Shown here: one piece after another, positions 1 through 64,000 of the stretch
Layout: each line of letters begins with the position of its first letter
Numbering within the stretch: position 1 is the first letter of the stretch
NCBI GenBank assembly: GCA_021200565.1
Contig: JAJQGJ010000012.1
Span: forward strand, 62,001 to 126,000
Length of the DNA stretch: 64,000 bases
Reading direction: 5' to 3'
Source: Oscillospiraceae bacterium
GTDB taxonomy: Bacteria > Bacillota > Clostridia > Oscillospirales > Ruminococcaceae
Program-made: the position numbers and the translations under genes
The notes under the pieces: generated by a model
Told to the model about the DNA's origin: nothing
What the model saw: the letters and a program-made list of their open reading frames with translations, nothing else
Database searches by the model: none

Positions 1-199
1 CGGTTTCTTCTACAGCCATCTTGGCAAGCGGAAGTCGCGCCTGGTTTGCAGCGGTAGCGGCAGCTAAGAAAATCTTGTCGACCTGCTCCTGGGTATAGGT
101 AGCAAAAATCTCCTGAGCCTTTCTTACACGCACGATTGCAGCCTCAAGCGCTTCAACGCTCTCGATGGGAGTTCTTTCGGTTTTTGCCGATTTCGCCAT
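1..199 (-). CDS. adhE: AdhE bifunctional acetaldehyde/alcohol dehydrogenase, N-terminal fragment
   Basis: Only the first 66 codons lie in the window; the gene runs off the left edge. The start ATG is at 197-199 (read as CAT), with an AGGAGG ribosome-binding site at 211-216. The translated start (MAKSAKTERTPIESVE, then VRKAQEIFATYTQEQVDKIF) has the look of the N-terminus of the acetaldehyde-CoA dehydrogenase half of AdhE. That enzyme reduces acetyl-CoA to acetaldehyde and then ethanol, regenerating NAD+ in fermenters. It could alternatively be a stand-alone acylating aldehyde dehydrogenase, since the alcohol dehydrogenase half is not visible. A well-formed promoter sits about 90 bases upstream. 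Confidence 0.8.
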   Translation of the reverse strand, partial: MAKSAKTERTPIESVEALEAAIVRVRKAQEIFATYTQEQVDKIFLAAATAANQARLPLAKMAVEET

Positions 200-287
200 C
201 AGTATACTTACCTCCTATTGTATTTTCGCAGCCGCAGGAGAGCTTTTCTCCTTAAGACTACGTAAGACTTAAATTTTTACAGCTACC

Positions 288-316
288 ATTATAGCAAACC
301 GATACCGTTAAATCAA
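288..316 (-). promoter_or_regulatory. adhE promoter
   Basis: Read on the minus strand: -35 TTGATT (311-316), 17-base spacer, -10 TATAAT (288-293). The leader of about 80 bases contains an imperfect dyad around a TACGTA core, with TTAAG and CTTAA ends near 251-272, that could be an operator. No Rex-type TTGTTAA...TTAACAA site is seen. Confidence 0.7.
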
Positions 317-388
317 GCGGAATCGGCATTTTTCCACGGTTTCAACAGTTTTTTCAAAATTACTGACGACTTTTTGTGTTCATGGCTT

Positions 389-1843
389 TTATTGATACAC
401 AAAATCTGAAAATCCGGCAGTTCCTCCTGTTTTTTCGACTGAATACATAAACAGTCCGATTCTGCAGCCGACGAAATGCCTCAGATCAAAAGTGGGATGA
501 ACCGCTTCTCCGAAATCTGTCCATTCGCCGTTATTAAGATAGCTGAATCGCACTTCGCTATGTCCAAGTGAGAACCTGCCTCTGACTCCAAGGGTCACTG
601 TGTCACTATCGAACGGGATTTTAGCACAAGTCTTTTCACGGGAGCGCATCACAAGATATAAGCTTCCCTGTTCTTTAGTGAGCCCGATAATGCCGTACTG
701 ATACTGAAGCATGGTGAGTCCGGCGGTGTCGCCGTCCTGAAGACCGCTTCCGTCCAGCGTGACATGAGCTTCACACTCAGGGTATCTCGCACGCTGTGTG
801 AGGGTGTTCCGGGCATATTCGACAGAGCTAGACAATTTCTCAGTGGTTATGGTGAATCTGCCGTCACCCGTGTGCCAGAATCCCTGCTTCGGGTTGTGGT
901 TGAATTCCCAGGCTGGATTCAGCTTTTCGGAGGTGAAATCGTCCGAAACGAATATCGGGGAATACACATAATCCGGTCTGGTTGAAGTGTTTTCGACTTC
1001 GACTGTCGGCTTATCAAAGACCGGGAAGCCGGTTTCGTCAAAGTGCATAGGAACAAGATTCGGCATTCTGCCAGCTGCTCCACGGTCAGCAAATATCACT
1101 CCGAACCATCTGCCGTCGGGAGTAGAGACAATTCCGCCCTGGGCGACGCCATTTGTGTCGGGAAGCGCATAGTCGATGACGTCTCCGCCTGTCCACTCGC
1201 CGTCAAGGCTATCCGCCATGTATGCGGCTTCAATTCTTCGCCATTCGTCACGGGCGGCATGGATGAAGAAAGCGTAGTACTTGCCGTTTATCTTATAGAA
1301 ATGCGAGCCCTCATAGCCTAAGAAATCGCCCGGAGCGTCACGGATGACAATTTTGTCGAATCCGCCCTCAAGAGGAGCGGACAAATCCGGCTTCAGTTCA
1401 GTTATACGGATATTCCGGTTTCCATACATGATGTAGACTCTGCCGTCGTCGTCAAAGAGCACGGAGCAGTCGTGATAGAAGCCGGCTATATAGCTCTTTT
1501 GCCACGGTCCCTCCGGATTTTCGGCGGTGAAGAAGTAGGTCTTTCGGGTGTCGTTGGCTATGAATATGACATAGAATCTGCCGTCATGATACCTGAGGCA
1601 CGGCGCCCACATGCCGTTTGCATAGGCGTTTTCTTCGCCGTCAAGGTTTTCTCTCGGGGTGTCCTCAAGAGTTTCATAGACATGCGAGCAGAATTCCCAG
1701 TTTATGAGATCATATGAGCGGAGAATGACCGCACCGGGCATATAGTACATGGTGGTCGAGCACATATAGTATGTGTCGCCAACCCTGATTACATCCGGGT
1801 CGGGCATGTCGCAGCTTATAATTGGATTTGAGCCTTTTATCAT
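389..1843 (-). CDS. Glycoside hydrolase family 43 beta-xylosidase/arabinofuranosidase
   Basis: Predicted cytoplasmic 484-residue GH43 enzyme (no signal peptide) that would release xylose or arabinose from imported xylo-oligosaccharides. The five-bladed propeller spans about residues 1-300. The catalytic triad is recognisable: general base D15 (MPDPDV), pKa modulator D125 (HDCSVLFDDDG) and general acid E178 (YEGSHFYK). A C-terminal beta-sandwich of about 170 residues (from about residue 305) resembles the accessory domain of GH43 beta-xylosidases. It is the second gene of an operon behind the GH3 gene, 61 bases away, with a structured intergenic hairpin. The start is supported by GGAGAA upstream. 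Exact substrate cannot be told from sequence alone. Confidence 0.85.
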   Translation of the reverse strand: MIKGSNPIISCDMPDPDVIRVGDTYYMCSTTMYYMPGAVILRSYDLINWEFCSHVYETLEDTPRENLDGEENAYANGMWAPCLRYHDGRFYVIFIANDTRKTYFFTAENPEGPWQKSYIAGFYHDCSVLFDDDGRVYIMYGNRNIRITELKPDLSAPLEGGFDKIVIRDAPGDFLGYEGSHFYKINGKYYAFFIHAARDEWRRIEAAYMADSLDGEWTGGDVIDYALPDTNGVAQGGIVSTPDGRWFGVIFADRGAAGRMPNLVPMHFDETGFPVFDKPTVEVENTSTRPDYVYSPIFVSDDFTSEKLNPAWEFNHNPKQGFWHTGDGRFTITTEKLSSSVEYARNTLTQRARYPECEAHVTLDGSGLQDGDTAGLTMLQYQYGIIGLTKEQGSLYLVMRSREKTCAKIPFDSDTVTLGVRGRFSLGHSEVRFSYLNNGEWTDFGEAVHPTFDLRHFVGCRIGLFMYSVEKTGGTAGFSDFVYQ

Positions 1844-1869
1844 AATATATTATTCTCCAAATAAATTTT

Positions 1870-1893
1870 GGCGCACCTCGGTTGGGGTGCGCC
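1870..1893 (-). other. Intergenic hairpin between GH3 and GH43
   Basis: Perfect 8-bp inverted repeat GGCGCACC (1870-1877) / GGTGCGCC (1886-1893) with an 8-base loop, between the two glycosidase genes. No U-run follows it in the direction of transcription, so it is more likely an mRNA stability or processing element than a terminator. Confidence 0.6.
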
Positions 1894-1904
1894 TGATAAT
1901 TAAA

Positions 1905-4004
1905 TTAAAGGGAAATCTTTACAGCTACAGGTGTCTTGCCAGTAAGCGAAACGCTCAGGTCATCCGGCTGAGAGGTTCCGAAGTAAAGGGTTGTTTCGGC
2001 ATCCTTATCGAGGTATCTCCTGCCGTCGTTATCTACTACAGTGAGATTCTTAAGAGGGATGTCAAGAGTTACCGTCTTTGTCTCGCCCTCTGCGACTGAG
2101 ACTTTTCCAAAAGCGCAGAGCGCCTGGTTTCTGACGGCATCAGGAGATGTCGACTTAAAGTAGACCTGCAAGGCATCAGATCCGGAAACGGAAGAGTTTG
2201 TGAGAGTGACTTCTGCATGAACTGCTTCATCAGAAACAGTTGTCTTAACGTCAGTTACCCTGATGTCCGAATAGGTAAGCCCGAAGCCGAACGGATAGAG
2301 AACGTTGTCTTTTGAGAGATCCTCATAGCGATAGGTTCTGTCACGCATTGAGTAGTCGGTGAATTCGGGCATGCCGTCGATAGACTTGTAGAAGGTTACG
2401 GGAAGCTTGCCTGAAGGTGAAACCTTGCCGAAGAGGATGTCTGCAACCGCCTTGCCGCCCTCTGAGCCGGGATAGAACGCCTGCAAAAGCGCATTCGGTC
2501 TGTCGTCCTCAAGGTTGAGGGAAGAGCCGCTCGCCACAATTACGATTGTGGGCTTTCCGAGTGAGAGAACCGCATGGACAAGATGCTGCTGGGATTTTGG
2601 CAGTCTCAGATCCTTCTTGTCTCCGGATGCATATGCGTTGCCGGCATCGCCCTCTTCGCCCTCAAGGCTTTCGTCGAGTCCGACACAGAGAACAACAACG
2701 TCGCTGTGCTCAGCTATTGCCTTTGCTTCGGCAATTCTGTCGTCAGGGAACGCTAAGACTTCGCATCTGTCCTTGATGATGTGCGAGCCCTCGGAGAAGA
2801 GAACTCTTCCCGGGAAAGCGTCCTGAATACCCATGAGTATTGTTTCGTATCTTGAGGCCGTGCCGTAGTAGTTGCCACGGAGTGCGCCGATATTCTGTGC
2901 ATTCGGTCCTATGACGCCGATTGTCTGAATCTTGGAAGCGTCGAGCGGGAGGATGCCGTCATTCTTCAAGAGAACGCATGCGGATTCAGCAGCACGTCTG
3001 CTGACTGCGAGGTGCTCGGTGGTCTCAACGTCCATATAGCCTAAGCTGTCGAATTCGGTCTCGTCGAACATTCCAAGGCGGAAGCGGGTTCTGAAAAGAT
3101 GCTCGCAGGCGGCAGTTATCTCTTCCTCGGTGACAAGACCATCCTGATAAGCCTTATAGAGATGGATATAGGTATTGCCGCAGTTGACATCGCAGCCGTT
3201 CTTGAGCGCCAGAGCTGCGGATTCTTCATAGGTTTCTGTTACATGATGGTGCTGGTGGAAGTCCTGCAGAGCCCAGCAGTCGGAGGTGAAGTAGCCGTCG
3301 AAGCCCCACTCTTCAAGAAGCGAATGGAGATATTCGCTGCCGCAGCAGGGCTCGCCGTTGGTGCGGTTATATGCGCCCATGACGCCCTCGACATCGGCTT
3401 CCTTTACAAGCGCCTCGAATGCCGGAAGATAGGTTTCTTCAAGGTCCTTTGCGTCTGCTACTGCATTGAATTCATGCCGGAGCTCTTCGGGTCCTGAATG
3501 GACTGCAAAGTGCTTGGCGCATGCGGCGGCACGGAGATATTCGCCGTCGCCCTGGATGCCCTTTACGAATGCGCAGCCGAGGCGGGATGTGAGATATGGG
3601 TCTTCGCCATAGGTCTCATGACCTCTGCCCCAGCGGGGATCACGGAAAATGTTGATATTTGGAGACCAGAGGGTCAAGCCCTTATAGATGTCACGGTCGC
3701 CCTGTTTTGAATATTCGTTATACTTGGCTCTTGTTTCGACTGAAATTACTTCGGCAATGTCGCCGATAAGCTCTTCATCGAAGGAAGCAGCCACGCCGAT
3801 AGCCTGCGGGAACATGGTTGCGACGCCTGCACGGGCCGTGCCGTGAAGACCCTCGCACCACCAGTTATAAGCCGGAATTCCGAGCCTTTCAACAGCCGGA
3901 GCTCCAAACTTGAGCTGCTCGCACTTCTCCCAGACCGTCAGTCTTGAAACGAGATCATGTGCCCTTTCCTCGGGCGACTTTGTTTTATCCTTATAAATAT
4001 CCAT
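1905..4004 (-). CDS. Glycoside hydrolase family 3 beta-xylosidase/beta-glucosidase
   Basis: 699-residue intracellular GH3 enzyme. The N-terminal (beta/alpha)8 barrel carries NWWCEGLHGTARAG (about 47-60), the substrate-binding KHFAVH motif (about 164-169) and the nucleophile region FTSDCWALQDF, where the Asp of SDC is the predicted catalytic nucleophile. The alpha/beta sandwich domain follows (about 340-560), then a C-terminal fibronectin-III-like domain (about 590-680). The NWWCE-LHG pattern is typical of the xylosidase branch of GH3, which fits the downstream GH43 gene; a beta-glucosidase role remains possible. Start ATG at 4004 with AAGGAGGA upstream and a strong promoter 40-70 bases before it. 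First gene of a two-gene hemicellulose-oligosaccharide operon; no transporter or regulator gene is adjacent. Confidence 0.9.
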   Translation of the reverse strand: MDIYKDKTKSPEERAHDLVSRLTVWEKCEQLKFGAPAVERLGIPAYNWWCEGLHGTARAGVATMFPQAIGVAASFDEELIGDIAEVISVETRAKYNEYSKQGDRDIYKGLTLWSPNINIFRDPRWGRGHETYGEDPYLTSRLGCAFVKGIQGDGEYLRAAACAKHFAVHSGPEELRHEFNAVADAKDLEETYLPAFEALVKEADVEGVMGAYNRTNGEPCCGSEYLHSLLEEWGFDGYFTSDCWALQDFHQHHHVTETYEESAALALKNGCDVNCGNTYIHLYKAYQDGLVTEEEITAACEHLFRTRFRLGMFDETEFDSLGYMDVETTEHLAVSRRAAESACVLLKNDGILPLDASKIQTIGVIGPNAQNIGALRGNYYGTASRYETILMGIQDAFPGRVLFSEGSHIIKDRCEVLAFPDDRIAEAKAIAEHSDVVVLCVGLDESLEGEEGDAGNAYASGDKKDLRLPKSQQHLVHAVLSLGKPTIVIVASGSSLNLEDDRPNALLQAFYPGSEGGKAVADILFGKVSPSGKLPVTFYKSIDGMPEFTDYSMRDRTYRYEDLSKDNVLYPFGFGLTYSDIRVTDVKTTVSDEAVHAEVTLTNSSVSGSDALQVYFKSTSPDAVRNQALCAFGKVSVAEGETKTVTLDIPLKNLTVVDNDGRRYLDKDAETTLYFGTSQPDDLSVSLTGKTPVAVKISL

Positions 4005-4045
4005 AGTTGTCCTCCTTATTAAGTTCGAAGTAAGATGCTATGGAT

Positions 4046-4075
4046 ATTATACTAGATTGCGTAGGGTGTTGTCAA
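4046..4075 (-). promoter_or_regulatory. GH3-GH43 operon promoter
   Basis: Minus strand: consensus -35 TTGACA (4070-4075), 18-base spacer, consensus -10 TATAAT (4046-4051). The REP-like repeat begins three bases upstream of the -35 box. Confidence 0.8.
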
Positions 4076-4078
4076 GAA

Positions 4079-4146
4079 GTAGGGGCGGATATTATCCGCC
4101 CGCACCTCCAGCAACGACTTTTCGGGCGGATGGTATCCGCCCCTAC
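4079..4146. repeat. REP-like nested palindrome, family A copy 1
   Basis: Two inverted arms (GTAGGGGCGGATA... at 4079-4102 and its partner at 4123-4146) around a 20-base spacer. Each arm contains a palindromic core GGGCGGATA-N-TATCCGCCC, so the element can fold as one long hairpin or two short ones. The right arm has GG where other copies have AA/TT, giving wobble pairs. It lies between the secreted-protein gene and the GH3 promoter. Other copies: 5516, 6949, 30167, 36286. Confidence 0.9.
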
Positions 4147-4149
4147 ATA

Positions 4150-5283
4150 TCACCCATCGAGTTCTGTATCTGTTCTGACGCCCTCAACAGGATCTACAAT
4201 CTCAACCGTCTCCTCGACAGCCTCAGCCTCTTCAGTGGTCTCCTCCTCAGCCGTCATACCGATATATTCCCTGCAGACCGTGCAGTAGCCGTTTTCGTCT
4301 ATCGTGTGGGGAATGCATGCCAGATGCCCGTTTATAAAGATGCCGTGATATTGCTCGTTGACATAGATTGTTCCGGTGACGCCGGAGGATGCCTTGTAGA
4401 ATACCGCATTGATGGTTACGGCTTCAGCAGGCATTACGAAAGAGTAAACGCCATTGGATTCAGTAACGCTGACAGGTCCACTTGCGCTGGTGACAGTCAC
4501 CTCTCCTACTGCGTATCCGGCATTCGGCACTACCGTGAAGCTTACCGTGTCGCCAGCAACAGCAGAGGAGCTGCCAAGCGAAATCGATCCATTTTCGATA
4601 CTCTGATCTGCGGTTACATCGTAATCATAAACACTGAGTTCAAGATACCCACCAGTCTCGTTAATGCGAATCTCATAGTCCGGGTCATCCGAGAAGAAAT
4701 AATTCAAAGCGGTCTTGTAGTATTCTGTATTATTACCCAACTCTGAGGTTGTAATCTGAACCGGGTTTCCAGCCGTTGGCTTTGTATTGGTAGTGACGCC
4801 TATGCTTGCGCCGCTGGTCAGCTCCCCAAGAGTGATAAGTGCACCGTCATCGAGATAAACATTGCAGTTTACAGTATCAGTGCCTGAAGTATATGAGTTG
4901 CCGCTGATTACAGTTGCTCCTGAAATTGCTAAAGTAGAACCCGAGCCACCAACATATATACCGCAGTAGTTGGATGAATAAGTTCCGCCTATAATAGTCA
5001 CAGTACCGCCGTTTTCAATGTATATTCCATATGCATATTTAACTACCGAGGAATATTGACCTTTGCTTGCACCAAAATAGATAGAACCATTACTGCTAAC
5101 ATAGTAACCGATATACTTTGAATTTCCCGAAGCAACATATCTGCCAGTGCCACTCCAAGTATTTGTTACTTGATAATGCTTATTCAACCCCGACGATGCA
5201 ATCGGCTCGGTAGCTGAAAGCGTAGTCGTGAGCATGCAGATGCAGAGGACGGCGGCGGTCAGGATGCTTAAAAATCTCTTCAT
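4150..5283 (-). CDS. Secreted beta-helix-like protein with InlB-type repeat domain
   Basis: 377-residue exported protein of unknown function. Signal peptide at 1-24 (MKRFLSILTAAVLCICM..., predicted cut after LSA). Residues about 60-190 are Gly/Ser/Thr-rich short strands (for example GGTYSSNYCGIYVGGSGSTLAISG) of the kind seen in right-handed parallel beta-helix proteins. About 225-300 resembles the divergent InlB B-repeat family (ENGSISLGSSS..., NAGYAVGEVTVTS, FVMPAEAVTINAVF). The C-terminus has a CIPHTIDENGYCTVC segment and a Glu/Thr-rich acidic tail. No LPXTG or membrane anchor is seen, so it is probably released or held non-covalently. It has its own consensus promoter and an unusually long, structured leader of about 155 nt. 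Confidence 0.7.
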   Translation of the reverse strand: MKRFLSILTAAVLCICMLTTTLSATEPIASSGLNKHYQVTNTWSGTGRYVASGNSKYIGYYVSSNGSIYFGASKGQYSSVVKYAYGIYIENGGTVTIIGGTYSSNYCGIYVGGSGSTLAISGATVISGNSYTSGTDTVNCNVYLDDGALITLGELTSGASIGVTTNTKPTAGNPVQITTSELGNNTEYYKTALNYFFSDDPDYEIRINETGGYLELSVYDYDVTADQSIENGSISLGSSSAVAGDTVSFTVVPNAGYAVGEVTVTSASGPVSVTESNGVYSFVMPAEAVTINAVFYKASSGVTGTIYVNEQYHGIFINGHLACIPHTIDENGYCTVCREYIGMTAEEETTEEAEAVEETVEIVDPVEGVRTDTELDG

Positions 5284-5290
5284 AAAAAAT

Positions 5291-5374
5291 ACCTCCCGGG
5301 TTGCTTAGGAGGCGTTTTTTAACCTCCCACGCTTTGGTGTGACGGAGGTCAGTGGATAGTGCGCGCAGCGCACT
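5291..5374 (-). promoter_or_regulatory. Candidate translational switch in the leader of the secreted protein
   Basis: Four mutually complementary segments, in RNA order: ACCUCC (5344-5349), GGAGGU (5322-5327), GCCUCC (5308-5313) and the ribosome-binding site GGGAGGU (5291-5297), which sits 7 bases before the AUG. Segments 1:2 and 3:4 can pair (site hidden), or 2:3 (site free). A perfect 7-bp GC hairpin, AGTGCGC/GCGCACT (5358-5374), precedes them. This is the geometry of a riboswitch or attenuator, but no known ligand-binding fold was recognised. Confidence 0.45.
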
Positions 5375-5415
5375 ACCCCCCCGCAATATTTTGACATTCA
5401 GAGGAATTGCAATAG

Positions 5416-5447
5416 TAAGTGAGTACTTATTTTAATTCCCTCACTTA
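5416..5447 (-). promoter_or_regulatory. Inverted repeat just downstream of the -10 box
   Basis: Perfect 8-bp arms TAAGTGAG (5416-5423) and CTCACTTA (5440-5447), separated by 16 bases and touching the -10 element of the secreted-protein promoter. It could be an operator or a 5'-end hairpin in the transcript. Confidence 0.5.
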
Positions 5448-5476
5448 ATTATAGCATATTCTGAAACTATTGTCAA
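5448..5476 (-). promoter_or_regulatory. Promoter of the secreted beta-helix protein gene
   Basis: Minus strand: -35 TTGACA (5471-5476), 17-base spacer, -10 TATAAT (5448-5453), both perfect consensus. It implies a leader of about 155 nt. Confidence 0.8.
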
Positions 5477-5515
5477 GAGGGGGACGGGTAAAAATGATAT
5501 TTCGGGAGAAAAAAA

Positions 5516-5540
5516 GTAGGGGGCGGATATTATCTGCCCG
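5516..5540. repeat. REP-like family A half-copy (copy 2)
   Basis: A single arm of the family A repeat with one extra G and a C-to-T change (GTAGGGGGCGGATA... to TATCTGCCCG), followed after 30 bases by a family B repeat. The second arm is missing. Confidence 0.75.
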
Positions 5541-5569
5541 AAATAACGGCTCGCCCTACGGGCTCGCAA

Positions 5570-5684
5570 ACCTCTCAGTCAGCTTCGCTGACAGCTCCCC
5601 TTATCAAGGGGAGCCAGTGGTGCTCCATCAAAAAAGGCTCCCCTGTCAAGGGGAGCTGGCTCGCCGCAGGCGAGACTGAGAGGT
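5570..5684. repeat. Family B palindromic repeat, copy 1 (long form)
   Basis: Inverted terminal arms ACCTCTCAGTC (5570-5580) and GACTGAGAGGT (5674-5684) enclose several hairpins: AGTCAGC-TTC-GCTGACA, AGCTCCCCTTATCAAGGGGAGC, GGCTCCCCT...AGGGGAGC and GGCTCGCC...GGCGAG. It lies between the secreted-protein promoter and the stop codon of icd, so the 5477-5705 gap holds only repeats. Shorter copies occur at 51589 and 59043. Confidence 0.8.
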
Positions 5685-5705
5685 GCGCCGACCGAAGGGA
5701 GGCGG

Positions 5706-6911
5706 TCAGGCACGGAGTGCCTGCGCTATCGCCCCAATAAACTCTTCCGTCGAGACCGACTGCTTGTTCTCAAGAGTCGAGAGTGCTGCCATGTCGCCGG
5801 TCATGATGCCCGACTCAATAGTCGAGATGGTGGCTTTTTCGAGCTTGTCGGCATAGTCGCAAAGCTCAGGGATTTCGTCCAGCTCGCCACGCTTTCTTAA
5901 TGCGCCTGACCAGGCGAAAATGGTCGCAACCGGGTTGGTCGAGGTGCGCTCGCCTTTCAGGTATTTGTAGTAGTGACGCTGAACGGTGCCGTGGGCGGCT
6001 TCGTACTCATAGACACCGTCGGGAGAAACTAGAACTGAGGTCATGAGCCCGAGGCTTCCATAAGCAGTGGCAACCATGTCGCTCATGACGTCGCCATCGT
6101 AGTTCTTGCAAGCCCAGATTACGCCGCCGTTTGAACGGACGATTCTGGCGACAACGTCATCGATGAGGGTGTAGAAATACTCGATTCCCGCCGCCTCGAA
6201 CTTCTCTTTATATTCAGACTTGTATATCTCTGCGAAAATATCCTTGAAATGGTGGTCATAGGTTTTCGAGATGGTGTCCTTTGCTGCAAACCATACGTCC
6301 TGATGGGTGTCGAGGGCATAGGAAAGGCAGGAACGGGCGAAGCTGGCAATCGACTTGTCGAGATTGTGAACGCCCTGGATGATTCCGGCACTGTTTTTGA
6401 AATCGTGGATGAGAGCTCTGGTTTCATTTCCGTTTTCGTCGGTCACCACAAGCTCAGCTTTCGAGCCCTGAGGGACAGCAAGCTCAGTGTTCTTGTAGAT
6501 GTCGCCATAAGCGTGACGGGCAATGGTGATGGGCTTTGTCCAGGTCGGAATGAAGGGCATGATGCCCTTGACGATGATGGGTGTTCTGAAGACGGTGCCG
6601 TCGAGGATGGCACGGATGGTGCCGTTCGGGGACTTCCACATCTCTTTTAGGTTATACTCTTCAACACGTGCTGCATTCGGGGTGATGGTGGCGCACTTGA
6701 CTGCGACGCCATACTTCTTGGTGGCTTCTGCACTGTCGATGGTGACCTGATCGTCGGTTTCGTTTCTGTGAACGAGCCCCAGGTCGTAATATTCGGTTTT
6801 CAGGTCGACGAAGGGAGCGATGAGCTCATCCTTGATCATCTGCCAGACAACCCTTGTCATCTCGTCGCCGTCCATTTCGACGAGCGGCGTTTTCATCTGA
6901 ATTTTGTCCAT
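5706..6911 (-). CDS. icd: NADP+-dependent isocitrate dehydrogenase (eukaryotic-type)
   Basis: 401-residue cytosolic enzyme that oxidatively decarboxylates isocitrate to 2-oxoglutarate, making NADPH. It begins [23 protein letters not shown], typical of the homodimeric subfamily II enzymes shared with eukaryotes rather than of E. coli-type Icd. Visible motifs include [17 protein letters not shown] (substrate-binding SPNGTIR), [10 protein letters not shown] (metal-binding Asp) and [18 protein letters not shown] (NADP-binding). The start at 6911 has AAGGAGGA upstream; an in-frame ATG 18 codons earlier lacks a site and runs into the adjoining repeat. It follows aconitase on the same strand with a repeat in the 112-base gap, and together with citrate synthase (43.8 kb) it completes a route to 2-oxoglutarate for the glutamate synthase genes. 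Confidence 0.95.
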
Positions 6912-6948
6912 TTTCTTCGTTTCCTCCTTGTTGTCTATCGTTTTACAA

Positions 6949-7014
6949 GTAGGGGCGGATACCATCCGCCCGTTTTTATCGACAGATTGGCGGGCGGATA
7001 ATATCCGCCCCTAC
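6949..7014. repeat. REP-like nested palindrome, family A copy 3
   Basis: Arms at 6949-6972 and 6991-7014 around an 18-base spacer, in the acn-icd intergenic space. Relative to copy 1 the CC-variant arm is on the other side, so the element is inserted in the opposite orientation. Confidence 0.9.
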
Positions 7015-7023
7015 ATATTTGAA

Positions 7024-8955
7024 TCAGAGTTTCGATTTTGTATAATCGAGCAAGCCTCCTGCAAGGATGATTTCTCTGTCACGTGCGGAGAGCTCAATCT
7101 TCAGGACAATACTCTCGCCATTGGTGAGATTTTTGAGTGTGACGGTGTCGCCGGTGGAAACGGCTTCTTTAAGACCGGTCAGGCTGAGCTTGTCACTCTG
7201 AGAAATCTTCTCATAATCGGATTCTGTCTCGAATGTCAGAGGCAGGATTCCGGCATTAATGAGATTAGCCTTGTGGATTCGGGCGAACGACTGAACAACT
7301 ACAGCCTTGATTCCTAAGTAAAGAGGAGCCAGGGCGGCATGCTCTCTTGAGGAGCCCTGACCATAGTTCGAGCCGCCGACGATGATGCTGGTGCCCAAAC
7401 TAAGTGCTCTTGCCGGGAATTCAGTGTCGACAACCTCAAAGCAGTGCTTCGAGATTTCGGGAATATTCGAGCGGAGAGGCAAAATCTTCGAGCCGGCAGG
7501 CATGATGTGGTCTGTCGTGATATTGTCGCCGACCTTGAGGGAACATTCAGCTTCGATGGAGTCGGGAAGCGGCGAGGTCTTCGGGTAGCCCTTGATATTG
7601 GGTCCACGCTTTATTTCAACTGCCGGAGCTTCTTCGGGAACTGCAGGGAGCTCAACCATGTTGTCGTTGATGACGAACTCCTCGGGCATCTTAAACTCAG
7701 GCATGTCGCCCAAGGTTCTCGGGTCTGTGAGAACACCCGTGAGAGCGGATGCTGCGGCGGTTTCGGGAGAGATGAGATAAACCTGTGCGTCCTTGGTGCC
7801 GCTTCTGCCAAGGAAGTTGCGGTTGAATGTGCGGAGCGATACTCCGGCGGAATTAGGCGACTGACCCATTCCTATGCAGGGACCGCAGGCGGATTCGAGG
7901 ATTCTTGCGCCGCAATCGATCATGTCGGAAAGATACTCGCCCTTCGAGAGCATATTCAAGACCTGCTTCGAGCCGGGAGCGATTGAAAGCGAAACGTCCG
8001 GATGGACGGTCTTGCCCTTAAGGATATATGCTACTTTCATCATATCAACAAACGATGAATTGGTGCAGGAACCGATGCAGACCTGATTTATCTTCATTCC
8101 TGCAAGCTCGCTTACCGGCTTGACGTTGTCGGGAGAGTGCGGGCAGGCTGCGAGAGGCTCAAGAGTGCTGAGGTCAATCACAAGCTCTTCGTCATAGACG
8201 GCATCAGGGTCAGCCTTAAGTTCAGTCCAGTCGGCTTCTCTGTGCTGAGCCTTCATGAATTCATAGGTCTTCTCATCAGACGGGAAGATGCTGGTGGTTG
8301 CACCGAGCTCGGCTCCCATATTCGTGATAGTTGCACGCTCAGGAACGCTGAGAGTCTTGACGCCCTCGCCGGTATATTCAATAATCTTTCCGACGCCGCC
8401 CTTGACGGTGAGGCGTCTTAAAACCTCCAGAATTACATCCTTGGCGGAAACCCAAGGGCTAAGCTTGCCTTTGAGCTCAACCTTCACCATTTTCGGATAG
8501 GTTATATAGAGCGGTCCGCCGCCCATTGCGACTGCGACATCAAGACCTCCCGCACCGATTGCGAGCATGCCCAAGCCACCACATGTGGGGGTGTGGGAAT
8601 CGGAGCCGATAAGGGTCTTACCGGGAATTCCGAAACGCTCAAGGTGAACCTGGTGGCAGATTCCGTTGCCGGGACGTGAGAAGGAAATTCCACGCTTCTT
8701 GGCGACTGAGCCGATAAACAGATGGTCATCGGCGTTCTCAAAGCCGGACTGGAGGGTGTTATGATCGACATAAGCAACGCTCTTCTCGGTTTTTACCGAC
8801 GGAATCTCCATCGCCTCAAGCTCGATATAAGCCATTGTGCCGGTGGCATCCTGAGTCAAAGTCTGGTCAATTCTGATTCCTATCTCGGAACCCTTGATAA
8901 ACTCACCGTCTACGAGGTGAGCCTTTAATATTTTTTCAGCTACGGTATAACCCAT
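7024..8955 (-). CDS. acn: Aconitate hydratase (short form)
   Basis: 643-residue [4Fe-4S] enzyme interconverting citrate and isocitrate. Cluster ligands are visible: the Cys of GSCTNSS and the two of ACGPCIGMGQSP. GSDSHTPTCGGLGMLAIGAGGLD and the C-terminal swivel-domain motif GGSNYGQGSSREHAALAPLYLG are also clear. It is about 250 residues shorter than classical AcnA and matches the compact aconitases of anaerobes related to the LeuC/LeuD fold. A homoaconitase or isopropylmalate isomerase role is less likely because icd is the next gene. The ribosome-binding site (AGGGGCG) is weak. Confidence 0.92.
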   Translation of the reverse strand: MGYTVAEKILKAHLVDGEFIKGSEIGIRIDQTLTQDATGTMAYIELEAMEIPSVKTEKSVAYVDHNTLQSGFENADDHLFIGSVAKKRGISFSRPGNGICHQVHLERFGIPGKTLIGSDSHTPTCGGLGMLAIGAGGLDVAVAMGGGPLYITYPKMVKVELKGKLSPWVSAKDVILEVLRRLTVKGGVGKIIEYTGEGVKTLSVPERATITNMGAELGATTSIFPSDEKTYEFMKAQHREADWTELKADPDAVYDEELVIDLSTLEPLAACPHSPDNVKPVSELAGMKINQVCIGSCTNSSFVDMMKVAYILKGKTVHPDVSLSIAPGSKQVLNMLSKGEYLSDMIDCGARILESACGPCIGMGQSPNSAGVSLRTFNRNFLGRSGTKDAQVYLISPETAAASALTGVLTDPRTLGDMPEFKMPEEFVINDNMVELPAVPEEAPAVEIKRGPNIKGYPKTSPLPDSIEAECSLKVGDNITTDHIMPAGSKILPLRSNIPEISKHCFEVVDTEFPARALSLGTSIIVGGSNYGQGSSREHAALAPLYLGIKAVVVQSFARIHKANLINAGILPLTFETESDYEKISQSDKLSLTGLKEAVSTGDTVTLKNLTNGESIVLKIELSARDREIILAGGLLDYTKSKL

Positions 8956-8985
8956 GCTATCGCCCCTTTATTCAGTGTTAGGTTT

Positions 8986-9014
8986 ATTTTATTGCAGTAA
9001 AAAGCCGCTGTCAA
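8986..9014 (-). promoter_or_regulatory. acn-icd promoter
   Basis: Minus strand: -35 TTGACA (9009-9014), 17-base spacer, -10 TAAAAT (8986-8991), about 31 bases before the aconitase start codon. Confidence 0.75.
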
Positions 9015-9066
9015 TACCAATGCTCAATCTTTGGATATTTTGCCGAATCAGACATCAAATATTTGC

Positions 9067-9092
9067 AAAAAAGGCGACATAAAGCCGCCTTT
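9067..9092 (-). terminator. Terminator of the toxin-antitoxin operon
   Basis: Minus-strand hairpin AAAGGCG/CGCCTTT (arms 9070-9076 and 9086-9092, 9-base loop) running into a U-run (A-run at 9067-9072 on the plus strand). Confidence 0.75.
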
Positions 9093-9127
9093 AGATGAGA
9101 TTTTGAATTTTATGGAGTGGAGAGCCG

Positions 9128-9523
9128 TCATGTTGCAAAGTACGACAGATAAAAATCAGCTACAGTCGATATGCAGGGGTCCTGTGGATAATGCCTGATA
9201 TTGCCGGTGACGAGAGTTGCATTGCAGAACTTTGCAACTTCATAAAACTTACGGTCTGACTCATCGACAAAACTGGCGTCAGGCAACGGCTTGGCTATTA
9301 CTGAGATTCCGGAAACAATCAAATCCTCTAAGAGCCAATCCACCTGATACTTGTCAAAATTAAACTTCGGTCTCGAAAGAACCGAACGATATTCCTCCAG
9401 AAGGCGGTAATCATAGCACATCCTGAACCGTCCGGACAAAGTCGCCGAAACTATAGCAGCTGGCTTGCTTCCCTGAGACCAGAGAGCTGAGACAAGAACG
9501 TTTGTATCAAGTACGATAAACAC
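9128..9523 (-). CDS. PIN-family toxin of a type II toxin-antitoxin pair
   Basis: 131-residue PIN-domain protein, predicted Mg2+-dependent endoribonuclease. The first acidic residue is D7 in VLDTNVLVSALW; further acidic positions are in LLEEYRSVLSRPKF and VDESDRKFYEVAKFCNATLVTGN, which follow the order seen in the COG1569-type PIN toxins. It begins 4 bases after the antitoxin stop codon, so the two are translationally linked, and ends at a clear terminator. The target RNA cannot be predicted. Confidence 0.85.
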   Translation of the reverse strand: MFIVLDTNVLVSALWSQGSKPAAIVSATLSGRFRMCYDYRLLEEYRSVLSRPKFNFDKYQVDWLLEDLIVSGISVIAKPLPDASFVDESDRKFYEVAKFCNATLVTGNIRHYPQDPCISTVADFYLSYFAT

Positions 9524-9527
9524 TTCC

Positions 9528-9803
9528 CTATTCTCCTCTTCTTGCCGCCTGAATTTCAGCCTCTATTTCCTCATCGGACATATATCCAGCCGATGCTGCC
9601 TGGGAGCGCATACTATTGAAAGCAATCATGGCTTTAGCCTGGCGGACAGCCTGGAGCATAAGCTCCAAATTATCCCCAGAAACATCCATCATAAGTGCAG
9701 CAGGTTTGCCATTATTGGTAATGACAACTTCATTACCTCTCGACAGATTTTCCCACATGCTCTTTGATTCTGTTCTCAAATCCCTTACAGAATAGAAGTT
9801 CAT
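9528..9803 (-). CDS. Phd/YefM-family antitoxin
   Basis: 91-residue antitoxin. The N-terminal half (MNFYSVRDLRTES, GNEVVITNNGKPAALMM) is the Phd/YefM DNA-binding fold; the C-terminal half is helical and charged (DEEIEAEIQAARRG) and would wrap the PIN toxin. Start at 9803 follows AGGAGGTG. Members of this family repress their own promoter, and two GTGT/ACAC dyads overlap and flank the promoter here. Confidence 0.85.
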   Translation of the reverse strand: MNFYSVRDLRTESKSMWENLSRGNEVVITNNGKPAALMMDVSGDNLELMLQAVRQAKAMIAFNSMRSQAASAGYMSDEEIEAEIQAARRGE

Positions 9804-9835
9804 CTACAGCACCTCCTTGATATTTCGCTACCATC

Positions 9836-9864
9836 AGTATACACTATTGTGTCCATTTTGTCAA
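9836..9864 (-). promoter_or_regulatory. Toxin-antitoxin promoter
   Basis: Minus strand: -35 TTGACA (9859-9864), 17-base spacer, -10 TATACT (9836-9841). Confidence 0.8.
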
Positions 9865-9886
9865 CCCTTTTGTGTGCAAAACACAA
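9841..9886. promoter_or_regulatory. Paired operators for toxin-antitoxin autoregulation
   Basis: Two inverted repeats share a TGTGT/ACACA core: ACAC-TATT-GTGT (9841-9852), lying in the promoter spacer, and TTGTGT-GCAAA-ACACAA (9870-9886), just upstream of the -35 box. Paired operators like these are commonly bound by antitoxin or antitoxin-toxin complexes; binding here is inferred. Confidence 0.55.
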
Positions 9887-9892
9887 GAATAA

Positions 9893-9913
9893 AAGCCGGG
9901 GCAAGCCCGGCTT
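9893..9913 (-). terminator. Terminator downstream of the YitT-family gene
   Basis: Minus-strand hairpin of 8 bp, AAGCCGGG/CCCGGCTT (9893-9900 and 9906-9913), followed by UUUUAUUC. It separates the YitT gene from the toxin-antitoxin promoter. Confidence 0.75.
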
Positions 9914-9923
9914 CTATGCTGTT

Positions 9924-10829
9924 TCACTCATCCACCGCATCCGGAACCTTTCTTCTTGACTTGAAGTATCCCACCGTGCCGGAGACTGTGGACATGGTGG
10001 CGAAGGAGCCGGGGTATTTCTCGATGATGTCCTTGAGGGAAACCATCTGATCTTTATTTACTACACAGATGAGGAGGCTGCGGTTTTCATGGGTATAGCC
10101 GCCCTTGGCTTCGAGAATCGTTGCGGAGTGACCGAGCTTGGTGATTATCTCCTCGGAGATTTCCTTCGGGGAGTTGGTGACTATCTCAAACTTGACCGCC
10201 TCACGGTTTCCACGAAGAATCTTATCGCTAAGGGTGCTCGAGAAGTAGCTGTAGACGATACAGAGGAGCACCGGCTCAATCTTATAATCATAGACAAAGT
10301 AGGAGGACAAAGCGACAACGGTATTCAGAGCGAACATAACCCATGCGAGATTATAAGCCGGGTGCTTCTTGTGGATGATGACGGCTATGAGGTCGGTGCC
10401 GCCGGAGCAGCAATTCGACATCATCGCATAGCCGAGGATTCCGCCGTTCAGGATTCCTGAAACTACAGGACCCAAAATAGTGCTTGTTCCGGTGTCGGTC
10501 TGGTAGATGAATCTTGAGAGGTCGACATAATCCGACTGCAGGACAATCAGCATTCCCGAAAAGACCGATATGTAGACAAGGGTTCTCAATGCAAACTGCT
10601 TGTCGACATAGAAGAATACTATCAAAATCAGCGGGATGTTGATGATAAGTGAGAGGTAGCCGACGTTGATTCCCAATACATACTGGATCATTGTGGCGAT
10701 ACCGTTGATTCCCGAGGGAGCGAAGCTGTTCGGGAAGATGAACAGGACATAAACGAGAGCACATGCACTTGCCAACAAGGCTATAAAGACGTAGCTCCAG
10801 ATTTTTCTCAATACTGTGACGAATGACAT
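9924..10829 (-). CDS. YitT-family membrane protein
   Basis: 301-residue integral membrane protein. Five or six hydrophobic segments occupy residues about 10-210 (for example YVFIALLASACALVYVLFIF and the Gly-rich GGILGYAMMSNCCSGGTDLIAV), followed by a soluble C-terminal DUF2179-like domain (about 215-290). This matches the YitT/DUF161 family, whose transport role is not firmly established. It starts 16 bases after plsC and is likely cotranscribed with it. Confidence 0.8.
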   Translation of the reverse strand: MSFVTVLRKIWSYVFIALLASACALVYVLFIFPNSFAPSGINGIATMIQYVLGINVGYLSLIINIPLILIVFFYVDKQFALRTLVYISVFSGMLIVLQSDYVDLSRFIYQTDTGTSTILGPVVSGILNGGILGYAMMSNCCSGGTDLIAVIIHKKHPAYNLAWVMFALNTVVALSSYFVYDYKIEPVLLCIVYSYFSSTLSDKILRGNREAVKFEIVTNSPKEISEEIITKLGHSATILEAKGGYTHENRSLLICVVNKDQMVSLKDIIEKYPGSFATMSTVSGTVGYFKSRRKVPDAVDE

Positions 10830-10845
10830 TTTTTATCTGCCTTTC

Positions 10846-12018
10846 TTATTTGCTTGCTGTATCGATTATATTGACGTATTTCACGATTCTTCGCTTGTCC
10901 GGCGGGATGAGATAAAACAGTCTCTTTTCGTAATAGAGGTTGAACCAGCCGTTTGGAGTGTAGGGTGCACCGCCGATGTCTCTGGTCTTTTTGTGAAGCT
11001 CAACCGGCTCGCCGAAGACTTTGCCGACAAGATCGAAGCTTTCCATGTCCACCCGTAGATGCGCTTCGCCTGCCTCCATGTCCATATGCCCGCGCTTGTT
11101 TACAGCGCCTATCTTTATATCGTCCTCCATGACGGTATCAAGCGGCAAAAGACCTCTCTGGAGGTAAAACCACGCATTTACAGAGCGCACCATTTCGTTA
11201 TCAAATCTATATTCGTCCGAAAGAGTTGTCTTAAATCCACAAGCCTCGCATCGGACTTCGTTTCCTTCAGCTTTAATATGGAATTCAGCTCCGCAGCTCG
11301 GGCATCTATATAGGATCGAATCAAGACCTTCTGCGGTTTTGTCGGTTTTGTATTGATGCCCTTTCATCACAAACTCATCGTCATGGAATATGGCTTTGTC
11401 AATTCTTTCCGAAATCTCTTCAACCGAGAGCTTTGCGACTTCCTGAGGAGAAAAAAGCCTTGCAGTTTCGACACTGATGTCGCCCTTGCGGTATTTTTTG
11501 CCCCACTTCGGGAAGACGAGCGCAGAGCCGTTGCCGGTTATCGTGTAGACCGGAAGACCAAGCTTCTTGACAAGCTCGGGTGTGCCTTTTGTCACTTTCT
11601 GAGAATGTGCAACTGCGTTCAGCCTGCCCTCCGGGAAGAGAACGATTATATTTCCCTCATTTTTGGCTCTTAATACGCCCCGGATGGTTCCGGTGTCGGG
11701 ACAGAACATCTTCTTTGTGACGGTGTGACCGAATGTCCTTATCACCCAGCCGATGAGCGGAGTATACATGAAGTGCTCGCTCAGAACAAACGTCGGTCGG
11801 TGCGGCAGAAGAGTCAGCCCAACTATTATATGGTCCTTGAGCGAAATGTGAGGCGCCAGTATAAGCGACGGCTCCTCGATTTCCAATATTCCGGTGCGGT
11901 CAATAGTCAGGTTGACGCCCCTGATTTTCATAATCAGTGCGGAGATGTAGAGATAGATATTATAGATTCCCCATGTGGGCTTGCCCAGCTTCTTCGATTT
12001 ATTTTTTTCTGATGCCAT
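10846..12018 (-). CDS. PlsC-type acyltransferase with C-terminal zinc ribbon
   Basis: 390-residue protein. The N-terminal 240 residues are a 1-acyl-glycerol-3-phosphate acyltransferase-like domain with the H-x4-D motif (APHISLKDH) and the FPEGR motif (VLFPEGRLNAV). A C-terminal extension carries a zinc-ribbon pair, CPSCGAEF and CEACGF, followed by about 115 residues of unknown fold. It probably acylates lysophosphatidate or a related lipid acceptor at the inner membrane face. At 390 residues it is clearly longer than ordinary PlsC (about 240). The leader contains two inverted repeats. It precedes and probably is cotranscribed with the YitT gene. Confidence 0.8.
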   Translation of the reverse strand: MASEKNKSKKLGKPTWGIYNIYLYISALIMKIRGVNLTIDRTGILEIEEPSLILAPHISLKDHIIVGLTLLPHRPTFVLSEHFMYTPLIGWVIRTFGHTVTKKMFCPDTGTIRGVLRAKNEGNIIVLFPEGRLNAVAHSQKVTKGTPELVKKLGLPVYTITGNGSALVFPKWGKKYRKGDISVETARLFSPQEVAKLSVEEISERIDKAIFHDDEFVMKGHQYKTDKTAEGLDSILYRCPSCGAEFHIKAEGNEVRCEACGFKTTLSDEYRFDNEMVRSVNAWFYLQRGLLPLDTVMEDDIKIGAVNKRGHMDMEAGEAHLRVDMESFDLVGKVFGEPVELHKKTRDIGGAPYTPNGWFNLYYEKRLFYLIPPDKRRIVKYVNIIDTASK

Positions 12019-12046
12019 ACTCTTTTCACCACCAGCAAATGTTCAG

Positions 12047-12090
12047 CAGACAACTGTCTGTGAGTGAAAGACATTTATGCAGTAAATGTC
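12047..12090 (-). promoter_or_regulatory. Two inverted repeats in the plsC leader
   Basis: CAGACA-AC-TGTCTG (12047-12060) and the perfect 8-bp hairpin GACATTTA/TAAATGTC (12070-12077 and 12083-12090) lie between the promoter and the start codon. They may be operator sites or leader structure; no regulator can be assigned. Confidence 0.45.
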
Positions 12091-12103
12091 CTCCCGGTAA
12101 ACT

Positions 12104-12132
12104 ATTGTAGCATATAATAATCAAAATAGCAA
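12104..12132 (-). promoter_or_regulatory. plsC-yitT promoter
   Basis: Minus strand: -35 TTGCTA (12127-12132), 17-base spacer, -10 TACAAT (12104-12109). Divergent from the glutamate synthase promoter. Confidence 0.6.
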
Positions 12133-12177
12133 CAGGATTTTGCACGCATTTTGGTAAAATTTAAATCAAGACAAAAC

Positions 12178-12206
12178 TTGACACTTTGAGATTAACATGC
12201 TATAAT
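12178..12206 (+). promoter_or_regulatory. Glutamate synthase cluster promoter
   Basis: Perfect consensus: TTGACA (12178-12183), 17-base spacer, TATAAT (12201-12206). The predicted transcription start, about 12213, places the first ANTAR-type hairpin at the very 5' end of the RNA. No other promoter of this quality is visible before 30.2 kb. Confidence 0.85.
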
Positions 12207-12214
12207 TTTTCGTA

Positions 12215-12280
12215 ATGAGCAAAGGCGTTCATATAGGGGATAGTATACCCTTTTGGAATTGACGTCTTTGCTTTTTTCTT
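12215..12280 (+). promoter_or_regulatory. Candidate ANTAR-responsive transcription attenuator
   Basis: P1 is a 6-bp stem ATGAGC/GTTCAT (12215-12220, 12227-12232) closing the hexaloop AAAGGC. Two bases later P2 is AGGGG / T(A)CCCT with one bulged A, closing the hexaloop ATAGTA (12240-12245). Both loops have A at position 1 and G at position 4, the hallmark of ANTAR-protein RNA targets. A competing intrinsic terminator pairs GCAAAGGCGT (12219-12228) with ACGTCTTTGC (12262-12271; 10 bp, one wobble), followed by TTTTTTCTT. Forming P1 destroys the terminator's 5' arm. An ANTAR gene lies in the same cluster at 18.6 kb. Confidence 0.7.
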
Positions 12281-12301
12281 AGTATGAAAGGAAGAGAAGT
12301 C

Positions 12302-13393
12302 ATGAAGTTGGAAGGTCAGGTACGCATACCTTCGGGCTGTGCCATATCCGCCGTTATTTCACGTGACGGCAGAAAGATGAGCGGAGACGCCATCATAAAA
12401 AGCATGATACCTATGCACGACCGCTCAAACGGTCTTGGAGGCGGTTTCGCAGCCTACGGTATTTATCCGGAATATAAGGAATTCTACGCCCTGCATATTT
12501 TCTATAACGACAATAACGTCAGGATGGAATGTGAGAATCTCCTGAAGGATGGGTTTGAGATTATCAAATCAGAGAGCATCCCGATAAGGAAAACCCCGAA
12601 AATCTCGGATGTTCCGCTTATCTGGAGATACTTCGTGGCTCCTATGTCATCGGTATTATCCCGCTTGCATGTTGACGAGAAGGAATATGTCGCAGAAACC
12701 GTTATGAAGATCAATTCCCAGATCAACGGCGCATATGTCTTCTCATCTGGAAAGAATATGGGAGTTTTCAAGGCTGTCGGCTTCCCTGAGGATGTCGGAT
12801 ACTTCTACAGACTCGACGAATATGAGGGCTACTGCTGGACAGCTCACGGAAGATACCCCACAAACACTCCCGGCTGGTGGGGCGGTGCTCACCCGTTTGC
12901 ACTTTTAGACTACACAATAGTCCATAATGGCGAGATTTCCTCATATGATGCCAACAGGCGCTATATTGAAATGTACGGCTACAAGTGCACGCTTCAGACG
13001 GATACCGAGGTTATAACCTACATCGCTGACTATCTTTTGAGGCGTCAGGGCTTGACTCTTGAAGAGACCGCTTCAGTCATTGCAGCTCCGTTCTGGTCGA
13101 CTATCGAATCGAAGCCTGAAGAAGAGCGCAAGAAGCTCAGCTATTTGAGAACCGTTTATTCAAGCTTGCTCGTCACCGGTCCTTTCTCGATTGTTTTAGG
13201 CTTTGAGGGCGGGCTGATGGCACTTAACGACAGACTCAAGCTCCGCTCGATGGTAACCGCCGAAAAGGATGATCTGGTCTTCATTGCGAGTGAGGAATCG
13301 GCTATAAGAGCAATAGCTCCGGATGCTACGAATGTCTATGCACCCGCTGGCGGCGAGCCGATTATAGTTAAGGTGAAAGAAGGGAAATACTGA
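12302..13393 (+). CDS. Glutamate synthase, glutamine amidotransferase subunit (class II)
   Basis: 363-residue amidotransferase domain encoded as a separate gene, as in archaeal-type and clostridial split glutamate synthases. It would hydrolyse glutamine and supply ammonia to the FMN subunit. The likely nucleophile is the Cys of IPSGCAISAV near residue 13, implying removal of a short N-terminal propeptide. HGRYPTN and VHNGEISSY are class II amidotransferase motifs that bind glutamine. Start at 12302 chosen because AAAGGAAG lies 9 bases upstream; an ATG six codons earlier overlaps that site. It is the first gene of the cluster, and its stop shares a base with the next start (TGATG). Confidence 0.88.
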   Translation: MKLEGQVRIPSGCAISAVISRDGRKMSGDAIIKSMIPMHDRSNGLGGGFAAYGIYPEYKEFYALHIFYNDNNVRMECENLLKDGFEIIKSESIPIRKTPKISDVPLIWRYFVAPMSSVLSRLHVDEKEYVAETVMKINSQINGAYVFSSGKNMGVFKAVGFPEDVGYFYRLDEYEGYCWTAHGRYPTNTPGWWGGAHPFALLDYTIVHNGEISSYDANRRYIEMYGYKCTLQTDTEVITYIADYLLRRQGLTLEETASVIAAPFWSTIESKPEEERKKLSYLRTVYSSLLVTGPFSIVLGFEGGLMALNDRLKLRSMVTAEKDDLVFIASEESAIRAIAPDATNVYAPAGGEPIIVKVKEGKY

Positions 13394-14898
13394 TGGCTAT
13401 AAATTTTGTAAACCCCGAATTTGAGGTTGTAAGAAATCCCAACCGCTGCATTGCGTGCCGTGTCTGCGAGCGTCAGTGCTCAAACGGCGTTCACAGCTTC
13501 GATCCGGAAACAGGAACGATGATGGCGGATGAGACAAAGTGCGTCGACTGTCAGAGATGCGTAGCACTCTGTCCGACAAGAGCTCTTAAGATTGTCAAGA
13601 ACGAATGCCAGCTCCGTGAAAATGCCAACTGGCAGCAGGACACCATCTATGAAATATACAAGCAGGCTGGAAGCGGAGGAGTTCTCCTCTCGTCCATGGG
13701 CAACCCGAAGCCTCTTCCTGTATACTGGGATAAGATTTTAATCAACGCTTCCCAGGTCACGAATCCCCCTATCGACCCGTTAAGAGAGCCGATGGAGACT
13801 AAAGTTTTTCTTGGTAAAAAGCCGACAATGCCGGAAAGAAATCCGGACGGAAGCTTGAAGACAGACCTGGCTCCGCAGCTTGAGCTCACAATGCCGGTTA
13901 TGTTCTCGGCGATGAGCTACGGCTCGATAAGCTACAACGCTCACGAAAGCCTTGCAAGAGCCGCTGAGGCGTTGGGCATCTGCTACAACACCGGTGAGGG
14001 CGGACTTCACGAGGACTTCTACAAATATGGTGCGAACACCATCGTTCAGGTTGCGTCGGGACGCTTCGGCGTTCATGAGGATTACCTCAGCGCAGGTGCC
14101 GCAATCGAGATAAAGATGGGTCAGGGCGCAAAGCCGGGCATCGGCGGACATCTTCCCGGCAAGAAGATTGTCGGAGACGTTTCGAGAACCCGAATGATTC
14201 CTGAGGGCTCAGACGCCATCTCCCCTGCTCCGCATCATGATATTTACTCTATCGAGGATCTCCGGCAGCTGGTCTACTCCCTTAAGGAAGCGACACAGTA
14301 CACAAAGCCGGTTATCGTAAAAGTAGCGGCTGTACATAACATTGCAGCTATTGCAAGCGGTATTGCACGAAGCGGTGCCGACATAATCGCAATCGACGGC
14401 TTCAGAGGCGGAACCGGTGCGGCTCCGACAAGAATCAGAGACAACGTCGGTATTCCTATCGAGCTTGCCCTTGCAGCTGTTGACCAGAGACTTCGTGACG
14501 AAGGAATAAGAAACAACGTATCCCTGGTTGTCGGCGGCAGTATCCGCTCGGCTTCGGATGTTGTAAAGGCTGTAGCCCTCGGCGCTGATGCATGCTATGT
14601 TGCGACTGCGGCGCTCTTAGCTCTCGGATGCCACCTCTGCAGAACTTGTCACACCGGCAACTGCAACTGGGGAATTGCAACCCAGAAGCCGGAACTGGTC
14701 AAGAGATTGAATCCGGACATCGGCTCACAAAGGCTCATAAACCTCATGACTGCATGGCGGCATGAAATTATGGAGCTGATGGGCGGCATGGGAATAAACT
14801 CGATTGAAGCCCTGAGAGGCAACAGACTTATGCTCAGAGGCGTTAACCTCAACGAGAAGGAATTAGAGATCTTAGGCATCTCGCATGCAGGGGAGTGA
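13393..14898 (+). CDS. Glutamate synthase, FMN-binding catalytic subunit with ferredoxin domain
   Basis: 501-residue subunit catalysing reductive amination of 2-oxoglutarate. The N-terminal 80 residues hold two 4Fe-4S motifs (CIACRVCERQC, CVDCQRCVALCP). The (beta/alpha)8 FMN domain follows, with KMGQGAKPGIGGHLPG, ASGIARSGADIIAIDG, GGTGAAPT and the cluster motif CHLCRTCHTGNCNWG. It corresponds to the central and FMN domains of GltB, with the amidotransferase and GXGXG domains supplied by separate genes on either side. Cytoplasmic. Confidence 0.93.
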   Translation: MAINFVNPEFEVVRNPNRCIACRVCERQCSNGVHSFDPETGTMMADETKCVDCQRCVALCPTRALKIVKNECQLRENANWQQDTIYEIYKQAGSGGVLLSSMGNPKPLPVYWDKILINASQVTNPPIDPLREPMETKVFLGKKPTMPERNPDGSLKTDLAPQLELTMPVMFSAMSYGSISYNAHESLARAAEALGICYNTGEGGLHEDFYKYGANTIVQVASGRFGVHEDYLSAGAAIEIKMGQGAKPGIGGHLPGKKIVGDVSRTRMIPEGSDAISPAPHHDIYSIEDLRQLVYSLKEATQYTKPVIVKVAAVHNIAAIASGIARSGADIIAIDGFRGGTGAAPTRIRDNVGIPIELALAAVDQRLRDEGIRNNVSLVVGGSIRSASDVVKAVALGADACYVATAALLALGCHLCRTCHTGNCNWGIATQKPELVKRLNPDIGSQRLINLMTAWRHEIMELMGGMGINSIEALRGNRLMLRGVNLNEKELEILGISHAGE

Positions 14899-14903
14899 CG
14901 GAT

Positions 14904-15332
14904 ATGAAAAGAGTTTATGTAAACGAAAAATGGTGCCTTGGGTGTCATCTCTGTGAGTACAACTGCGCTTTTGCAAACTCAGGGCTCAAGGATATGGCGA
15001 AACTGAAGGGTCAGAAGATATACCCGAGAATCAGGGTTGAGGGCGACGACAAGATCACTTTTGCTATCTCCTGCCGCCATTGCGAGGATCCGATATGCAT
15101 CAAGAGCTGCATTTCGGGAGCACTTTCGAAAACTCCTGACGGAATGGTCGAGATCGATAAGTCACGCTGCGTCGGATGCTTGACATGCGTCCTCGTCTGC
15201 CCATATGGAGCGGTCATCCAGGACGGCGACGGAGCTGTTCAGAAGTGCGAGCTTTGCTTGAAGAATTCCTCGGGCGCACCTGCATGTGTTGCCGGTTGCC
15301 CGAATAACGCAATAGTTTACGAGGAGAGGTGA
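14904..15332 (+). CDS. 4Fe-4S ferredoxin-type electron-transfer subunit
   Basis: 142-residue HycB/DmsB-like iron-sulfur protein with four Cys clusters: CLGCHLCEYNC, CRHCEDPICIKSC, CVGCLTCVLVCP and CELCLKNSSGAPACVAGCP, enough for up to four [4Fe-4S] centres. It probably shuttles electrons between the FAD oxidoreductase encoded next and the FMN subunit before it. Start at 14904 has AGGGGAG 8 bases upstream; a GTG three codons earlier is less well placed and lies inside that site. Confidence 0.88.
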   Translation: MKRVYVNEKWCLGCHLCEYNCAFANSGLKDMAKLKGQKIYPRIRVEGDDKITFAISCRHCEDPICIKSCISGALSKTPDGMVEIDKSRCVGCLTCVLVCPYGAVIQDGDGAVQKCELCLKNSSGAPACVAGCPNNAIVYEER

Positions 15333-15337
15333 GCGAA

Positions 15338-16573
15338 ATGGCAAAGAAGTATGTTATCATCGGCAACGGAACTGCCGCTGTCGGCTGCATCGAGGGCATA
15401 AGAGCCCATGATATGGATGGCTCTATAACCGTTATTTCGGCTGAAAAGCACCCTGCCTATTGCCGTCCGCTTATCTCCTACTATCTTGAGGGCAAGGCTG
15501 TTCCGGAAAGAATGAGCTATCGTCCCGACGATTTCTATGACAGAAACGGCGTCAAGGTTATCTATGGTGAGAGTGCCGAGAAAATTGACGCTGACAAGAA
15601 ACAAGTAGTTCTCGGAAACGGCGAAAAGGTAGATTACGACAGCGTATGTGTTGCGGCTGGTTCAAGACCGCTCGTGCCGCCTTTTGAGGGGCTCGACACT
15701 GTTCCCGTGAAGCTCCCGTTTATGACTCTTGACGATGCACAGGCTCTTGAAGCTGCAATTTCTGAGGACAAAGATGTCTTCATCGTCGGCGCAGGTCTTA
15801 TTGGACTCAAGTGCGCTGAGGGACTTTATGGAAGAGTAAAGTCAATCACCGTCTGCGACCTGGCTGACAGGGTGCTTTCGAGCATTCTCGATGTCGAAAC
15901 CGCAGAGATGATGAAAAAGTGTCTCGAAGATAACGGTATGAAACTGATGCTTTCCGACACCGCCACCAAGTTCGACGGCAACGTCGCATATATGAAGAGC
16001 GGCAAGACTGTCAAGTTTGATGTTCTGGTTCTCGCTGTCGGCGTAAGAGCGAATATTTCGCTTGTAAAAGATGCCGGTGGCGACTGCGGACGTGGTATCA
16101 CCGTTGACAACCATATGGCTACATCACTCTCCGACATCTATGCCGCAGGAGACTGCACAGAGTCGGTGGATTATTCCAGTGGAGCTGTAAAAGTCATGGC
16201 AATCATGCCGAATGCATATATGCAGGGGCACTGCGCCGGAGAGAATATGGCGGGCAAAGATGTCACATTCGACAACGGTATCCCAATGAATGCAATCGGA
16301 TTCTTTGGATTCCATGTTATGAGCGCCGGAACTCCCGACGGAGAGCTCTGGGAAGAAAAGTCAACGGGTAGCTCGAAGAAGCTGTTTACTAAAGATGACC
16401 GGCTTGTAGGCTTCATTCTGGCGGGCGACACGACCCGTGCCGGAATTTATACAAATTTGATAAGAAACGGTATTTCTTTAAGCTCTATTGACTTTGATAC
16501 CATAAAATCAGCTCCAAATATCTTTTCTTTTGGTCAAGAATACTGTAGAAATTCTCTCGGAGGTGTGGTATAA
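15338..16573 (+). CDS. FAD-dependent NAD(P)H oxidoreductase of the glutamate synthase cluster
   Basis: 411-residue pyridine nucleotide-disulfide oxidoreductase-like flavoprotein. An N-terminal FAD Rossmann motif (YVIIGNGTAAVGCIEGIR), a central NAD(P)-binding motif (VFIVGAGLIGLKCAEGLY) and the late FAD motif (SLSDIYAAGDCTE) are clear. There is no CxxxxC redox-active disulfide, so it belongs with NADH-rubredoxin/ferredoxin reductase types. It probably feeds electrons through the iron-sulfur subunit. The next gene starts 2 bases after its stop codon. Confidence 0.85.
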   Translation: MAKKYVIIGNGTAAVGCIEGIRAHDMDGSITVISAEKHPAYCRPLISYYLEGKAVPERMSYRPDDFYDRNGVKVIYGESAEKIDADKKQVVLGNGEKVDYDSVCVAAGSRPLVPPFEGLDTVPVKLPFMTLDDAQALEAAISEDKDVFIVGAGLIGLKCAEGLYGRVKSITVCDLADRVLSSILDVETAEMMKKCLEDNGMKLMLSDTATKFDGNVAYMKSGKTVKFDVLVLAVGVRANISLVKDAGGDCGRGITVDNHMATSLSDIYAAGDCTESVDYSSGAVKVMAIMPNAYMQGHCAGENMAGKDVTFDNGIPMNAIGFFGFHVMSAGTPDGELWEEKSTGSSKKLFTKDDRLVGFILAGDTTRAGIYTNLIRNGISLSSIDFDTIKSAPNIFSFGQEYCRNSLGGVV

Positions 16574-16574
16574 T

Positions 16575-17291
16575 ATGTTGATAGATGTTTCAGGCTTGGG
16601 ATTCAGCGAGATCAACACCCTGATAAGACAGCAGGGTGAAAGCTGTCACCTCACCGGCTGCCTCAGCCAGAGGTTCATCGGTGCCGGCATGTCATACCGT
16701 GAAATAACGATTGACGGAACTCCCGGAAACGCACTCGGCGCATACCTCAACGGCGGTGAAATCACCGTCAACGGAAACGCTCAGGATGCTGTGGGAGATA
16801 CCATGAACGATGGCAAGATTATCATCCACGGTCACGTCGGCGACGCTGTCGGCTATGCTATGCGTGGCGGAGAGATTTACGTCAGAGACAGTGCAGGCTA
16901 CCGCGCAGGAATCCACATGAAGCAGTACAAGGAAAAAAGACCGGTTATGGTCATCGGCGGAAGAGTTGGAAGCTTCCTTGGCGAATATCAGGCTGGCGGC
17001 TTGATAATAGTTTTAGGGCTCAACAAGGGCGACAAGCCCATCGTCGGAAACTTCCCGGGAACCGGTATGCACGGCGGCAAGCTTTTCCTGAGAAATTCAG
17101 AGGGTCTTAAGTTCCCCGCTCAGGTAAATGTGAACGAAGCTTCGGATGAGGACATGGCTGAAATTATGCCGTTCTTAAAGAACTACTGCACCTATTTCGG
17201 CGCAGACCTGATGGAAATCTTGGCATCAAAGTTCACAGTGGTCACTCCCGACTCGAAGAATCCATACAGACAGATGTACGTCAACAACTGA
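16575..17291 (+). CDS. Glutamate synthase GXGXG-domain subunit
   Basis: 238-residue right-handed beta-helix (GXGXG) protein, equivalent to the C-terminal domain of GltB and here an independent gene. The repeated turns are visible (GTPGNALGAYLNGGEITVNG, NAQDAVGDTMNDGKIIIHG, HVGDAVGYAMRGGEIYV, then GGRVGSFLGEY). In glutamate synthase this domain is structural and shapes the ammonia tunnel. Start at 16575 is set by GGAGGTG upstream. Confidence 0.9.
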   Translation: MLIDVSGLGFSEINTLIRQQGESCHLTGCLSQRFIGAGMSYREITIDGTPGNALGAYLNGGEITVNGNAQDAVGDTMNDGKIIIHGHVGDAVGYAMRGGEIYVRDSAGYRAGIHMKQYKEKRPVMVIGGRVGSFLGEYQAGGLIIVLGLNKGDKPIVGNFPGTGMHGGKLFLRNSEGLKFPAQVNVNEASDEDMAEIMPFLKNYCTYFGADLMEILASKFTVVTPDSKNPYRQMYVNN

Positions 17292-17314
17292 TAAGGCATA
17301 AAGGACGGTGCAAA

Positions 17315-18523
17315 ATGAGCTATACTCCCGACGAAATTCTCCAGTATATCGAGGAAGAGGATGTCAAGTTCATCCGTTTGGCGTTCTGCGATGTTTTCGG
17401 AACGCCTAAGAACATTTCCATCATGCCTAACGAGATGAGGCGTGCTTTCGAGCAGGGTATCTCTATTGATGCATCTGCAATCGCCGGCTTCGGCGAGGAA
17501 AGCCACTCGGATATGCTCCTTATCCCCGACCCGTCGGAGATTTCAATTCTCCCCTGGCGTCCGGAGCACGGAAGAGTTGTCAGAATGTTTTGCACCGTTT
17601 GTAATCCTGACGGCAGTGTTTTTGAAGCGGACACAAGAAGTCTTCTTAAAAAGACCGCCGAAGAGCTTGAGTCTCAGGGCTTCGATTTCAATTTCGGTCC
17701 TGAAACGGAGTTTTATCTCTTCAAGCAGGACGAAAACGGCGAGCCAACAAAGATCCCATATGACCATGCAGGCTATATGGACTTAGCTCCCGAGGACAAG
17801 GGCGAAAATGTCCGGCGTGAAATCTGTCTGACACTTGAGCAGATGGGAATCGTTCCGGAATCGTCTCACCACGAAGAGGGTCCGAGTCAGAATAAAATAG
17901 ATTTCAGATATTCTGACGCCCTAACAGCTGCTGACCATGCAATTACATTCCGTTCAGTTGTCAAGACCATTGCCGCAAGAAACGGGCTTTATGCCGACTT
18001 CTCACCGAAGCCGCTTCCAAATCTTCCCGGAAACGGCATGCACATAAACATCTCCGCTGTATATAATGGCGAGGATGTACTTTCCTATGCTACTGCAGGT
18101 ATTTTAAAGCATATCTCCGAAATTACGCTGTTTTTGAATTCCCAGCCCGATTCCTATAAAAGATTCGGCTTTAACAAAGCACCACTCTATATATCCTGGT
18201 CGGAGCAGAACCGCTCGCAGCTCATAAGAATTCCCGCAACGATGCGTGAATACAAGCGTGCAGAGCTTAGATCTCCAGACCCTATGTGCAACCCATATCT
18301 CGCACTTTTACTACTTATGAAATCCATGGAAGACGGAATAAGAAATAAGCTTCCGCTCTGTGAACCGACGGGAATAAACCTCTTCAAGGCGACGCCAAAG
18401 GAGCTTTCAAAGTTTGAAACTCTTCCGAGAACGCTTTCTGAAGCCGCTTCGGTGGCTCGGAGCTCGGCTTTCGTGAAAGAGTGTATTCCACAGTCGATTA
18501 TAGACCACTATTCTTCAAGATAA
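17315..18523 (+). CDS. glnA: Glutamine synthetase, type I, short C-terminus
   Basis: 402-residue ATP-dependent ligase making glutamine from glutamate and ammonia. Motifs: LAFCDVFGTPKN, GPETEFYLF (metal-binding Glu), SHHEEGPSQNKIDF, GNGMHINIS (catalytic His) and NRSQLIRIPA. It aligns with the GSI-alpha type but stops soon after CIPQSIIDHYSSR, about 35-40 residues earlier than Bacillus GlnA. It therefore lacks the C-terminal tail used in hexamer-hexamer contacts and, in Bacillus, regulator binding. It lies between glutamate synthase and an ANTAR regulator, so the complete GS-GOGAT ammonia assimilation cycle is one unit. Confidence 0.93.
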   Translation: MSYTPDEILQYIEEEDVKFIRLAFCDVFGTPKNISIMPNEMRRAFEQGISIDASAIAGFGEESHSDMLLIPDPSEISILPWRPEHGRVVRMFCTVCNPDGSVFEADTRSLLKKTAEELESQGFDFNFGPETEFYLFKQDENGEPTKIPYDHAGYMDLAPEDKGENVRREICLTLEQMGIVPESSHHEEGPSQNKIDFRYSDALTAADHAITFRSVVKTIAARNGLYADFSPKPLPNLPGNGMHINISAVYNGEDVLSYATAGILKHISEITLFLNSQPDSYKRFGFNKAPLYISWSEQNRSQLIRIPATMREYKRAELRSPDPMCNPYLALLLLMKSMEDGIRNKLPLCEPTGINLFKATPKELSKFETLPRTLSEAASVARSSAFVKECIPQSIIDHYSSR

Positions 18524-18567
18524 ATCTGAAAGCAAGCCAGCGCCACAGTAAACCGGAGGTCGTGAAA

Positions 18568-20795
<2,228 letters not shown>

Positions 20796-20800
20796 TAAGG

Positions 20801-22261
20801 ATGAATGAAATTCATGAGGAATGTGGGATATTTGGGGTTTATGCTCCGGATACAAGGCGACTTTCTGAAATGGTTTACTATGGGCTGTATGCACTGCAGC
20901 ACCGTGGGCAGGAAAGCTGCGGCATGGTTGTATGCGATGATGGGCTTTTCTATTCCCATAAGGATTTGGGGCTCGTGGGCGAAGTGTTCACAAAAGAGGC
21001 TATCGCTTCGCTTCCATCCGGTCAGATGGCTGTCGGGCATGTCCGCTATGGCACCACCGGCGGCACAAGCAGAGCAAACTGCCAGCCTATCGAGGTAAAC
21101 CACTGCAAGGGAAGACTCGCTCTTGCCCACAACGGAAACTTAACCAACGCCTATGAGCTGAGGGCTCGCCTTGAGCTCTCCGGCGCCATATTCCACACAA
21201 CCAGCGACACTGAAACCATAGCTTATATTGTCACGCAGGAGCGATTGACTGCACCCTCGATTGAGGAAGCAGTGAACCGCGCCGCTTGGCGTTTGGAGGG
21301 TGCTTATTCCCTCGTATTCATGTCGGCAACCAAGCTCATTGCCATGCGTGACGCTCACGGATTCCGCCCTCTCTGCTACGGAAAAACTCCGGATGGCTGC
21401 TACATCATCACATCCGAAAGCTGCGCTCTGGCGGCAGTTGGAGCTGAGTTTGTAAGAGACATTCTCCCAGGCGAGATTGTCGTTTTCGACGAAAACGGCA
21501 TCCACTCGATAAAGGATCACTGCGATAAGAAGCCTGAAAGGCTCTGCGTTTTCGAATATATCTACTTTGCACGTTCCGATTCTGTGATAAACGGCGTTTC
21601 GGTTCATGCGGCAAGAAGAAAAGCCGGCGAACTCTTAGCCAAGAGCCATCCAGTCGAGGCGGACGTCGTCATCGGCGTTCCCGATTCAGGGCTTGATGCG
21701 GCACTCGGCTACTCAATGGCTTCGGGGATTCCGTATGAACTCGGGTTTATCAAAAATAAATACGTCGGCAGGACGTTTATCTCGCCCACTCAGAGCGACA
21801 GGCTTGACCAGGTGAGAATCAAGCTGAGCCCGATAAGCGAGGCGGTCACCGGCAAGCGGGTCATCATGATCGATGATTCAATCGTCAGAGGCACAACCAG
21901 TGCGCAGATAGTCAAGCTACTCCGGAACGCCGGAGCGAAAGAGGTTCACGTGAGAATCTCTTCGCCGCCGTTCCTGAATCCCTGCTACTACGGAACTGAC
22001 ATCGACTCGGAAAACGGTCTTATTGCTTGCAGTCACACTGTTGAAGAGATCGCCGAAATTATCGGTGCGGACACTCTTGGGTATCTCCCGACAGAGGATC
22101 TAAAAGCACTTGCCGGAAGCGAAAACATCTGCACATCCTGCTTCACCGGCGAATATCCGACAGGGATTCCTGCTCACACAGACAAGGGTCGCTTTGAGGG
22201 CAAGCTCTCAGAAGCGAAACCGCAAAAATCTCGTCTATACAAGTTGCCAAAGGCAACTTGA
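20801..22261 (+). CDS. purF: Amidophosphoribosyltransferase
   Basis: 486-residue enzyme of the first committed step of purine synthesis. A short propeptide (MNEIHEE) precedes the Ntn Cys nucleophile of CGIFGVY; the PRPP-binding loop is VIMIDDSIVRGTT. Cys residues in CVFEYIYF, NPCYYGT and ICTSCFTGEYP match the [4Fe-4S] ligands of the Bacillus-type enzyme, so it is probably oxygen-labile. Start at 20801 has AAGG close upstream and leaves the expected propeptide length. A perfect hairpin covers its last codons (22240-22260). Confidence 0.95.
   Translation: MNEIHEECGIFGVYAPDTRRLSEMVYYGLYALQHRGQESCGMVVCDDGLFYSHKDLGLVGEVFTKEAIASLPSGQMAVGHVRYGTTGGTSRANCQPIEVNHCKGRLALAHNGNLTNAYELRARLELSGAIFHTTSDTETIAYIVTQERLTAPSIEEAVNRAAWRLEGAYSLVFMSATKLIAMRDAHGFRPLCYGKTPDGCYIITSESCALAAVGAEFVRDILPGEIVVFDENGIHSIKDHCDKKPERLCVFEYIYFARSDSVINGVSVHAARRKAGELLAKSHPVEADVVIGVPDSGLDAALGYSMASGIPYELGFIKNKYVGRTFISPTQSDRLDQVRIKLSPISEAVTGKRVIMIDDSIVRGTTSAQIVKLLRNAGAKEVHVRISSPPFLNPCYYGTDIDSENGLIACSHTVEEIAEIIGADTLGYLPTEDLKALAGSENICTSCFTGEYPTGIPAHTDKGRFEGKLSEAKPQKSRLYKLPKAT
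22240..22260 (+). other. Perfect hairpin over the purF stop codon
   Basis: CAAGTTGCC (22240-22248), AAA, GGCAACTTG (22252-22260): a 9-bp stem that includes the first two bases of the purF stop codon. No U-run follows, so it is not a classic terminator. Confidence 0.65.
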
Positions 22262-22263
22262 TA

Positions 22264-22319
22264 AAGAATGTCTAAAATAGCCCTAATGGCTATTTTACGG
22301 CTTCGCCGCCGCCATTCTT
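22264..22319. repeat. Three-way-junction palindromic element between purF and purC
   Basis: Outer arms AAGAATG (22264-22270) and CATTCTT (22313-22319) enclose two internal hairpins: AAAATAGCC/GGCTATTTT (22274-22296) and CGGC-TTC-GCCG (22298-22308). It looks like a small mobile palindrome or a structured intercistronic RNA. It fills most of the 105-base purF-purC gap, and no promoter or purine riboswitch is seen there. Confidence 0.6.
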
Positions 22320-22366
22320 CAAATCCAAAAAATAATATATTCAAACACTTTTAGGAGGACAATATC

Positions 22367-23068
22367 ATGGACAAGCTTTATGAAGGAAAATCGAAAATCG
22401 TTTACGAGGGCACTGAGCCGGGTACTTGCATCATCAAGTACAAGGACACCGCTACCGCTGGCAACGGCGTCAAGAAGGAGGATCTCCCCGGAAAAGGAAT
22501 CCTTAACGCAAAGATTTCGAACCTCATCTTCGAGTATCTCGCCAAAAACGGCGTCAAGACTCATCTTATCAAGGTTTTGGATGAGACTGACGTTTTAGTC
22601 AAGAAAGCAGAAATCGTTATGGTCGAGGTTATTGTGAGAAACGTTGCAGCCGGAAGCTTCTCAAAGAAGTATGGCGTTCCTGAGGGCACAAAGCTCTTAA
22701 ACACTGTCACCGAATTCAGCCTCAAGAGCGACGAGCTCGGCGACCCGATGATCAACGACTGCCAGATTACTGCTCTCGGAGTTGCAACTCAGGCTGAGCT
22801 TGATGAGCTCAAGGCTGTTTCACTGAAAGTAGACCAGCTTATGACTGAGCTCTTCTTAAAGTGCGGCATCAAGCTTATCGACTTCAAGCTCGAATTCGGA
22901 AGAGTTGACGGCGAGCTTCTTTTGTGCGACGAAATCTCTCCCGACTCCTGCAGACTCTGGGATGCTGAAACCGACGAAAAGCTCGACAAAGACCGCTTCC
23001 GCAGAGACCTCGGTAATGTCCTTGACGGCTACAGAGACGTTTTAGCAAGACTTGAGCAGGCAATCTGA
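22367..23068 (+). CDS. purC: Phosphoribosylaminoimidazole-succinocarboxamide synthase
   Basis: 233-residue SAICAR synthetase, joining aspartate to CAIR in purine synthesis. It begins MDKLYEGKSKIVYEG, with the family motif VRNVAAGSFSKKYGVPEG and LIDFKLEFGRVDGELLLCDEISPDSCRLWD near the C-terminus. Length is normal for bacterial PurC. AGGAGGACAAT upstream fixes the start. It is followed 14 bases later by purB. Confidence 0.96.
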   Translation: MDKLYEGKSKIVYEGTEPGTCIIKYKDTATAGNGVKKEDLPGKGILNAKISNLIFEYLAKNGVKTHLIKVLDETDVLVKKAEIVMVEVIVRNVAAGSFSKKYGVPEGTKLLNTVTEFSLKSDELGDPMINDCQITALGVATQAELDELKAVSLKVDQLMTELFLKCGIKLIDFKLEFGRVDGELLLCDEISPDSCRLWDAETDEKLDKDRFRRDLGNVLDGYRDVLARLEQAI

Positions 23069-23082
23069 ATCCGGAGGAAATA

Positions 23083-24507
23083 ATGACAGATAAATACGAA
23101 AATCCACTGTGCAAGAGATATGCCGGCGAGAAGATGCAGAAAATCTTCTCCGATGACACTAAATTCTCGACCTGGCGAAAGCTCTGGATTGCCCTCGCTG
23201 AGAGTGAAAAGGAGCTTGGACTCGACATTTCGGACGAGCAGATAGCCGAAATGAAGGAGCACATCTATGACATCGACTATGAGGCAGCCGCCGCACGTGA
23301 AAAGGTCGTCAGGCACGACGTCATGGCGCACATCTACGCCTATGGCTTGGTCTGCCCGAAAGCAAAGCCTATAATTCATCTCGGGGCTACAAGCTGCTAT
23401 GTAGGAGACAACACGGATATTATTCTGCAAAGAGATGCTCTTCTTAGAATCAGAAGCCTTCTTGTGACTGCAATCTCCGCTCTCTGCGACTTTGCGGAAA
23501 AGTATAAAGACCTTCCCTGCCTTGCGTACACTCACTTCCAGGCAGCTCAGCCAACTACTCTTGGAAAGCGTGCTACTCTCTGGCTTCAGGACCTCGTTAT
23601 GGATCTTGAAAGGCTTGACTTCACTCTTTCGAACTTAAAGCTCTTAGGCTGCAGAGGCACCACCGGAACCGGCGCCAGCTTCCTTGAGCTCTTCGGCGGC
23701 GACAAGGAGAAAGTGAGAAAGCTCGAAAAGCTCATTGCTGAGAAGATGGGCTTTGAGGCGGCATACTCGGTCAGTGGTCAGACCTACACGAGAAAGGTCG
23801 ACTACTACTCGCTGTCGGTTCTTTCGGGAATCGCTCAGAGTGCGCACAAGTTCTCAAACGATATAAGGCTTCTTTCACACTTAAAAGAAGTCGACGAGCC
23901 CTTCGAGGCGGGACAAGTAGGTTCCTCTGCAATGGCTTATAAGCGTAACCCGATGAGATCAGAGCGAATCGCATCTTTGGCAAGATACGTGACTGTTGAC
24001 GCTCTTAATCCGGCTCTTACAGCAAGCGAGCAGTGGTTCGAGAGAACTCTTGACGACTCGGCTAACCGCAGAATCAGCATTCCGGAAGCGTTCTTGGCTG
24101 TCGACGGAATCCTGAGCCTCTACATAAATATCATCAGTGGGCTTAAGGTCTATCCGAAGATAATAGCAAGGCATCTTTCCTCGGAGCTTCCCTTCATGGC
24201 AACTGAGAATATACTCATGTACTGCGTCAAGAAGGGCGGCGACAGGCAGACTCTCCACGAGGCTATAAGAACACATTCTGTAGCTGCTGCAACCGACATC
24301 AAGGAGGGCGGCGACGGAAATCTTATCGCAAGAATCGCTGCCGATCCGATTTTTGGGTTGACAGAGAGCGAGATACAGAGTATTATAGATGAGGGAGGCT
24401 TCACAGGGCTTGCTTCCGATCAGGCTGAGGAGTATGTCAGCTATGTAAGAACTGAGATACTTCCCGGTGAGGGAGAAAAAGCCGACGACGTCACCATCAA
24501 CGTTTAA
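23083..24507 (+). CDS. purB: Adenylosuccinate lyase
   Basis: 474-residue lyase acting twice in purine synthesis (SAICAR to AICAR, adenylosuccinate to AMP). The fumarase/aspartase superfamily signature is SSAMAYKRNPMRSER; HFQAAQPTTLGKRATLW holds a catalytic His region. It sits directly between purC and purA, matching substrate flow. GGAGGAA precedes the start. Confidence 0.96.
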   Translation: MTDKYENPLCKRYAGEKMQKIFSDDTKFSTWRKLWIALAESEKELGLDISDEQIAEMKEHIYDIDYEAAAAREKVVRHDVMAHIYAYGLVCPKAKPIIHLGATSCYVGDNTDIILQRDALLRIRSLLVTAISALCDFAEKYKDLPCLAYTHFQAAQPTTLGKRATLWLQDLVMDLERLDFTLSNLKLLGCRGTTGTGASFLELFGGDKEKVRKLEKLIAEKMGFEAAYSVSGQTYTRKVDYYSLSVLSGIAQSAHKFSNDIRLLSHLKEVDEPFEAGQVGSSAMAYKRNPMRSERIASLARYVTVDALNPALTASEQWFERTLDDSANRRISIPEAFLAVDGILSLYINIISGLKVYPKIIARHLSSELPFMATENILMYCVKKGGDRQTLHEAIRTHSVAAATDIKEGGDGNLIARIAADPIFGLTESEIQSIIDEGGFTGLASDQAEEYVSYVRTEILPGEGEKADDVTINV

Positions 24508-24545
24508 CATCAGCAAAAGCTTTAAAATAGAAAGGACAAAGGCAT

Positions 24546-25814
24546 ATGCTAACAGCAATAGTTGGAATCAACTGGGGCGACGAAGGAAAGGGCAGAATGG
24601 TTGACCTTCTGTCAAAGGACTTCGACATCATCTGCCGCTATCAGGGCGGCAACAATGCAGGACACACCGTCATCAATGAGAGAGGAAGCTTCGTTCTGAA
24701 TCTCCTTCCCTCCGGAATCTTCCACGAGACGGCTGTCAATGTCATGGGCGGAGGAATGGTTGTTGACCTTGAGCACCTTTGCCACGAAATCGCATCCCTC
24801 AGAGAAAAAGGAATCGATATAAGCCCCGAAAATCTCAAGATCAGCGACAAAGCTACCATATGCCTGCCCTATCACAAGGAGCTCGACATCATGGAGGAGG
24901 AGCGTCTCAAGGATAAGAAGTTCGGCTCCACCCGCCGTGGCATAGCTCCCGTTTATGCGGACAAGTATATGAAAAAGAGCTTAAGAATGAGCGATCTCCA
25001 GAATCCCGACACCCTCGCTGAAAAAGTGAAGGACATTGTCGAATGGAAGAACCTGACATTCAGCGGCTATGGTCATGAGCTTATAAATGCTGATGAGATA
25101 CTCGCATGGCTCAAGAAGTATGGCGACGAGATACTTCCGTATGTCACCGACGTTTCCTCATATCTCGAGAAAGCTGCCGACGACGGAAAGAACATCATGT
25201 TCGAGGCTCAGCTTGGAGCATTAAGAGACATCGACTTCGGAATTTATCCTTACACTTCTTCTTCCCAGACGCTTGCGCACTATGCGCCAATCGGCGCCGG
25301 TATTCCTGGAAGAAAGCTCGACTGCTCTATCGGCATCATGAAAGCTTATTCCACCTGCGTCGGCGAGGGACCGTTCACTTGTGAAATGTTCGGCGAAGAG
25401 GCTGAGGCTTTAAGAGCTGCCGGAGGAGAATACGGTGCCGCAACCGGAAGGCCGAGACGTGTCGGACCTTTCGACGTTCCTGCTTCAAAGTATGGCGTGA
25501 GAGTTCAGGGCGCTGATTACCTCGTTCTTACGAAGCTCGACGTTCTTTCCTATATGGATAAGATTCCTGTCTGCGTTCACTATGATGTTGACGGCGAGAT
25601 CACCGACACCTTCCCGACTGGAGACAGACTTGAGCGTGCAAAGCCGGTTGTCGAATATGTCAAGGGCTTCGGCGACGTTTCCAAGTGCCGCAAAAAAGAG
25701 GATCTCCCCGAGGATGCACTTAACTACATCCGCCTTATCGAGCATGCAGTTGGCTGCCCGATAAAGTACGTCTCAGTCGGTGCTGAAAGAGACGAATATA
25801 TCACTATGTTCTGA
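24546..25814 (+). CDS. purA: Adenylosuccinate synthetase
   Basis: 422-residue GTP-dependent enzyme converting IMP and aspartate to adenylosuccinate. N-terminal P-loop-like motif INWGDEGKGRMVD, with catalytic Asp and Lys inside; NNAGHTV (catalytic His), GSTRRGIAPVYADK and TGRPRRVGPFD are also present. AAAGGACAAAGGC precedes the start. Separated from carA by 76 bases containing a strong hairpin. Confidence 0.96.
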   Translation: MLTAIVGINWGDEGKGRMVDLLSKDFDIICRYQGGNNAGHTVINERGSFVLNLLPSGIFHETAVNVMGGGMVVDLEHLCHEIASLREKGIDISPENLKISDKATICLPYHKELDIMEEERLKDKKFGSTRRGIAPVYADKYMKKSLRMSDLQNPDTLAEKVKDIVEWKNLTFSGYGHELINADEILAWLKKYGDEILPYVTDVSSYLEKAADDGKNIMFEAQLGALRDIDFGIYPYTSSSQTLAHYAPIGAGIPGRKLDCSIGIMKAYSTCVGEGPFTCEMFGEEAEALRAAGGEYGAATGRPRRVGPFDVPASKYGVRVQGADYLVLTKLDVLSYMDKIPVCVHYDVDGEITDTFPTGDRLERAKPVVEYVKGFGDVSKCRKKEDLPEDALNYIRLIEHAVGCPIKYVSVGAERDEYITMF

Positions 25815-25827
25815 TAAACAACAGCAA

Positions 25828-25857
25828 GCGTTTATCGGCTTTATTGCCGGTAAACGC
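25828..25857 (+). other. Intercistronic hairpin between purA and carA
   Basis: A 12-bp stem with one wobble, GCGTTTATCGGC (25828-25839) and GCCGGTAAACGC (25846-25857), with a 6-base loop. There is no U-run, so it probably protects, processes or partially attenuates the transcript rather than ending it. Confidence 0.6.
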
Positions 25858-25890
25858 CTCACTGAAATATAAGGAGGCAAACTCTAAAAG

Positions 25891-26994
25891 ATGAAAGAGT
25901 ATGACCGCAAGATAATTACGGAGGACGGAAGCGAATACCTGGGATATGGTTTCGGAAGCCCGGATGAACGGGTTCTGGAGCTTGTATTCAACACTTCCAT
26001 GGTCGGCTATCAGGAGATAGTTTCGGATCCGTCCTATACCGATCAGATGGTCGTTATGACCTACCCTATCATAGGAAGCTACGGAATCAACGACGACGAT
26101 TTCGAAACCAAGTACCCGACAATCGGTGCTCTGGTCGTGAGAGACTATAACGATATGCCGTCGAATTTCCGTTATATAAAGACGCTTTCGGAGCTGCTGG
26201 AGGAAAACAGTATTCCCGGCATCAGTGGCGTTGACACACGTAAACTCACACGAAGCATCCGTGATTACGGTTCCCGCAGAGCCATTATCACCGATATTTC
26301 CACTTCCCTTGAGGAGGGGCTTGAAAAGATAAAGTCAGCTCCTGTTCCGCATGACGCTGTTTCAAGAGTCAGCACCAAGAAGCGTTGGTATTCAAGAACC
26401 TCTAACCCACAGTTCAATGTTGTAGCACTTGACTGCGGAATCAAACTCAACATTGTTCGCTCCCTCAACCGCAAGGGCTGCAACGTCACCATTGTCCCCT
26501 ACGACATCACTGCCGAAGAGGTCATTTTCATGAAGCCGGATGGAGTCTTCCTCTCAAACGGTCCCGGCGACCCGGAAGATGTCACTCAGGCAGTGGAGCT
26601 AGTCAAGGGTCTTCGTGGCAAGTATCCGATTTTCGGAATCTGCTTAGGACACCAGGTTATATCTTTGGCATACGGTGCGAAGACATATAAACTCAAGTTC
26701 GGTCACCGTGGCGGAAACCACCCGGTCAAGAATCTTGCAACCGGCAAGCTTGAAATAACTTCACAGAACCATAGCTACGCTGTTGACCCCGATAGTCTCA
26801 AGGGCACAGGTCTTGAAGTCACGCATATAAATCTTCTTGACAACACCATTGAGGGCGTTGAATGCAAAGAGGATAAAGTGTTCAGCGTTCAGTATCACCC
26901 GGAGAGCGCACCCGGTCCGGAGGATTCGGGATACCTGTTCGATAAATTCCTTGATTACATGAAGGAGGCGAAGAGTCATGCCGAAGAGAACTGA
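25891..26994 (+). CDS. carA: Carbamoyl-phosphate synthase small subunit
   Basis: 367-residue glutamine amidotransferase subunit delivering ammonia to CarB. The N-terminal domain has [20 protein letters not shown] and [16 protein letters not shown]; the class I amidotransferase domain has [11 protein letters not shown], the Cys nucleophile in FGICLGHQ and [21 protein letters not shown] lies upstream of the start. Its 3' end overlaps carB by 17 bases. Confidence 0.96.
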
Positions 26995-29900
26995 CATAAA
27001 AAAGGTTTTGGTCATAGGCTCCGGTCCTATAGTCATCGGTCAGGCTGCTGAGTTTGACTATGCCGGAACTCAGGCTTGCCTGGCTCTCAAGGAAGAGGGC
27101 TATGAGGTTATTTTAGCTAACTCGAACCCCGCAACCATCATGACCGACACTTCTATTGCAGACAAGGTCTATATGGAGCCTTTAACTCTTGAGTACCTGG
27201 CTCGTATCTGCCGCTATGAGCGTCCCGACGCAATCGTTCCCGGAATCGGAGGACAGACTGGACTCAACCTTGCAATGCAGCTTTCCAAAAAAGGCGTTTT
27301 GCAGGAGTGCGAGATTGAGCTTTTAGGAACCGACGCCGACAGCATCGAGTGCGCAGAAGACAGAGAGCGTTTCAAGGAGCTTTGCGAGAGCATCGGCGAA
27401 CCGGTTGTTCCTTCCGAAATCACATACTCGATTGAAGAGGGCTTGAAAGCCGCTGAGGATATAGGCTACCCTGTTATCTTAAGACCTGCATTCACTCTTG
27501 GAGGCACCGGCGGCGGATTCGTCAACAACCCGGAAGAAATGAAGGTTATGATGAAGAACGCTCTGGCACTCTCCCCTGTCCACCAGGTTCTTGTTGAAAA
27601 GAGCATAAAAGGTTATAAAGAGATTGAGTATGAGGTCATGCGTGACGCAAACGACACCGCAATAACTGTTTGTAACATGGAAAACCTCGACCCTGTCGGA
27701 ATCCACACCGGCGACTCTATCGTCGTGGCACCGAGCCAGACTCTCACGAATAAAGAGTATCATATGCTCCGTAACAGTGCACTCAAAATTATCCGTGCAC
27801 TTAAGGTAAAGGGCGGCTGCAACGTTCAGTTCGCACTTGACCCGCAGTCGTTCAGGTACTATGTAATAGAAGTCAACCCGAGAGTTTCCCGCTCCTCGGC
27901 TCTCGCTTCGAAGGCGAGTGGCTACCCGATTGCAAGGGTTTCGGCTAAGATTGCAGTTGGAATGAACCTTGACGAGATTCAGCTTGTCAACACTCCTGCA
28001 TGCTTCGAGCCGTCGCTTGACTACGTTGTCACGAAGATGCCCAGGTTCCCGTTTGACAAGTTTGCAAGCGCTTCGAATGTCCTTTCAACCCAGATGAAGG
28101 CAACCGGCGAGGTCATGAGCGTCGGAAGAACCATGGAAGAAAGCCTTCTTAAGGCTATCCGTTCTTTGGAAGATGGAAAGAACCACATCCATATGGCGAA
28201 GTTCGACTCTGAGCACATGACGACAGACGATCTTCTTCAGTACATCCGTGAGGGCACCGACGACAGAATCTACGCCATTTCACAGCTTATGTGGATGGGA
28301 GTTGACCACTCAAGGATATGCAACATAACCGGAATCGACATGTTCTTCTTAGACAAGATAAAGAATATTGTTGACTTCGAGAAAGAGCTTGAGCAGTCAC
28401 CTCATTCAGAAAAGCTCTTAAGAGCAGCCAAGAAGATGGGCTTCTCAGACTCATACATCGCTGAGCTCTGGAAGACAACTGAGGATGAAGTCTATAGTGA
28501 GCGTTGCAGCGCCGGAATCTATCCCGTATACAAGATGATAGATACATGTGCAAGCGAGTTTTCGAGCTATGTTCCCTACTTCTACTCTACTTATGAGGAT
28601 GAAGAGGAGTCGATAGTTTCCGACAGAAAGAAGATTATAGTCTTGGGTTCCGGACCTATCAGAATCGGACAGGGCGTTGAGTTTGACTATTCGACTGTTC
28701 ACGCAATCAAGACCATCCGTGATGCCGGATATGAAGCTATCGTTATCAACAATAATCCTGAAACGGTTTCGACTGACTACACCACTGCGGACAAGCTCTA
28801 TTTCGAGCCGCTGACGGTTGAGGACGTCATGAACGTCGTCCACCATGAAAACCCTGTTGGAGTTATCGCAACCTTGGGCGGTCAGACTGCCGTAAATCTG
28901 GCAGCACCTCTCACCAAGCGTGGAGTAAAGATTATCGGAACCGACTGCGACGCCATCGAAAAGGCTGAAAACCGTGACGCTTTCGATGCTGTTATCCGCT
29001 CATTAGGAATTCCGAACCCGACGGGTGATGCCGTTACGAACATCGAAGACGGCGTCAAGGTCGCTGAAAGAATCGGATATCCGGTTCTCGTCAGACCGTC
29101 GTTCGTCTTGGGCGGAAGAGCTATGGAGATTGTCGCTACAGAAGAGATGCTCCGGCACTATCTCAAGAACGCCGTTGAGGTCGACGTCGACAAACCTGTG
29201 CTCGTTGATAAGTACATCATGGGAAAAGAAGTAGAGGTCGATGCTATCTGCGACGGCGAAGAGGTCTTTATCCCGGGAATTATGGAGCTGGTTGAGAGAA
29301 CCGGTGTCCATTCCGGCGACAGCATGAGCGTTTATCCGCCGTTCAGCATTTCACAGGCTGTCAAGGACACCATCAACGATTATACAACCCGCCTCGGCTT
29401 GGGAATCGGCATTGTCGGACTCTTCAACATCCAGTTCATAGTCGACAAGGATGACAATGTCTCGGTTATCGAGGTAAACCCAAGAGCGTCAAGAAGTGTT
29501 CCGTTCCTCTCGAAGTCAACCGGCATAAATCTTGTAAGCGTTGCGACGAAGTGCATGCTCGGGCACAGCCTCAGAGAGCAGGGCATCACGGACATGACCC
29601 CGAAAGAAAAGAAGCGCTGGTATGTCAAGGCTCCGGCGTTCTCGTTCGAGAAGCTTACAGGCATGGATTCCTATCTGTCGCCTGAGATGAAGTCAACCGG
29701 CGAAGCTATCGGCTATGACGACAAGCTGAACCGTGCCGTCTACAAGGCACTTCAGGCTTCCGGCATCAAGATGAAGGAGTATGGCACAGTTATCGTAACC
29801 GTTGCCGATGAAGATAAAGAGGAAGCTCTGCCGCTGATTCGCAGATTCTATAACTTGGGTTATAATATCGAAGCTACAGCCGGAACTGCGAAGTTCTTAA

Positions 29901-30163
29901 AGCAACACGGTATCAGAACCCGTGTCAAGGGCAAGATAAGCGAAGGAAGCGACGAAATACTCGATTCCATCAGGGCAGGATATGTAAGCTACATCATCAA
30001 TACCCGTGCTGTTCTCTCAGGAGTTCACTATGAGGACGGCATTGAGATAAGACGCTGCGCTATCCAGAACGGTGTTACCACGTTTACTTCGCTCGATACA
30101 GTGAGGATTCTTTTGGATGTTCTTGAAGATATGATTCCGCCGATTTCGACGATTGATGCGTAA
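26978..30163 (+). CDS. carB: Carbamoyl-phosphate synthase large subunit
   Basis: 1,061-residue synthetase making carbamoyl phosphate for pyrimidines and arginine. Two homologous ATP-grasp halves are visible, each starting with a [20 protein letters not shown] or [20 protein letters not shown] motif (about residues 7 and 551). A C-terminal allosteric MGS-like domain (about 930-1061) ends the protein. Full length for the family. GGAGGCG inside carA serves as its ribosome-binding site. The gene ends at a family A repeat that doubles as a terminator. Confidence 0.97.
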
Positions 30164-30166
30164 TTT

Positions 30167-30243
30167 GTAGGGGCGGATATTATCCGCCCGTTACGGGCAC
30201 CTGCGAAGGGTTCGGGCGGATAATATCCGCCCCTACTTTTTTT
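30167..30243 (+). repeat. REP-like family A copy 4, acting as carAB terminator
   Basis: The best-preserved copy: arms at 30167-30190 and 30213-30236 are fully complementary over 24 bp with a 22-base spacer, and each arm is itself palindromic. It starts 3 bases after the carB stop and is followed at once by a run of seven Ts (30237-30243). It therefore has every property of an intrinsic terminator for the 18-kb plus-strand cluster. Confidence 0.85.
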
Positions 30244-30270
30244 ATCCTCATACATCCCATTATTTGACCC

Positions 30271-30299
30271 TTGCATTCCCTAACACATCGTGCTATAAT
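30271..30299 (+). promoter_or_regulatory. Promoter of the activase/dehydratase fusion gene
   Basis: -35 TTGCAT (30271-30276), 17-base spacer, -10 TATAAT (30294-30299). Confidence 0.7.
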
Positions 30300-30311
30300 A
30301 ATTATACATAT

Positions 30312-30338
30312 GGGTATTGTCTGAAAATGACTATACCC
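30312..30338 (+). promoter_or_regulatory. 5'-end hairpin of the activase-fusion transcript
   Basis: GGGTATTGTC (30312-30321) pairs with GACTATACCC (30329-30338) with one mismatch and a 7-base loop. It starts about 6 bases after the expected transcription start, so it is either an operator dyad or a 5'-stabilising hairpin. Confidence 0.5.
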
Positions 30339-30381
30339 TATTAAAATGACACTTTGTTTTACCTGGAGGAGTCCAACAGAA

Positions 30382-33300
30382 ATGAATATCTATCGTGCAG
30401 GAATAGACATTGGCAGCACGACCATAAAGCTGGTCATTTTGGATGATGACAATAATATAATTTTTGGCGAATACCGTCGCCATCAGGCACGGATTCAGCC
30501 TGCTATGAGCGAGCTCTTAACTGAGGCGAAAGAAAGACTTGGGGATTTCAAACTTCGGCTCAAGATTACCGGCTCCGGCTCAATAAATCTCGGAAAAGCA
30601 CTCAATATCGGTTTCGTTCAGGAGGTTGCGGCAGTTGCTTCGGCACTTGAGCTTGTGGCACCTCAGACAGACGTTGCGATAGAGCTCGGCGGCGAGGACG
30701 CCAAGATCATCTACTTCAAGGGCGGGCTCGAAGAGAGAATGAACGGCGTTTGTGCCGGAGGAACCGGCTCATTTATAGATCAGATGGCGGCGCTTCTGCA
30801 GACCGATGCAGAAGGTCTTAATAATCTTGCCGCAAATTACCAGAGGCTCTACCCTATTGCCGCACGCTGCGGAGTTTTCGCAAAAACCGACATCCAGCCG
30901 CTTATAAATGAAGGTGCGGCTAAGGAAGACCTGGCAGCTTCCATTTTCCAGGCGGTTGTTACCCAGACCATCTCCGGTCTTGCCTGCGGAAAGCCGATAA
31001 GAGGCTGCGTGGCGTTTTTGGGAGGACCGCTTCACTTCCTCCCGGAGCTCAAGAAAGCATTTATAAGAACGCTCAAGCTGACTCCCGAAAACGTTGTCGA
31101 CCCGGACAATTCGCATTTGTTTGCCGCTATGGGAGCAGCTCTCGAAGCCTCGGACGAGGTTCTCACCGATCCCGACGTTCTGATTGAGCGTCTGAAATCC
31201 GGCATTGAGATGGCGTTTGAATTAAAGAGGCTCGATCCATTATTTAAAGATGAAGATGATTTCAGAGAGTTCACCGAAAGACACGCAAAAGCAGTAGTCA
31301 AAAAAGAGAAGCTCGAAGACTATTCGGGAAACTGCTACTTGGGAATAGATGCCGGCTCAACAACAACCAAGATTGCCCTCATCGGCGAAGAGGGTCAGCT
31401 TCTCTATTCTTACTATACATCAAACCAGGGCTCGCCAGTCAAGAGCTCGATTGAAGCCGTTTCGGACATGGGCAAGCATATGCCTGCGTCCGCAAAGATT
31501 GTGAGAGCCTGCTCTACCGGATATGGCGAATCGCTCTTGAAGTCCGCTTTTAACCTGGATGACGGCGAGGTTGAAACCATTGCGCACACCACTGCGGCAG
31601 CGTTCTTTAACCCGTCTGTCGACTGTGTCCTCGACATCGGCGGGCAGGACATGAAATGCATCAAGCTCAAGGACGGTTCAGTAGATACGATTCTACTCAA
31701 CGAAGCCTGCTCCTCCGGCTGCGGCTCGTTTATCGAGAACTTTGCACAGTCACTCGGCTACACCGCACAGGAATTTGCCGAAAAGGCTCTTTATGCGAAG
31801 CACCCGATTGACCTCGGCACACGCTGCACCGTATTCATGAACTCGAACGTCAAGCAAGCCCAGAAGGAGGGCGCAACGGTTGAGGACATTTCGGCGGGAC
31901 TCGCATATTCGGTCATAAAGAATGCACTTTTCAAGGTTATAAAGCTCTCGAGCGCTCAGGAGCTGGGATCCAGCGTTGTCGTTCAGGGCGGAACGTTCAT
32001 GAACAAAGCAGTACTTCGGGCTTTCGAGAAGATTTCCGGTGCGGATGCTATTTGCCCGGACATTGCCGGAATCATGGGCGCATTCGGCGCCGCTCTTATC
32101 GCAAAAGACCGTTACAACGGCGGCGAGAGCTCGATGCTCCCTATCTCAGAAATCGAGAATTTAACATACAAGACTGCGACAACACACTGCCGCGGCTGCT
32201 CGAACAGCTGCATGCTCACTATTAACACCTTCTCCGGCGGCAGGCGGCATATCACCGGAAACCGCTGCGAAAAAGGGCTCGGGAACACAGCCTCCCAAGA
32301 TAAGGGTCCCAACATGATGGAGTATAAGTACGAGCGCATTTTCGGCTATACTCCGCTTGAGAACCCGACTCGTGGCGTTATCGGCATCCCGAGAGTACTT
32401 AATATCTACGAAAACTACCCGTTCTGGGCGACTTTCTTCACGAAATTAGGCTTCCGGATGGAGCTTTCCCCGAAATCGAGCCACAAGATTTATGAGCTCG
32501 GGATGGAGAGCATTCCCTCAGAGTCGGAGTGCTACCCGGCGAAGCTTTCGCATGGTCACGTCCAGTGGCTGATTGACCACGGAATCAAAACCATCTTCCA
32601 TCCCTGCGTATTCTATGAGCACATGGAGTCGAAGACAGCTCAGAACCACTATAATTGCCCTATCGTTATCTCGTATCCCGAGAATCTGAAAAACAACGTC
32701 GAGGGTGTTATCGACGGCGACGTTCGGCTCATCCGTCCATTCATCGCTTTCACGAGTGAGAAGACCGCTGCAGACAGGCTGGTTGCAGTTTGCAAGGAAG
32801 AGTGGGAAATTCCTGAAAAAGAAGTAAGAGAAGCCGTCCACGAAGCCTGGGAGGAGCAGCTGAAAGCTAAATCGGACATCAGAGCCAAAGGAAAAGAGAT
32901 TCTTAAGTGGATGGAAGACAACCACAGAAAAGGAATCGTTCTCGCAGGCAGACCCTATCACGTCGACCCGGAGATAAACCACGGTATTCCAGAGATGATC
33001 GCTTCCTATGGCTTGGCGGTTCTGACAGAAGACAGCCTCCCGAATGATTTCATGACCGACAGCCCGCTTCGGTCGAACGATCAGTGGGTGTTCCACTCAA
33101 GGCTCTATGCCGCAGCTGAGTACATAAGAAACCGGGATGACCTTGAGCTTATCCAGCTCAACTCATTCGGCTGTGGGCTCGATGCGGTCACGACTGACCA
33201 GGTTCAGGAAATCCTGAACGGCTCGAACAAGCTCTATACTGTTCTTAAGATAGACGAGGTTTCGAATCTCGGTGCGGCAAGAATAAGAATCCGCAGTCTT

Positions 33301-34629
33301 CTCTCAGCTATGAACCAGCGTGACAGAAGCGGCATCAAGGCTGAGCCTAAAACCGCCGCCTACAACCGGGCTACTTTTACAAAGAAGATGCGTGAAGAGG
33401 GCTACACCATAATCGCTCCTCAGATGAGCCCGATTCACTTCGACATCATCGAACCTGTTGCCAAGAAGCACGGCTACAATTTAGTTGTCCTCGACAACGA
33501 CAACCGCTCGGCTATCGACATGGGACTAAAATTTGTCAACAACGATGCCTGCTTCCCGTCTATCACCGTTGTCGGGCAGATTATGGAGGCGGTGCTTTCC
33601 GGAAAGTACGACACCGACAAGCTCGCAATCATCATGACCCAGACAGGCGGCTGCTGCAGAGCGAGTAACTACGTCGGATTCATAAGGCGTGCTCTGGAGA
33701 AGGTTAACCTCGGGCACATTCCGGTCATCTCGCTCAACGCAAACGGAATGGAGACGAACGAGGGCTTCAAAATTACGCTTCCGTTCCTACTCGACATGGC
33801 GAAGGCTATCGTCTATGGCGACCTGTTTATGAGGTGCCTTTACCGCACTAGACCATATGAGCTCGAAGCCGGTTCCGCCAACAAGCTCCACAACAAGTGG
33901 CAGAAGATCGCTATCGATTCACTTATTGACAACGAAAACGGAATGTCATATAAGAAGGTCTGCCAGGGCATTGTCGACGCTTTTGACAATCTGCCGCTCG
34001 ACCCGAGCATCGTGAAGCCGAGGGTTGGCATTGTCGGTGAAATCCTGGTCAAATACATGCCGCTTGCAAACAATCACCTTGTTGAGCTCCTTGAGAGTGA
34101 GGGTGCAGAGGCGGTTGTGCCGGATCTCATGGACTTCATGAACTACAGCCTTTATAACGCCGTCTACAAGCACAAGTATCTTGGCACTCCATACCGCTCG
34201 CAGCTCGTGAACGAGATTGGCATCAAGGCGATAAAGATGCTCCGGAAGCCTGCGACTGACGCCCTCGAGAAGAGCAAGCGCTTTGAAGCTCCGAGCGATA
34301 TAAGACACGTAGCCGAGCTTGCCAAGCCGGTTATCTCGATAGGCAACCAGTACGGCGAGGGTTGGCTCCTGACCGGCGAAATGGCGGAGCTCATCGAGAT
34401 GGGTGTCCCGAACATCGTCTGTATCCAGCCGTTCGCATGTTTGCCGAACCACGTTGTCGGAAAAGGCGCAATCAAGGCTCTGAAGAAGCACTATCCCGAG
34501 GCAAATATAGTCGCAGTTGACTATGACCCCGGAGCCTCGGAGGTCAACCAGTTTAATCGTATCAAGCTGATGCTGACATCTGCTCAAAAGGCAGTAGCGA
34601 AAGAGCAGGAAGTAAAAATCAAGGCATAA
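30382..34629 (+). CDS. Giant 2-hydroxyacyl-CoA dehydratase activase/dehydratase-like fusion
   Basis: 1,415-residue cytoplasmic protein with two BadF/BcrA-type activator ATPase domains in tandem (about 1-270, starting YRAGIDIGSTTIKLVIL; about 315-580, starting YLGIDAGSTTTKIALI). A Cys-rich linker follows (CRGCSNSC, about 603-610), then a DUF2229-like region and an HGD-D-like dehydratase domain with GCGLDAVTTDQV and TQTGGCCRAS (about 1085-1095). Only C124 is seen in the first ATPase motif (NGVCAGGTGSF), whereas the second has C443 and C447 (NEACSSGCGSF), so the [4Fe-4S] bridge probably belongs to repeat 2. Such fusions are widespread in Clostridia with no proven substrate. GGAGGAG sets the start; its own promoter and a strong terminator bracket it. 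Confidence 0.85.
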   Translation: MNIYRAGIDIGSTTIKLVILDDDNNIIFGEYRRHQARIQPAMSELLTEAKERLGDFKLRLKITGSGSINLGKALNIGFVQEVAAVASALELVAPQTDVAIELGGEDAKIIYFKGGLEERMNGVCAGGTGSFIDQMAALLQTDAEGLNNLAANYQRLYPIAARCGVFAKTDIQPLINEGAAKEDLAASIFQAVVTQTISGLACGKPIRGCVAFLGGPLHFLPELKKAFIRTLKLTPENVVDPDNSHLFAAMGAALEASDEVLTDPDVLIERLKSGIEMAFELKRLDPLFKDEDDFREFTERHAKAVVKKEKLEDYSGNCYLGIDAGSTTTKIALIGEEGQLLYSYYTSNQGSPVKSSIEAVSDMGKHMPASAKIVRACSTGYGESLLKSAFNLDDGEVETIAHTTAAAFFNPSVDCVLDIGGQDMKCIKLKDGSVDTILLNEACSSGCGSFIENFAQSLGYTAQEFAEKALYAKHPIDLGTRCTVFMNSNVKQAQKEGATVEDISAGLAYSVIKNALFKVIKLSSAQELGSSVVVQGGTFMNKAVLRAFEKISGADAICPDIAGIMGAFGAALIAKDRYNGGESSMLPISEIENLTYKTATTHCRGCSNSCMLTINTFSGGRRHITGNRCEKGLGNTASQDKGPNMMEYKYERIFGYTPLENPTRGVIGIPRVLNIYENYPFWATFFTKLGFRMELSPKSSHKIYELGMESIPSESECYPAKLSHGHVQWLIDHGIKTIFHPCVFYEHMESKTAQNHYNCPIVISYPENLKNNVEGVIDGDVRLIRPFIAFTSEKTAADRLVAVCKEEWEIPEKEVREAVHEAWEEQLKAKSDIRAKGKEILKWMEDNHRKGIVLAGRPYHVDPEINHGIPEMIASYGLAVLTEDSLPNDFMTDSPLRSNDQWVFHSRLYAAAEYIRNRDDLELIQLNSFGCGLDAVTTDQVQEILNGSNKLYTVLKIDEVSNLGAARIRIRSLLSAMNQRDRSGIKAEPKTAAYNRATFTKKMREEGYTIIAPQMSPIHFDIIEPVAKKHGYNLVVLDNDNRSAIDMGLKFVNNDACFPSITVVGQIMEAVLSGKYDTDKLAIIMTQTGGCCRASNYVGFIRRALEKVNLGHIPVISLNANGMETNEGFKITLPFLLDMAKAIVYGDLFMRCLYRTRPYELEAGSANKLHNKWQKIAIDSLIDNENGMSYKKVCQGIVDAFDNLPLDPSIVKPRVGIVGEILVKYMPLANNHLVELLESEGAEAVVPDLMDFMNYSLYNAVYKHKYLGTPYRSQLVNEIGIKAIKMLRKPATDALEKSKRFEAPSDIRHVAELAKPVISIGNQYGEGWLLTGEMAELIEMGVPNIVCIQPFACLPNHVVGKGAIKALKKHYPEANIVAVDYDPGASEVNQFNRIKLMLTSAQKAVAKEQEVKIKA

Positions 34630-34634
34630 TAAAA

Positions 34635-34669
34635 CAACCGTAAGGATTTGCCCTTACGGTTGATTTTTT
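34635..34669 (+). terminator. Bidirectional terminator after the activase fusion
   Basis: Perfect 11-bp stem CAACCGTAAGG/CCTTACGGTTG (34635-34645 and 34652-34662), 6-base loop, then ATTTTTTG. On the minus strand the hairpin is followed by TTTTATT, so it can also serve the convergent lipoprotein gene. Confidence 0.9.
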
Positions 34670-34670
34670 G

Positions 34671-36263
34671 TTATCCAGCAATGAAATTATCAACAGCCGA
34701 AATTATCATCTCGGCTATTTCTTCGTCGTATTCGCTATTCTGAAGCTCATAACCGGAGTCGTCTAAGAGTCCTGAGAGCGATTCATCTGTCGGATCACTT
34801 ACTATTTCTTCAATAGACCCGGCAACCGACTCCCAGCTCTCAACCAGGCACTCAAGCTGCCAGTCGAAATCATCGGAGCTCGCTTTCCATTCGTCTAGCA
34901 AAGCAGTTATAGCATACTCGCTTAGGACATATTTGTGAAACTCCGCCCAGTCGAGGAGGCTTCCCGCAGCGGAAACTGACCGAAGCGAGCTTCCGGCGGT
35001 TCCAGGGGCGACGTTTGCACAGGCTTCAATAATGGTGCTGAATTCCTCGAGGCAATTATCAATGAGGTACTGAGCATCATAATAGCTCTCAATTCTCCCG
35101 ACAAGGCTGTAGGTTTCGGAATCATCGGGGATCATGTATTTGTTGTCGCCGATGACGATATAGTGGGCGTGACCATAAAGGCTGTTTCCGACGGGAGCAG
35201 AGACGGACATGAAGTATATTAGATATTCAGATTCGTCAGCGAACACAATCGTATACCTGGCGAGATACTCGCCGCTGACATAGAAATTATCGTCAACCGT
35301 CGGGGTTTCGTCCATTTCAAGGCTCAAAAGGAGTTCTAAGAACTCGCTCTTGGTCTCTTCGTCCATTTCAATCTGAATGTCACCCGCTTTATTTCGCTCG
35401 ATGTAGACAGTTGAGCCCTCGAAATTGGCATTAAGAAGCGGGTTCACAGGTTCATCGGTCTTGTAGGGAATCATCTCGTACTCCCCGACCTCTCTGTCCT
35501 CATTGACGGTGCCGTCGTCCCGGAGAACATAAGGCAGGATGTCATCGATAGCACTTAAGATTTCGTCCATTTTGGACTTGTCTTCTTCATAGGTTCTTGT
35601 CGTGAAGTAGCTGTAATCGTCGGGATTTGCTATCAGATAAGCGTTGCATAAAATCCAGTTCCTCGCCTGATCGTAGCAGACGTCACTCCATTCGCCAGAC
35701 TCAAGCTTATATTCAGCATAGCAGATTTCATGAAGCTTGTAGTCCTCAGAATAGATTTCGAGAAAGTAGCTTTCGACGTCTGCAAAGCTCTCCTCATCGA
35801 TAGTGAACAGCTCGCCGTTTATTACTAAATAATAATCTGGGTCGTAAACCGCAGTGGAGTAGTTCCAGTGGCTCGATTCGTAACTGCTGAGCGAAATTTC
35901 AGAGCCATCGGAAAGAGTTACAGTATAGTGAGTGACTATGGAATCCGCATCAAAGTCTTCGAGCTCCACCGGCTCTTCGCTCATCTCTGAGCTTTCAAGA
36001 GCGCTCACGAAATCAGAAAGCTCATCATCAGTAAGAGTAATCGGGTCATTAAGAGCCTGGACATCAAACATTCTCGCAACCGTAACCGTGCAGTTGCTCA
36101 AATCAGCGTTTAGAAGCGGATTTGAGACTTCGGAAATGGGATCTTCGGTTACGTCTGTATCGCTGTAATGAGTTTCATCATAGTCGGTTACGGTAGCTTC
36201 GGCACAACCGACAAGGCTCAGAAGAACTGCCAGGCAGGTTAATATCAATAGAATTCTTTTCAC
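34671..36263 (-). CDS. Lipoprotein with internally duplicated domain
   Basis: 530-residue predicted lipoprotein; signal peptide with lipobox LVGC, lipidated Cys at residue 20. GTG start at 36263, preceded by AAAGGAGC; an ATG 13 codons upstream is inside the adjacent repeat and gives no better signal peptide. Two homologous segments each begin NPLLNA-D/N (residues 48 and 274), continue with T/SxVxxxR, an acidic helix, a strand pattern TxxxxYTVTLSDGSE / LARYTIVFADESE and a YYLVING / HYIVIGD strand, and end in a SYFLE/ESYY helix. A helical, acidic C-terminus follows from about 400. Function unknown; no recognised family. Confidence 0.75.
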   Translation of the reverse strand: MKRILLILTCLAVLLSLVGCAEATVTDYDETHYSDTDVTEDPISEVSNPLLNADLSNCTVTVARMFDVQALNDPITLTDDELSDFVSALESSEMSEEPVELEDFDADSIVTHYTVTLSDGSEISLSSYESSHWNYSTAVYDPDYYLVINGELFTIDEESFADVESYFLEIYSEDYKLHEICYAEYKLESGEWSDVCYDQARNWILCNAYLIANPDDYSYFTTRTYEEDKSKMDEILSAIDDILPYVLRDDGTVNEDREVGEYEMIPYKTDEPVNPLLNANFEGSTVYIERNKAGDIQIEMDEETKSEFLELLLSLEMDETPTVDDNFYVSGEYLARYTIVFADESEYLIYFMSVSAPVGNSLYGHAHYIVIGDNKYMIPDDSETYSLVGRIESYYDAQYLIDNCLEEFSTIIEACANVAPGTAGSSLRSVSAAGSLLDWAEFHKYVLSEYAITALLDEWKASSDDFDWQLECLVESWESVAGSIEEIVSDPTDESLSGLLDDSGYELQNSEYDEEIAEMIISAVDNFIAG

Positions 36264-36285
36264 AAAAAACGCTCCTTTCTCTTCT

Positions 36286-36373
36286 GTAGGGGCTGGATAC
36301 ACAGGTTAGCTTTGCTAACCTGTCCGTCCGGGCACTATCGGCGGGGATGCGGGCGGATAATATCCGCCCCTAC
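36286..36373. repeat. REP-like family A copy 5 (degenerate left arm)
   Basis: The right arm is intact (CGGGCGGATA... to CCCTAC, ending 36373). The left arm is altered to GTAGGGGCTGGATAC, followed by a separate 8-bp hairpin AGGTTAGC/GCTAACCT. It looks like a family A repeat disrupted by or fused with another palindrome, between the lipoprotein gene and the ATP synthase terminator. Confidence 0.75.
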
Positions 36374-36417
36374 ATAGCTCCTACTTATAATACAAATCAC
36401 ATGCCATTATTATTGCA

Positions 36418-36451
36418 AAAATCCCGCAAAAATTTTCTTGCGGGACTTTTT

Positions 36452-36452
<1 letters not shown>
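36418..36452 (-). terminator. ATP synthase operon terminator
   Basis: Stem TCCCGCAA/TTGCGGGA (36422-36429 and 36438-36445), 8-base loop, with A-rich sequence on one side and T-rich on the other. On the minus strand the hairpin runs into a U-rich tail 7 bases after the atpC stop; it can work in both directions. Confidence 0.85.
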
Positions 36453-39130
<2,678 letters not shown>

Positions 39131-39141
39131 TCGATGTCTCC

Positions 39142-40653
39142 TTATTCAGTGACGTATCTTACCGCCAATTCTTCAAGCGCTGTCTTGAGTTCAGCTTCCG
39201 TTTCCGGCTCCAATTTGCCGGTACTGCGGATTGCTTCAAGAACTCCGTTATGATGATTGGTCATATGCTCCTGGAGATCAGTTTCGTAATCGGGAATCTT
39301 GTCAACCGGGATGCTCTTCAGGTAGCCGTTAGTGGTGGCATAGAAGATGCAGACCTGCTGAGCTACGTCGATAGGATTGTTATTCTTCTGCTTCAGGACT
39401 GCGACGATTCTCTCGCCAAGGTCAAGCTGAGCTTTTGTGTCGGCATCGAGGTCGGAGCTGAACTGTGCGAACGACTGCAACTCACGATACTGCGAATAGA
39501 TGAGCTTTAATGATCCCGAAACCTTCTTCATCGCCTTGATCTGTGCGTTGCCTCCGACACGGGATACTGAGATACCCGGGTTGATAGCCGGCATAACCCC
39601 TGCATTGAAGAGCTCGGTCTCGAGGAATATCTGACCATCGGTGATTGAAATTACATTTGTAGGTATATATGCGGAAACGTCTCCCGCCTGTGTTTCGATG
39701 ATCGGAAGCGCTGTTAAGCTTCCTCCGCCTTTTTCTTTAGACAGATGCGCTGCTCTTTCAAGAAGTCTCGAATGAAGATAGAAAACATCTCCAGGGTATG
39801 CTTCACGTCCTGGCGGACGGCGGATGAGAAGCGATATTGTTCTGTAGGCAACTGCGTGCTTGCTGAGGTCGTCATACACAACCAGGACATCCTTGCCCTG
39901 ATACATGAAGTATTCGCCCATGGCGCAGCCGCTATATGGTGCTATATACTGCATTGTTGGGAGTTCCGAAGCAGTTGCGGATACGACTATTGTGTAGTCC
40001 ATAGCTCCGCCGTCGGTGAGGTTTTTGACAACCTGTGCAACAGTCGAACGCTTCAAACCTATTGCGACATAGACGCAGATAACGCTTTTGCCCTTCTGGT
40101 TAAGGATGGTGTCAGTTGCTATTGTTGTCTTACCTGTCTGGCGGTCACCGATGATGAGCTCACGCTGTCCACGTCCTATCGGAATCATCGAGTCGATAGC
40201 CTTGATGCCGGTCTGGAGCGGTACTGTTACCGGCTCACGGTCAATAATTCCAGGCGCCGGGGACTCGATAGGTCTTGTTTCTGTAGTCTCTATGGGACCT
40301 TTTCCGTCGATAGGCTGACCGAGGGCGTTTACAACTCTCCCGATCATGGCTTCGCCGACTGGAACAGAAACGACATTTCCGGTTATCTTAACCGAATCGC
40401 CCTCCTTGATGCCCTGGTCGTTATCCATTATGACGACAGAAACGATGTCCTCTTCAAGATTCTGCGCCATTCCGTGCGCACCGTTCTCGAACTCGACAAG
40501 CTCGCCGTACATAACGCCGTCAAGCCCCGAAACCTTTGCTATGCCGTCGCCTACCGAAACCACAGTTCCGACATTGACCTGCTCAAGCTTCGTTTCGTAG
40601 TTCTTGATCCTGTCGCTGATTATTTTTACAATTTCATCAGATTTTATATCCAT
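39142..40653 (-). CDS. atpA: F-type ATP synthase subunit alpha
   Basis: 503-residue non-catalytic nucleotide-binding subunit. Walker [24 protein letters not shown] and the alpha signature [17 protein letters not shown] are clear. Start at 40653 gives the usual N-terminus ([20 protein letters not shown]) and has AGGAAG upstream; a longer reading frame starts 14 codons earlier inside the spacer after atpH but lacks a site. Confidence 0.97.
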
Positions 40654-40672
40654 TGGCTTCTTCCTTTTTAAA

Positions 40673-41221
40673 TCATGTCGCCTTAGAAGCGTCAAGCTTC
40701 AATAGCTCCTGAACCTCTTTCAAGCGGTGTGAAACGGTGCCGTCAATCTGCTTTGAATCGTAGCTGAGTCTGACTCCGCCGAGGCACGACGGATCGACTT
40801 TGTTCGTGAGAATTATCTTCTTGCCGCTTATAGATGCTATCTTCTCCGTCAGCCTCTCCGACTGGGAAGCGCTCAAGGGCACCGCAGTCACAGCAGTGAC
40901 CGGCATGATGCCATTGTCAAAATAGTATCTCTCACGGTAAGCCTTGAGACAATCAGAGTAGTGTGTGGCTATCGACTTCTCGGTCAGTATCTTCATGAAG
41001 TTCAAAATGTACGGGTGAACCTTGCCGCTGAGGCAATCGTCGACAAGCCCGAGCCTCTCCTCCTTCGAGACATTCGCCGCCGAAAGAAGTCTCAGATACT
41101 GAGGCTGAGCTTCGAAAACCTTCTCAAGCTCGGTCATCTCATTATAGATCCTGTCGGTCAGATTCTCGCTGAGTGTTGCCGAATAGAGAGCCGAGCCGTA
41201 GTTTCCACTGAGCCCGCTCAT
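40673..41221 (-). CDS. atpH: F-type ATP synthase subunit delta
   Basis: 182-residue peripheral-stalk subunit linking F1 to the b subunits: N-terminal helical bundle and a C-terminal segment with the family pattern [23 protein letters not shown]. Its ATG overlaps the atpF stop by four bases, so the two are coupled. Confidence 0.95.
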
Positions 41222-41724
41222 GATAGGTCACCCAAATCGTCGATGAAGCTGTCAACCAAGCGGCTCTGATCAGCCGGAGTGAGTTCCCGCTCGACAACTC
41301 TTCCCGCAATGCTCACGGCAATAACGGAAATATTGTCCTTGACCTCGCCCATAGCTTTCTTCTTTTCGAGGGCGATGTCCTCCTGAGCCTTCTCGAGGAT
41401 TGCGCTTGCCTCTTTGTTTGCCTTCGAGACTATCTCCTCTTCACGGCTCTGAGCCCTGGTTACTGCGTCAGAAATAATCTTGTCACCTGTTTCACGGGCT
41501 TCTTCGAGCTTCTTCTGATATTCGTCACGCATTTCATTCGCTTGAGATTTAGCTGTGTCGGCACTTTGGTAGAGGTCGTCAATTTCCTTCTGCCTGTCGT
41601 CAATAATCTTCATTACCGGCTTGAACAGAAATTTCTTCAGGACAAAGAACAGAAGAAGAGTGTTGGCTAACGTGAACAGAGCTGTCCACACGTTGACGCC
41701 TAAAATCTCCTCGTACAATGTCAA
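41218..41724 (-). CDS. atpF: F-type ATP synthase subunit b
   Basis: 168-residue peripheral-stalk subunit. One N-terminal membrane helix (about 12-33, VWTALFTLANTLLLFFVLKKFLF) is followed by a long charged coiled coil to about residue 150, containing many Ala/Glu/Lys repeats. Only one b gene is present, implying a b2 homodimer. Confidence 0.95.
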   Translation of the reverse strand: MTLYEEILGVNVWTALFTLANTLLLFFVLKKFLFKPVMKIIDDRQKEIDDLYQSADTAKSQANEMRDEYQKKLEEARETGDKIISDAVTRAQSREEEIVSKANKEASAILEKAQEDIALEKKKAMGEVKDNISVIAVSIAGRVVERELTPADQSRLVDSFIDDLGDLS

Positions 41725-41754
41725 TTCCTCCCTTCGGAAATATCGGTACCCTTA

Positions 41755-42021
<267 letters not shown>

Positions 42022-42056
42022 TTAAATATTATTGTCGGGACAAGTCCCAGACGTGT

Positions 42057-42965
42057 TTACTTAGTTTCGGCTGCCGTCTCGGGAGGCGGGCAAGCCTGTC
42101 CTATATATATCATGCTAAGCAGGCTGAATACAAAAGCCTGAACGAAGCCTGAAAACAGATCAAAGTACACCGACAAAACTGCGGGTATACCTAAAGATAG
42201 AATCGGGATTCCGGAAAGAAGCCTCGTGGCGTCAAGAATTCCGCACGCTCCGAAAGCTATGAAGATTCCGAGAATGATTCCCTTGAAGACGCCAATCTTC
42301 TTTTTGCGAGCCTTCTGATAAACCAGTATTCCGATGCCCAGTGCCACGATGACAATCGGGATTATGACTGTTCCGGAAACGAGGTTCAAAAGAAGTGTTG
42401 AAAGTGTGCTCAGCGCTGTATAGACGATGGCAGTGATGATGCTTCCGCCGAAGACGTTGCCGAAGTGACGGAAAGCCATCGAGATGGGCTGCGCAATCTC
42501 AGAGATAATGTTCATCGGAGTCATTATAAATACCGGTTCCGTAAAGCCCTTGAGCCAGCCCAAGAAGCCGTTGTGCCTGATGTTATTATACCAGATAATC
42601 GCCGTCGTCATGAGTGCCCATGTGAGAACCACGCTCAGGTCTGCCGTTGTCGAGCGGAAGAAGCCGAACATTCCGATAAGCGAGCCACAGATTGACGAGA
42701 GGAAAATTGTTCCGATATACGGCGTCCAGCCTACATTGTGCTCGCCCATCGAGGATGTGACGAGACCTCGGAGCATCTCGACGCCTTTTTCGACAAGAAC
42801 CTGAAGCTTGCCAGGATGGGTTTTGAGATTTCTTCCAAGCAAAACTCCCGCAACGCAGAGGAAAATAGTCACCAAGAGGAGCGACAATGTGGTCTGCGTC
42901 ACATTGATTCCGCCGAAAATCGGAATCGTGAAGTAGATATATGCGCCATTTATACTTATGTCCAT
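42057..42965 (-). CDS. atpB: F-type ATP synthase subunit a
   Basis: 302-residue membrane stator subunit forming the ion half-channels. At least five hydrophobic helices are visible. The essential Arg is in SMAFRHFGNVFGGS and the last helix has FSGFVQAFVFSLLSMIYIGQA. Its start shares a base with the stop of the preceding AtpI-like gene (TAATG). Confidence 0.96.
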   Translation of the reverse strand: MDISINGAYIYFTIPIFGGINVTQTTLSLLLVTIFLCVAGVLLGRNLKTHPGKLQVLVEKGVEMLRGLVTSSMGEHNVGWTPYIGTIFLSSICGSLIGMFGFFRSTTADLSVVLTWALMTTAIIWYNNIRHNGFLGWLKGFTEPVFIMTPMNIISEIAQPISMAFRHFGNVFGGSIITAIVYTALSTLSTLLLNLVSGTVIIPIVIVALGIGILVYQKARKKKIGVFKGIILGIFIAFGACGILDATRLLSGIPILSLGIPAVLSVYFDLFSGFVQAFVFSLLSMIYIGQACPPPETAAETK

Positions 42966-43423
42966 TAGGTATCACCTTTTTTCTCAGGGTCTTCTTCCAT
43001 GTCTGCTTCTGCAGTTTCAGTGACCGCAGGCGTCTCTTTCTTGCGGAAGAATTCCCAGACCGTTATCGTCGGTCGAACAAACACTATCGGCAAAACAAGT
43101 GCTATTGCATTGCAAAGCCCGCTCACAGCTCCCGCTACCCATACTATGAAGATAACTGCGTACCGAAGAACCATCGAGAATGTCATAAGGCTTTTGCCAC
43201 CCTTGACATCCTGAGCGACTGCTCTGTCGGATGCCACGCAGACTGAAATTGCCATGAAAAGGAAATTGAGAACTGCAAGCACGCCGCCAACAATTCCGCC
43301 AAGCAGAACCGTTAAGTCAAAGCAGCCAAGCAAAGCGAAAATTCCGAACATTGCGGCAATGCAGACAACCTGCCCTATTGTTATAATCAACGTTTCGTGC
43401 AAAACTTCCTTGCGGGAATCCAT
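42965..43423 (-). CDS. AtpI-like ATP synthase accessory membrane protein
   Basis: 152-residue protein with four predicted membrane helices (about 11-33, 37-60, 83-103, 106-125) and an acidic C-terminal tail (EADMEEDPEKKGD). Its place directly before atpB and its helix layout match the ATP synthase subunit I family, which assists c-ring assembly and Mg2+ supply. Sequence similarity is weak by eye, so the assignment leans on context. Confidence 0.7.
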   Translation of the reverse strand: MDSRKEVLHETLIITIGQVVCIAAMFGIFALLGCFDLTVLLGGIVGGVLAVLNFLFMAISVCVASDRAVAQDVKGGKSLMTFSMVLRYAVIFIVWVAGAVSGLCNAIALVLPIVFVRPTITVWEFFRKKETPAVTETAEADMEEDPEKKGDT

Positions 43424-43441
43424 AATCTCTCCTACTCAATA

Positions 43442-43705
43442 TCAGTCGTGACTGTTAAAACCGGTTACCGGAGGCTTCTTGTCCTTATCGCTATCCTGAC
43501 TTGTGATGTTCTCCATCGTCTTAAGCGTCGAGCGGAAGCCGCTTATTGCAAGAATTCCGCCTAGGATTGCTCCTAGAAATATCACCCAGACGCCTAAGGA
43601 GAATTTATTTCTCAGCCACACAGCTAAGATTACACACCCGGCAAGCGGAACGGCAACCGAAAGCCCAAGCTGACCCATCATAACAAGAAGGCTCACATCT
43701 TTCAC
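43442..43705 (-). CDS. atpZ: AtpZ/AtpI-family protein, first gene of the ATP synthase operon
   Basis: Small membrane protein with two helices (MMGQLGLSVAVPLAGCVILAV and GVWVIFLGAILGGILAIS), fitting the AtpZ family that partners AtpI in ion supply and rotor assembly. A longer frame opens at an ATG at 43759, but the predicted -10 box (43761-43766) puts transcription start downstream of that ATG. The GTG at 43705, with GTGAGG nine bases upstream and giving an 87-residue protein of usual length, is preferred; GTG at 43720 is an alternative. Confidence 0.65.
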   Translation of the reverse strand: MKDVSLLVMMGQLGLSVAVPLAGCVILAVWLRNKFSLGVWVIFLGAILGGILAISGFRSTLKTMENITSQDSDKDKKPPVTGFNSHD

Positions 43706-43760
43706 GGCTTCGATCCTCACTTTCCCACGGTTTAGCTTATACAAATTTAATTCTACCACT

Positions 43761-43766
43761 ATTGTA
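43761..43766 (-). promoter_or_regulatory. ATP synthase operon promoter (extended -10)
   Basis: Minus strand TGCTACAAT, an extended -10 element. A good -35 is not at 17 bases; TTGACT and TTGATT lie too close. It may be a TGn-type promoter, or the operon may also be read from citrate synthase upstream. Confidence 0.45.
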
Positions 43767-43838
43767 GCAAAAAGTCAAATCAATTTCTACCGCAAAGATT
43801 TTAAATTGTCCCACGAAAATCCGCTGAATATGAGAATA

Positions 43839-45194
43839 TTATCTTTCGGTTATGTCCTTGTAAACCTTAGGCTTGCCGACTGCCTTGTATGCGGGGCGGA
43901 TGATTCTGCCGCCGGTTACCTTCTCTTCAAATCTATGAGCAGACCAGCCTGCCATTCTTGCAGTTGCAAAGAGTGCGGTTGCGAGCTCCTCCGGGATGCC
44001 GAGCATTCGGTAGCAGAGACCGGAATACATATCCACATTTGCACAGAGAGCCTTTTCAAGACCGGTTTCACGGTGAAAGATTTCCGGCGCAAGTCTTTCA
44101 ATAGAGTTAAGAAGCGAGAACTGAGGCTCGTAATCGGTTCCCTTAGCCATCTGAAGAGCGGTTCTCTTGAGTATTACTGCTCTCGGATCGGAAAGAGTAT
44201 AGACAGCGTGACCCATGCCGTAGATAAGACCTGTTCTGTCGGAGGCTTCCTTTCGGACAATCCTGGTGAGCATGTCAGCAACCTCGCCCTCATCAGACCA
44301 GTTTTTGACGTTGGCTTCGATATAGTCGAGCTGTTCGAGAACCTTGAGGTTCGCACCGCCGTGGCGCGGACCCTTCAGAGATCCGACTGCCGCCGCATAT
44401 GCTGAATAAGGATCGGTTCCGGAAGAAGTGAGAACTCTGCAAGCAAAAGTTGAGTTATTACCGCCGCCGTGCTCTGCGTGCAAAAGCAGGATAAGATCAA
44501 GAAGCTTTGCTTCATCATATGTATACTGTCTGTCAGGTCTTAAAAGTGACAGAACCGTTTCGGCGGTGCACTCCTCAGGTCTAACCTGATGCATATACAT
44601 GCTTCCGCCGTCGAAGGCTCTGCGCTTGACCTGATATGCCGAAGTCATGATTACCGGCATCTTTGCCAGGATTGACAGCGCACAGTAGAGTTCATCCTCC
44701 GGAGCCTTTGCCTCCGGATCTTCCTCATAGGAATAAAGTGCGAGGATAGAACGTGAAATCTTGTTCATGATGTTTTTCGACGGTGCCTTGAGAATCATGT
44801 CCTCAAAGAATCCAGCCGGAAGCTCACGGTTCTGGGCAAGAAGCCTCTGGAAGCCTGCGAGCTCTTCAGCAGTCGGGAGCTTTCCCATTATAAGAAGGTA
44901 GGCTACCTCCTCATAGCCAAAGCGATCTGCGCCCTGGATTCCTGCGACAATGTCCTTGACGTTATATCCACGGTAGTAGAGCTCGCCTTCGATGTTCCAC
45001 TTTTCGCCTTCGTTCATGACGTAGCCGTGAACATTACATATATTTGTGAGTCCGGCAAGAACGCCGGTGCCGTCGGCGTTTCGAAGACCCCTCTTGACGT
45101 CGTAGCGGTTATAATACTTCGGATCTATACGGTTGTTTTCAAGAAACGTAACCCTAAATCTGTCCCTTGTCGCTTCATCTATTTTTAACTGCAT
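43839..45194 (-). CDS. gltA: Citrate synthase
   Basis: 451-residue enzyme condensing oxaloacetate and acetyl-CoA. Active-site residues are recognisable: the His of LHAEHGGGNNSTF, the His of IYGMGHAVYTLSDPR and the Asp of CANVDMYSG. It is longer than Bacillus CitZ because of an extended N-terminus, common in clostridial enzymes. Start at 45194 is supported by GAGGAG; an earlier ATG at 45263 would lie upstream of the -10 box. With aconitase and Icd (5.7-9 kb) it completes a path to 2-oxoglutarate. No other TCA gene is in the window. A methylcitrate synthase role is possible but has no contextual support. Confidence 0.93.
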   Translation of the reverse strand: MQLKIDEATRDRFRVTFLENNRIDPKYYNRYDVKRGLRNADGTGVLAGLTNICNVHGYVMNEGEKWNIEGELYYRGYNVKDIVAGIQGADRFGYEEVAYLLIMGKLPTAEELAGFQRLLAQNRELPAGFFEDMILKAPSKNIMNKISRSILALYSYEEDPEAKAPEDELYCALSILAKMPVIMTSAYQVKRRAFDGGSMYMHQVRPEECTAETVLSLLRPDRQYTYDEAKLLDLILLLHAEHGGGNNSTFACRVLTSSGTDPYSAYAAAVGSLKGPRHGGANLKVLEQLDYIEANVKNWSDEGEVADMLTRIVRKEASDRTGLIYGMGHAVYTLSDPRAVILKRTALQMAKGTDYEPQFSLLNSIERLAPEIFHRETGLEKALCANVDMYSGLCYRMLGIPEELATALFATARMAGWSAHRFEEKVTGGRIIRPAYKAVGKPKVYKDITER

Positions 45195-45240
45195 GATAAT
45201 CTCCTCTGTTCTGAAAGTAGTCCTGACTCTGAATTGTATT

Positions 45241-45255
45241 ATTACACAGTGTAAT
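45241..45255. promoter_or_regulatory. Operator-like palindrome at the citrate synthase promoter
   Basis: Perfect 15-base palindrome ATTACAC-A-GTGTAAT, overlapping the end of the -10 box and the likely transcription start. Placement predicts repression; the binding protein is not identifiable (a GntR- or LacI-like dimer would fit). Confidence 0.6.
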
Positions 45256-45282
45256 TTTATCACATGAAATTTTGAAAGTCAA
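45254..45282 (-). promoter_or_regulatory. Citrate synthase promoter
   Basis: Minus strand: -35 TTGACT (45277-45282), 17-base spacer, -10 TAAAAT (45254-45259). Confidence 0.7.
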
Positions 45283-45284
45283 CC

Positions 45285-45319
45285 AAAATGAAGCTTTTGA
45301 AAGCTCAAAACTTCATTTT
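45285..45319. terminator. Long hairpin upstream of the citrate synthase promoter
   Basis: AAAATGAAG + TTTTGA (45285-45300, one bulged C) pairs with TCAAAA + CTTCATTTT (45305-45319): a 15-bp stem with a 4-base loop and T-rich flanks. It abuts the -35 box and may insulate it from tRNA-Lys read-through. Confidence 0.55.
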
Positions 45320-45438
45320 TCGCTCTTTTGCACTGAACGTTGAACTTTTTGAGAAGAAAAATTGAAGCTCTTGACGGGAGGAAAATGCAGATTTTGTTGA
45401 AAATCAAGGGCAGAGCGTCGGAAATTTGTCGGGAAAAG

Positions 45439-45468
45439 AAAAAAGCACCCGTATTCGGATGCTTTTTT
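45439..45468 (-). terminator. tRNA-Lys terminator
   Basis: Arms at 45439-45451 and 45456-45468 (core GCATCCG/CGGGTGC on the minus strand) with a 4-base loop and a U-run. One position pairs as U-G only in the minus-strand RNA, matching the tRNA direction. Confidence 0.85.
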
Positions 45469-45475
45469 GGGGGTA

Positions 45476-45551
45476 TGGTGAGCCATTGGAGAATCGAACT
45501 CCAGACCCTTTCATTAAAAGTGAAATGCTCTGCCAGCTGAGCTAATGGCTC
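45476..45551 (-). tRNA. tRNA-Lys (anticodon UUU)
   Basis: 76-base cloverleaf on the minus strand. Acceptor stem GAGCCAT/ATGGCTC, D-arm AGCTCAGCTGGCAGAGC, anticodon arm TTTCA-CTTTTAA-TGAAA with anticodon TTT, T-arm with GTTCGATTC. Discriminator A and encoded CCA (45476-45478). It has a consensus promoter 17 bases upstream and a terminator 7 bases downstream, so it is a stand-alone unit. Confidence 0.97.
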
Positions 45552-45567
45552 GGTTCACAACTACGTT

Positions 45568-45596
45568 ATTATAGCAAACACGAGCGCATTTGTCAA
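45568..45596 (-). promoter_or_regulatory. tRNA-Lys promoter
   Basis: Minus strand, perfect consensus: TTGACA (45591-45596), 17-base spacer, TATAAT (45568-45573). Confidence 0.85.
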
Positions 45597-45623
45597 TATC
45601 TAAAATCGAAAATTTCGCAGTTA

Positions 45624-46349
45624 TTATTCGATTTCCAGTTTGATTTCCCCCGTTACCGTAGTTGCCCGGCAGATTCCGCCGGAGGTAGTTCCAGGAACAG
45701 ACACGTTGCCGAGATTCGTACCGGCTACGAAAATCTTTTCCGTCAACACAGTGCCAACGATGCTTCCTGTCGTGGTTTCGAGATACATCTCACCCGCATC
45801 GCAGGCTTTGAGACTTATTGTGCCGGTGGTGACGGTTGCGGAAAGTGTGCCGTCGGCGATGACGTTATCGAGATAGATTTCGCCGGTTATTACTTCAAGC
45901 GAAGCGGTTTCGAAATCAATGTCGCTCAGATTGATCATTCCCGTCGTCACGCTTGCGGAGAGTGAGGCGTAGGTGTCCTTCGGGAGATAGACCGTCACCG
46001 ACTGCTCGTTGGAAAAGATGCCGATATAGTTGTACCACTTGCGGGTGTTGATCGTTTCGATAGATAGCGTGCCGTTTTCGACCTTGACAGTGTTGGCAAG
46101 GGTGTCGTCCTCATAGCATATTACCTTGCAAGTACCGTCGTCCGACGGGAGAATCGTCACTCCGGCGACTTCGGTGTTGATTGAGATGCTGTCGAAATCG
46201 TCCGAAAATTCGTAAGTATTGGTGTGGAAAAACCACGTTTCCAACTTTGAAGCGTCGAAGCCGACAGCCGCCAATGCTCCGAGGAAAATTACTCCGCCGA
46301 CTGCGACAAGAATCACTGCGGCTATAATCCACTTTTTAGTTCTGCTCAT
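45624..46349 (-). CDS. DUF4097-family beta-strand repeat protein
   Basis: 241-residue protein with one N-terminal membrane helix (about 7-29, WIIAAVILVAVGGVIFLGALAAV) and an outward domain of short repeated strands (SISINTEVAGVTILP, LSASVTTGMINLSD, LEVITGEIYLDN, LSATVTTGTISLKA, LETTTGSIVG). This is the putative-adhesin/DUF4097 pattern found with PadR and DUF1700 genes in Firmicutes, probably a cell-envelope sensor or stress protein. Its ATG shares a base with the preceding stop. Confidence 0.8.
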   Translation of the reverse strand: MSRTKKWIIAAVILVAVGGVIFLGALAAVGFDASKLETWFFHTNTYEFSDDFDSISINTEVAGVTILPSDDGTCKVICYEDDTLANTVKVENGTLSIETINTRKWYNYIGIFSNEQSVTVYLPKDTYASLSASVTTGMINLSDIDFETASLEVITGEIYLDNVIADGTLSATVTTGTISLKACDAGEMYLETTTGSIVGTVLTEKIFVAGTNLGNVSVPGTTSGGICRATTVTGEIKLEIE

Positions 46350-46948
46350 TATGCTCTTTCCTTTCTTGTCAGCCCTGATTTGATTTTAAGAAATACCCAT
46401 TTTGTTGCCCAGATAATTGCCTTGGTTATCCATAGGCAGATTAAGAAGCCGAGAATTGTTACTCCCACAAAGGCGATTCCCACTCCAAGCATGGCGATGC
46501 CGGAAACAACTTTACCAACAGCCGAGAACACGAACAACGAGAATATGCCGCTGACTGCGACCACTGCAAATGAGAATTCAATCGCCCAGACGGCGACAAT
46601 CACGCTCCAGATGGATACATATACGGAGATAACTGCCGCTAAAGCCGCCACCAAAAGCGAAATCCAGATTGGCGAGCCGAGAATTATCAAAAGGATTTCT
46701 CCCAAGCGAAGCGCCCGGCTTGACTTCACCTTTTCCTTGACGATAGCTGTCAACGGGACTTCAGATAGAATCTGGGAGACGATTTCGTCAACGCTTCCAA
46801 GCTCTGCAACCGCCTGCTCCTCAGCAAGCCCTTCCTCGATTCTGTCGTCAATCATCTCGCTATAGAAACTCACACGCTCATCCGCATCTACCTGCGGAAT
46901 CCCCGAAAGCCGGAGCCGGAGCTTCTCCAAAAATTCATTTTTCCCCAT
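46349..46948 (-). CDS. DUF1700-family membrane protein (HAAS domain)
   Basis: 199-residue protein: an N-terminal helical HAAS-like domain (MGKNEFLEKLRLRLSGIPQVDADERVSFY, in parts, about 1-65) and four or five hydrophobic helices (about 75-185). The family is usually coupled to PadR regulators and envelope proteins. Start taken at the second ATG (46948), which leaves nine bases after GGAGG; the first ATG, six bases earlier, is too close. It overlaps the padR end by 14 bases. Confidence 0.8.
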   Translation of the reverse strand: MGKNEFLEKLRLRLSGIPQVDADERVSFYSEMIDDRIEEGLAEEQAVAELGSVDEIVSQILSEVPLTAIVKEKVKSSRALRLGEILLIILGSPIWISLLVAALAAVISVYVSIWSVIVAVWAIEFSFAVVAVSGIFSLFVFSAVGKVVSGIAMLGVGIAFVGVTILGFLICLWITKAIIWATKWVFLKIKSGLTRKERA

Positions 46949-47261
46949 TTTCATTGTCCTCCTTGGTTATAAATTGATAGATTGCGAAGATTTCTCCCCA
47001 CTCGACCTTGAACTCCTCGATTCGGCTGAGACCGGATTCGGTGATGTGGTAGTATTTGCGGAGCCTGCCGTCGTGCTCGACGTTCCTGACCGTCAGCATC
47101 TTTGACGATTCAAGCCGTTTGAGAATGGTGTAGAGAGTCGACTCGGACAGCCTGATATACGGCGAAAGGTCCTTGATAATCTTGTACCCATAGGAATCCT
47201 CGCCCTTGATTGCCGCCAGCACGCAGACGTCCAGAAGCCCTCGCTTTAATTGTGTATCCAT
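46935..47261 (-). CDS. PadR-family transcriptional regulator
   Basis: 108-residue winged-helix repressor: LKRGLLDVCVLAAIKGEDSYGYKIIKDLSPYIRLSESTLYTILKRLE (in parts) is the typical PadR helix-turn-helix with a basic wing (HDGRLRKYYHITESG). First gene of the padR-DUF1700-DUF4097 operon, which it probably represses. A GTATAC-centred imperfect dyad lies just downstream of the -10 box. Confidence 0.92.
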   Translation of the reverse strand: MDTQLKRGLLDVCVLAAIKGEDSYGYKIIKDLSPYIRLSESTLYTILKRLESSKMLTVRNVEHDGRLRKYYHITESGLSRIEEFKVEWGEIFAIYQFITKEDNENGEK

Positions 47262-47299
47262 AGAAAGCCTCCTTTTGAATACCTCCTGTTATGGTATAC

Positions 47300-47328
47300 A
47301 TCATATCACGAAGTATTGCAGTTGTCAA
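47300..47328 (-). promoter_or_regulatory. padR operon promoter
   Basis: Minus strand: TTGACA (47323-47328), 17-base spacer, TATGAT (47300-47305). Confidence 0.75.
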
Positions 47329-47360
47329 GAGGGAAAATAAAAAAATTTAGGAAAAATAAA

Positions 47361-47386
47361 AAATCCCGAGCCGAAACTCAGGATTT
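47361..47386 (-). terminator. Second tRNA-Ala terminator
   Basis: Arms 47361-47370 and 47377-47386 pair fully as minus-strand RNA (10 bp with one U-G), followed by a U-rich run. It backs up the terminator at 47388 and shields the padR promoter. Confidence 0.75.
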
Positions 47387-47387
47387 A

Positions 47388-47414
47388 TTAAAAAAAGCAC
47401 CCGGGTTCGGATGC
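47388..47414 (-). terminator. First tRNA-Ala terminator
   Basis: Minus-strand hairpin GCATCCG/CGGGTGC (47408-47414 and 47397-47403), 4-base loop, then seven Us. It is nearly identical to the tRNA-Lys terminator. Confidence 0.85.
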
Positions 47415-47419
47415 TCTTC

Positions 47420-47495
47420 TGGTGGAGCATACGGGATTCGAACCCGTGACCTCCACACTGCCAGTGTGGCGCGCTCCCAACTGCGCTAATACCCC
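47420..47495 (-). tRNA. tRNA-Ala (anticodon GGC)
   Basis: 76-base cloverleaf on the minus strand. Acceptor stem GGGGTAT/ATGCTCC contains the G3-U70 wobble pair that identifies alanine tRNA. Anticodon arm CCACA-CTGGCAG-TGTGG with anticodon GGC; T-arm with GTTCGAATC; discriminator A and encoded CCA (47420-47422). Stand-alone unit with its own promoter and two terminators. Confidence 0.95.
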
Positions 47496-47507
47496 AGTAC
47501 TTCGGAT

Positions 47508-47536
47508 ATAATAGCACATCCAACAAGAAAAAGCAA
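47508..47536 (-). promoter_or_regulatory. tRNA-Ala promoter
   Basis: Minus strand: TTGCTT (47531-47536), 17-base spacer, TATTAT (47508-47513). Confidence 0.65.
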
Positions 47537-47604
47537 GCTTTTTTTGCGAAAAAATCAAGGGTTTCAAAAAAATTTTTACGGCAGGAGGAAAATCTCGATA
47601 ATCT

Positions 47605-47661
47605 AACCCCAAAAAAACTCCGATTCGCCATTTGTGGGGTTGAATTCTCACGGGGAATCGG
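47605..47661. other. Interleaved inverted repeats in the tRNA-Ala/MATE intergenic region
   Basis: This is the only distinct structure in the roughly 320-base gap between tRNA-Ala and the MATE gene besides promoters. AACCCCA (47605-47611) matches TGGGGTT (47635-47641), and CCGATTC (47620-47626) matches GAATCGG (47655-47661); the pairs cross. It lies outside both predicted transcripts, so it may be a remnant or a small unannotated RNA. Confidence 0.35.
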
Positions 47662-47733
47662 GTATGATTGCGAAAATTAGAGATGAAAAGTGGGACTGAG
47701 CTTTTCTTTACCCAAATTTTCCTTATCACCCTA

Positions 47734-47762
47734 TTGCAATTAAAATCCCGTTGTAGTACAAT
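47734..47762 (+). promoter_or_regulatory. MATE transporter promoter
   Basis: TTGCAA (47734-47739), 17-base spacer, TACAAT (47757-47762). Confidence 0.65.
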
Positions 47763-47816
47763 ATCCCTGCCCACAACTCTGTTTTTAAAATATGGGTGGG
47801 TGAGAGGACAACTTTT

Positions 47817-49148
47817 ATGGCTATTCAGCTTTCGGATAGATTCAGCTTCAGGCGGCTCTTAAGATTCACTCTGCCGTCTATCATAATGATGATTTTCACT
47901 TCCATCTACGGCGTGGTAGACGGATTCTTCGTATCGAATTTTGCGGGAAAGACGCCGTTCACGGCGATCAATCTCATTATGCCGTTTCTGATGGTTTTAG
48001 GGGCGCTCGGGTTCATGATAGGAACTGGCGGAAGTGCGATAATTGCAAAGACCATGGGCGAAGGTGACAAAGAAAAGGCAAACAGCCTGTTTTCGCTATT
48101 CATCTACATATCGGTTCTTGCCGGAATAGTCGTCGCCACAGTTGGAATTGCGGTCTTAAGACCGGTTGCGATATTCCTCGGTGCAGAGGGCGAAATTCTC
48201 GAAGACTGCGTCATCTACGGAAGAATAATACTTCTGGCGCTTCCGGCATTCATGCTCCAATACGAATTCCAGAGCCTGTTTGTGACGGCTGAGAAGCCGA
48301 ATCTGGGACTTGCAGTCACTGTTGCGGCGGGACTCACGAATATAATTCTTGATGCGGTTCTGGTGGGAGTTCTTTCCAAGGGACTTGTCGGCGCAGCAGT
48401 TGCAACGGCGATGAGCCAGTGCGTTGGCGGGTTGGTTCCGGTCATATACTTCGCTCTTCCGAACAAGAGCCTGCTTCGACTCGGCAGAACGAAATTTGAC
48501 GGCAGGTCTCTCCTGAAAGCCTGCACAAACGGTTCAAGTGAACTGATGAGCAACATTGCGATGTCAACCGTCTCGATGCTCTATAACTACCAGCTTCTTC
48601 AGTATGCCGGAAACGACGGTGTCGCCGCCTATGGGGTTCTTATGTATGTCAACATGATTTTCCTGGCGGTGTTTATCGGGTACTCGGTTGGCTCGGCACC
48701 CATCGTCAGCTATCATTACGGTGCCGGAAACAAGGATGAGCTTAAGAGCCTGCTCCGGAAAAGCGTTACTATTATTTTCTGCTTTTCAATATTCATGCTT
48801 CTGTGTGCAGAGCTTCTTGCGAAGCCTCTATCACAGCTCTTTGTCGGGTATGATGAGGAGCTTCTGAGCCTGACCTTAGGTGGATTCAGAATCTATTCAT
48901 TCTCATTCCTGTTTGCGGGATTTGCGATCTATGGGTCATCATTCTTCACAGCACTCAACAACGGCGTGATTTCGGCGATAATATCCTTCCTGAGAACCCT
49001 GGTATTCCAGGTCGCAGCGGTGCTCATCTTCCCGCTCATCTGGGACATAGACGGAATCTGGTTTTCGCTTGTAGCAGCAGAAATAATGGCAGTCGCAACA
49101 ACGTCGGTGTTTATATTTGCGAAGAGGAAGAAATACGGGTATCTTTAA
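47817..49148 (+). CDS. MATE-family efflux transporter
   Basis: 443-residue inner-membrane protein with about 12 hydrophobic helices. The start region (RLLRFTLPSIIMMIFTSIYGVVDGFFVSNFAG) and GTGGSAIIAKTMGEGDKEKAN are typical of MATE transporters (Na+- or H+-driven export of drugs or metabolites). Start at 47817 is placed by GAGAGGAC; an ATG seven codons upstream lies before that site. It sits alone with its own promoter and terminator; substrate unknown. Confidence 0.88.
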   Translation: MAIQLSDRFSFRRLLRFTLPSIIMMIFTSIYGVVDGFFVSNFAGKTPFTAINLIMPFLMVLGALGFMIGTGGSAIIAKTMGEGDKEKANSLFSLFIYISVLAGIVVATVGIAVLRPVAIFLGAEGEILEDCVIYGRIILLALPAFMLQYEFQSLFVTAEKPNLGLAVTVAAGLTNIILDAVLVGVLSKGLVGAAVATAMSQCVGGLVPVIYFALPNKSLLRLGRTKFDGRSLLKACTNGSSELMSNIAMSTVSMLYNYQLLQYAGNDGVAAYGVLMYVNMIFLAVFIGYSVGSAPIVSYHYGAGNKDELKSLLRKSVTIIFCFSIFMLLCAELLAKPLSQLFVGYDEELLSLTLGGFRIYSFSFLFAGFAIYGSSFFTALNNGVISAIISFLRTLVFQVAAVLIFPLIWDIDGIWFSLVAAEIMAVATTSVFIFAKRKKYGYL

Positions 49149-49154
49149 TAGCAA

Positions 49155-49186
49155 AGCGCAGTCGTCTGATGACTGCGCTGTTTTTA
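49155..49186 (+). terminator. Bidirectional terminator between MATE and spoVAE
   Basis: Perfect 9-bp stem AGCGCAGTC/GACTGCGCT (49155-49163 and 49171-49179), 7-base loop, then GTTTTTATA. It also lies just past the convergent spoVAE stop. Confidence 0.85.
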
Positions 49187-49543
49187 TACCGATTTCGCCT
49201 TCGGCTTGAACACAAGTGCCGCAAGAAGTGAGAATACCATTGCTGCCGTGATTCCTCCGGAGCAGGCTGTAAGTCCTCCGGTGAAGATTCCTAAGAAGCC
49301 CTTTTCGTCGACAGCTTCTCTGATTCCCTTTGCTATCGAATTTCCGAAGCCGGTAAGAGGCACCGTTGCACCCGCTCCGGCGAAGTCGGCGAGGTACTGA
49401 TATATTCCAACTCCACTCAGGATCACTCCCACCACTACATAGAGCGTCAGGATTCTTGCTGGGGTGAGCTTGGTGAAGTCTATAAGAAGCTGACCGATGG
49501 CGCAGATGATTCCTCCGACTAAAAATGCCCATAGATACTGCAT
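49184..49543 (-). CDS. spoVAE: Stage V sporulation protein AE
   Basis: 119-residue membrane protein with four hydrophobic segments (AFLVGGIICAIGQLLIDF; TLYVVVGVILSGVGIYQYL; the Gly-rich GAGATVPLTGFGNSIAKG; AAMVFSLLAALVF). It matches the SpoVAE component of the spore inner-membrane channel for dipicolinic acid. It follows spoVAD by 11 bases. Presence of these genes implies the organism forms endospores. Confidence 0.9.
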   Translation of the reverse strand: MQYLWAFLVGGIICAIGQLLIDFTKLTPARILTLYVVVGVILSGVGIYQYLADFAGAGATVPLTGFGNSIAKGIREAVDEKGFLGIFTGGLTACSGGITAAMVFSLLAALVFKPKAKSV

Positions 49544-49554
49544 TGCGATTCCTC

Positions 49555-50574
49555 CTAAAGTCCGATTTCGCTTGAAAGCCAGACAAGGTGGGATATTCCG
49601 GGGATGGTCATCCCCTGCTGGCTTGAAGTGGTTGAAAGTAGTGCGCCTGTGGCGGCAAACAGGATGTTTTTAAGCTTGCCACTTCTCAGCTCCGGAAGAA
49701 AATGACCGGCTAAGATGCTTGCAGAGCAGCCGCAGCCGGAGCCTCCGGCGTGGACATCCTGATTTTCAGCGCCATAGAGCATGCAGCCGCAATCGAGGTG
49801 CCTGTCGGCGATTTCGATGCCATCTCTATGGAGAAGCTCAACCAAGATGCGTGAACCCACACTACCTAAATCTCCGGTGACGATATGATCGAACTCATCC
49901 GGCGATTTTTTTGTGTCTGAAAGAAACTGCTTTATCGTCGAATATGCTGCCGGAGCCATTGCGGCGCCCATGTTATTTGCGTCCTTGATGCCCTTGTCCT
50001 CAATCCTGCCGATGGTGACGGCTCTTACAAACGGCGAGGCGTTGCCTCTTTCTAAGATAACTGCGCCAGAGGCGGTTGCCGTCCACTGGGAGGTGGGAGT
50101 TCTCTGACCGCCATATTCCAAAGGAAAGCGATACTGCCTTTCAGCTGTGCAGAAGTGGGAAGAAGTCACCGCTGCAACTATGTCTCCAGCTCCAGAATCA
50201 ACAGTGAGGGCTGACAGAAGAATTCCCTCGGCAATGGTCGAGCATGCGCCATAGATTCCTAAAAACGGCACATTGAAATCACCGATTCCGAAGCTCGTCC
50301 CGATGCACTGGTTGAGGAGGTCGCCGCCGAACATGAAAGACAGGTCTTCTGGCGTGAGATGGCACTTTTCGAGCGCCGTCTGCAAGGCAAGACCCTGCAT
50401 TGCGCTTTCCGCCTTCTCGAAGCTCTCCTGACCGAAGCGGTCATCCTTGTCGACATAGTCGAAGCATTCGCCAAAGGGTCCCTCACCCTCCTTTTTGCCG
50501 ACAACCGACGCCCAGCTCTTTATTGAAACTGCATTGTCCATCATTATTGTAGCTTTTCCGAGTCTTTGTGACAT
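49555..50574 (-). CDS. spoVAD: Stage V sporulation protein AD
   Basis: 339-residue thiolase-fold protein that binds dipicolinic acid for uptake into the developing spore. Family features include PFLGIYGACSTIAEG, YGGQRTPTSQWTATASGA, DHIVTGDLGSVGS and HAGGSGCGCSASILAGHFLP. TAGGGAG sets the start. The usual upstream partner spoVAC is not here: the next gene upstream is on the other strand. A GCATA/AATAATA pair upstream is only a poor fit to a sigma-G promoter. Confidence 0.93.
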   Translation of the reverse strand: MSQRLGKATIMMDNAVSIKSWASVVGKKEGEGPFGECFDYVDKDDRFGQESFEKAESAMQGLALQTALEKCHLTPEDLSFMFGGDLLNQCIGTSFGIGDFNVPFLGIYGACSTIAEGILLSALTVDSGAGDIVAAVTSSHFCTAERQYRFPLEYGGQRTPTSQWTATASGAVILERGNASPFVRAVTIGRIEDKGIKDANNMGAAMAPAAYSTIKQFLSDTKKSPDEFDHIVTGDLGSVGSRILVELLHRDGIEIADRHLDCGCMLYGAENQDVHAGGSGCGCSASILAGHFLPELRSGKLKNILFAATGALLSTTSSQQGMTIPGISHLVWLSSEIGL

Positions 50575-50652
50575 GAATACAACTCCCTACGCTTGATTTT
50601 GATATTATTTTCTCTGGATAAGGCTAATTTATGCGTTTTGAAATATGAAAGC

Positions 50653-50681
50653 TTGAATTATCCCGAAGACTGTGATATAAT
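50653..50681 (+). promoter_or_regulatory. Promoter of the 50.7-kb lipoprotein gene
   Basis: TTGAAT (50653-50658), 17-base spacer, TATAAT (50676-50681). Confidence 0.7.
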
Positions 50682-50734
50682 AAGCTTGGTATTTTCTGTA
50701 GAAACAGTGGTTTTAGCCGGAAAGGACGGTTTTT

Positions 50735-51580
50735 ATGAAGAGAATAGTTACATTTCTGATAGCTTTTGCTATGCTTGTCTCGATGACGGCATGCGGAAGC
50801 GAGGCTCAGGAGAACGAAAGCAGCGAAAGCACAACGTCCTACAACGGAGTTCCCGACAATGTCGTGACCGCCTCAACTGACAATGGCTCAGAAGCCGTAA
50901 CCTCTGTCGACTACACGGAGGCTGACACCTCATCCGAAACTGCGGCTACAGAAGAAGCTCCCGAGGTGACAACCACAGAAGCCAATTCGCAGAGCGAAGT
51001 CACCACCGACGACGAAGACACAGTTGAGCTTGACGACGAGGAAGAGGTCACTTATATTCCCGACACCATTGCGATGGACTATCTCACACTTCTCAATTCG
51101 ACATCTGTCCATGCAAAGCTGACGGAGGCTGTTTCCTATGACGGCGAAACGGTTGTCATGTATGAGCGGGAATACTACATCAGCGGTGTCAACAAGGTAT
51201 ATATCAACAACTCGCAGAAAATAGTCATGACTTCTGACACCGTTACGGTTATAGACCTTGATGCGTATACCTACTACAGCTATGCGAGAACCTCAACGGC
51301 TTTGGAGCTTGAGTTCGGCTACAGCAAGGAGTATTACACCCTCATATCTACCAGTGAAGAGAGCGACTGCACTATCGAAGAATACACTGTCGTATCTCAC
51401 GGAAGCACAATAACTTCCACCTGGACGTTCTATACAGACGGCACTTTCACCGTTGTTGATGAAAACCCCGATTCCGGTTCGTTCACGAAATACTATTTTG
51501 ATGTTGCTGAGAGCGATGTGAGCGGGATGGATATGACGATTCCGTACGGTTTGACGGAGACTGAGGCGAGTGAATTTTAA
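50735..51580 (+). CDS. Ser/Thr/Glu-rich lipoprotein of unknown function
   Basis: 281-residue predicted lipoprotein: signal peptide MKRIVTFLIAFAMLVSMTAC with the lipidated Cys at residue 20. A low-complexity Ser/Thr/Glu linker (about 24-105) would span the cell wall, followed by a globular domain rich in beta strands (YLTLLNSTSVHAKLTEAVSYDGE, VYINNSQKIVMTSDTVTVID). No family is recognised; the fold resembles small surface substrate-sensing lipoproteins only in general outline. Own promoter; AAAGGAC before the start; a family B repeat follows. Confidence 0.75.
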   Translation: MKRIVTFLIAFAMLVSMTACGSEAQENESSESTTSYNGVPDNVVTASTDNGSEAVTSVDYTEADTSSETAATEEAPEVTTTEANSQSEVTTDDEDTVELDDEEEVTYIPDTIAMDYLTLLNSTSVHAKLTEAVSYDGETVVMYEREYYISGVNKVYINNSQKIVMTSDTVTVIDLDAYTYYSYARTSTALELEFGYSKEYYTLISTSEESDCTIEEYTVVSHGSTITSTWTFYTDGTFTVVDENPDSGSFTKYYFDVAESDVSGMDMTIPYGLTETEASEF

Positions 51581-51588
51581 GAGGGAGA

Positions 51589-51637
51589 ACCTCTCAGTCA
51601 GCCTGACGGCTGACAGCTCCCCTTAGCAAGGGGAGCC
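51589..51637. repeat. Family B palindromic repeat, copy 2 (short form)
   Basis: ACCTCTCAGTC start, hairpin GTCAGCC-TGAC-GGCTGAC, then AGCTCCCCTTAGCAAGGGGAGCC. It lies between the lipoprotein stop and the cyclophilin gene; the hairpins might also act as a weak terminator. Confidence 0.8.
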
Positions 51638-51680
51638 ATAAGTGCGCTATACGAATTTTGTACTAAAGGAGACGATAATT

Positions 51681-52211
51681 ATGGTAGTAATTGAAATGGA
51701 AGATGGCGGGAAGATTAAGATTGAGCTTTGCCCGAAGGAGGCGCCGCTGACGGTCAAGAACTTCGAGAAGCTTGTTAATGAGCACTTTTATGATGGGCTT
51801 ATCTTCCACAGGGTTATAAAGAACTTTATGATTCAGGGCGGCGACCCGACCGGCACCGGTATGGGCGGTTCAAGCGAAAATATCCGTGGCGAATTCCGCC
51901 TCAACGGCGTCAACAATACCCTCAAGCACACAAGAGGAACCATCTCTATGGCTCGGGCTCAGAATCCGAACTCCGCTTCCTCACAGTTCTTCATCGTCCA
52001 CAAGGATTCACTCTATCTAGACGGCTCCTATGCCGCTTTCGGAACGGTTATTGAGGGGATGGACGTAGTCGACAGGATTGCTTCTGTCAAGACCGACTCG
52101 AACGACAGACCGACTGTTCCACAGAGAATCAAGACGATAAGAATCGTCAACTACTTCGATCAATGCCCTTTTTGCAAGGAGACTCTGAAGTCAGATGCGT
52201 GTGACTATTGA
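51681..52211 (+). CDS. Cyclophilin-type peptidyl-prolyl cis-trans isomerase
   Basis: 176-residue cytosolic isomerase (no signal peptide). Motifs FHRVIKNFMIQGGDPTGTG, ISMARAQNPNSASSQFFIV and FGTVIEGMDVVD define the cyclophilin active site. The C-terminus has an unusual tail with CPFCKETLKSDAC that may bind metal. Start at 51681 follows AAAGGAG; an ATG 13 codons earlier lies in the repeat-derived sequence. The end overlaps uvrC by 17 bases. Confidence 0.93.
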   Translation: MVVIEMEDGGKIKIELCPKEAPLTVKNFEKLVNEHFYDGLIFHRVIKNFMIQGGDPTGTGMGGSSENIRGEFRLNGVNNTLKHTRGTISMARAQNPNSASSQFFIVHKDSLYLDGSYAAFGTVIEGMDVVDRIASVKTDSNDRPTVPQRIKTIRIVNYFDQCPFCKETLKSDACDY

Positions 52212-54045
52212 GGATAACCCCAGGCTTGAATACCTCCGGGAGAAGACCCGGGGCTTAACCACTTCGCCCGGGTGCTACATCATGAAGAACCATGCCGGAA
52301 CCATCATATATATCGGCAAGGCGAAAAATCTCAGAAACCGTGTGCAGACCTATTTTCACGACAATGACCATCTGCCAAAGGTTGCGAAAATGGTTTCGAA
52401 TGTCTGGGACTATGACTTCATCGTGACTTCATCCGACTATGAGGCACTGGTTCTCGAAGCGTCGCTCATCAAGCAGCACAAGCCGAAATACAATATTCTT
52501 CTTAAGGACGACAAGGGATATTCCTACATCAAGATTTCGGATGAAGAATACCCACGCATCACCCGTGAGATGCAGAAAAAGGGCTCCGGCACATTCATCG
52601 GTCCCTACACAAGCGGATTTACGTCGAGTCAGGCTGTTGAAGAGGTCAACCGTGTTTTCATGCTGCCGACCTGTAAACGTGTCTTCCCGAGAGATTTCGG
52701 GAAAGAAAGACCATGCCTCAATTTCCAGATCAAGCGCTGCATTGGGCTCTGCAGAGGGTGCTTCTCAAAAGAGGATTACGCCGAAATTATCAACCAGGCA
52801 GTGGAGTATATCAAAAGCGGAAGCAAGCAGTCGGTGGAAGCACTGACGGAAGAGATGAACCGGCTTTCCGAGAACCTCGAATTCGAGAAAGCGGCGGTTC
52901 TCAGAGACAGAATCGCCGCAATCAACCGCTCCGCCGACACCCAGAAGATTTTCGAGGAGAATATGCCCGACACGGACATTTTCGCCATGGCGAAGAACGG
53001 CGGCATCACCTGCATATCTGTTCTCAACTACCGTCTCGGGCGGCTTTATGACAAGCAGGATTTCATTTTAGGTGAAACGACTGACGACATTTCCACCAGG
53101 GAAGAATTCCTGATCCAGTATTATGACCGTGCCGTAAAGATCCCGAGGGAAGTCTATATCGACGAGGAGCTGAGAGAAACCGACAATATCCGGCGTTATC
53201 TTGCTGAAAAGTCGGATCACGCTGTAAGCATTGCGAATCCGAAGCGTGGAGAGATGAAAGCCCTGCTCACTCTTGCCGAAAAGAACGCAGTCGAGCAGCT
53301 TTCGGTCAGAATCGGAAGAACCGGAAAAGAGGTGGCCGTTCTCGAAGAGCTCGGCGAGCTCTTAGGGCTTAAGAAAACTCCGAACTATATCGAGTGCTAC
53401 GACATCTCAAACCTTGGCTCCAGTGACATGGTTGCCGGAATGGTCGTCATGGACAAGTGCCGGTTCATGAAGAAATACTACAAGAAATTCAACATAAAAA
53501 CCGTTCAGGAGCAGAACGACTATGCCAGCATGCGTGAAGTCATCTCACGGCGGCTTGACAACTATCTCGATCCCGAATGCAAAGACGAAGGCTTCAAGAG
53601 GCTTCCAGATGTCATATTCCTTGACGGCGGAAAAGGTCATGTTTCGGCAGTTCTGCCGCTACTTGAAGAGTATCAGCTCGACATCCCGCTTTACGGGCTC
53701 GTCAAGGACAACAAGCACCACACACGTGCTGTCGTCACGGCTGACGGAAGCGAAATCCAGATTTCGAAATCACGGTCCGTATTCGCACTTTTAACCAAGC
53801 TTCAGGACGAGGTGCACCGCTACACAATCACTTTCCAGAAGCAGAAGCGTTCCGTTCACACTCACGAAACGGAGCTCACCAAGATTTACGGCATCGGAGA
53901 GAAAAAAGCGCAGGCTCTTTTAAACGAATTCAAAACAAAGCAGCAGCTGAAATCGGCAACAATAGAAGACATAGCGGCAGTTATGAAAATAAGCCCCGAA
54001 AAGGCGGCTGAAGTAAAAGAAAAGTTCATCGACCAGCTACAATAG
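52195..54045 (+). CDS. uvrC: UvrABC excinuclease subunit C
   Basis: 616-residue nuclease that makes both incisions in nucleotide excision repair. The N-terminal GIY-YIG domain (PGCYIMKNHAGTIIYIGKAKNLRNRV) is followed by a Cys-containing region (CKRVF...CLNFQIKRCIGLCRG), a UvrB-binding motif (about 210-240), an RNase H-like endonuclease domain (IECYDISNLGSSDMVAGMVV, FLDGGKGHVSAV) and a C-terminal helix-hairpin-helix. Typical length. The nearest ribosome-binding site, AAGGAG, is rather far (13 bases), so translation may depend on coupling to the cyclophilin gene. Confidence 0.96.
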   Translation: MRVTIEDNPRLEYLREKTRGLTTSPGCYIMKNHAGTIIYIGKAKNLRNRVQTYFHDNDHLPKVAKMVSNVWDYDFIVTSSDYEALVLEASLIKQHKPKYNILLKDDKGYSYIKISDEEYPRITREMQKKGSGTFIGPYTSGFTSSQAVEEVNRVFMLPTCKRVFPRDFGKERPCLNFQIKRCIGLCRGCFSKEDYAEIINQAVEYIKSGSKQSVEALTEEMNRLSENLEFEKAAVLRDRIAAINRSADTQKIFEENMPDTDIFAMAKNGGITCISVLNYRLGRLYDKQDFILGETTDDISTREEFLIQYYDRAVKIPREVYIDEELRETDNIRRYLAEKSDHAVSIANPKRGEMKALLTLAEKNAVEQLSVRIGRTGKEVAVLEELGELLGLKKTPNYIECYDISNLGSSDMVAGMVVMDKCRFMKKYYKKFNIKTVQEQNDYASMREVISRRLDNYLDPECKDEGFKRLPDVIFLDGGKGHVSAVLPLLEEYQLDIPLYGLVKDNKHHTRAVVTADGSEIQISKSRSVFALLTKLQDEVHRYTITFQKQKRSVHTHETELTKIYGIGEKKAQALLNEFKTKQQLKSATIEDIAAVMKISPEKAAEVKEKFIDQLQ

Positions 54046-54090
54046 CAATACCATTTACCACTTTGCAAAATTTCAGGGAAAGGACATATA

Positions 54091-54771
54091 ATGCAAAAAA
54101 AGATACCCGAATACTCAGGCGTTTTAAGAAGCCATATACTCAGCGTGCCAGATACGATTTACCAGTGTTCGGGAATAGTGATTTTCGGCAAGCGGATAAA
54201 GTCGCTTGTCTTCTCCACCGACGTGGCTATCATCAAAAATATCAACGCTGACGCCGTCGTTGCGGTTTACCCGTTCACTCCCCAGCCGGTCATCTCCCAG
54301 GCGATTATTTCCGTTTCGGATGTCCCGGTGTTCGTCGGAGTCGGAGGCGGGCTTACAGGCGGAGAGCGTTCTGTCAGACTTGCAGAGACCGCCGAGAATC
54401 AGGGAGCATTTGCGGTTGTTGTGAACGCTCCTATCGACCCGCAGATTATCACGCACATAAAAACAAAGATAGACATTCCAGTCGTTGCGACCATAGTTTC
54501 TGAGAAGCAGGACATCGACAGGCGCATTCAGGCAGGTGCCGACATACTGAACGTTGCGGCGTCTACGAAAACTCCTGATTTGGTTCGGATGATCAGAGAA
54601 AAATATCCCGACTTCCCGATTATTGCAACCGGAGGACCGACTGATGAATCGATTTCCGCAACCATCGCAGCGGGAGCGAACGCAATCACCTACACTCCAC
54701 CGTCGAACGGCGAGGTATTTGCCGAATCGATGCGAAAGTACCGTGAAAGATACAATACTGAAAACAAATAA
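54091..54771 (+). CDS. Uncharacterised (beta/alpha)-barrel protein
   Basis: 226-residue cytosolic protein of unknown function. Alternating strands and Gly-rich turns (VPVFVGVGGGLTGGERS, IPVVATIVSEKQDIDRRIQAGADILNVA, FPIIATGGPTDESISATIAAGANAITYTPPS) indicate a TIM barrel with a phosphate-binding-type C-terminal loop, like dihydroorotate- or IMP-dehydrogenase relatives. Homologues are often labelled only 'hydrolase'. GGGAAAGGAC precedes the start; rsmD follows after 20 bases. Confidence 0.7.
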   Translation: MQKKIPEYSGVLRSHILSVPDTIYQCSGIVIFGKRIKSLVFSTDVAIIKNINADAVVAVYPFTPQPVISQAIISVSDVPVFVGVGGGLTGGERSVRLAETAENQGAFAVVVNAPIDPQIITHIKTKIDIPVVATIVSEKQDIDRRIQAGADILNVAASTKTPDLVRMIREKYPDFPIIATGGPTDESISATIAAGANAITYTPPSNGEVFAESMRKYRERYNTENK

Positions 54772-54791
54772 AAAAGAAAGGCGATCTCAGT

Positions 54792-55364
54792 ATGAGAGTT
54801 ATAACCGGCAGTCTGAGAGGAAGAAAGCTCAAAGCCCTCGAGGGCGAAGAGACAAGACCTACAACCGACAAACTGAAAGGAACAATATTCTCGATAATTC
54901 AGTTCGATATTCCGTATACAAGGGTATTAGACCTCTATGCAGGAAGCGGACAGCTTGGAATCGAGGCTCTTAGTCGTGGTGCCAACAGCGCAGTATTCGT
55001 CGAAAGAGCGAGAGACGCTGTGGGAATCATAAAAGAGAACGTGAAAGCCTGCAGCCTTATGGACAAGTCGAAGATTGTCACAACGGATGCCATCAACTAT
55101 CTCAAGATGGCGGCAAGCGGACACGAGAAGTTCGACATAATCCTGATGGATCCGCCATATGAAGAAGGCTTGACGGAGAAGTCGCTTGAGCTGTGCGAGC
55201 CTGTTATGAGCGAAAAGTGCATCGTCGTATGCGAGCACGAAGCGCAGCTTACTCTTCCGGAAAGGTTTGCAGGGCTGAAGCTGAGAAAGCGTTACAGCTG
55301 CGGCAGGAAAACCGCTCTCAGCGTGTTCATAAAGGATAATGGGGACGGTGAGGAAGATGAGTGA
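54792..55364 (+). CDS. rsmD: 16S rRNA (guanine966-N2)-methyltransferase
   Basis: 190-residue SAM-dependent methyltransferase acting on the 30S subunit. The N-terminal motif [13 protein letters not shown] and [14 protein letters not shown] are family markers; the SAM site is [20 protein letters not shown] and the catalytic motif DPPYEEG. The rsmD-coaD order is conserved in Firmicutes. Confidence 0.95.
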
Positions 55365-55914
55365 ACTTGGTAAACCAAGAATCGCTGTCAGCAATCAGCG
55401 CATTGCTGTTTGTCCCGGAAGCTTTGACCCGGTTACTCTAGGGCACGTGGACATAATCTCACGTGCGGCGGCTGTCTTTGACCGGGTGATAGTTCTCGTT
55501 TCAATCAATCCGAACAAGGAGCCGATGTTTTCGCCGGAAGAACGTGTCGAGATGATAAGAACAGTGACGAAAGGGCTTCCCAACGTCGAGGTTGAGGCAT
55601 CAGGCGGGCTTCTTGCGGACTTTGTCAAAAGCCACGGTGCAACGGCTATCGTCAAGGGTCTGAGAGCCGTTTCCGACTTTGAGTATGAGTTCCAGATGGC
55701 TCTTGCAAACAAAAAGCTCTGTCCCGAGGCTGAGACGATATTTCTCGTCACACGTTCGGAGAACATGTACTTAAGTTCGAGCATGGTCAAACAGATTGCA
55801 TACTTTGGCGGAGACATCTCCGACTTCGTACCGGCTGAAATAAAGGAAAGAATTGCCGCCAGGATTACAAAACTGAGCGGAAGCACTAATAAATGCGAAG
55901 GAGTAGAAAACTAA
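55357..55914 (+). CDS. coaD: Phosphopantetheine adenylyltransferase
   Basis: 185-residue enzyme of the penultimate step of coenzyme A synthesis. Nucleotidyltransferase motif [16 protein letters not shown] (T/HxGH), [20 protein letters not shown] and the second ATP motif LSSSMVKQ. Start at 55357 overlaps rsmD by 8 bases and has GGTGAGG just upstream; an ATG six codons earlier is an alternative. The N-terminus is about 15 residues longer than usual. Confidence 0.95.
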
Positions 55915-56396
55915 TGACTATTGATGAAATTCTTGAGATGATGGACGAAATTTTAGACAAGGCGGTTACCGTTCCCTTCTCCAACAAAAAGAGCATGGTC
56001 GACACCGACCAGCTGAGGGATTGTATCGACAACATCCGCTACAATCTGCCTACAGAGATAAGAAAGGCAAAGGAAATGGTTGCTGACCGATCATCGATCA
56101 TCCAGGATGCCAATGAAAAGGCTGAGCAGATCATCAAGGACGCTGAGGAAAAGGCGAAGAAGATTGTCTCAGAGGAAGAGATTGTCAAGCAGGCTAAGGC
56201 GGCAGCCCAGGATCTGACAGCTCAGTCACACGCTATGGACCTCCAGATCAAGAAGGCTATGGTTGAAAAGCTTGACGGAATTCTCAGCGACACCGAAAAG
56301 TCTCTTGCAAAGTCCCTTAATGAAATCAAGTCTGCACGTGACACCGTCAGAGCTGCAGGCAAGAAGGTAGAAGCTGAGCAGCCTCAGCAGCAGTGA
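55914..56396 (+). CDS. Coiled-coil protein of the rsmD-coaD operon
   Basis: 160-residue soluble protein of unknown function, largely alpha-helical: EMVADRSSIIQDANEKAEQIIKDAEEKAKKIV (in parts) forms a charged coiled coil similar to V-ATPase subunit E/H or DivIVA-like scaffolds, hence the frequent 'ATPase' label, though there is no nucleotide-binding motif. AAGGAG places the start at 55914, one base overlapping the coaD stop (TAATG). Confidence 0.75.
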   Translation: MTIDEILEMMDEILDKAVTVPFSNKKSMVDTDQLRDCIDNIRYNLPTEIRKAKEMVADRSSIIQDANEKAEQIIKDAEEKAKKIVSEEEIVKQAKAAAQDLTAQSHAMDLQIKKAMVEKLDGILSDTEKSLAKSLNEIKSARDTVRAAGKKVEAEQPQQQ

Positions 56397-56436
56397 AAAT
56401 TTCAGGGACATTACAAAAAACGTTTGAAGGATTTTG

Positions 56437-56480
56437 TCTTTCAGCTGCGTACAGTTGCCCTTTCATGAAAGAATTTTTTC
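56437..56480 (+). terminator. Probable terminator of the rsmD-coaD operon
   Basis: Outer arms TCTTTCA (56437-56443) and TGAAAGA (56466-56472) with a small inner stem, followed by ATTTTTTC. Confidence 0.55.
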
Positions 56481-56511
56481 AGATTTCTTAGGTTTTTCTG
56501 GCAGATTTCTG

Positions 56512-56540
56512 TTGACTATGGGTGCGCAAAATAATATAAT
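56512..56540 (+). promoter_or_regulatory. Aspartate kinase promoter
   Basis: TTGACT (56512-56517), 17-base spacer, TATAAT (56535-56540). The leader is only about 75 bases, too short for a lysine riboswitch. Confidence 0.8.
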
Positions 56541-56620
56541 GTTATGAGCCGTTTCTGCAAAGAGGCTTTTGCGCCATGCATAAACAGCGACATTCACCTA
56601 ACAGTAAGGGAGATTATAGT

Positions 56621-57946
56621 GTGTCAGTAAAAGTAGTCAAGTTCGGCGGAAGCTCACTTGCCGACGCCAACCAGTTTATAAAAGTTGCAAACATTATAAA
56701 AGCCGATCCGGCAAGAAAGTATGTCGTTCCGTCGGCTCCGGGCAAAAGAAACTCGAAGGATACAAAGGTCACCGACATGCTCTATGCCTGCTACGACATG
56801 GCAACCCGTGGCGGAGACTTTGAGGGAATGTTCTCGGCTATCAAGAGCCGGTATATGGACATAATCAATGGGCTCGGGCTCAGCATGAGCTTAGACGATG
56901 AATTCGAAACGATAGAGCGTGGCTTCAAGGCGAGAGCCGGACGTGATTATGCCGCCTCAAGAGGAGAATATCTTAACGGCAAAATCCTGGCTGCTTATCT
57001 TGGCTTTGCGTTTGTCGATGCCGCTGATGTCATATTCTTTGCAAACGATTCGAAGCTTAAGCTTGAAGAGACCTGCCATGCGGTCAAGGAAAGACTCGAC
57101 GAAGTCGGAAACGCAGTTATTCCCGGCTTCTATGGCTCGATGCCTAACGATACAATCAAGACATTCTCACGTGGCGGTTCGGACATCACCGGCTCCATCG
57201 TCGCAGCGGCTATGGGTGTCGATTTATATGAGAACTGGACTGACGTTTCGGGATTCTTAGTCTGCGACCCAAGAATCGTTCCCGACCCGGTTCCGATAAA
57301 GACTATAACATATCAGGAGCTAAGAGAGCTCTCCTACATGGGAGCTGGAGTTCTGCACGAGGATGCTATATTCCCAGTCCGTCGCTCCTGCATTCCTATA
57401 AACATAAAGAACACCAACAGCCCCGATGATCCGGGAACCATGATTGTCGAGAACGCAAGCGGAGATTCAAGCGAATATGTCATCACCGGCATCGCTGGTC
57501 ACTGCGGATTCGTCACCGTCACCATCGAAAAGGACATGATGAATTCGGAGCTTGGCTTCGGAAGAAAGGTTCTTGAGGTATTCGAAACATACGGCATTTC
57601 GTTCGAGCATATGCCTTCAGGCATCGACACGATGAGCATCGTTGTCCACAAGAACGAGTATGAGGAGAAGGAAGAGCAGATTATCCGTGCCCTTGAAAGA
57701 TCCGTCCACCCTGACAGAATCGACGTCGACAGAGACGTTGCATTGGTTGCCGTCGTCGGACGTGGCATGCGCAAGCAGCGTGGTACTGCTGCAAGGATAT
57801 TTGCGGCACTCGCTCACAAAAAGGTGAACGTCAAGATGATCGACCAGGGCTCAAGTGAGCTCAACATCATAGTCGGTATCAGCAATGAGGACTTTGAGAC
57901 CTCAATCAAGGCTATCTACGATATTTTCGTCACGCAATACCTGTAA
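56621..57946 (+). CDS. lysC: Aspartate kinase
   Basis: 441-residue enzyme phosphorylating aspartate, entry to lysine, threonine, methionine and diaminopimelate. N-terminal KFGGSSLADANQF and the kinase motif FSRGGSDITGSIVAAAMG; two C-terminal ACT domains (about 305-441), including GFVTVTIEKDMM and VALVAVVGRGMR, are feedback sites. GTG start at 56621 with AAGGGAG eight bases upstream; an ATG 15 codons earlier has no site. It is monocistronic as far as visible. Confidence 0.94.
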   Translation: MSVKVVKFGGSSLADANQFIKVANIIKADPARKYVVPSAPGKRNSKDTKVTDMLYACYDMATRGGDFEGMFSAIKSRYMDIINGLGLSMSLDDEFETIERGFKARAGRDYAASRGEYLNGKILAAYLGFAFVDAADVIFFANDSKLKLEETCHAVKERLDEVGNAVIPGFYGSMPNDTIKTFSRGGSDITGSIVAAAMGVDLYENWTDVSGFLVCDPRIVPDPVPIKTITYQELRELSYMGAGVLHEDAIFPVRRSCIPINIKNTNSPDDPGTMIVENASGDSSEYVITGIAGHCGFVTVTIEKDMMNSELGFGRKVLEVFETYGISFEHMPSGIDTMSIVVHKNEYEEKEEQIIRALERSVHPDRIDVDRDVALVAVVGRGMRKQRGTAARIFAALAHKKVNVKMIDQGSSELNIIVGISNEDFETSIKAIYDIFVTQYL

Positions 57947-57995
57947 TCAGAAGTGAAAGAGGGCGAATAGTACGAAAACTGTTTTTAATCGAATA

Positions 57996-59030
57996 GTGGC
58001 AGTTTTCATCGCCTGCCTGCTTATACAGTCGCTCCTCTGCGGCTGTTCACGTGTCAGAAGCGACACTGAGCTTTCTTCGGAGGATCAAATCGAGGATATA
58101 ACCACTGCTGCCGACCCTGAGGACGTTATCTCCATCTCGGGAACACGGCACGATGGAAGCTTTTACGGAAGCTTTCTTACGATGGTTCTCGTTTCAAACG
58201 ACACGAACGACTATCCGATGGCATATGTGATGCACTCCTACTCGGAAGTTGAGGAGTACTACTATGCTACAGAGAGAACCTATTCCTTTGGCGCTCGGTT
58301 TACCATCACTATGGCTTCATTCTCTGACGAATTTTTCGAAGACAACGACGTTCTGATTGTCGTAATCAGCGAGCCGTCCATTTACGTCAGCCATTCGGTT
58401 GAGGATATGGAGCTCTATGACGATGGTTCATTTGTAATCGGGCTAACGAGGCACATTCCCGACGACGCACCGCTGAGCGATGGGACAATATATCACCTTG
58501 TGTTCACCGCTCCAAAGGGTGGCTTCGACGATATTGACCCGGAAAACGTCACCGTCGATGTGACCGAGCTTATCGACGACAGCAGCATGGGCGCATACGA
58601 CTCGGAGAGGTTCACCTATGTCTATCCGGAATACTGGCCCTTCACTTTCAAAACGCCGGCACTTATAGACGATGTCGACATCACTGTCGACGCTCTTGAG
58701 ACATATGACGAGATGCTGAGCTTCTATGAGACCCACAAAGGCGAATTTGACCTTGACAACATGTTCGTGAAATACTTCGGTGCGGTTTTCGACAATGCGA
58801 TGTATGAGGAGTACGTTCTGTTTGTAATGGTTCTCCCGTTCGACAAAACGCTCTCGAAGCCTTCAGTTTCTGATGTATTCATCTATAACCGGCAGATTTT
58901 CATGACGGTTGAAAACCTGACCTACGACTTCGACGAAGCTAACACACAGTGGTATCTCTTAGCCGTCGCCGTCGACAGGAGCAGCCTTGAGAATGTGGAT
59001 CTGGATTCAATTAATATTGCGGGGGATTGA
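57996..59030 (+). CDS. Acidic lipoprotein of unknown function
   Basis: 344-residue predicted lipoprotein with a hydrophobic signal segment and lipobox-like LCGC (Cys near residue 17). The mature part is rich in Asp/Glu and aromatic residues. There is no recognised domain. The start is uncertain: GTG at 57996 lacks a ribosome-binding site and leaves no positive charge at the N-terminus. AAAGAGGG at 57957-57963 is followed in frame by only non-standard codons until that GTG. The frame is open back to 57957. Confidence 0.6.
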   Translation: MAVFIACLLIQSLLCGCSRVRSDTELSSEDQIEDITTAADPEDVISISGTRHDGSFYGSFLTMVLVSNDTNDYPMAYVMHSYSEVEEYYYATERTYSFGARFTITMASFSDEFFEDNDVLIVVISEPSIYVSHSVEDMELYDDGSFVIGLTRHIPDDAPLSDGTIYHLVFTAPKGGFDDIDPENVTVDVTELIDDSSMGAYDSERFTYVYPEYWPFTFKTPALIDDVDITVDALETYDEMLSFYETHKGEFDLDNMFVKYFGAVFDNAMYEEYVLFVMVLPFDKTLSKPSVSDVFIYNRQIFMTVENLTYDFDEANTQWYLLAVAVDRSSLENVDLDSINIAGD

Positions 59031-59042
59031 TGCGCTTTGCGC

Positions 59043-59087
59043 ACCCTCTCAGTCGCCTTCGGCGACAGCTCCCCCAGAGGGGGAGCC
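59043..59087. repeat. Family B palindromic repeat, copy 3 (short form)
   Basis: ACCCTCTCAGTC start, hairpin GTCGCC-TTC-GGCGAC, then GCTCCCCCAGAGGGGGAGC. It lies between the lipoprotein stop and the rpmE promoter. Confidence 0.8.
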
Positions 59088-59131
59088 AAGTTTTGATTCT
59101 ATGCAAGTTTTAAGAAAGCCGAAAAAAGCTC

Positions 59132-59160
59132 TTGATTTTTCTGTGGCGTTATGATATAAT
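59132..59160 (+). promoter_or_regulatory. rpmE promoter
   Basis: TTGATT (59132-59137), 17-base spacer, TATAAT (59155-59160). The leader is about 105 bases long. Confidence 0.8.
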
Positions 59161-59204
59161 AGCTATCGTCAAAAACTGCGTTTGTGGTTTTATAATGTAA
59201 ATTC

Positions 59205-59267
59205 CATAGTACTACTGTCTGAACTTAGGAAGATGGGCTACTATGTTTATAAGTTCAGAAAGGAGGA
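59205..59267 (+). promoter_or_regulatory. Candidate L31 autoregulatory leader with interleaved helices
   Basis: Helix A is CATAGTA (59205-59211) with TACTATG (59239-59245). Helix B is CTGAACTTA (59219-59227) with TAAGTTCAG (59250-59258). Both are perfect and they cross, giving an H-type pseudoknot or two alternative hairpins. The structure ends at the AAAGGAGG ribosome-binding site of rpmE, so it could control translation by L31. Confidence 0.6.
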
Positions 59268-59273
59268 AATCTC

Positions 59274-59489
59274 ATGGCTAAGGAAGGAATTCATCCTAAC
59301 TACCAGCAAACAACCATCACTTGCGCCTGCGGCAATGTAATCGAGACCGGTTCCACCAAGAAGGACATCAAGGTTGAAATTTGCTCAAAGTGCCATCCGT
59401 TCTTCACCGGCAAGCAGAAGCTTGTAGACACCGGCGGACGTGTTGACAGATTCAACAAGCGTTACGGTCTTAAAAAGGACAATAAGTAA
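59274..59489 (+). CDS. rpmE: Ribosomal protein L31 (zinc-binding form)
   Basis: 71-residue 50S subunit protein ([21 protein letters not shown]...). Cys17, Cys19, Cys37 and Cys40 (CAC and CSKC) make the zinc-binding, C+ version. Start preceded by AAAGGAGG. The gene has its own promoter, structured leader and terminator. Confidence 0.97.
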
Positions 59490-59510
59490 TTTCGTTTGAA
59501 GAAGTGCATC

Positions 59511-59546
59511 AGCGGCAGCCGTTTACCAGGTTGCCGCTCTTTGTTC
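59511..59546 (+). terminator. rpmE terminator
   Basis: 10-bp stem AGCGGCAGCC/GGTTGCCGCT (59511-59520 and 59529-59538; one wobble), 8-base loop, then CTTTGTTC. Confidence 0.75.
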
Positions 59547-59571
59547 ATTCGAGGTTTTGGGGGTATCCATA

Positions 59572-60192
59572 ATGAGCTATAAAACGGTTCGCAATCGTGC
59601 ATCTGACAGCATAACTATCGAAAAATCCGAGTTTATAGGCGTTATATCCCCTGTTAAGTCGGATGAAGAGGCAGTCGCATTTATTGAGAAGATTCGCTCG
59701 GAAAACCGCAAAGCCCGTCATAACTGCTATGCCTATATTCTTCGGGACAATTTCATTTCCCGGTATTCTGACGACGGTGAGCCTCAGGGCACTGCAGGGC
59801 TTCCGATTTTAGATGTCCTGCAAAAAAACGGGCTTACGGACGTTGTTATAGTTGTGACCCGATACTTCGGCGGGATTCTCCTTGGAAAAGGAGGGCTCAC
59901 GAGAGCTTATTCTAATGCTGCAAGTCTTGCTGTGAATGCTTCGGAAGTGGTCGAGATGCTGTCGGGGTTTTACCTGACCATTGAGAGCGACTATTCGTGG
60001 TATGAAAGAATCATCCGCTGTCTTGGAGAGCAAGGTGCGAGAGTTGACAATACCGAATTTTCAGAGAATGTGAAAATCACCGGCGCCATCAAGGCTGAAG
60101 CCTGCGACAGACTGATGGAAGTGCTTGTTGACATCACTAGCGGAAGCGTGAGCATTGTCAAATCTGACGAAACCACAATCGATTTCTCCTGA
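59572..60192 (+). CDS. YigZ/IMPACT-family protein
   Basis: 206-residue cytosolic protein. The N-terminal UPF0029/IMPACT domain (IEKSEFIGVISPVKSDEEA, ARHNCYAYI, SDDGEPQGTAGLPI, VVTRYFGGILLGKGGL) and a C-terminal DUF1949-like domain (about 137-206) match YigZ. The family is implicated in translation or stress control but has no proven reaction. Start at 59572 follows a G-rich site; a TTG five codons upstream is weaker. Confidence 0.88.
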   Translation: MSYKTVRNRASDSITIEKSEFIGVISPVKSDEEAVAFIEKIRSENRKARHNCYAYILRDNFISRYSDDGEPQGTAGLPILDVLQKNGLTDVVIVVTRYFGGILLGKGGLTRAYSNAASLAVNASEVVEMLSGFYLTIESDYSWYERIIRCLGEQGARVDNTEFSENVKITGAIKAEACDRLMEVLVDITSGSVSIVKSDETTIDFS

Positions 60193-60213
60193 AAATTTGT
60201 TAATTCATACGAA

Positions 60214-60262
60214 TCTTCTCCTTTTGTGAATATCCGAAAGAGGAGATTTGTTTTTTATTTTG
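60214..60262 (+). terminator. YigZ terminator
   Basis: CTCCTTTT (60218-60225) pairs with AAA(G)AGGAG (60237-60245) across an 11-base loop, followed by ATTTGTTTTTTATTTT. Confidence 0.6.
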
Positions 60263-60293
60263 TATAAAGTAATAGAACCACAAAAGGAGGTAC

Positions 60294-61304
60294 GTGAGCT
60301 ATATTATGCAGGAAGCAAGAATGTATACAGAATCAGTAGAAGAGAGTGTTCTCTGCGAATTTGCCTCGAAATCGAAGGACTCAAAAGGCAGACAGAGATA
60401 TTTGGCGCCAGACCCGCTCAGGACATGCTATCAGAGAGACCGTGACAGAATCATTCACTGCAACGCTTTCTCCCGGCTTAAGCAGAAGACGCAGGTTTTC
60501 CTCAATCCGACTGGAGATCACTACAGAACCCGGCTCACGCACACTCTCGAGGTGAGCCAGATTGCAAGAACCATTGCAAGGGCGCTCAGGCTCAACGAAG
60601 ACCTGACCGAAGCTGTCGCTCTCGGGCACGACCTGGGGCACACGCCGTTTGGGCATGCAGGCGAAGCGGTCTTGAATGATCTCTCCCCTAAAGGCTTCAA
60701 GCACTATCAGCAGAGCCTAAGAGTTGTCGATGTTCTCGAAAAAGGCGGCTTGGGGCTTAATCTTACATATGAAGTGCGTGACGGAATCCTGAAGCACACA
60801 AACCAGATTGCCGAAACCCGTGAGGGCTACGTTGTCCGGCTGGCGGATGTCATCGCCTATATCAATCACGACATCGAAGACGCCATCAGAGCAGGAGTTC
60901 TCAGAAATGAGGACCTTCCAAAAGAGGCTGTTGAGGTTCTGGGCGACACTAAATCAAAGAGAATCACGACTCTTGTGTCGAATCTTGTCAAAAACGGTGC
61001 CGAAGACATTCATTTCGACCCGGACGTCGGGCATGCCGAGGACATTCTCCACAAGTTCATGTATGAGCAGGTCTACACCAATCCCTTATGCAAGTCGGAA
61101 GAGAAGAAAGCAAGAGTCATGCTCGAAAAGCTCTATAGGTATTTCCTTGACGAGCCGAAGCGGCTTCCACCCGACTATATCGAGCTTGCGAACAGGTTTG
61201 ATGCCGACACAGCTGTCTGCGACTACATCGCCGGGATGACCGACAAATACTGCATCAATCTCTTCATGGATCTTTATGTTCCCAAGAGCTGGAGCGTTTG
61301 CTGA
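60294..61304 (+). CDS. dgt: dGTP triphosphohydrolase-like HD-domain protein
   Basis: 336-residue HD-superfamily phosphohydrolase, predicted to cleave dGTP or other dNTPs to nucleoside and triphosphate. Metal-binding motifs: His of RTRLTHTLEV, HD of LGHDLGHTPFGHAGE and a late Asp (VRLADVIAYINHDIED). The dgt-dnaG-rpoD order is common in Clostridia. Start: GTG at 60294, three bases after a strong AAAGGAGG; the ATG at 60306 is the alternative and would be 15 bases away. Confidence 0.88.
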   Translation: MSYIMQEARMYTESVEESVLCEFASKSKDSKGRQRYLAPDPLRTCYQRDRDRIIHCNAFSRLKQKTQVFLNPTGDHYRTRLTHTLEVSQIARTIARALRLNEDLTEAVALGHDLGHTPFGHAGEAVLNDLSPKGFKHYQQSLRVVDVLEKGGLGLNLTYEVRDGILKHTNQIAETREGYVVRLADVIAYINHDIEDAIRAGVLRNEDLPKEAVEVLGDTKSKRITTLVSNLVKNGAEDIHFDPDVGHAEDILHKFMYEQVYTNPLCKSEEKKARVMLEKLYRYFLDEPKRLPPDYIELANRFDADTAVCDYIAGMTDKYCINLFMDLYVPKSWSVC

Positions 61305-61357
61305 CAGCATTTGCTTATACAATTTTAGTCCTATAAGCTTGCAAAGGAGGGAGAATA

Positions 61358-63121
61358 TTGCCGAGATTTTCGGACGAATTTCTGGAACAGGTCAAGGATG
61401 CCAACAGGATTGAGGACGTTGCCCGGCAGTATGTCGACCTCAAGCGTGCTGGGCGGCTATATAAATGCAACTGCCCTTTCCATTCGGAAAAGACTCCGTC
61501 ATGCGTAATCTATCCGGACAGCGAAAGCTTCTACTGCTTTGGCTGCGGCGCAGGCGGGAGTGTCATCACATTTATCTCTAAAATTGAAAACCTCGATTTT
61601 GCGGAGGCGGTTAAGTTTTTAGCCGACAGAGCCGGTCTTGCGGTTCCGGAAAACGGATATGAAGACGCAAGAGCTGAATCAAAGAAGCGGCTTCTGCAAA
61701 TGAATAAGGATGCCGCAAAGTTCTTCTACCAGAACTTAAGAACTCCCGACGGAAAAGCCGGGCTTGAATATCTGATTCAGAAGAGGCGGCTAAGACCCGA
61801 GACTATAAAGCATTTCGGGCTTGGAGTTGCCGTGAACCGCTGGACAAGCCTCACTAACCACATGAAATCCCTAGGGTACACCGAAGAGGAGCTTTTAGCT
61901 GGGTCTCTCATCAGCAAGAAAAACGGCAGATGCTTTGATTTCTTTGTGAATCGGGTGATGTTCCCTGTCTTTGATCTTCGGGGAAACGTCGTCGCTTTTT
62001 CGGGAAGGACGTTAGAACCGAATCCGCAAGGTATGAAGTACTTAAATTCCCGTGGAACGGCGGTTTACGAGAAGAGCCGGACGCTTTTTGCAATGAATTT
62101 TGCGAAGAATACAGCGGCAAAGTCTAAAAGGCTTATCCTATGCGAAGGAAACTTAGACGTCATCACCCTTCACCAGGCGGGCTTCACCGAAGCTGTCGCC
62201 ACATGCGGCACGGCTATAACAGCTGAACATGCACGGCTTATGGCGCAGTATTGTGACGAAGTCTACATCTGCTATGATGCCGACTCCGCCGGGCAGAAAG
62301 CCACTTCGGCGGCTATCTCGCTTCTTTCGGCGGCTGGGCTCAAGTCAAAGGTCGTAAGACTTTCAGGCGACGGAGTAAAGGACGTCGACGACTACATAAA
62401 TAAGTTAGGCGCAGACCGGTTCCGGCTGCTACTTAACGGCTCCGAGGGCTCGGTTGAATTTGAGCTTTCGAAGTGCCGTACCGGGCTTGATGTTGAGACG
62501 GACATCGGCAAGGTTGAATACCTCAAGCGGGCGGTTGCCGTTTTAGCGGGAATCGAAAGCCGGGTTCAGAGAGAGGTTTACATCTCGAAAGTGGCTCTTG
62601 AAAACGGCATCTCAAAGGATTCGCTGACGGCTGAGGTCAACTCTTATCTTAAAAAGCAATCAAGAGAAGCTAAAAAGCGAGAAGATCGAGACCTCATAAG
62701 GACTGTCAGCAGCTCTGGTACGTCGAACCCACAGAGAGCTCTCACGAAGCGTGAAAAAGCCGAGGAGGGCATCATCTCCTATATTTTAGGGCACCACGGA
62801 AATCTTGATTGGATTTTTGAAAGCCTTGATGCGGACAGGCTTTCTCAAGGCTTCAACCGGGAAGCTTATGAAATCCTCAGGACTTGCCATGAAAACGGAG
62901 GGTATGCAACTGTTACAACTCTCGAAAATGAATTTAACGGTGAATATATGGACAGAATAAGTCATATTTCAGTTAAATCGAACGATATAACCATTGACGA
63001 AAACGCAGTCCTGGACTATATCCGGGTTCTAAATGACCAAGACGCTCCGACTGACGCTTCAAAGATGTCGGACGACGATTTTCTTGACTATACATCCAAA
63101 CTTCGACAGAAGAAGAACTGA
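61358..63121 (+). CDS. dnaG: DNA primase
   Basis: 587-residue primase. The N-terminal zinc-binding domain (CNCPFHSEKTPSCVIYPDSE with CFGCGAGG), the TOPRIM catalytic core (LILCEGNLDVITLHQAGF, ICYDADSAGQKA) and a C-terminal DnaB-interacting region after about 440 are present. TTG start at 61358 with AAAGGAGGG upstream. Followed 18 bases later by rpoD, forming the macromolecular-synthesis operon without rpsU. Confidence 0.96.
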   Translation: MPRFSDEFLEQVKDANRIEDVARQYVDLKRAGRLYKCNCPFHSEKTPSCVIYPDSESFYCFGCGAGGSVITFISKIENLDFAEAVKFLADRAGLAVPENGYEDARAESKKRLLQMNKDAAKFFYQNLRTPDGKAGLEYLIQKRRLRPETIKHFGLGVAVNRWTSLTNHMKSLGYTEEELLAGSLISKKNGRCFDFFVNRVMFPVFDLRGNVVAFSGRTLEPNPQGMKYLNSRGTAVYEKSRTLFAMNFAKNTAAKSKRLILCEGNLDVITLHQAGFTEAVATCGTAITAEHARLMAQYCDEVYICYDADSAGQKATSAAISLLSAAGLKSKVVRLSGDGVKDVDDYINKLGADRFRLLLNGSEGSVEFELSKCRTGLDVETDIGKVEYLKRAVAVLAGIESRVQREVYISKVALENGISKDSLTAEVNSYLKKQSREAKKREDRDLIRTVSSSGTSNPQRALTKREKAEEGIISYILGHHGNLDWIFESLDADRLSQGFNREAYEILRTCHENGGYATVTTLENEFNGEYMDRISHISVKSNDITIDENAVLDYIRVLNDQDAPTDASKMSDDDFLDYTSKLRQKKN

Positions 63122-63139
63122 CAAAATGGAGGAATAAAC

Positions 63140-64000
63140 ATGAGTGATAAGAAAAGCGTAATTGACAACCTCATAGAAACCGGCAAGGCGACTGGAAAGC
63201 TCTCAACTCAGCAGATTACCGATGCTCTTGAAGATGCCGACTTTGACGCCGAGCAGATTGACCGTTTCTATGACTCCTGCTCCACAAACGGCATCGAGAT
63301 AATCGACGATGTCGAGATCGAACCGGATCCTTTCTCGGAAATTGACATTGACATGGAGCTTGAAGACATGCCGGATGACTCGGATGTCCCCGACGTAAAT
63401 GAGGACGACTATGACATCTCTCTGGCAGAGGGAATCGCCATTGACGACCCGGTCAAAATCTACCTCAAGGAGATAGGAAGAGTTCCGCTTCTCACATCAG
63501 AAGAGGAAATTGAACTCGCCCAGAAAATCCAGCAGGGCGACAAGGAAGCAAAAAAGCGTCTTGCTGAAGCAAACCTGAGACTTGTTGTTTCCATCGCAAA
63601 GAGATACGGCGGAAGAGGCATGAGCTTTTTGGATCTCATCCAGGAGGGTAACTTAGGTCTTATCAAGGCGGTTGAGAAGTTCGACTACACCAAGGGCTTC
63701 AAGTTCTCTACTTACGCAACATGGTGGATTCGCCAGTCTATAACAAGGGCAATCGCCGACCAGGCAAGAACCATCAGAATCCCCGTCCACATGGTCGAGA
63801 CGATAACTAAGGTCAAGAAGGCTTCAAGCACACTCCTCCACCAGAACGGCAGAGATCCGACTGCTGAGGAAATTGCAGAAGAGCTTGATATGCCGGTTGA
63901 CAAGGTCAGAGAGATTATGAGAATCGCTCAGGATCCCGTTTCTCTCGAAACGCCTATCGGCGAGGAGGAGGACAGCCATTTAGGCGACTTCATCCCCGAC
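63140..64000 (+). CDS. rpoD: RNA polymerase primary sigma factor (C-terminus cut off)
   Basis: First 287 codons of the housekeeping sigma factor; the gene runs off the right edge. The acidic region 1.1 is followed by region 1.2 ([21 protein letters not shown]), region 2 ([38 protein letters not shown] in parts, with the -10-binding [14 protein letters not shown]) and the start of region 3 ([10 protein letters not shown]). Region 4, which reads the -35 element, lies outside the window. GGAGGAA precedes the ATG. The many TTGACA-N17-TATAAT promoters here match this sigma type. Confidence 0.96.

Follow-up and report, generated by a model that had tools for sequence, protein, structure and literature searches.

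At the head of a glutamate synthase (GOGAT), glutamine synthetase (GS) and ANTAR gene cluster in the window, the 64,000-nucleotide stretch of Oscillospiraceae DNA analysed here, we located what is quite probably a single-hexaloop, ANTAR-dependent attenuator at +1, which would autoregulate the GOGAT-GS-ANTAR cluster and possibly act through carB. That an ANTAR-controlled attenuator heads the cluster is well supported by comparative sequence evidence. ANTAR control is argued for by the conservation and covariation of the antiterminator hairpin (H), the conservation of the terminator, the linkage and co-occurrence of H with ANTAR genes, and the presence of further copies before nitrogen and nucleotide genes. 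Judged by these comparisons, H, the terminator, their mutual exclusion, their conservation and their covariation are real, as are the presence of one hexaloop and the association with ANTAR genes; the transcription start, recognition of H by the ANTAR protein, antitermination, the kind of signal and the extent of the unit are inferred. The arrangement would be a new variant, because known ANTAR attenuators use two hexaloops and EutV is reported to need both. The first-pass annotation had proposed an ANTAR attenuator with paired hexaloops, P1 (here H) and P2; conservation, covariation and the linkage and co-occurrence with ANTAR genes bear out the attenuator, and the pairing of hexaloops is not supported.

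Leader and gene cluster in the window

The features of the leader and the genes behind it are as follows.

12178-12206, plus strand: sigma-70-type promoter TTGACA-17-TATAAT with TG before the -10 (12/12 consensus matches)
12215-12232, plus strand: antiterminator hairpin H, 6-bp stem ATGAGC/GTTCAT, hexaloop AAAGGC; presumed ANTAR binding site
12219-12228, plus strand: intrinsic terminator 5' arm GCAAAGGCGT, running from the last bases of the 5' arm of H through the loop into its 3' arm
12235-12252, plus strand: inner stem inside the terminator, with 8-base loop ATAGTATA; read as the terminator tip
12262-12277, plus strand: terminator 3' arm ACGTCTTTGC (12262-12271), then six T (12272-12277)
12302-13393, plus strand: gene 1, class-II glutamine amidotransferase-like, first of the split glutamate synthase cluster
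13393-17291, plus strand: split glutamate synthase genes, comprising the four below
13393-14898, plus strand: Glu_synthase domain protein
14895-15332, plus strand: Fe-S protein
15329-16573, plus strand: pyridine nucleotide-disulphide oxidoreductase
ending at 17291, plus strand: GXGXG protein
17315-18523, plus strand: glnA, glutamine synthetase
18568-19173, plus strand: ANTAR protein with degenerate receiver domain; presumed antiterminator
19173-20795, plus strand: pyrG
20792-22261, plus strand: purF-like gene
22367-23068, plus strand: purC
23083-24507, plus strand: purB
24546-25814, plus strand: purA
25891-26994, plus strand: carA
26978-30163, plus strand: carB
30214-30232, plus strand: terminator-like hairpin after carB (from the scan), possible end of the unit

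The hexaloop of H occupies 12221-12226, with A at position 1 (12221) and G at position 4 (12224). H begins eight bases past the promoter and about 2 bases past the predicted transcription start. This hairpin, and the terminator formed by pairing of 12219-12228 with 12262-12271 ahead of its six-T tail, were found just as the first-pass annotation had described them, and its estimate of a start about 2 bases before the hairpin fits the perfect promoter, from which transcription would begin about 2 bases before 12215. The RNA of 12213-12290 folded at -23.6 kcal/mol (z = -3.6 against 200 dinucleotide shuffles). Folded alone, H reached -4.3 kcal/mol against -22.5 kcal/mol for the terminator form, so H needs help to persist. 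No Rfam family reached its gathering score in the leader, the best match below it being ncr982 (24.2 bits, cut-off 50).

Among named records, those closest to gene 1 (96-99% identity) come from metagenome-assembled Ruminococcus or Oscillospiraceae. How far the unit extends beyond the ANTAR gene was also considered. The first-pass annotation had carried it possibly to carB, and this is plausible on sequence: all the genes share a strand, and carB is followed by a terminator-like hairpin, found in a scan of the window that returned such hairpins at about background (20 sites versus 16.9 shuffled). Against it, a perfect inverted repeat (22273-22297), TAAAATAGCC-CTAAT-GGCTATTTTA, separates the purF-like gene from purC and is accompanied by a weak promoter-like match at 22340-22368; the repeat might end, attenuate or split the long unit. 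The genes from purC to carB are thus possibly in the same transcription unit as gene 1. After the cluster, 30346-34629 encodes a 1427-aa BadF/BcrAD-type ATPase with DUF2229, and a 543-aa frame on the minus strand (34671-36302) had no Pfam or NCBIfam match at the thresholds used.

Conservation and covariation of the leader in relatives

Gene-1 orthologues were collected from 31 genomes of the genus (29 matched) and from 80 named-record loci, giving 109 loci; removal of duplicates and of L095, which came without upstream sequence, left 92 distinct leaders, a set picked through the gene rather than the motif. A C[ANNGNN]G hairpin with a stem of 4 bp or more was present in 84 of these, and each of the other fifteen letter pairs at loop positions 1 and 4 in 1 to 10 leaders (n = 92). 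The first-pass annotation had staked both hairpins on hexaloop conservation in orthologous leaders; these 84/92 leaders uphold P1, and P2 fails the comparison. Eight leaders had no C[ANNGNN]G hairpin: L052, L053, L088 and L103, in which a similar hairpin with G1 and G4 was seen by eye, and L099, L101, L108 and L111, from which any similar hairpin was absent. A further search left the loop letters free and asked only that a promoter be followed by a hexaloop hairpin and then by a 3' arm ending in front of a T-run. It found 72 of the 92 leaders, and 65 of the 72 were ANNGNN, all of them C-G closed; the remaining 20 gave no match. By eye, leaders L106 and L107 carry a hexaloop hairpin, GGAAC[AACGYG]GTTTC, inside flanking terminator-like arms CGGGCG...CGCCCGATTTTTT; L110 and L111 have similar arms, in an arrangement unlike that of the other leaders.

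The strict pattern RTGARCAANGRCGTTCRY occurred in 76/297 genomes of the order (2 for a reversed control pattern) and in 55/393 genomes of the class (control, 5). Gene-anchored and pattern-anchored H sites were pooled and freed of duplicates, giving 191. At 172 of them the T-run was preceded by a 3' arm that pairs with -8 kcal/mol or better, compared with 23 of 860 trials on shuffled segments. Among the 19 sites that failed this arm test, L247 is cut by a contig end, L250 and L261 look real but weaker, and the others look by eye like chance matches in coding sequence; a few of the 172, such as L140 and L236, are by eye probably chance matches too. Because 89 of the 172 leaders were selected by pattern, the loop letters of this set prove nothing alone, and the gene-anchored set carries the loop argument. 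A promoter matching at 8/12 positions or more preceded 158/172 hairpins, as against 37/172 shuffled upstream stretches. The minimum-energy fold was the terminator form in 138/172 leaders and paired fewer than four of the six loop bases downstream in 34/172; the distance from loop to T-run had a median of 45 bases (28-93).

A covariance model found the window site at 49.5 bits (E 1.1e-8; the window leader is in its training set), and its other matches in this genome had E 1.3 or worse. A loose H pattern had three matches in the genome, one being the window site. The second (C17) was rejected as an H site, falling within a 286-aa open frame, and so was the third (L122), which lacks a terminator and recurs with the same sequence in seven other fetched loci, suggesting a coding stretch.

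Covariation was measured in an alignment, A2, of 65 diverse leaders. It was taken from 74 leaders whose 3' arm reached -14 kcal/mol or better and whose T-run came within 62 bases, nine being left out (L109 and L140 as doubtful, seven for brevity). The six stem pairs of H were formed in 95.6% of cells (93.3% in shuffles), with two-sided changes in 11 cells versus 2.8, and pairing fell to 29-47% when the partner was slid by 1 to 3 columns. The 16 terminator pairs were formed in 87.6% of cells (shuffles 77.1%), in rows whose choice favours good arms, with 131 two-sided changes versus 47.1 and 39-59% pairing with a slid partner. Two of the ten pair measures were not clear of shuffles, namely further pair types in H, where 114/500 shuffles reached the observed value, and the count of terminator pairs with a two-sided change, where 35/500 did. 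Covariation above shuffles was present in P1 and the terminator, two of the three structures in which the first-pass annotation had proposed looking for it. In 52/65 leaders column 19 pairs both with column 2, in H, and with column 77, in the terminator, as expected of mutually exclusive structures. Among gene-anchored copies, stem pairs 5 and 6 beat all 500 shuffles, pair 7 did not, and pairs 8 and 9 were at shuffle level. Among 64 distinct gene-anchored copies, all selected as paired, stem pair 2 was G-U in 49, A-U in 13 and G-C in 2, a preference that fits an RNA signature rather than a DNA palindrome.

The hairpin with hexaloop ATAGTA that the first-pass annotation had placed behind H did not hold up. 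For 12235-12252 the favoured fold is a 5-bp stem carrying an 8-base loop (-4.9 kcal/mol); forced into the ATAGTA form, with its bulge and G-U closing pair, the segment reaches only -0.3 kcal/mol, and in the folded leader it is nested in the terminator and forms its tip. The equivalent of P2 is unconserved in relatives, whose folded stretches have hairpin loops of 3 to 11 bases. Further A1/G4 hexaloops between H and the T-run of the 172 leaders were at the level of mononucleotide shuffles of the same leaders, at stems of at least 3 bp (23/172 versus 22.1 +/- 3.6), at least 4 bp (4/172 versus 8.8 +/- 3.0) and at least 5 bp (3/172 versus 3.0 +/- 1.3). On the forced-fold energy and this shuffled-rate occurrence we reject P2 as a second ANTAR hexaloop. 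A second hexaloop upstream is likewise rejected. Little space is left for a hairpin before H, whose 4-bp core follows the -10 element after 9-12 bases in 126/158 leaders that have a recognisable promoter, and A1/G4 hexaloops in the 30 bases preceding H were again at the shuffled rate (at least 3 bp, 12/172 versus 12.1 +/- 3.7; at least 4 bp, 6 versus 4.4 +/- 2.0; at least 5 bp, 1 versus 1.4 +/- 1.1).

Two relatives carry more than one hairpin of this kind. The gene-anchored relative L092 has two A1/G4 hairpins, AAGGGC and AAGGGT, at about 7790-7900, possibly the classical dual-hexaloop form at the same locus. In L319 (about 1500-1730, genome G698), two H-terminator units seen by eye stand in tandem, 112 bases apart, before a glnA-like gene, a possible two-step attenuator.

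The ANTAR protein, its linkage to H and the genes behind H

The product of 18568-19173 matched the Pfam ANTAR domain at 44.5 bits (cut-off 27.3), and Response_reg at 22.6 bits, under its cut-off of 30.2. The best profile matches among solved structures were Rv1626, then EutV (6wsh) and AmiR. A phosphorylatable receiver, with an acid pair and a phospho-acceptor Asp, is absent from the window protein. Its phospho-acceptor position is Asn59, and in 53 cluster-linked orthologues this position is Asn in 46, Ser in 5, Asp in 1 and His in 1, the acid-pair positions being mostly Ser or Ala. Since this receiver-like domain is without a phospho-acceptor Asp, the signal is probably read by partner binding, by analogy with AmiR and AmiC, and not by phosphorylation. 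The partner may be glutamine synthetase or a PII protein, a guess prompted by the dead-looking receiver and by glnA as the usual neighbour. EutV contact positions were assigned by profile alignment and from the contacts given in PMC8934654. All 53 cluster-linked orthologues keep Met, Lys and Glu where EutV has Met172, Lys149 and Glu160, and all have His, as AmiR does, in place of Tyr164 and Glu or Gln in place of Arg168; Arg142 is replaced by Ile in 47/53.

PF03861 was found once in this genome, in the gene at 18568-19173, about 6 kb downstream of H on the same strand. At loci reaching 7 kb past gene 1, a same-strand ANTAR-type open frame follows in 53 of 66. Of the 13 loci without a linked ANTAR gene, 11 have H, and in nine of these the genome carries a full-length orthologue at another place (L041, L042, L045, L046, L061, L064, L066, L067 and L104). 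The other two are L068 (G702), whose genome has only an ANTAR-domain-like match, and L056 (G697), for which no ANTAR match was found in the genome. Among loci without H, L099 has a full-length orthologue elsewhere in its genome, L101 has an orthologue in its genome, L111 has an ANTAR gene nearby and L108 has only an ANTAR-domain-like match. In seven of the nine genomes with a detached ANTAR gene, that gene is preceded on its strand by an H site (loose pattern GARCAANGRCGTTY) some 1.3 kb away, a distance of about one glnA length; the intervening gene matched glnA in one (L112) and is glnA-like by eye in five others. No H was found upstream of the detached gene in G696 and G703. Genome G004, spotted through its second H site, adds one more such case: over the 8.6 kb fetched its gene-1 cluster contains no ANTAR gene, and the second H is followed by a 402-aa frame and then an ANTAR gene.

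Across the 297 genomes of the order, PF03861 occurred in 68 of the 76 with the strict pattern versus 128 of the 221 without it (p = 1e-7 by Fisher's test, which takes no account of relatedness among genomes). The figures became 67/70 versus 130/227 (p = 5e-11, with the same proviso) on re-scoring, in which six genomes with chance matches only were made negative (five without a terminator, G276 by eye) and a partial ANTAR gene at a contig end in G248 was counted. In at least 43 of the 76 pattern-positive genomes, hand-picked among the matches listed and given as an illustration rather than a rate, H and ANTAR share one contig and strand, with ANTAR 1.7-8.2 kb downstream.

Exceptions of both kinds were read individually. 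In G112 and G236, of one genus, H and a terminator (L271 and L270) stand before purA, identified by eye in G112, and neither an ANTAR gene nor gene 1 was found in these genomes; their H may be either a relic or read by another binding protein. In G097 the contig bearing gene 1 leaves 2.2 kb downstream, and the ANTAR gene may be missing from the assembly. Of 20 genomes read that have ANTAR without the strict pattern, 13 have it beside gene 1 or glnA. A variant H with a terminator, with loops such as AAAGAC, AAAGGT and AAGGAT, stood just before the first gene in six of the 13 by an automatic test whose background was 8 matches elsewhere in the same 20 stretches. L342 and L348 look similar by eye and fail this test, through a missing T-run and a G in the first loop position; in the remaining five no H stood before the first gene, an A1/G4 hairpin in L353 failing the terminator test. 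The flanks of 30 ANTAR loci were also read for H; 17 could be oriented, and none had H in flanks that end short of passing glnA.

At 88 pattern-anchored H sites, the open frame that comes next was gene-1-like in 59 and glnA-like in 5. Two further frames, and two of the 59, begin MCGIA, which we take to mark asparagine synthetase, and 22/88 stayed unassigned, often where the fetched stretch was short. Behind chosen H sites, NCBIfam models above cut-off identified purA (L248, L270), purC (L249), purB (L252) and pyrG (L279, which lay outside the terminator test); below cut-off were type I glutamine synthetase (L250, which fails that test) and a fragment of the glutamate synthase large subunit (L181). 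Outside the glutamine theme, dapF (diaminopimelate epimerase) was found above cut-off behind the H of L277 (G046), which has a short terminator. Save for dapF and asparagine synthetase, the genes behind the H sites of relatives are of the kinds lined up in the window.

Known systems, alternative readings and proposed mechanism

ANTAR targets are known at the same class of genes in Desulfotomaculum, a Gram-positive spore former. They lie at glutamate synthase genes of D. reducens and in a six-unit regulon of D. acetoxidans, and, unlike H, they were found with a two-hexaloop model (PMC3369931). A review describes NitR of Clostridium saccharobutylicum, an ANTAR-family protein that uses antitermination to switch on genes of the GS/GOGAT cycle when nitrogen is limiting (PMC6316151); it probably has the same biological function as the window system. 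The eut leaders of Enterococcus faecalis share with the window an A1/G4 hexaloop on a short stem overlapping the 5' arm of the terminator (PMC3369931, PMC8934654), a receiver-like ANTAR protein and nitrogen-related genes. They differ in that the single hexaloop here lies at the extreme 5' end, without recruitment hairpin or linker, and in that the receiver here is without a phospho-acceptor Asp. AmiR (PDB 1qo0) is likewise an ANTAR protein with a pseudo-receiver (PMC8934654) and has His at the EutV Tyr164 position, but it regulates Pseudomonas amidase genes through AmiC and its target is a stem-loop pair (PMC3369931). The PAS-ANTAR-LOV photoreceptor NmPAL resembles the window system in binding single short hairpins, which, unlike H, come mainly from in vitro selection (PMC10966536).

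Published models of ANTAR targets demand two hexaloops (PMC3369931, PMC8164766), separated by a linker of 5-12 bases in eut and 2-25 in an actinobacterial survey (PMC8164766). EutV needs both in vivo (PMC3369931). Its dimer binds one hexaloop at a time, and each alone with similar affinity (6.0 and 3.1 uM); antitermination nevertheless requires both, the upstream one being proposed as a recruitment hairpin, and is abolished when the linker is lengthened by 20 bases (PMC8934654). Given this need for two hexaloops and the effect of the 20-base linker, it is not obvious that one hexaloop suffices. The authors of the EutV structure asked for a bioinformatic search for single-hexaloop sites, and among the papers covered, mostly non-subscription, such sites are raised only there (PMC8934654).

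The leader could be read in other ways. A regulator other than ANTAR, whether another RNA-binding protein or polymerase pausing, might hold H as a real antiterminator and leave the ANTAR linkage incidental, as the purA leaders of G112 and G236 and the many ANTAR-bearing genomes without the strict motif (128/221) would allow. We consider this unlikely, since the fixed loop letters of H are those fixed in ANTAR targets, ANTAR follows at 53/66 loci, and H precedes the detached ANTAR gene in 7/9 genomes. It is very unlikely that the leader is a classical dual-hexaloop attenuator with both P1 (AAAGGC) and P2 (ATAGTA) bound: ATAGTA does have A1 and G4, its spacing is within the reported 2-25-base linker (PMC8164766) and L092 shows two such hairpins, but the forced fold of P2 (-0.3 versus -4.9 kcal/mol) and the shuffled-rate occurrence of further A1/G4 hexaloops in the 172 leaders speak against it.

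Three readings dispense with an antiterminator bound by protein as RNA. H might merely be the 5' arm of a constitutive attenuator with no regulator, its loop and 3' half being constrained by pairing with the 3' arm; this is hardly credible, because covariation links the outer 5' half of H to the 3' half (pairs 5 and 6; columns 2 and 3), which a terminator alone does not require, and A1 and G4 recur in 65/72 leaders even when no loop letters are required. H lies at about +1 to +18 and is two-fold symmetric, as DNA operators usually are, so that it might be an inverted-repeat operator for a repressor, a reading that we find far-fetched when the commonest gene-anchored form would place a G-T mismatch in the second pair of the DNA (49/64), a terminator arm matches H at 172/191 sites and the loop is asymmetric and conserved. 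Many copies of H start with ATG or GTG, and a leaderless peptide, ATG-AGC-AAA-GGC-GTT-CAT, could in principle serve a ribosome-based attenuator; this is almost certainly wrong, as some copies have no start codon (L064, L072, L087, L104) and the sequence after H varies in length and looks non-coding by eye.

Under ANTAR control through a single hexaloop, RNA polymerase would start about 2 bases before 12215 and H would be the first structure able to form. Left unheld, its loop and 3' half would re-pair with 12262-12271 into the stronger terminator, and transcription would stop at 12272-12277. Binding of the ANTAR protein to the A1/G4 hexaloop would hold H and block the terminator, and read-through would then reach the glutamate synthase-glutamine synthetase-ANTAR cluster and probably pyrG and the pur and car genes as well. 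Because the ANTAR gene sits inside the controlled unit, the circuit would be self-reinforcing. With the T-run a median of 45 bases past the loop, the time taken to transcribe that distance would be available for protein binding, and an antiterminator at +1 would act as its own recruitment hairpin.

We lean slightly towards a broader reading, in which Clostridia hold a large class of single-hexaloop attenuators whose +1 hairpin replaces the recruitment hairpin, whose ANTAR protein senses nitrogen through its dead receiver, possibly via the adjacent glutamine synthetase, and whose regulon takes in genes that make or use glutamine (GOGAT, glnA, asnB, pyrG and purA/B/C). The current model of ANTAR antitermination has two hexaloops at fixed spacing; the H family offers many natural terminator sites with a single hexaloop, and the single-hexaloop question is thereby testable. 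In gut and rumen Clostridia the ANTAR regulon would control how ammonia is assimilated and nucleotides are made, and searches that ask for two hairpins may have overlooked much of it.
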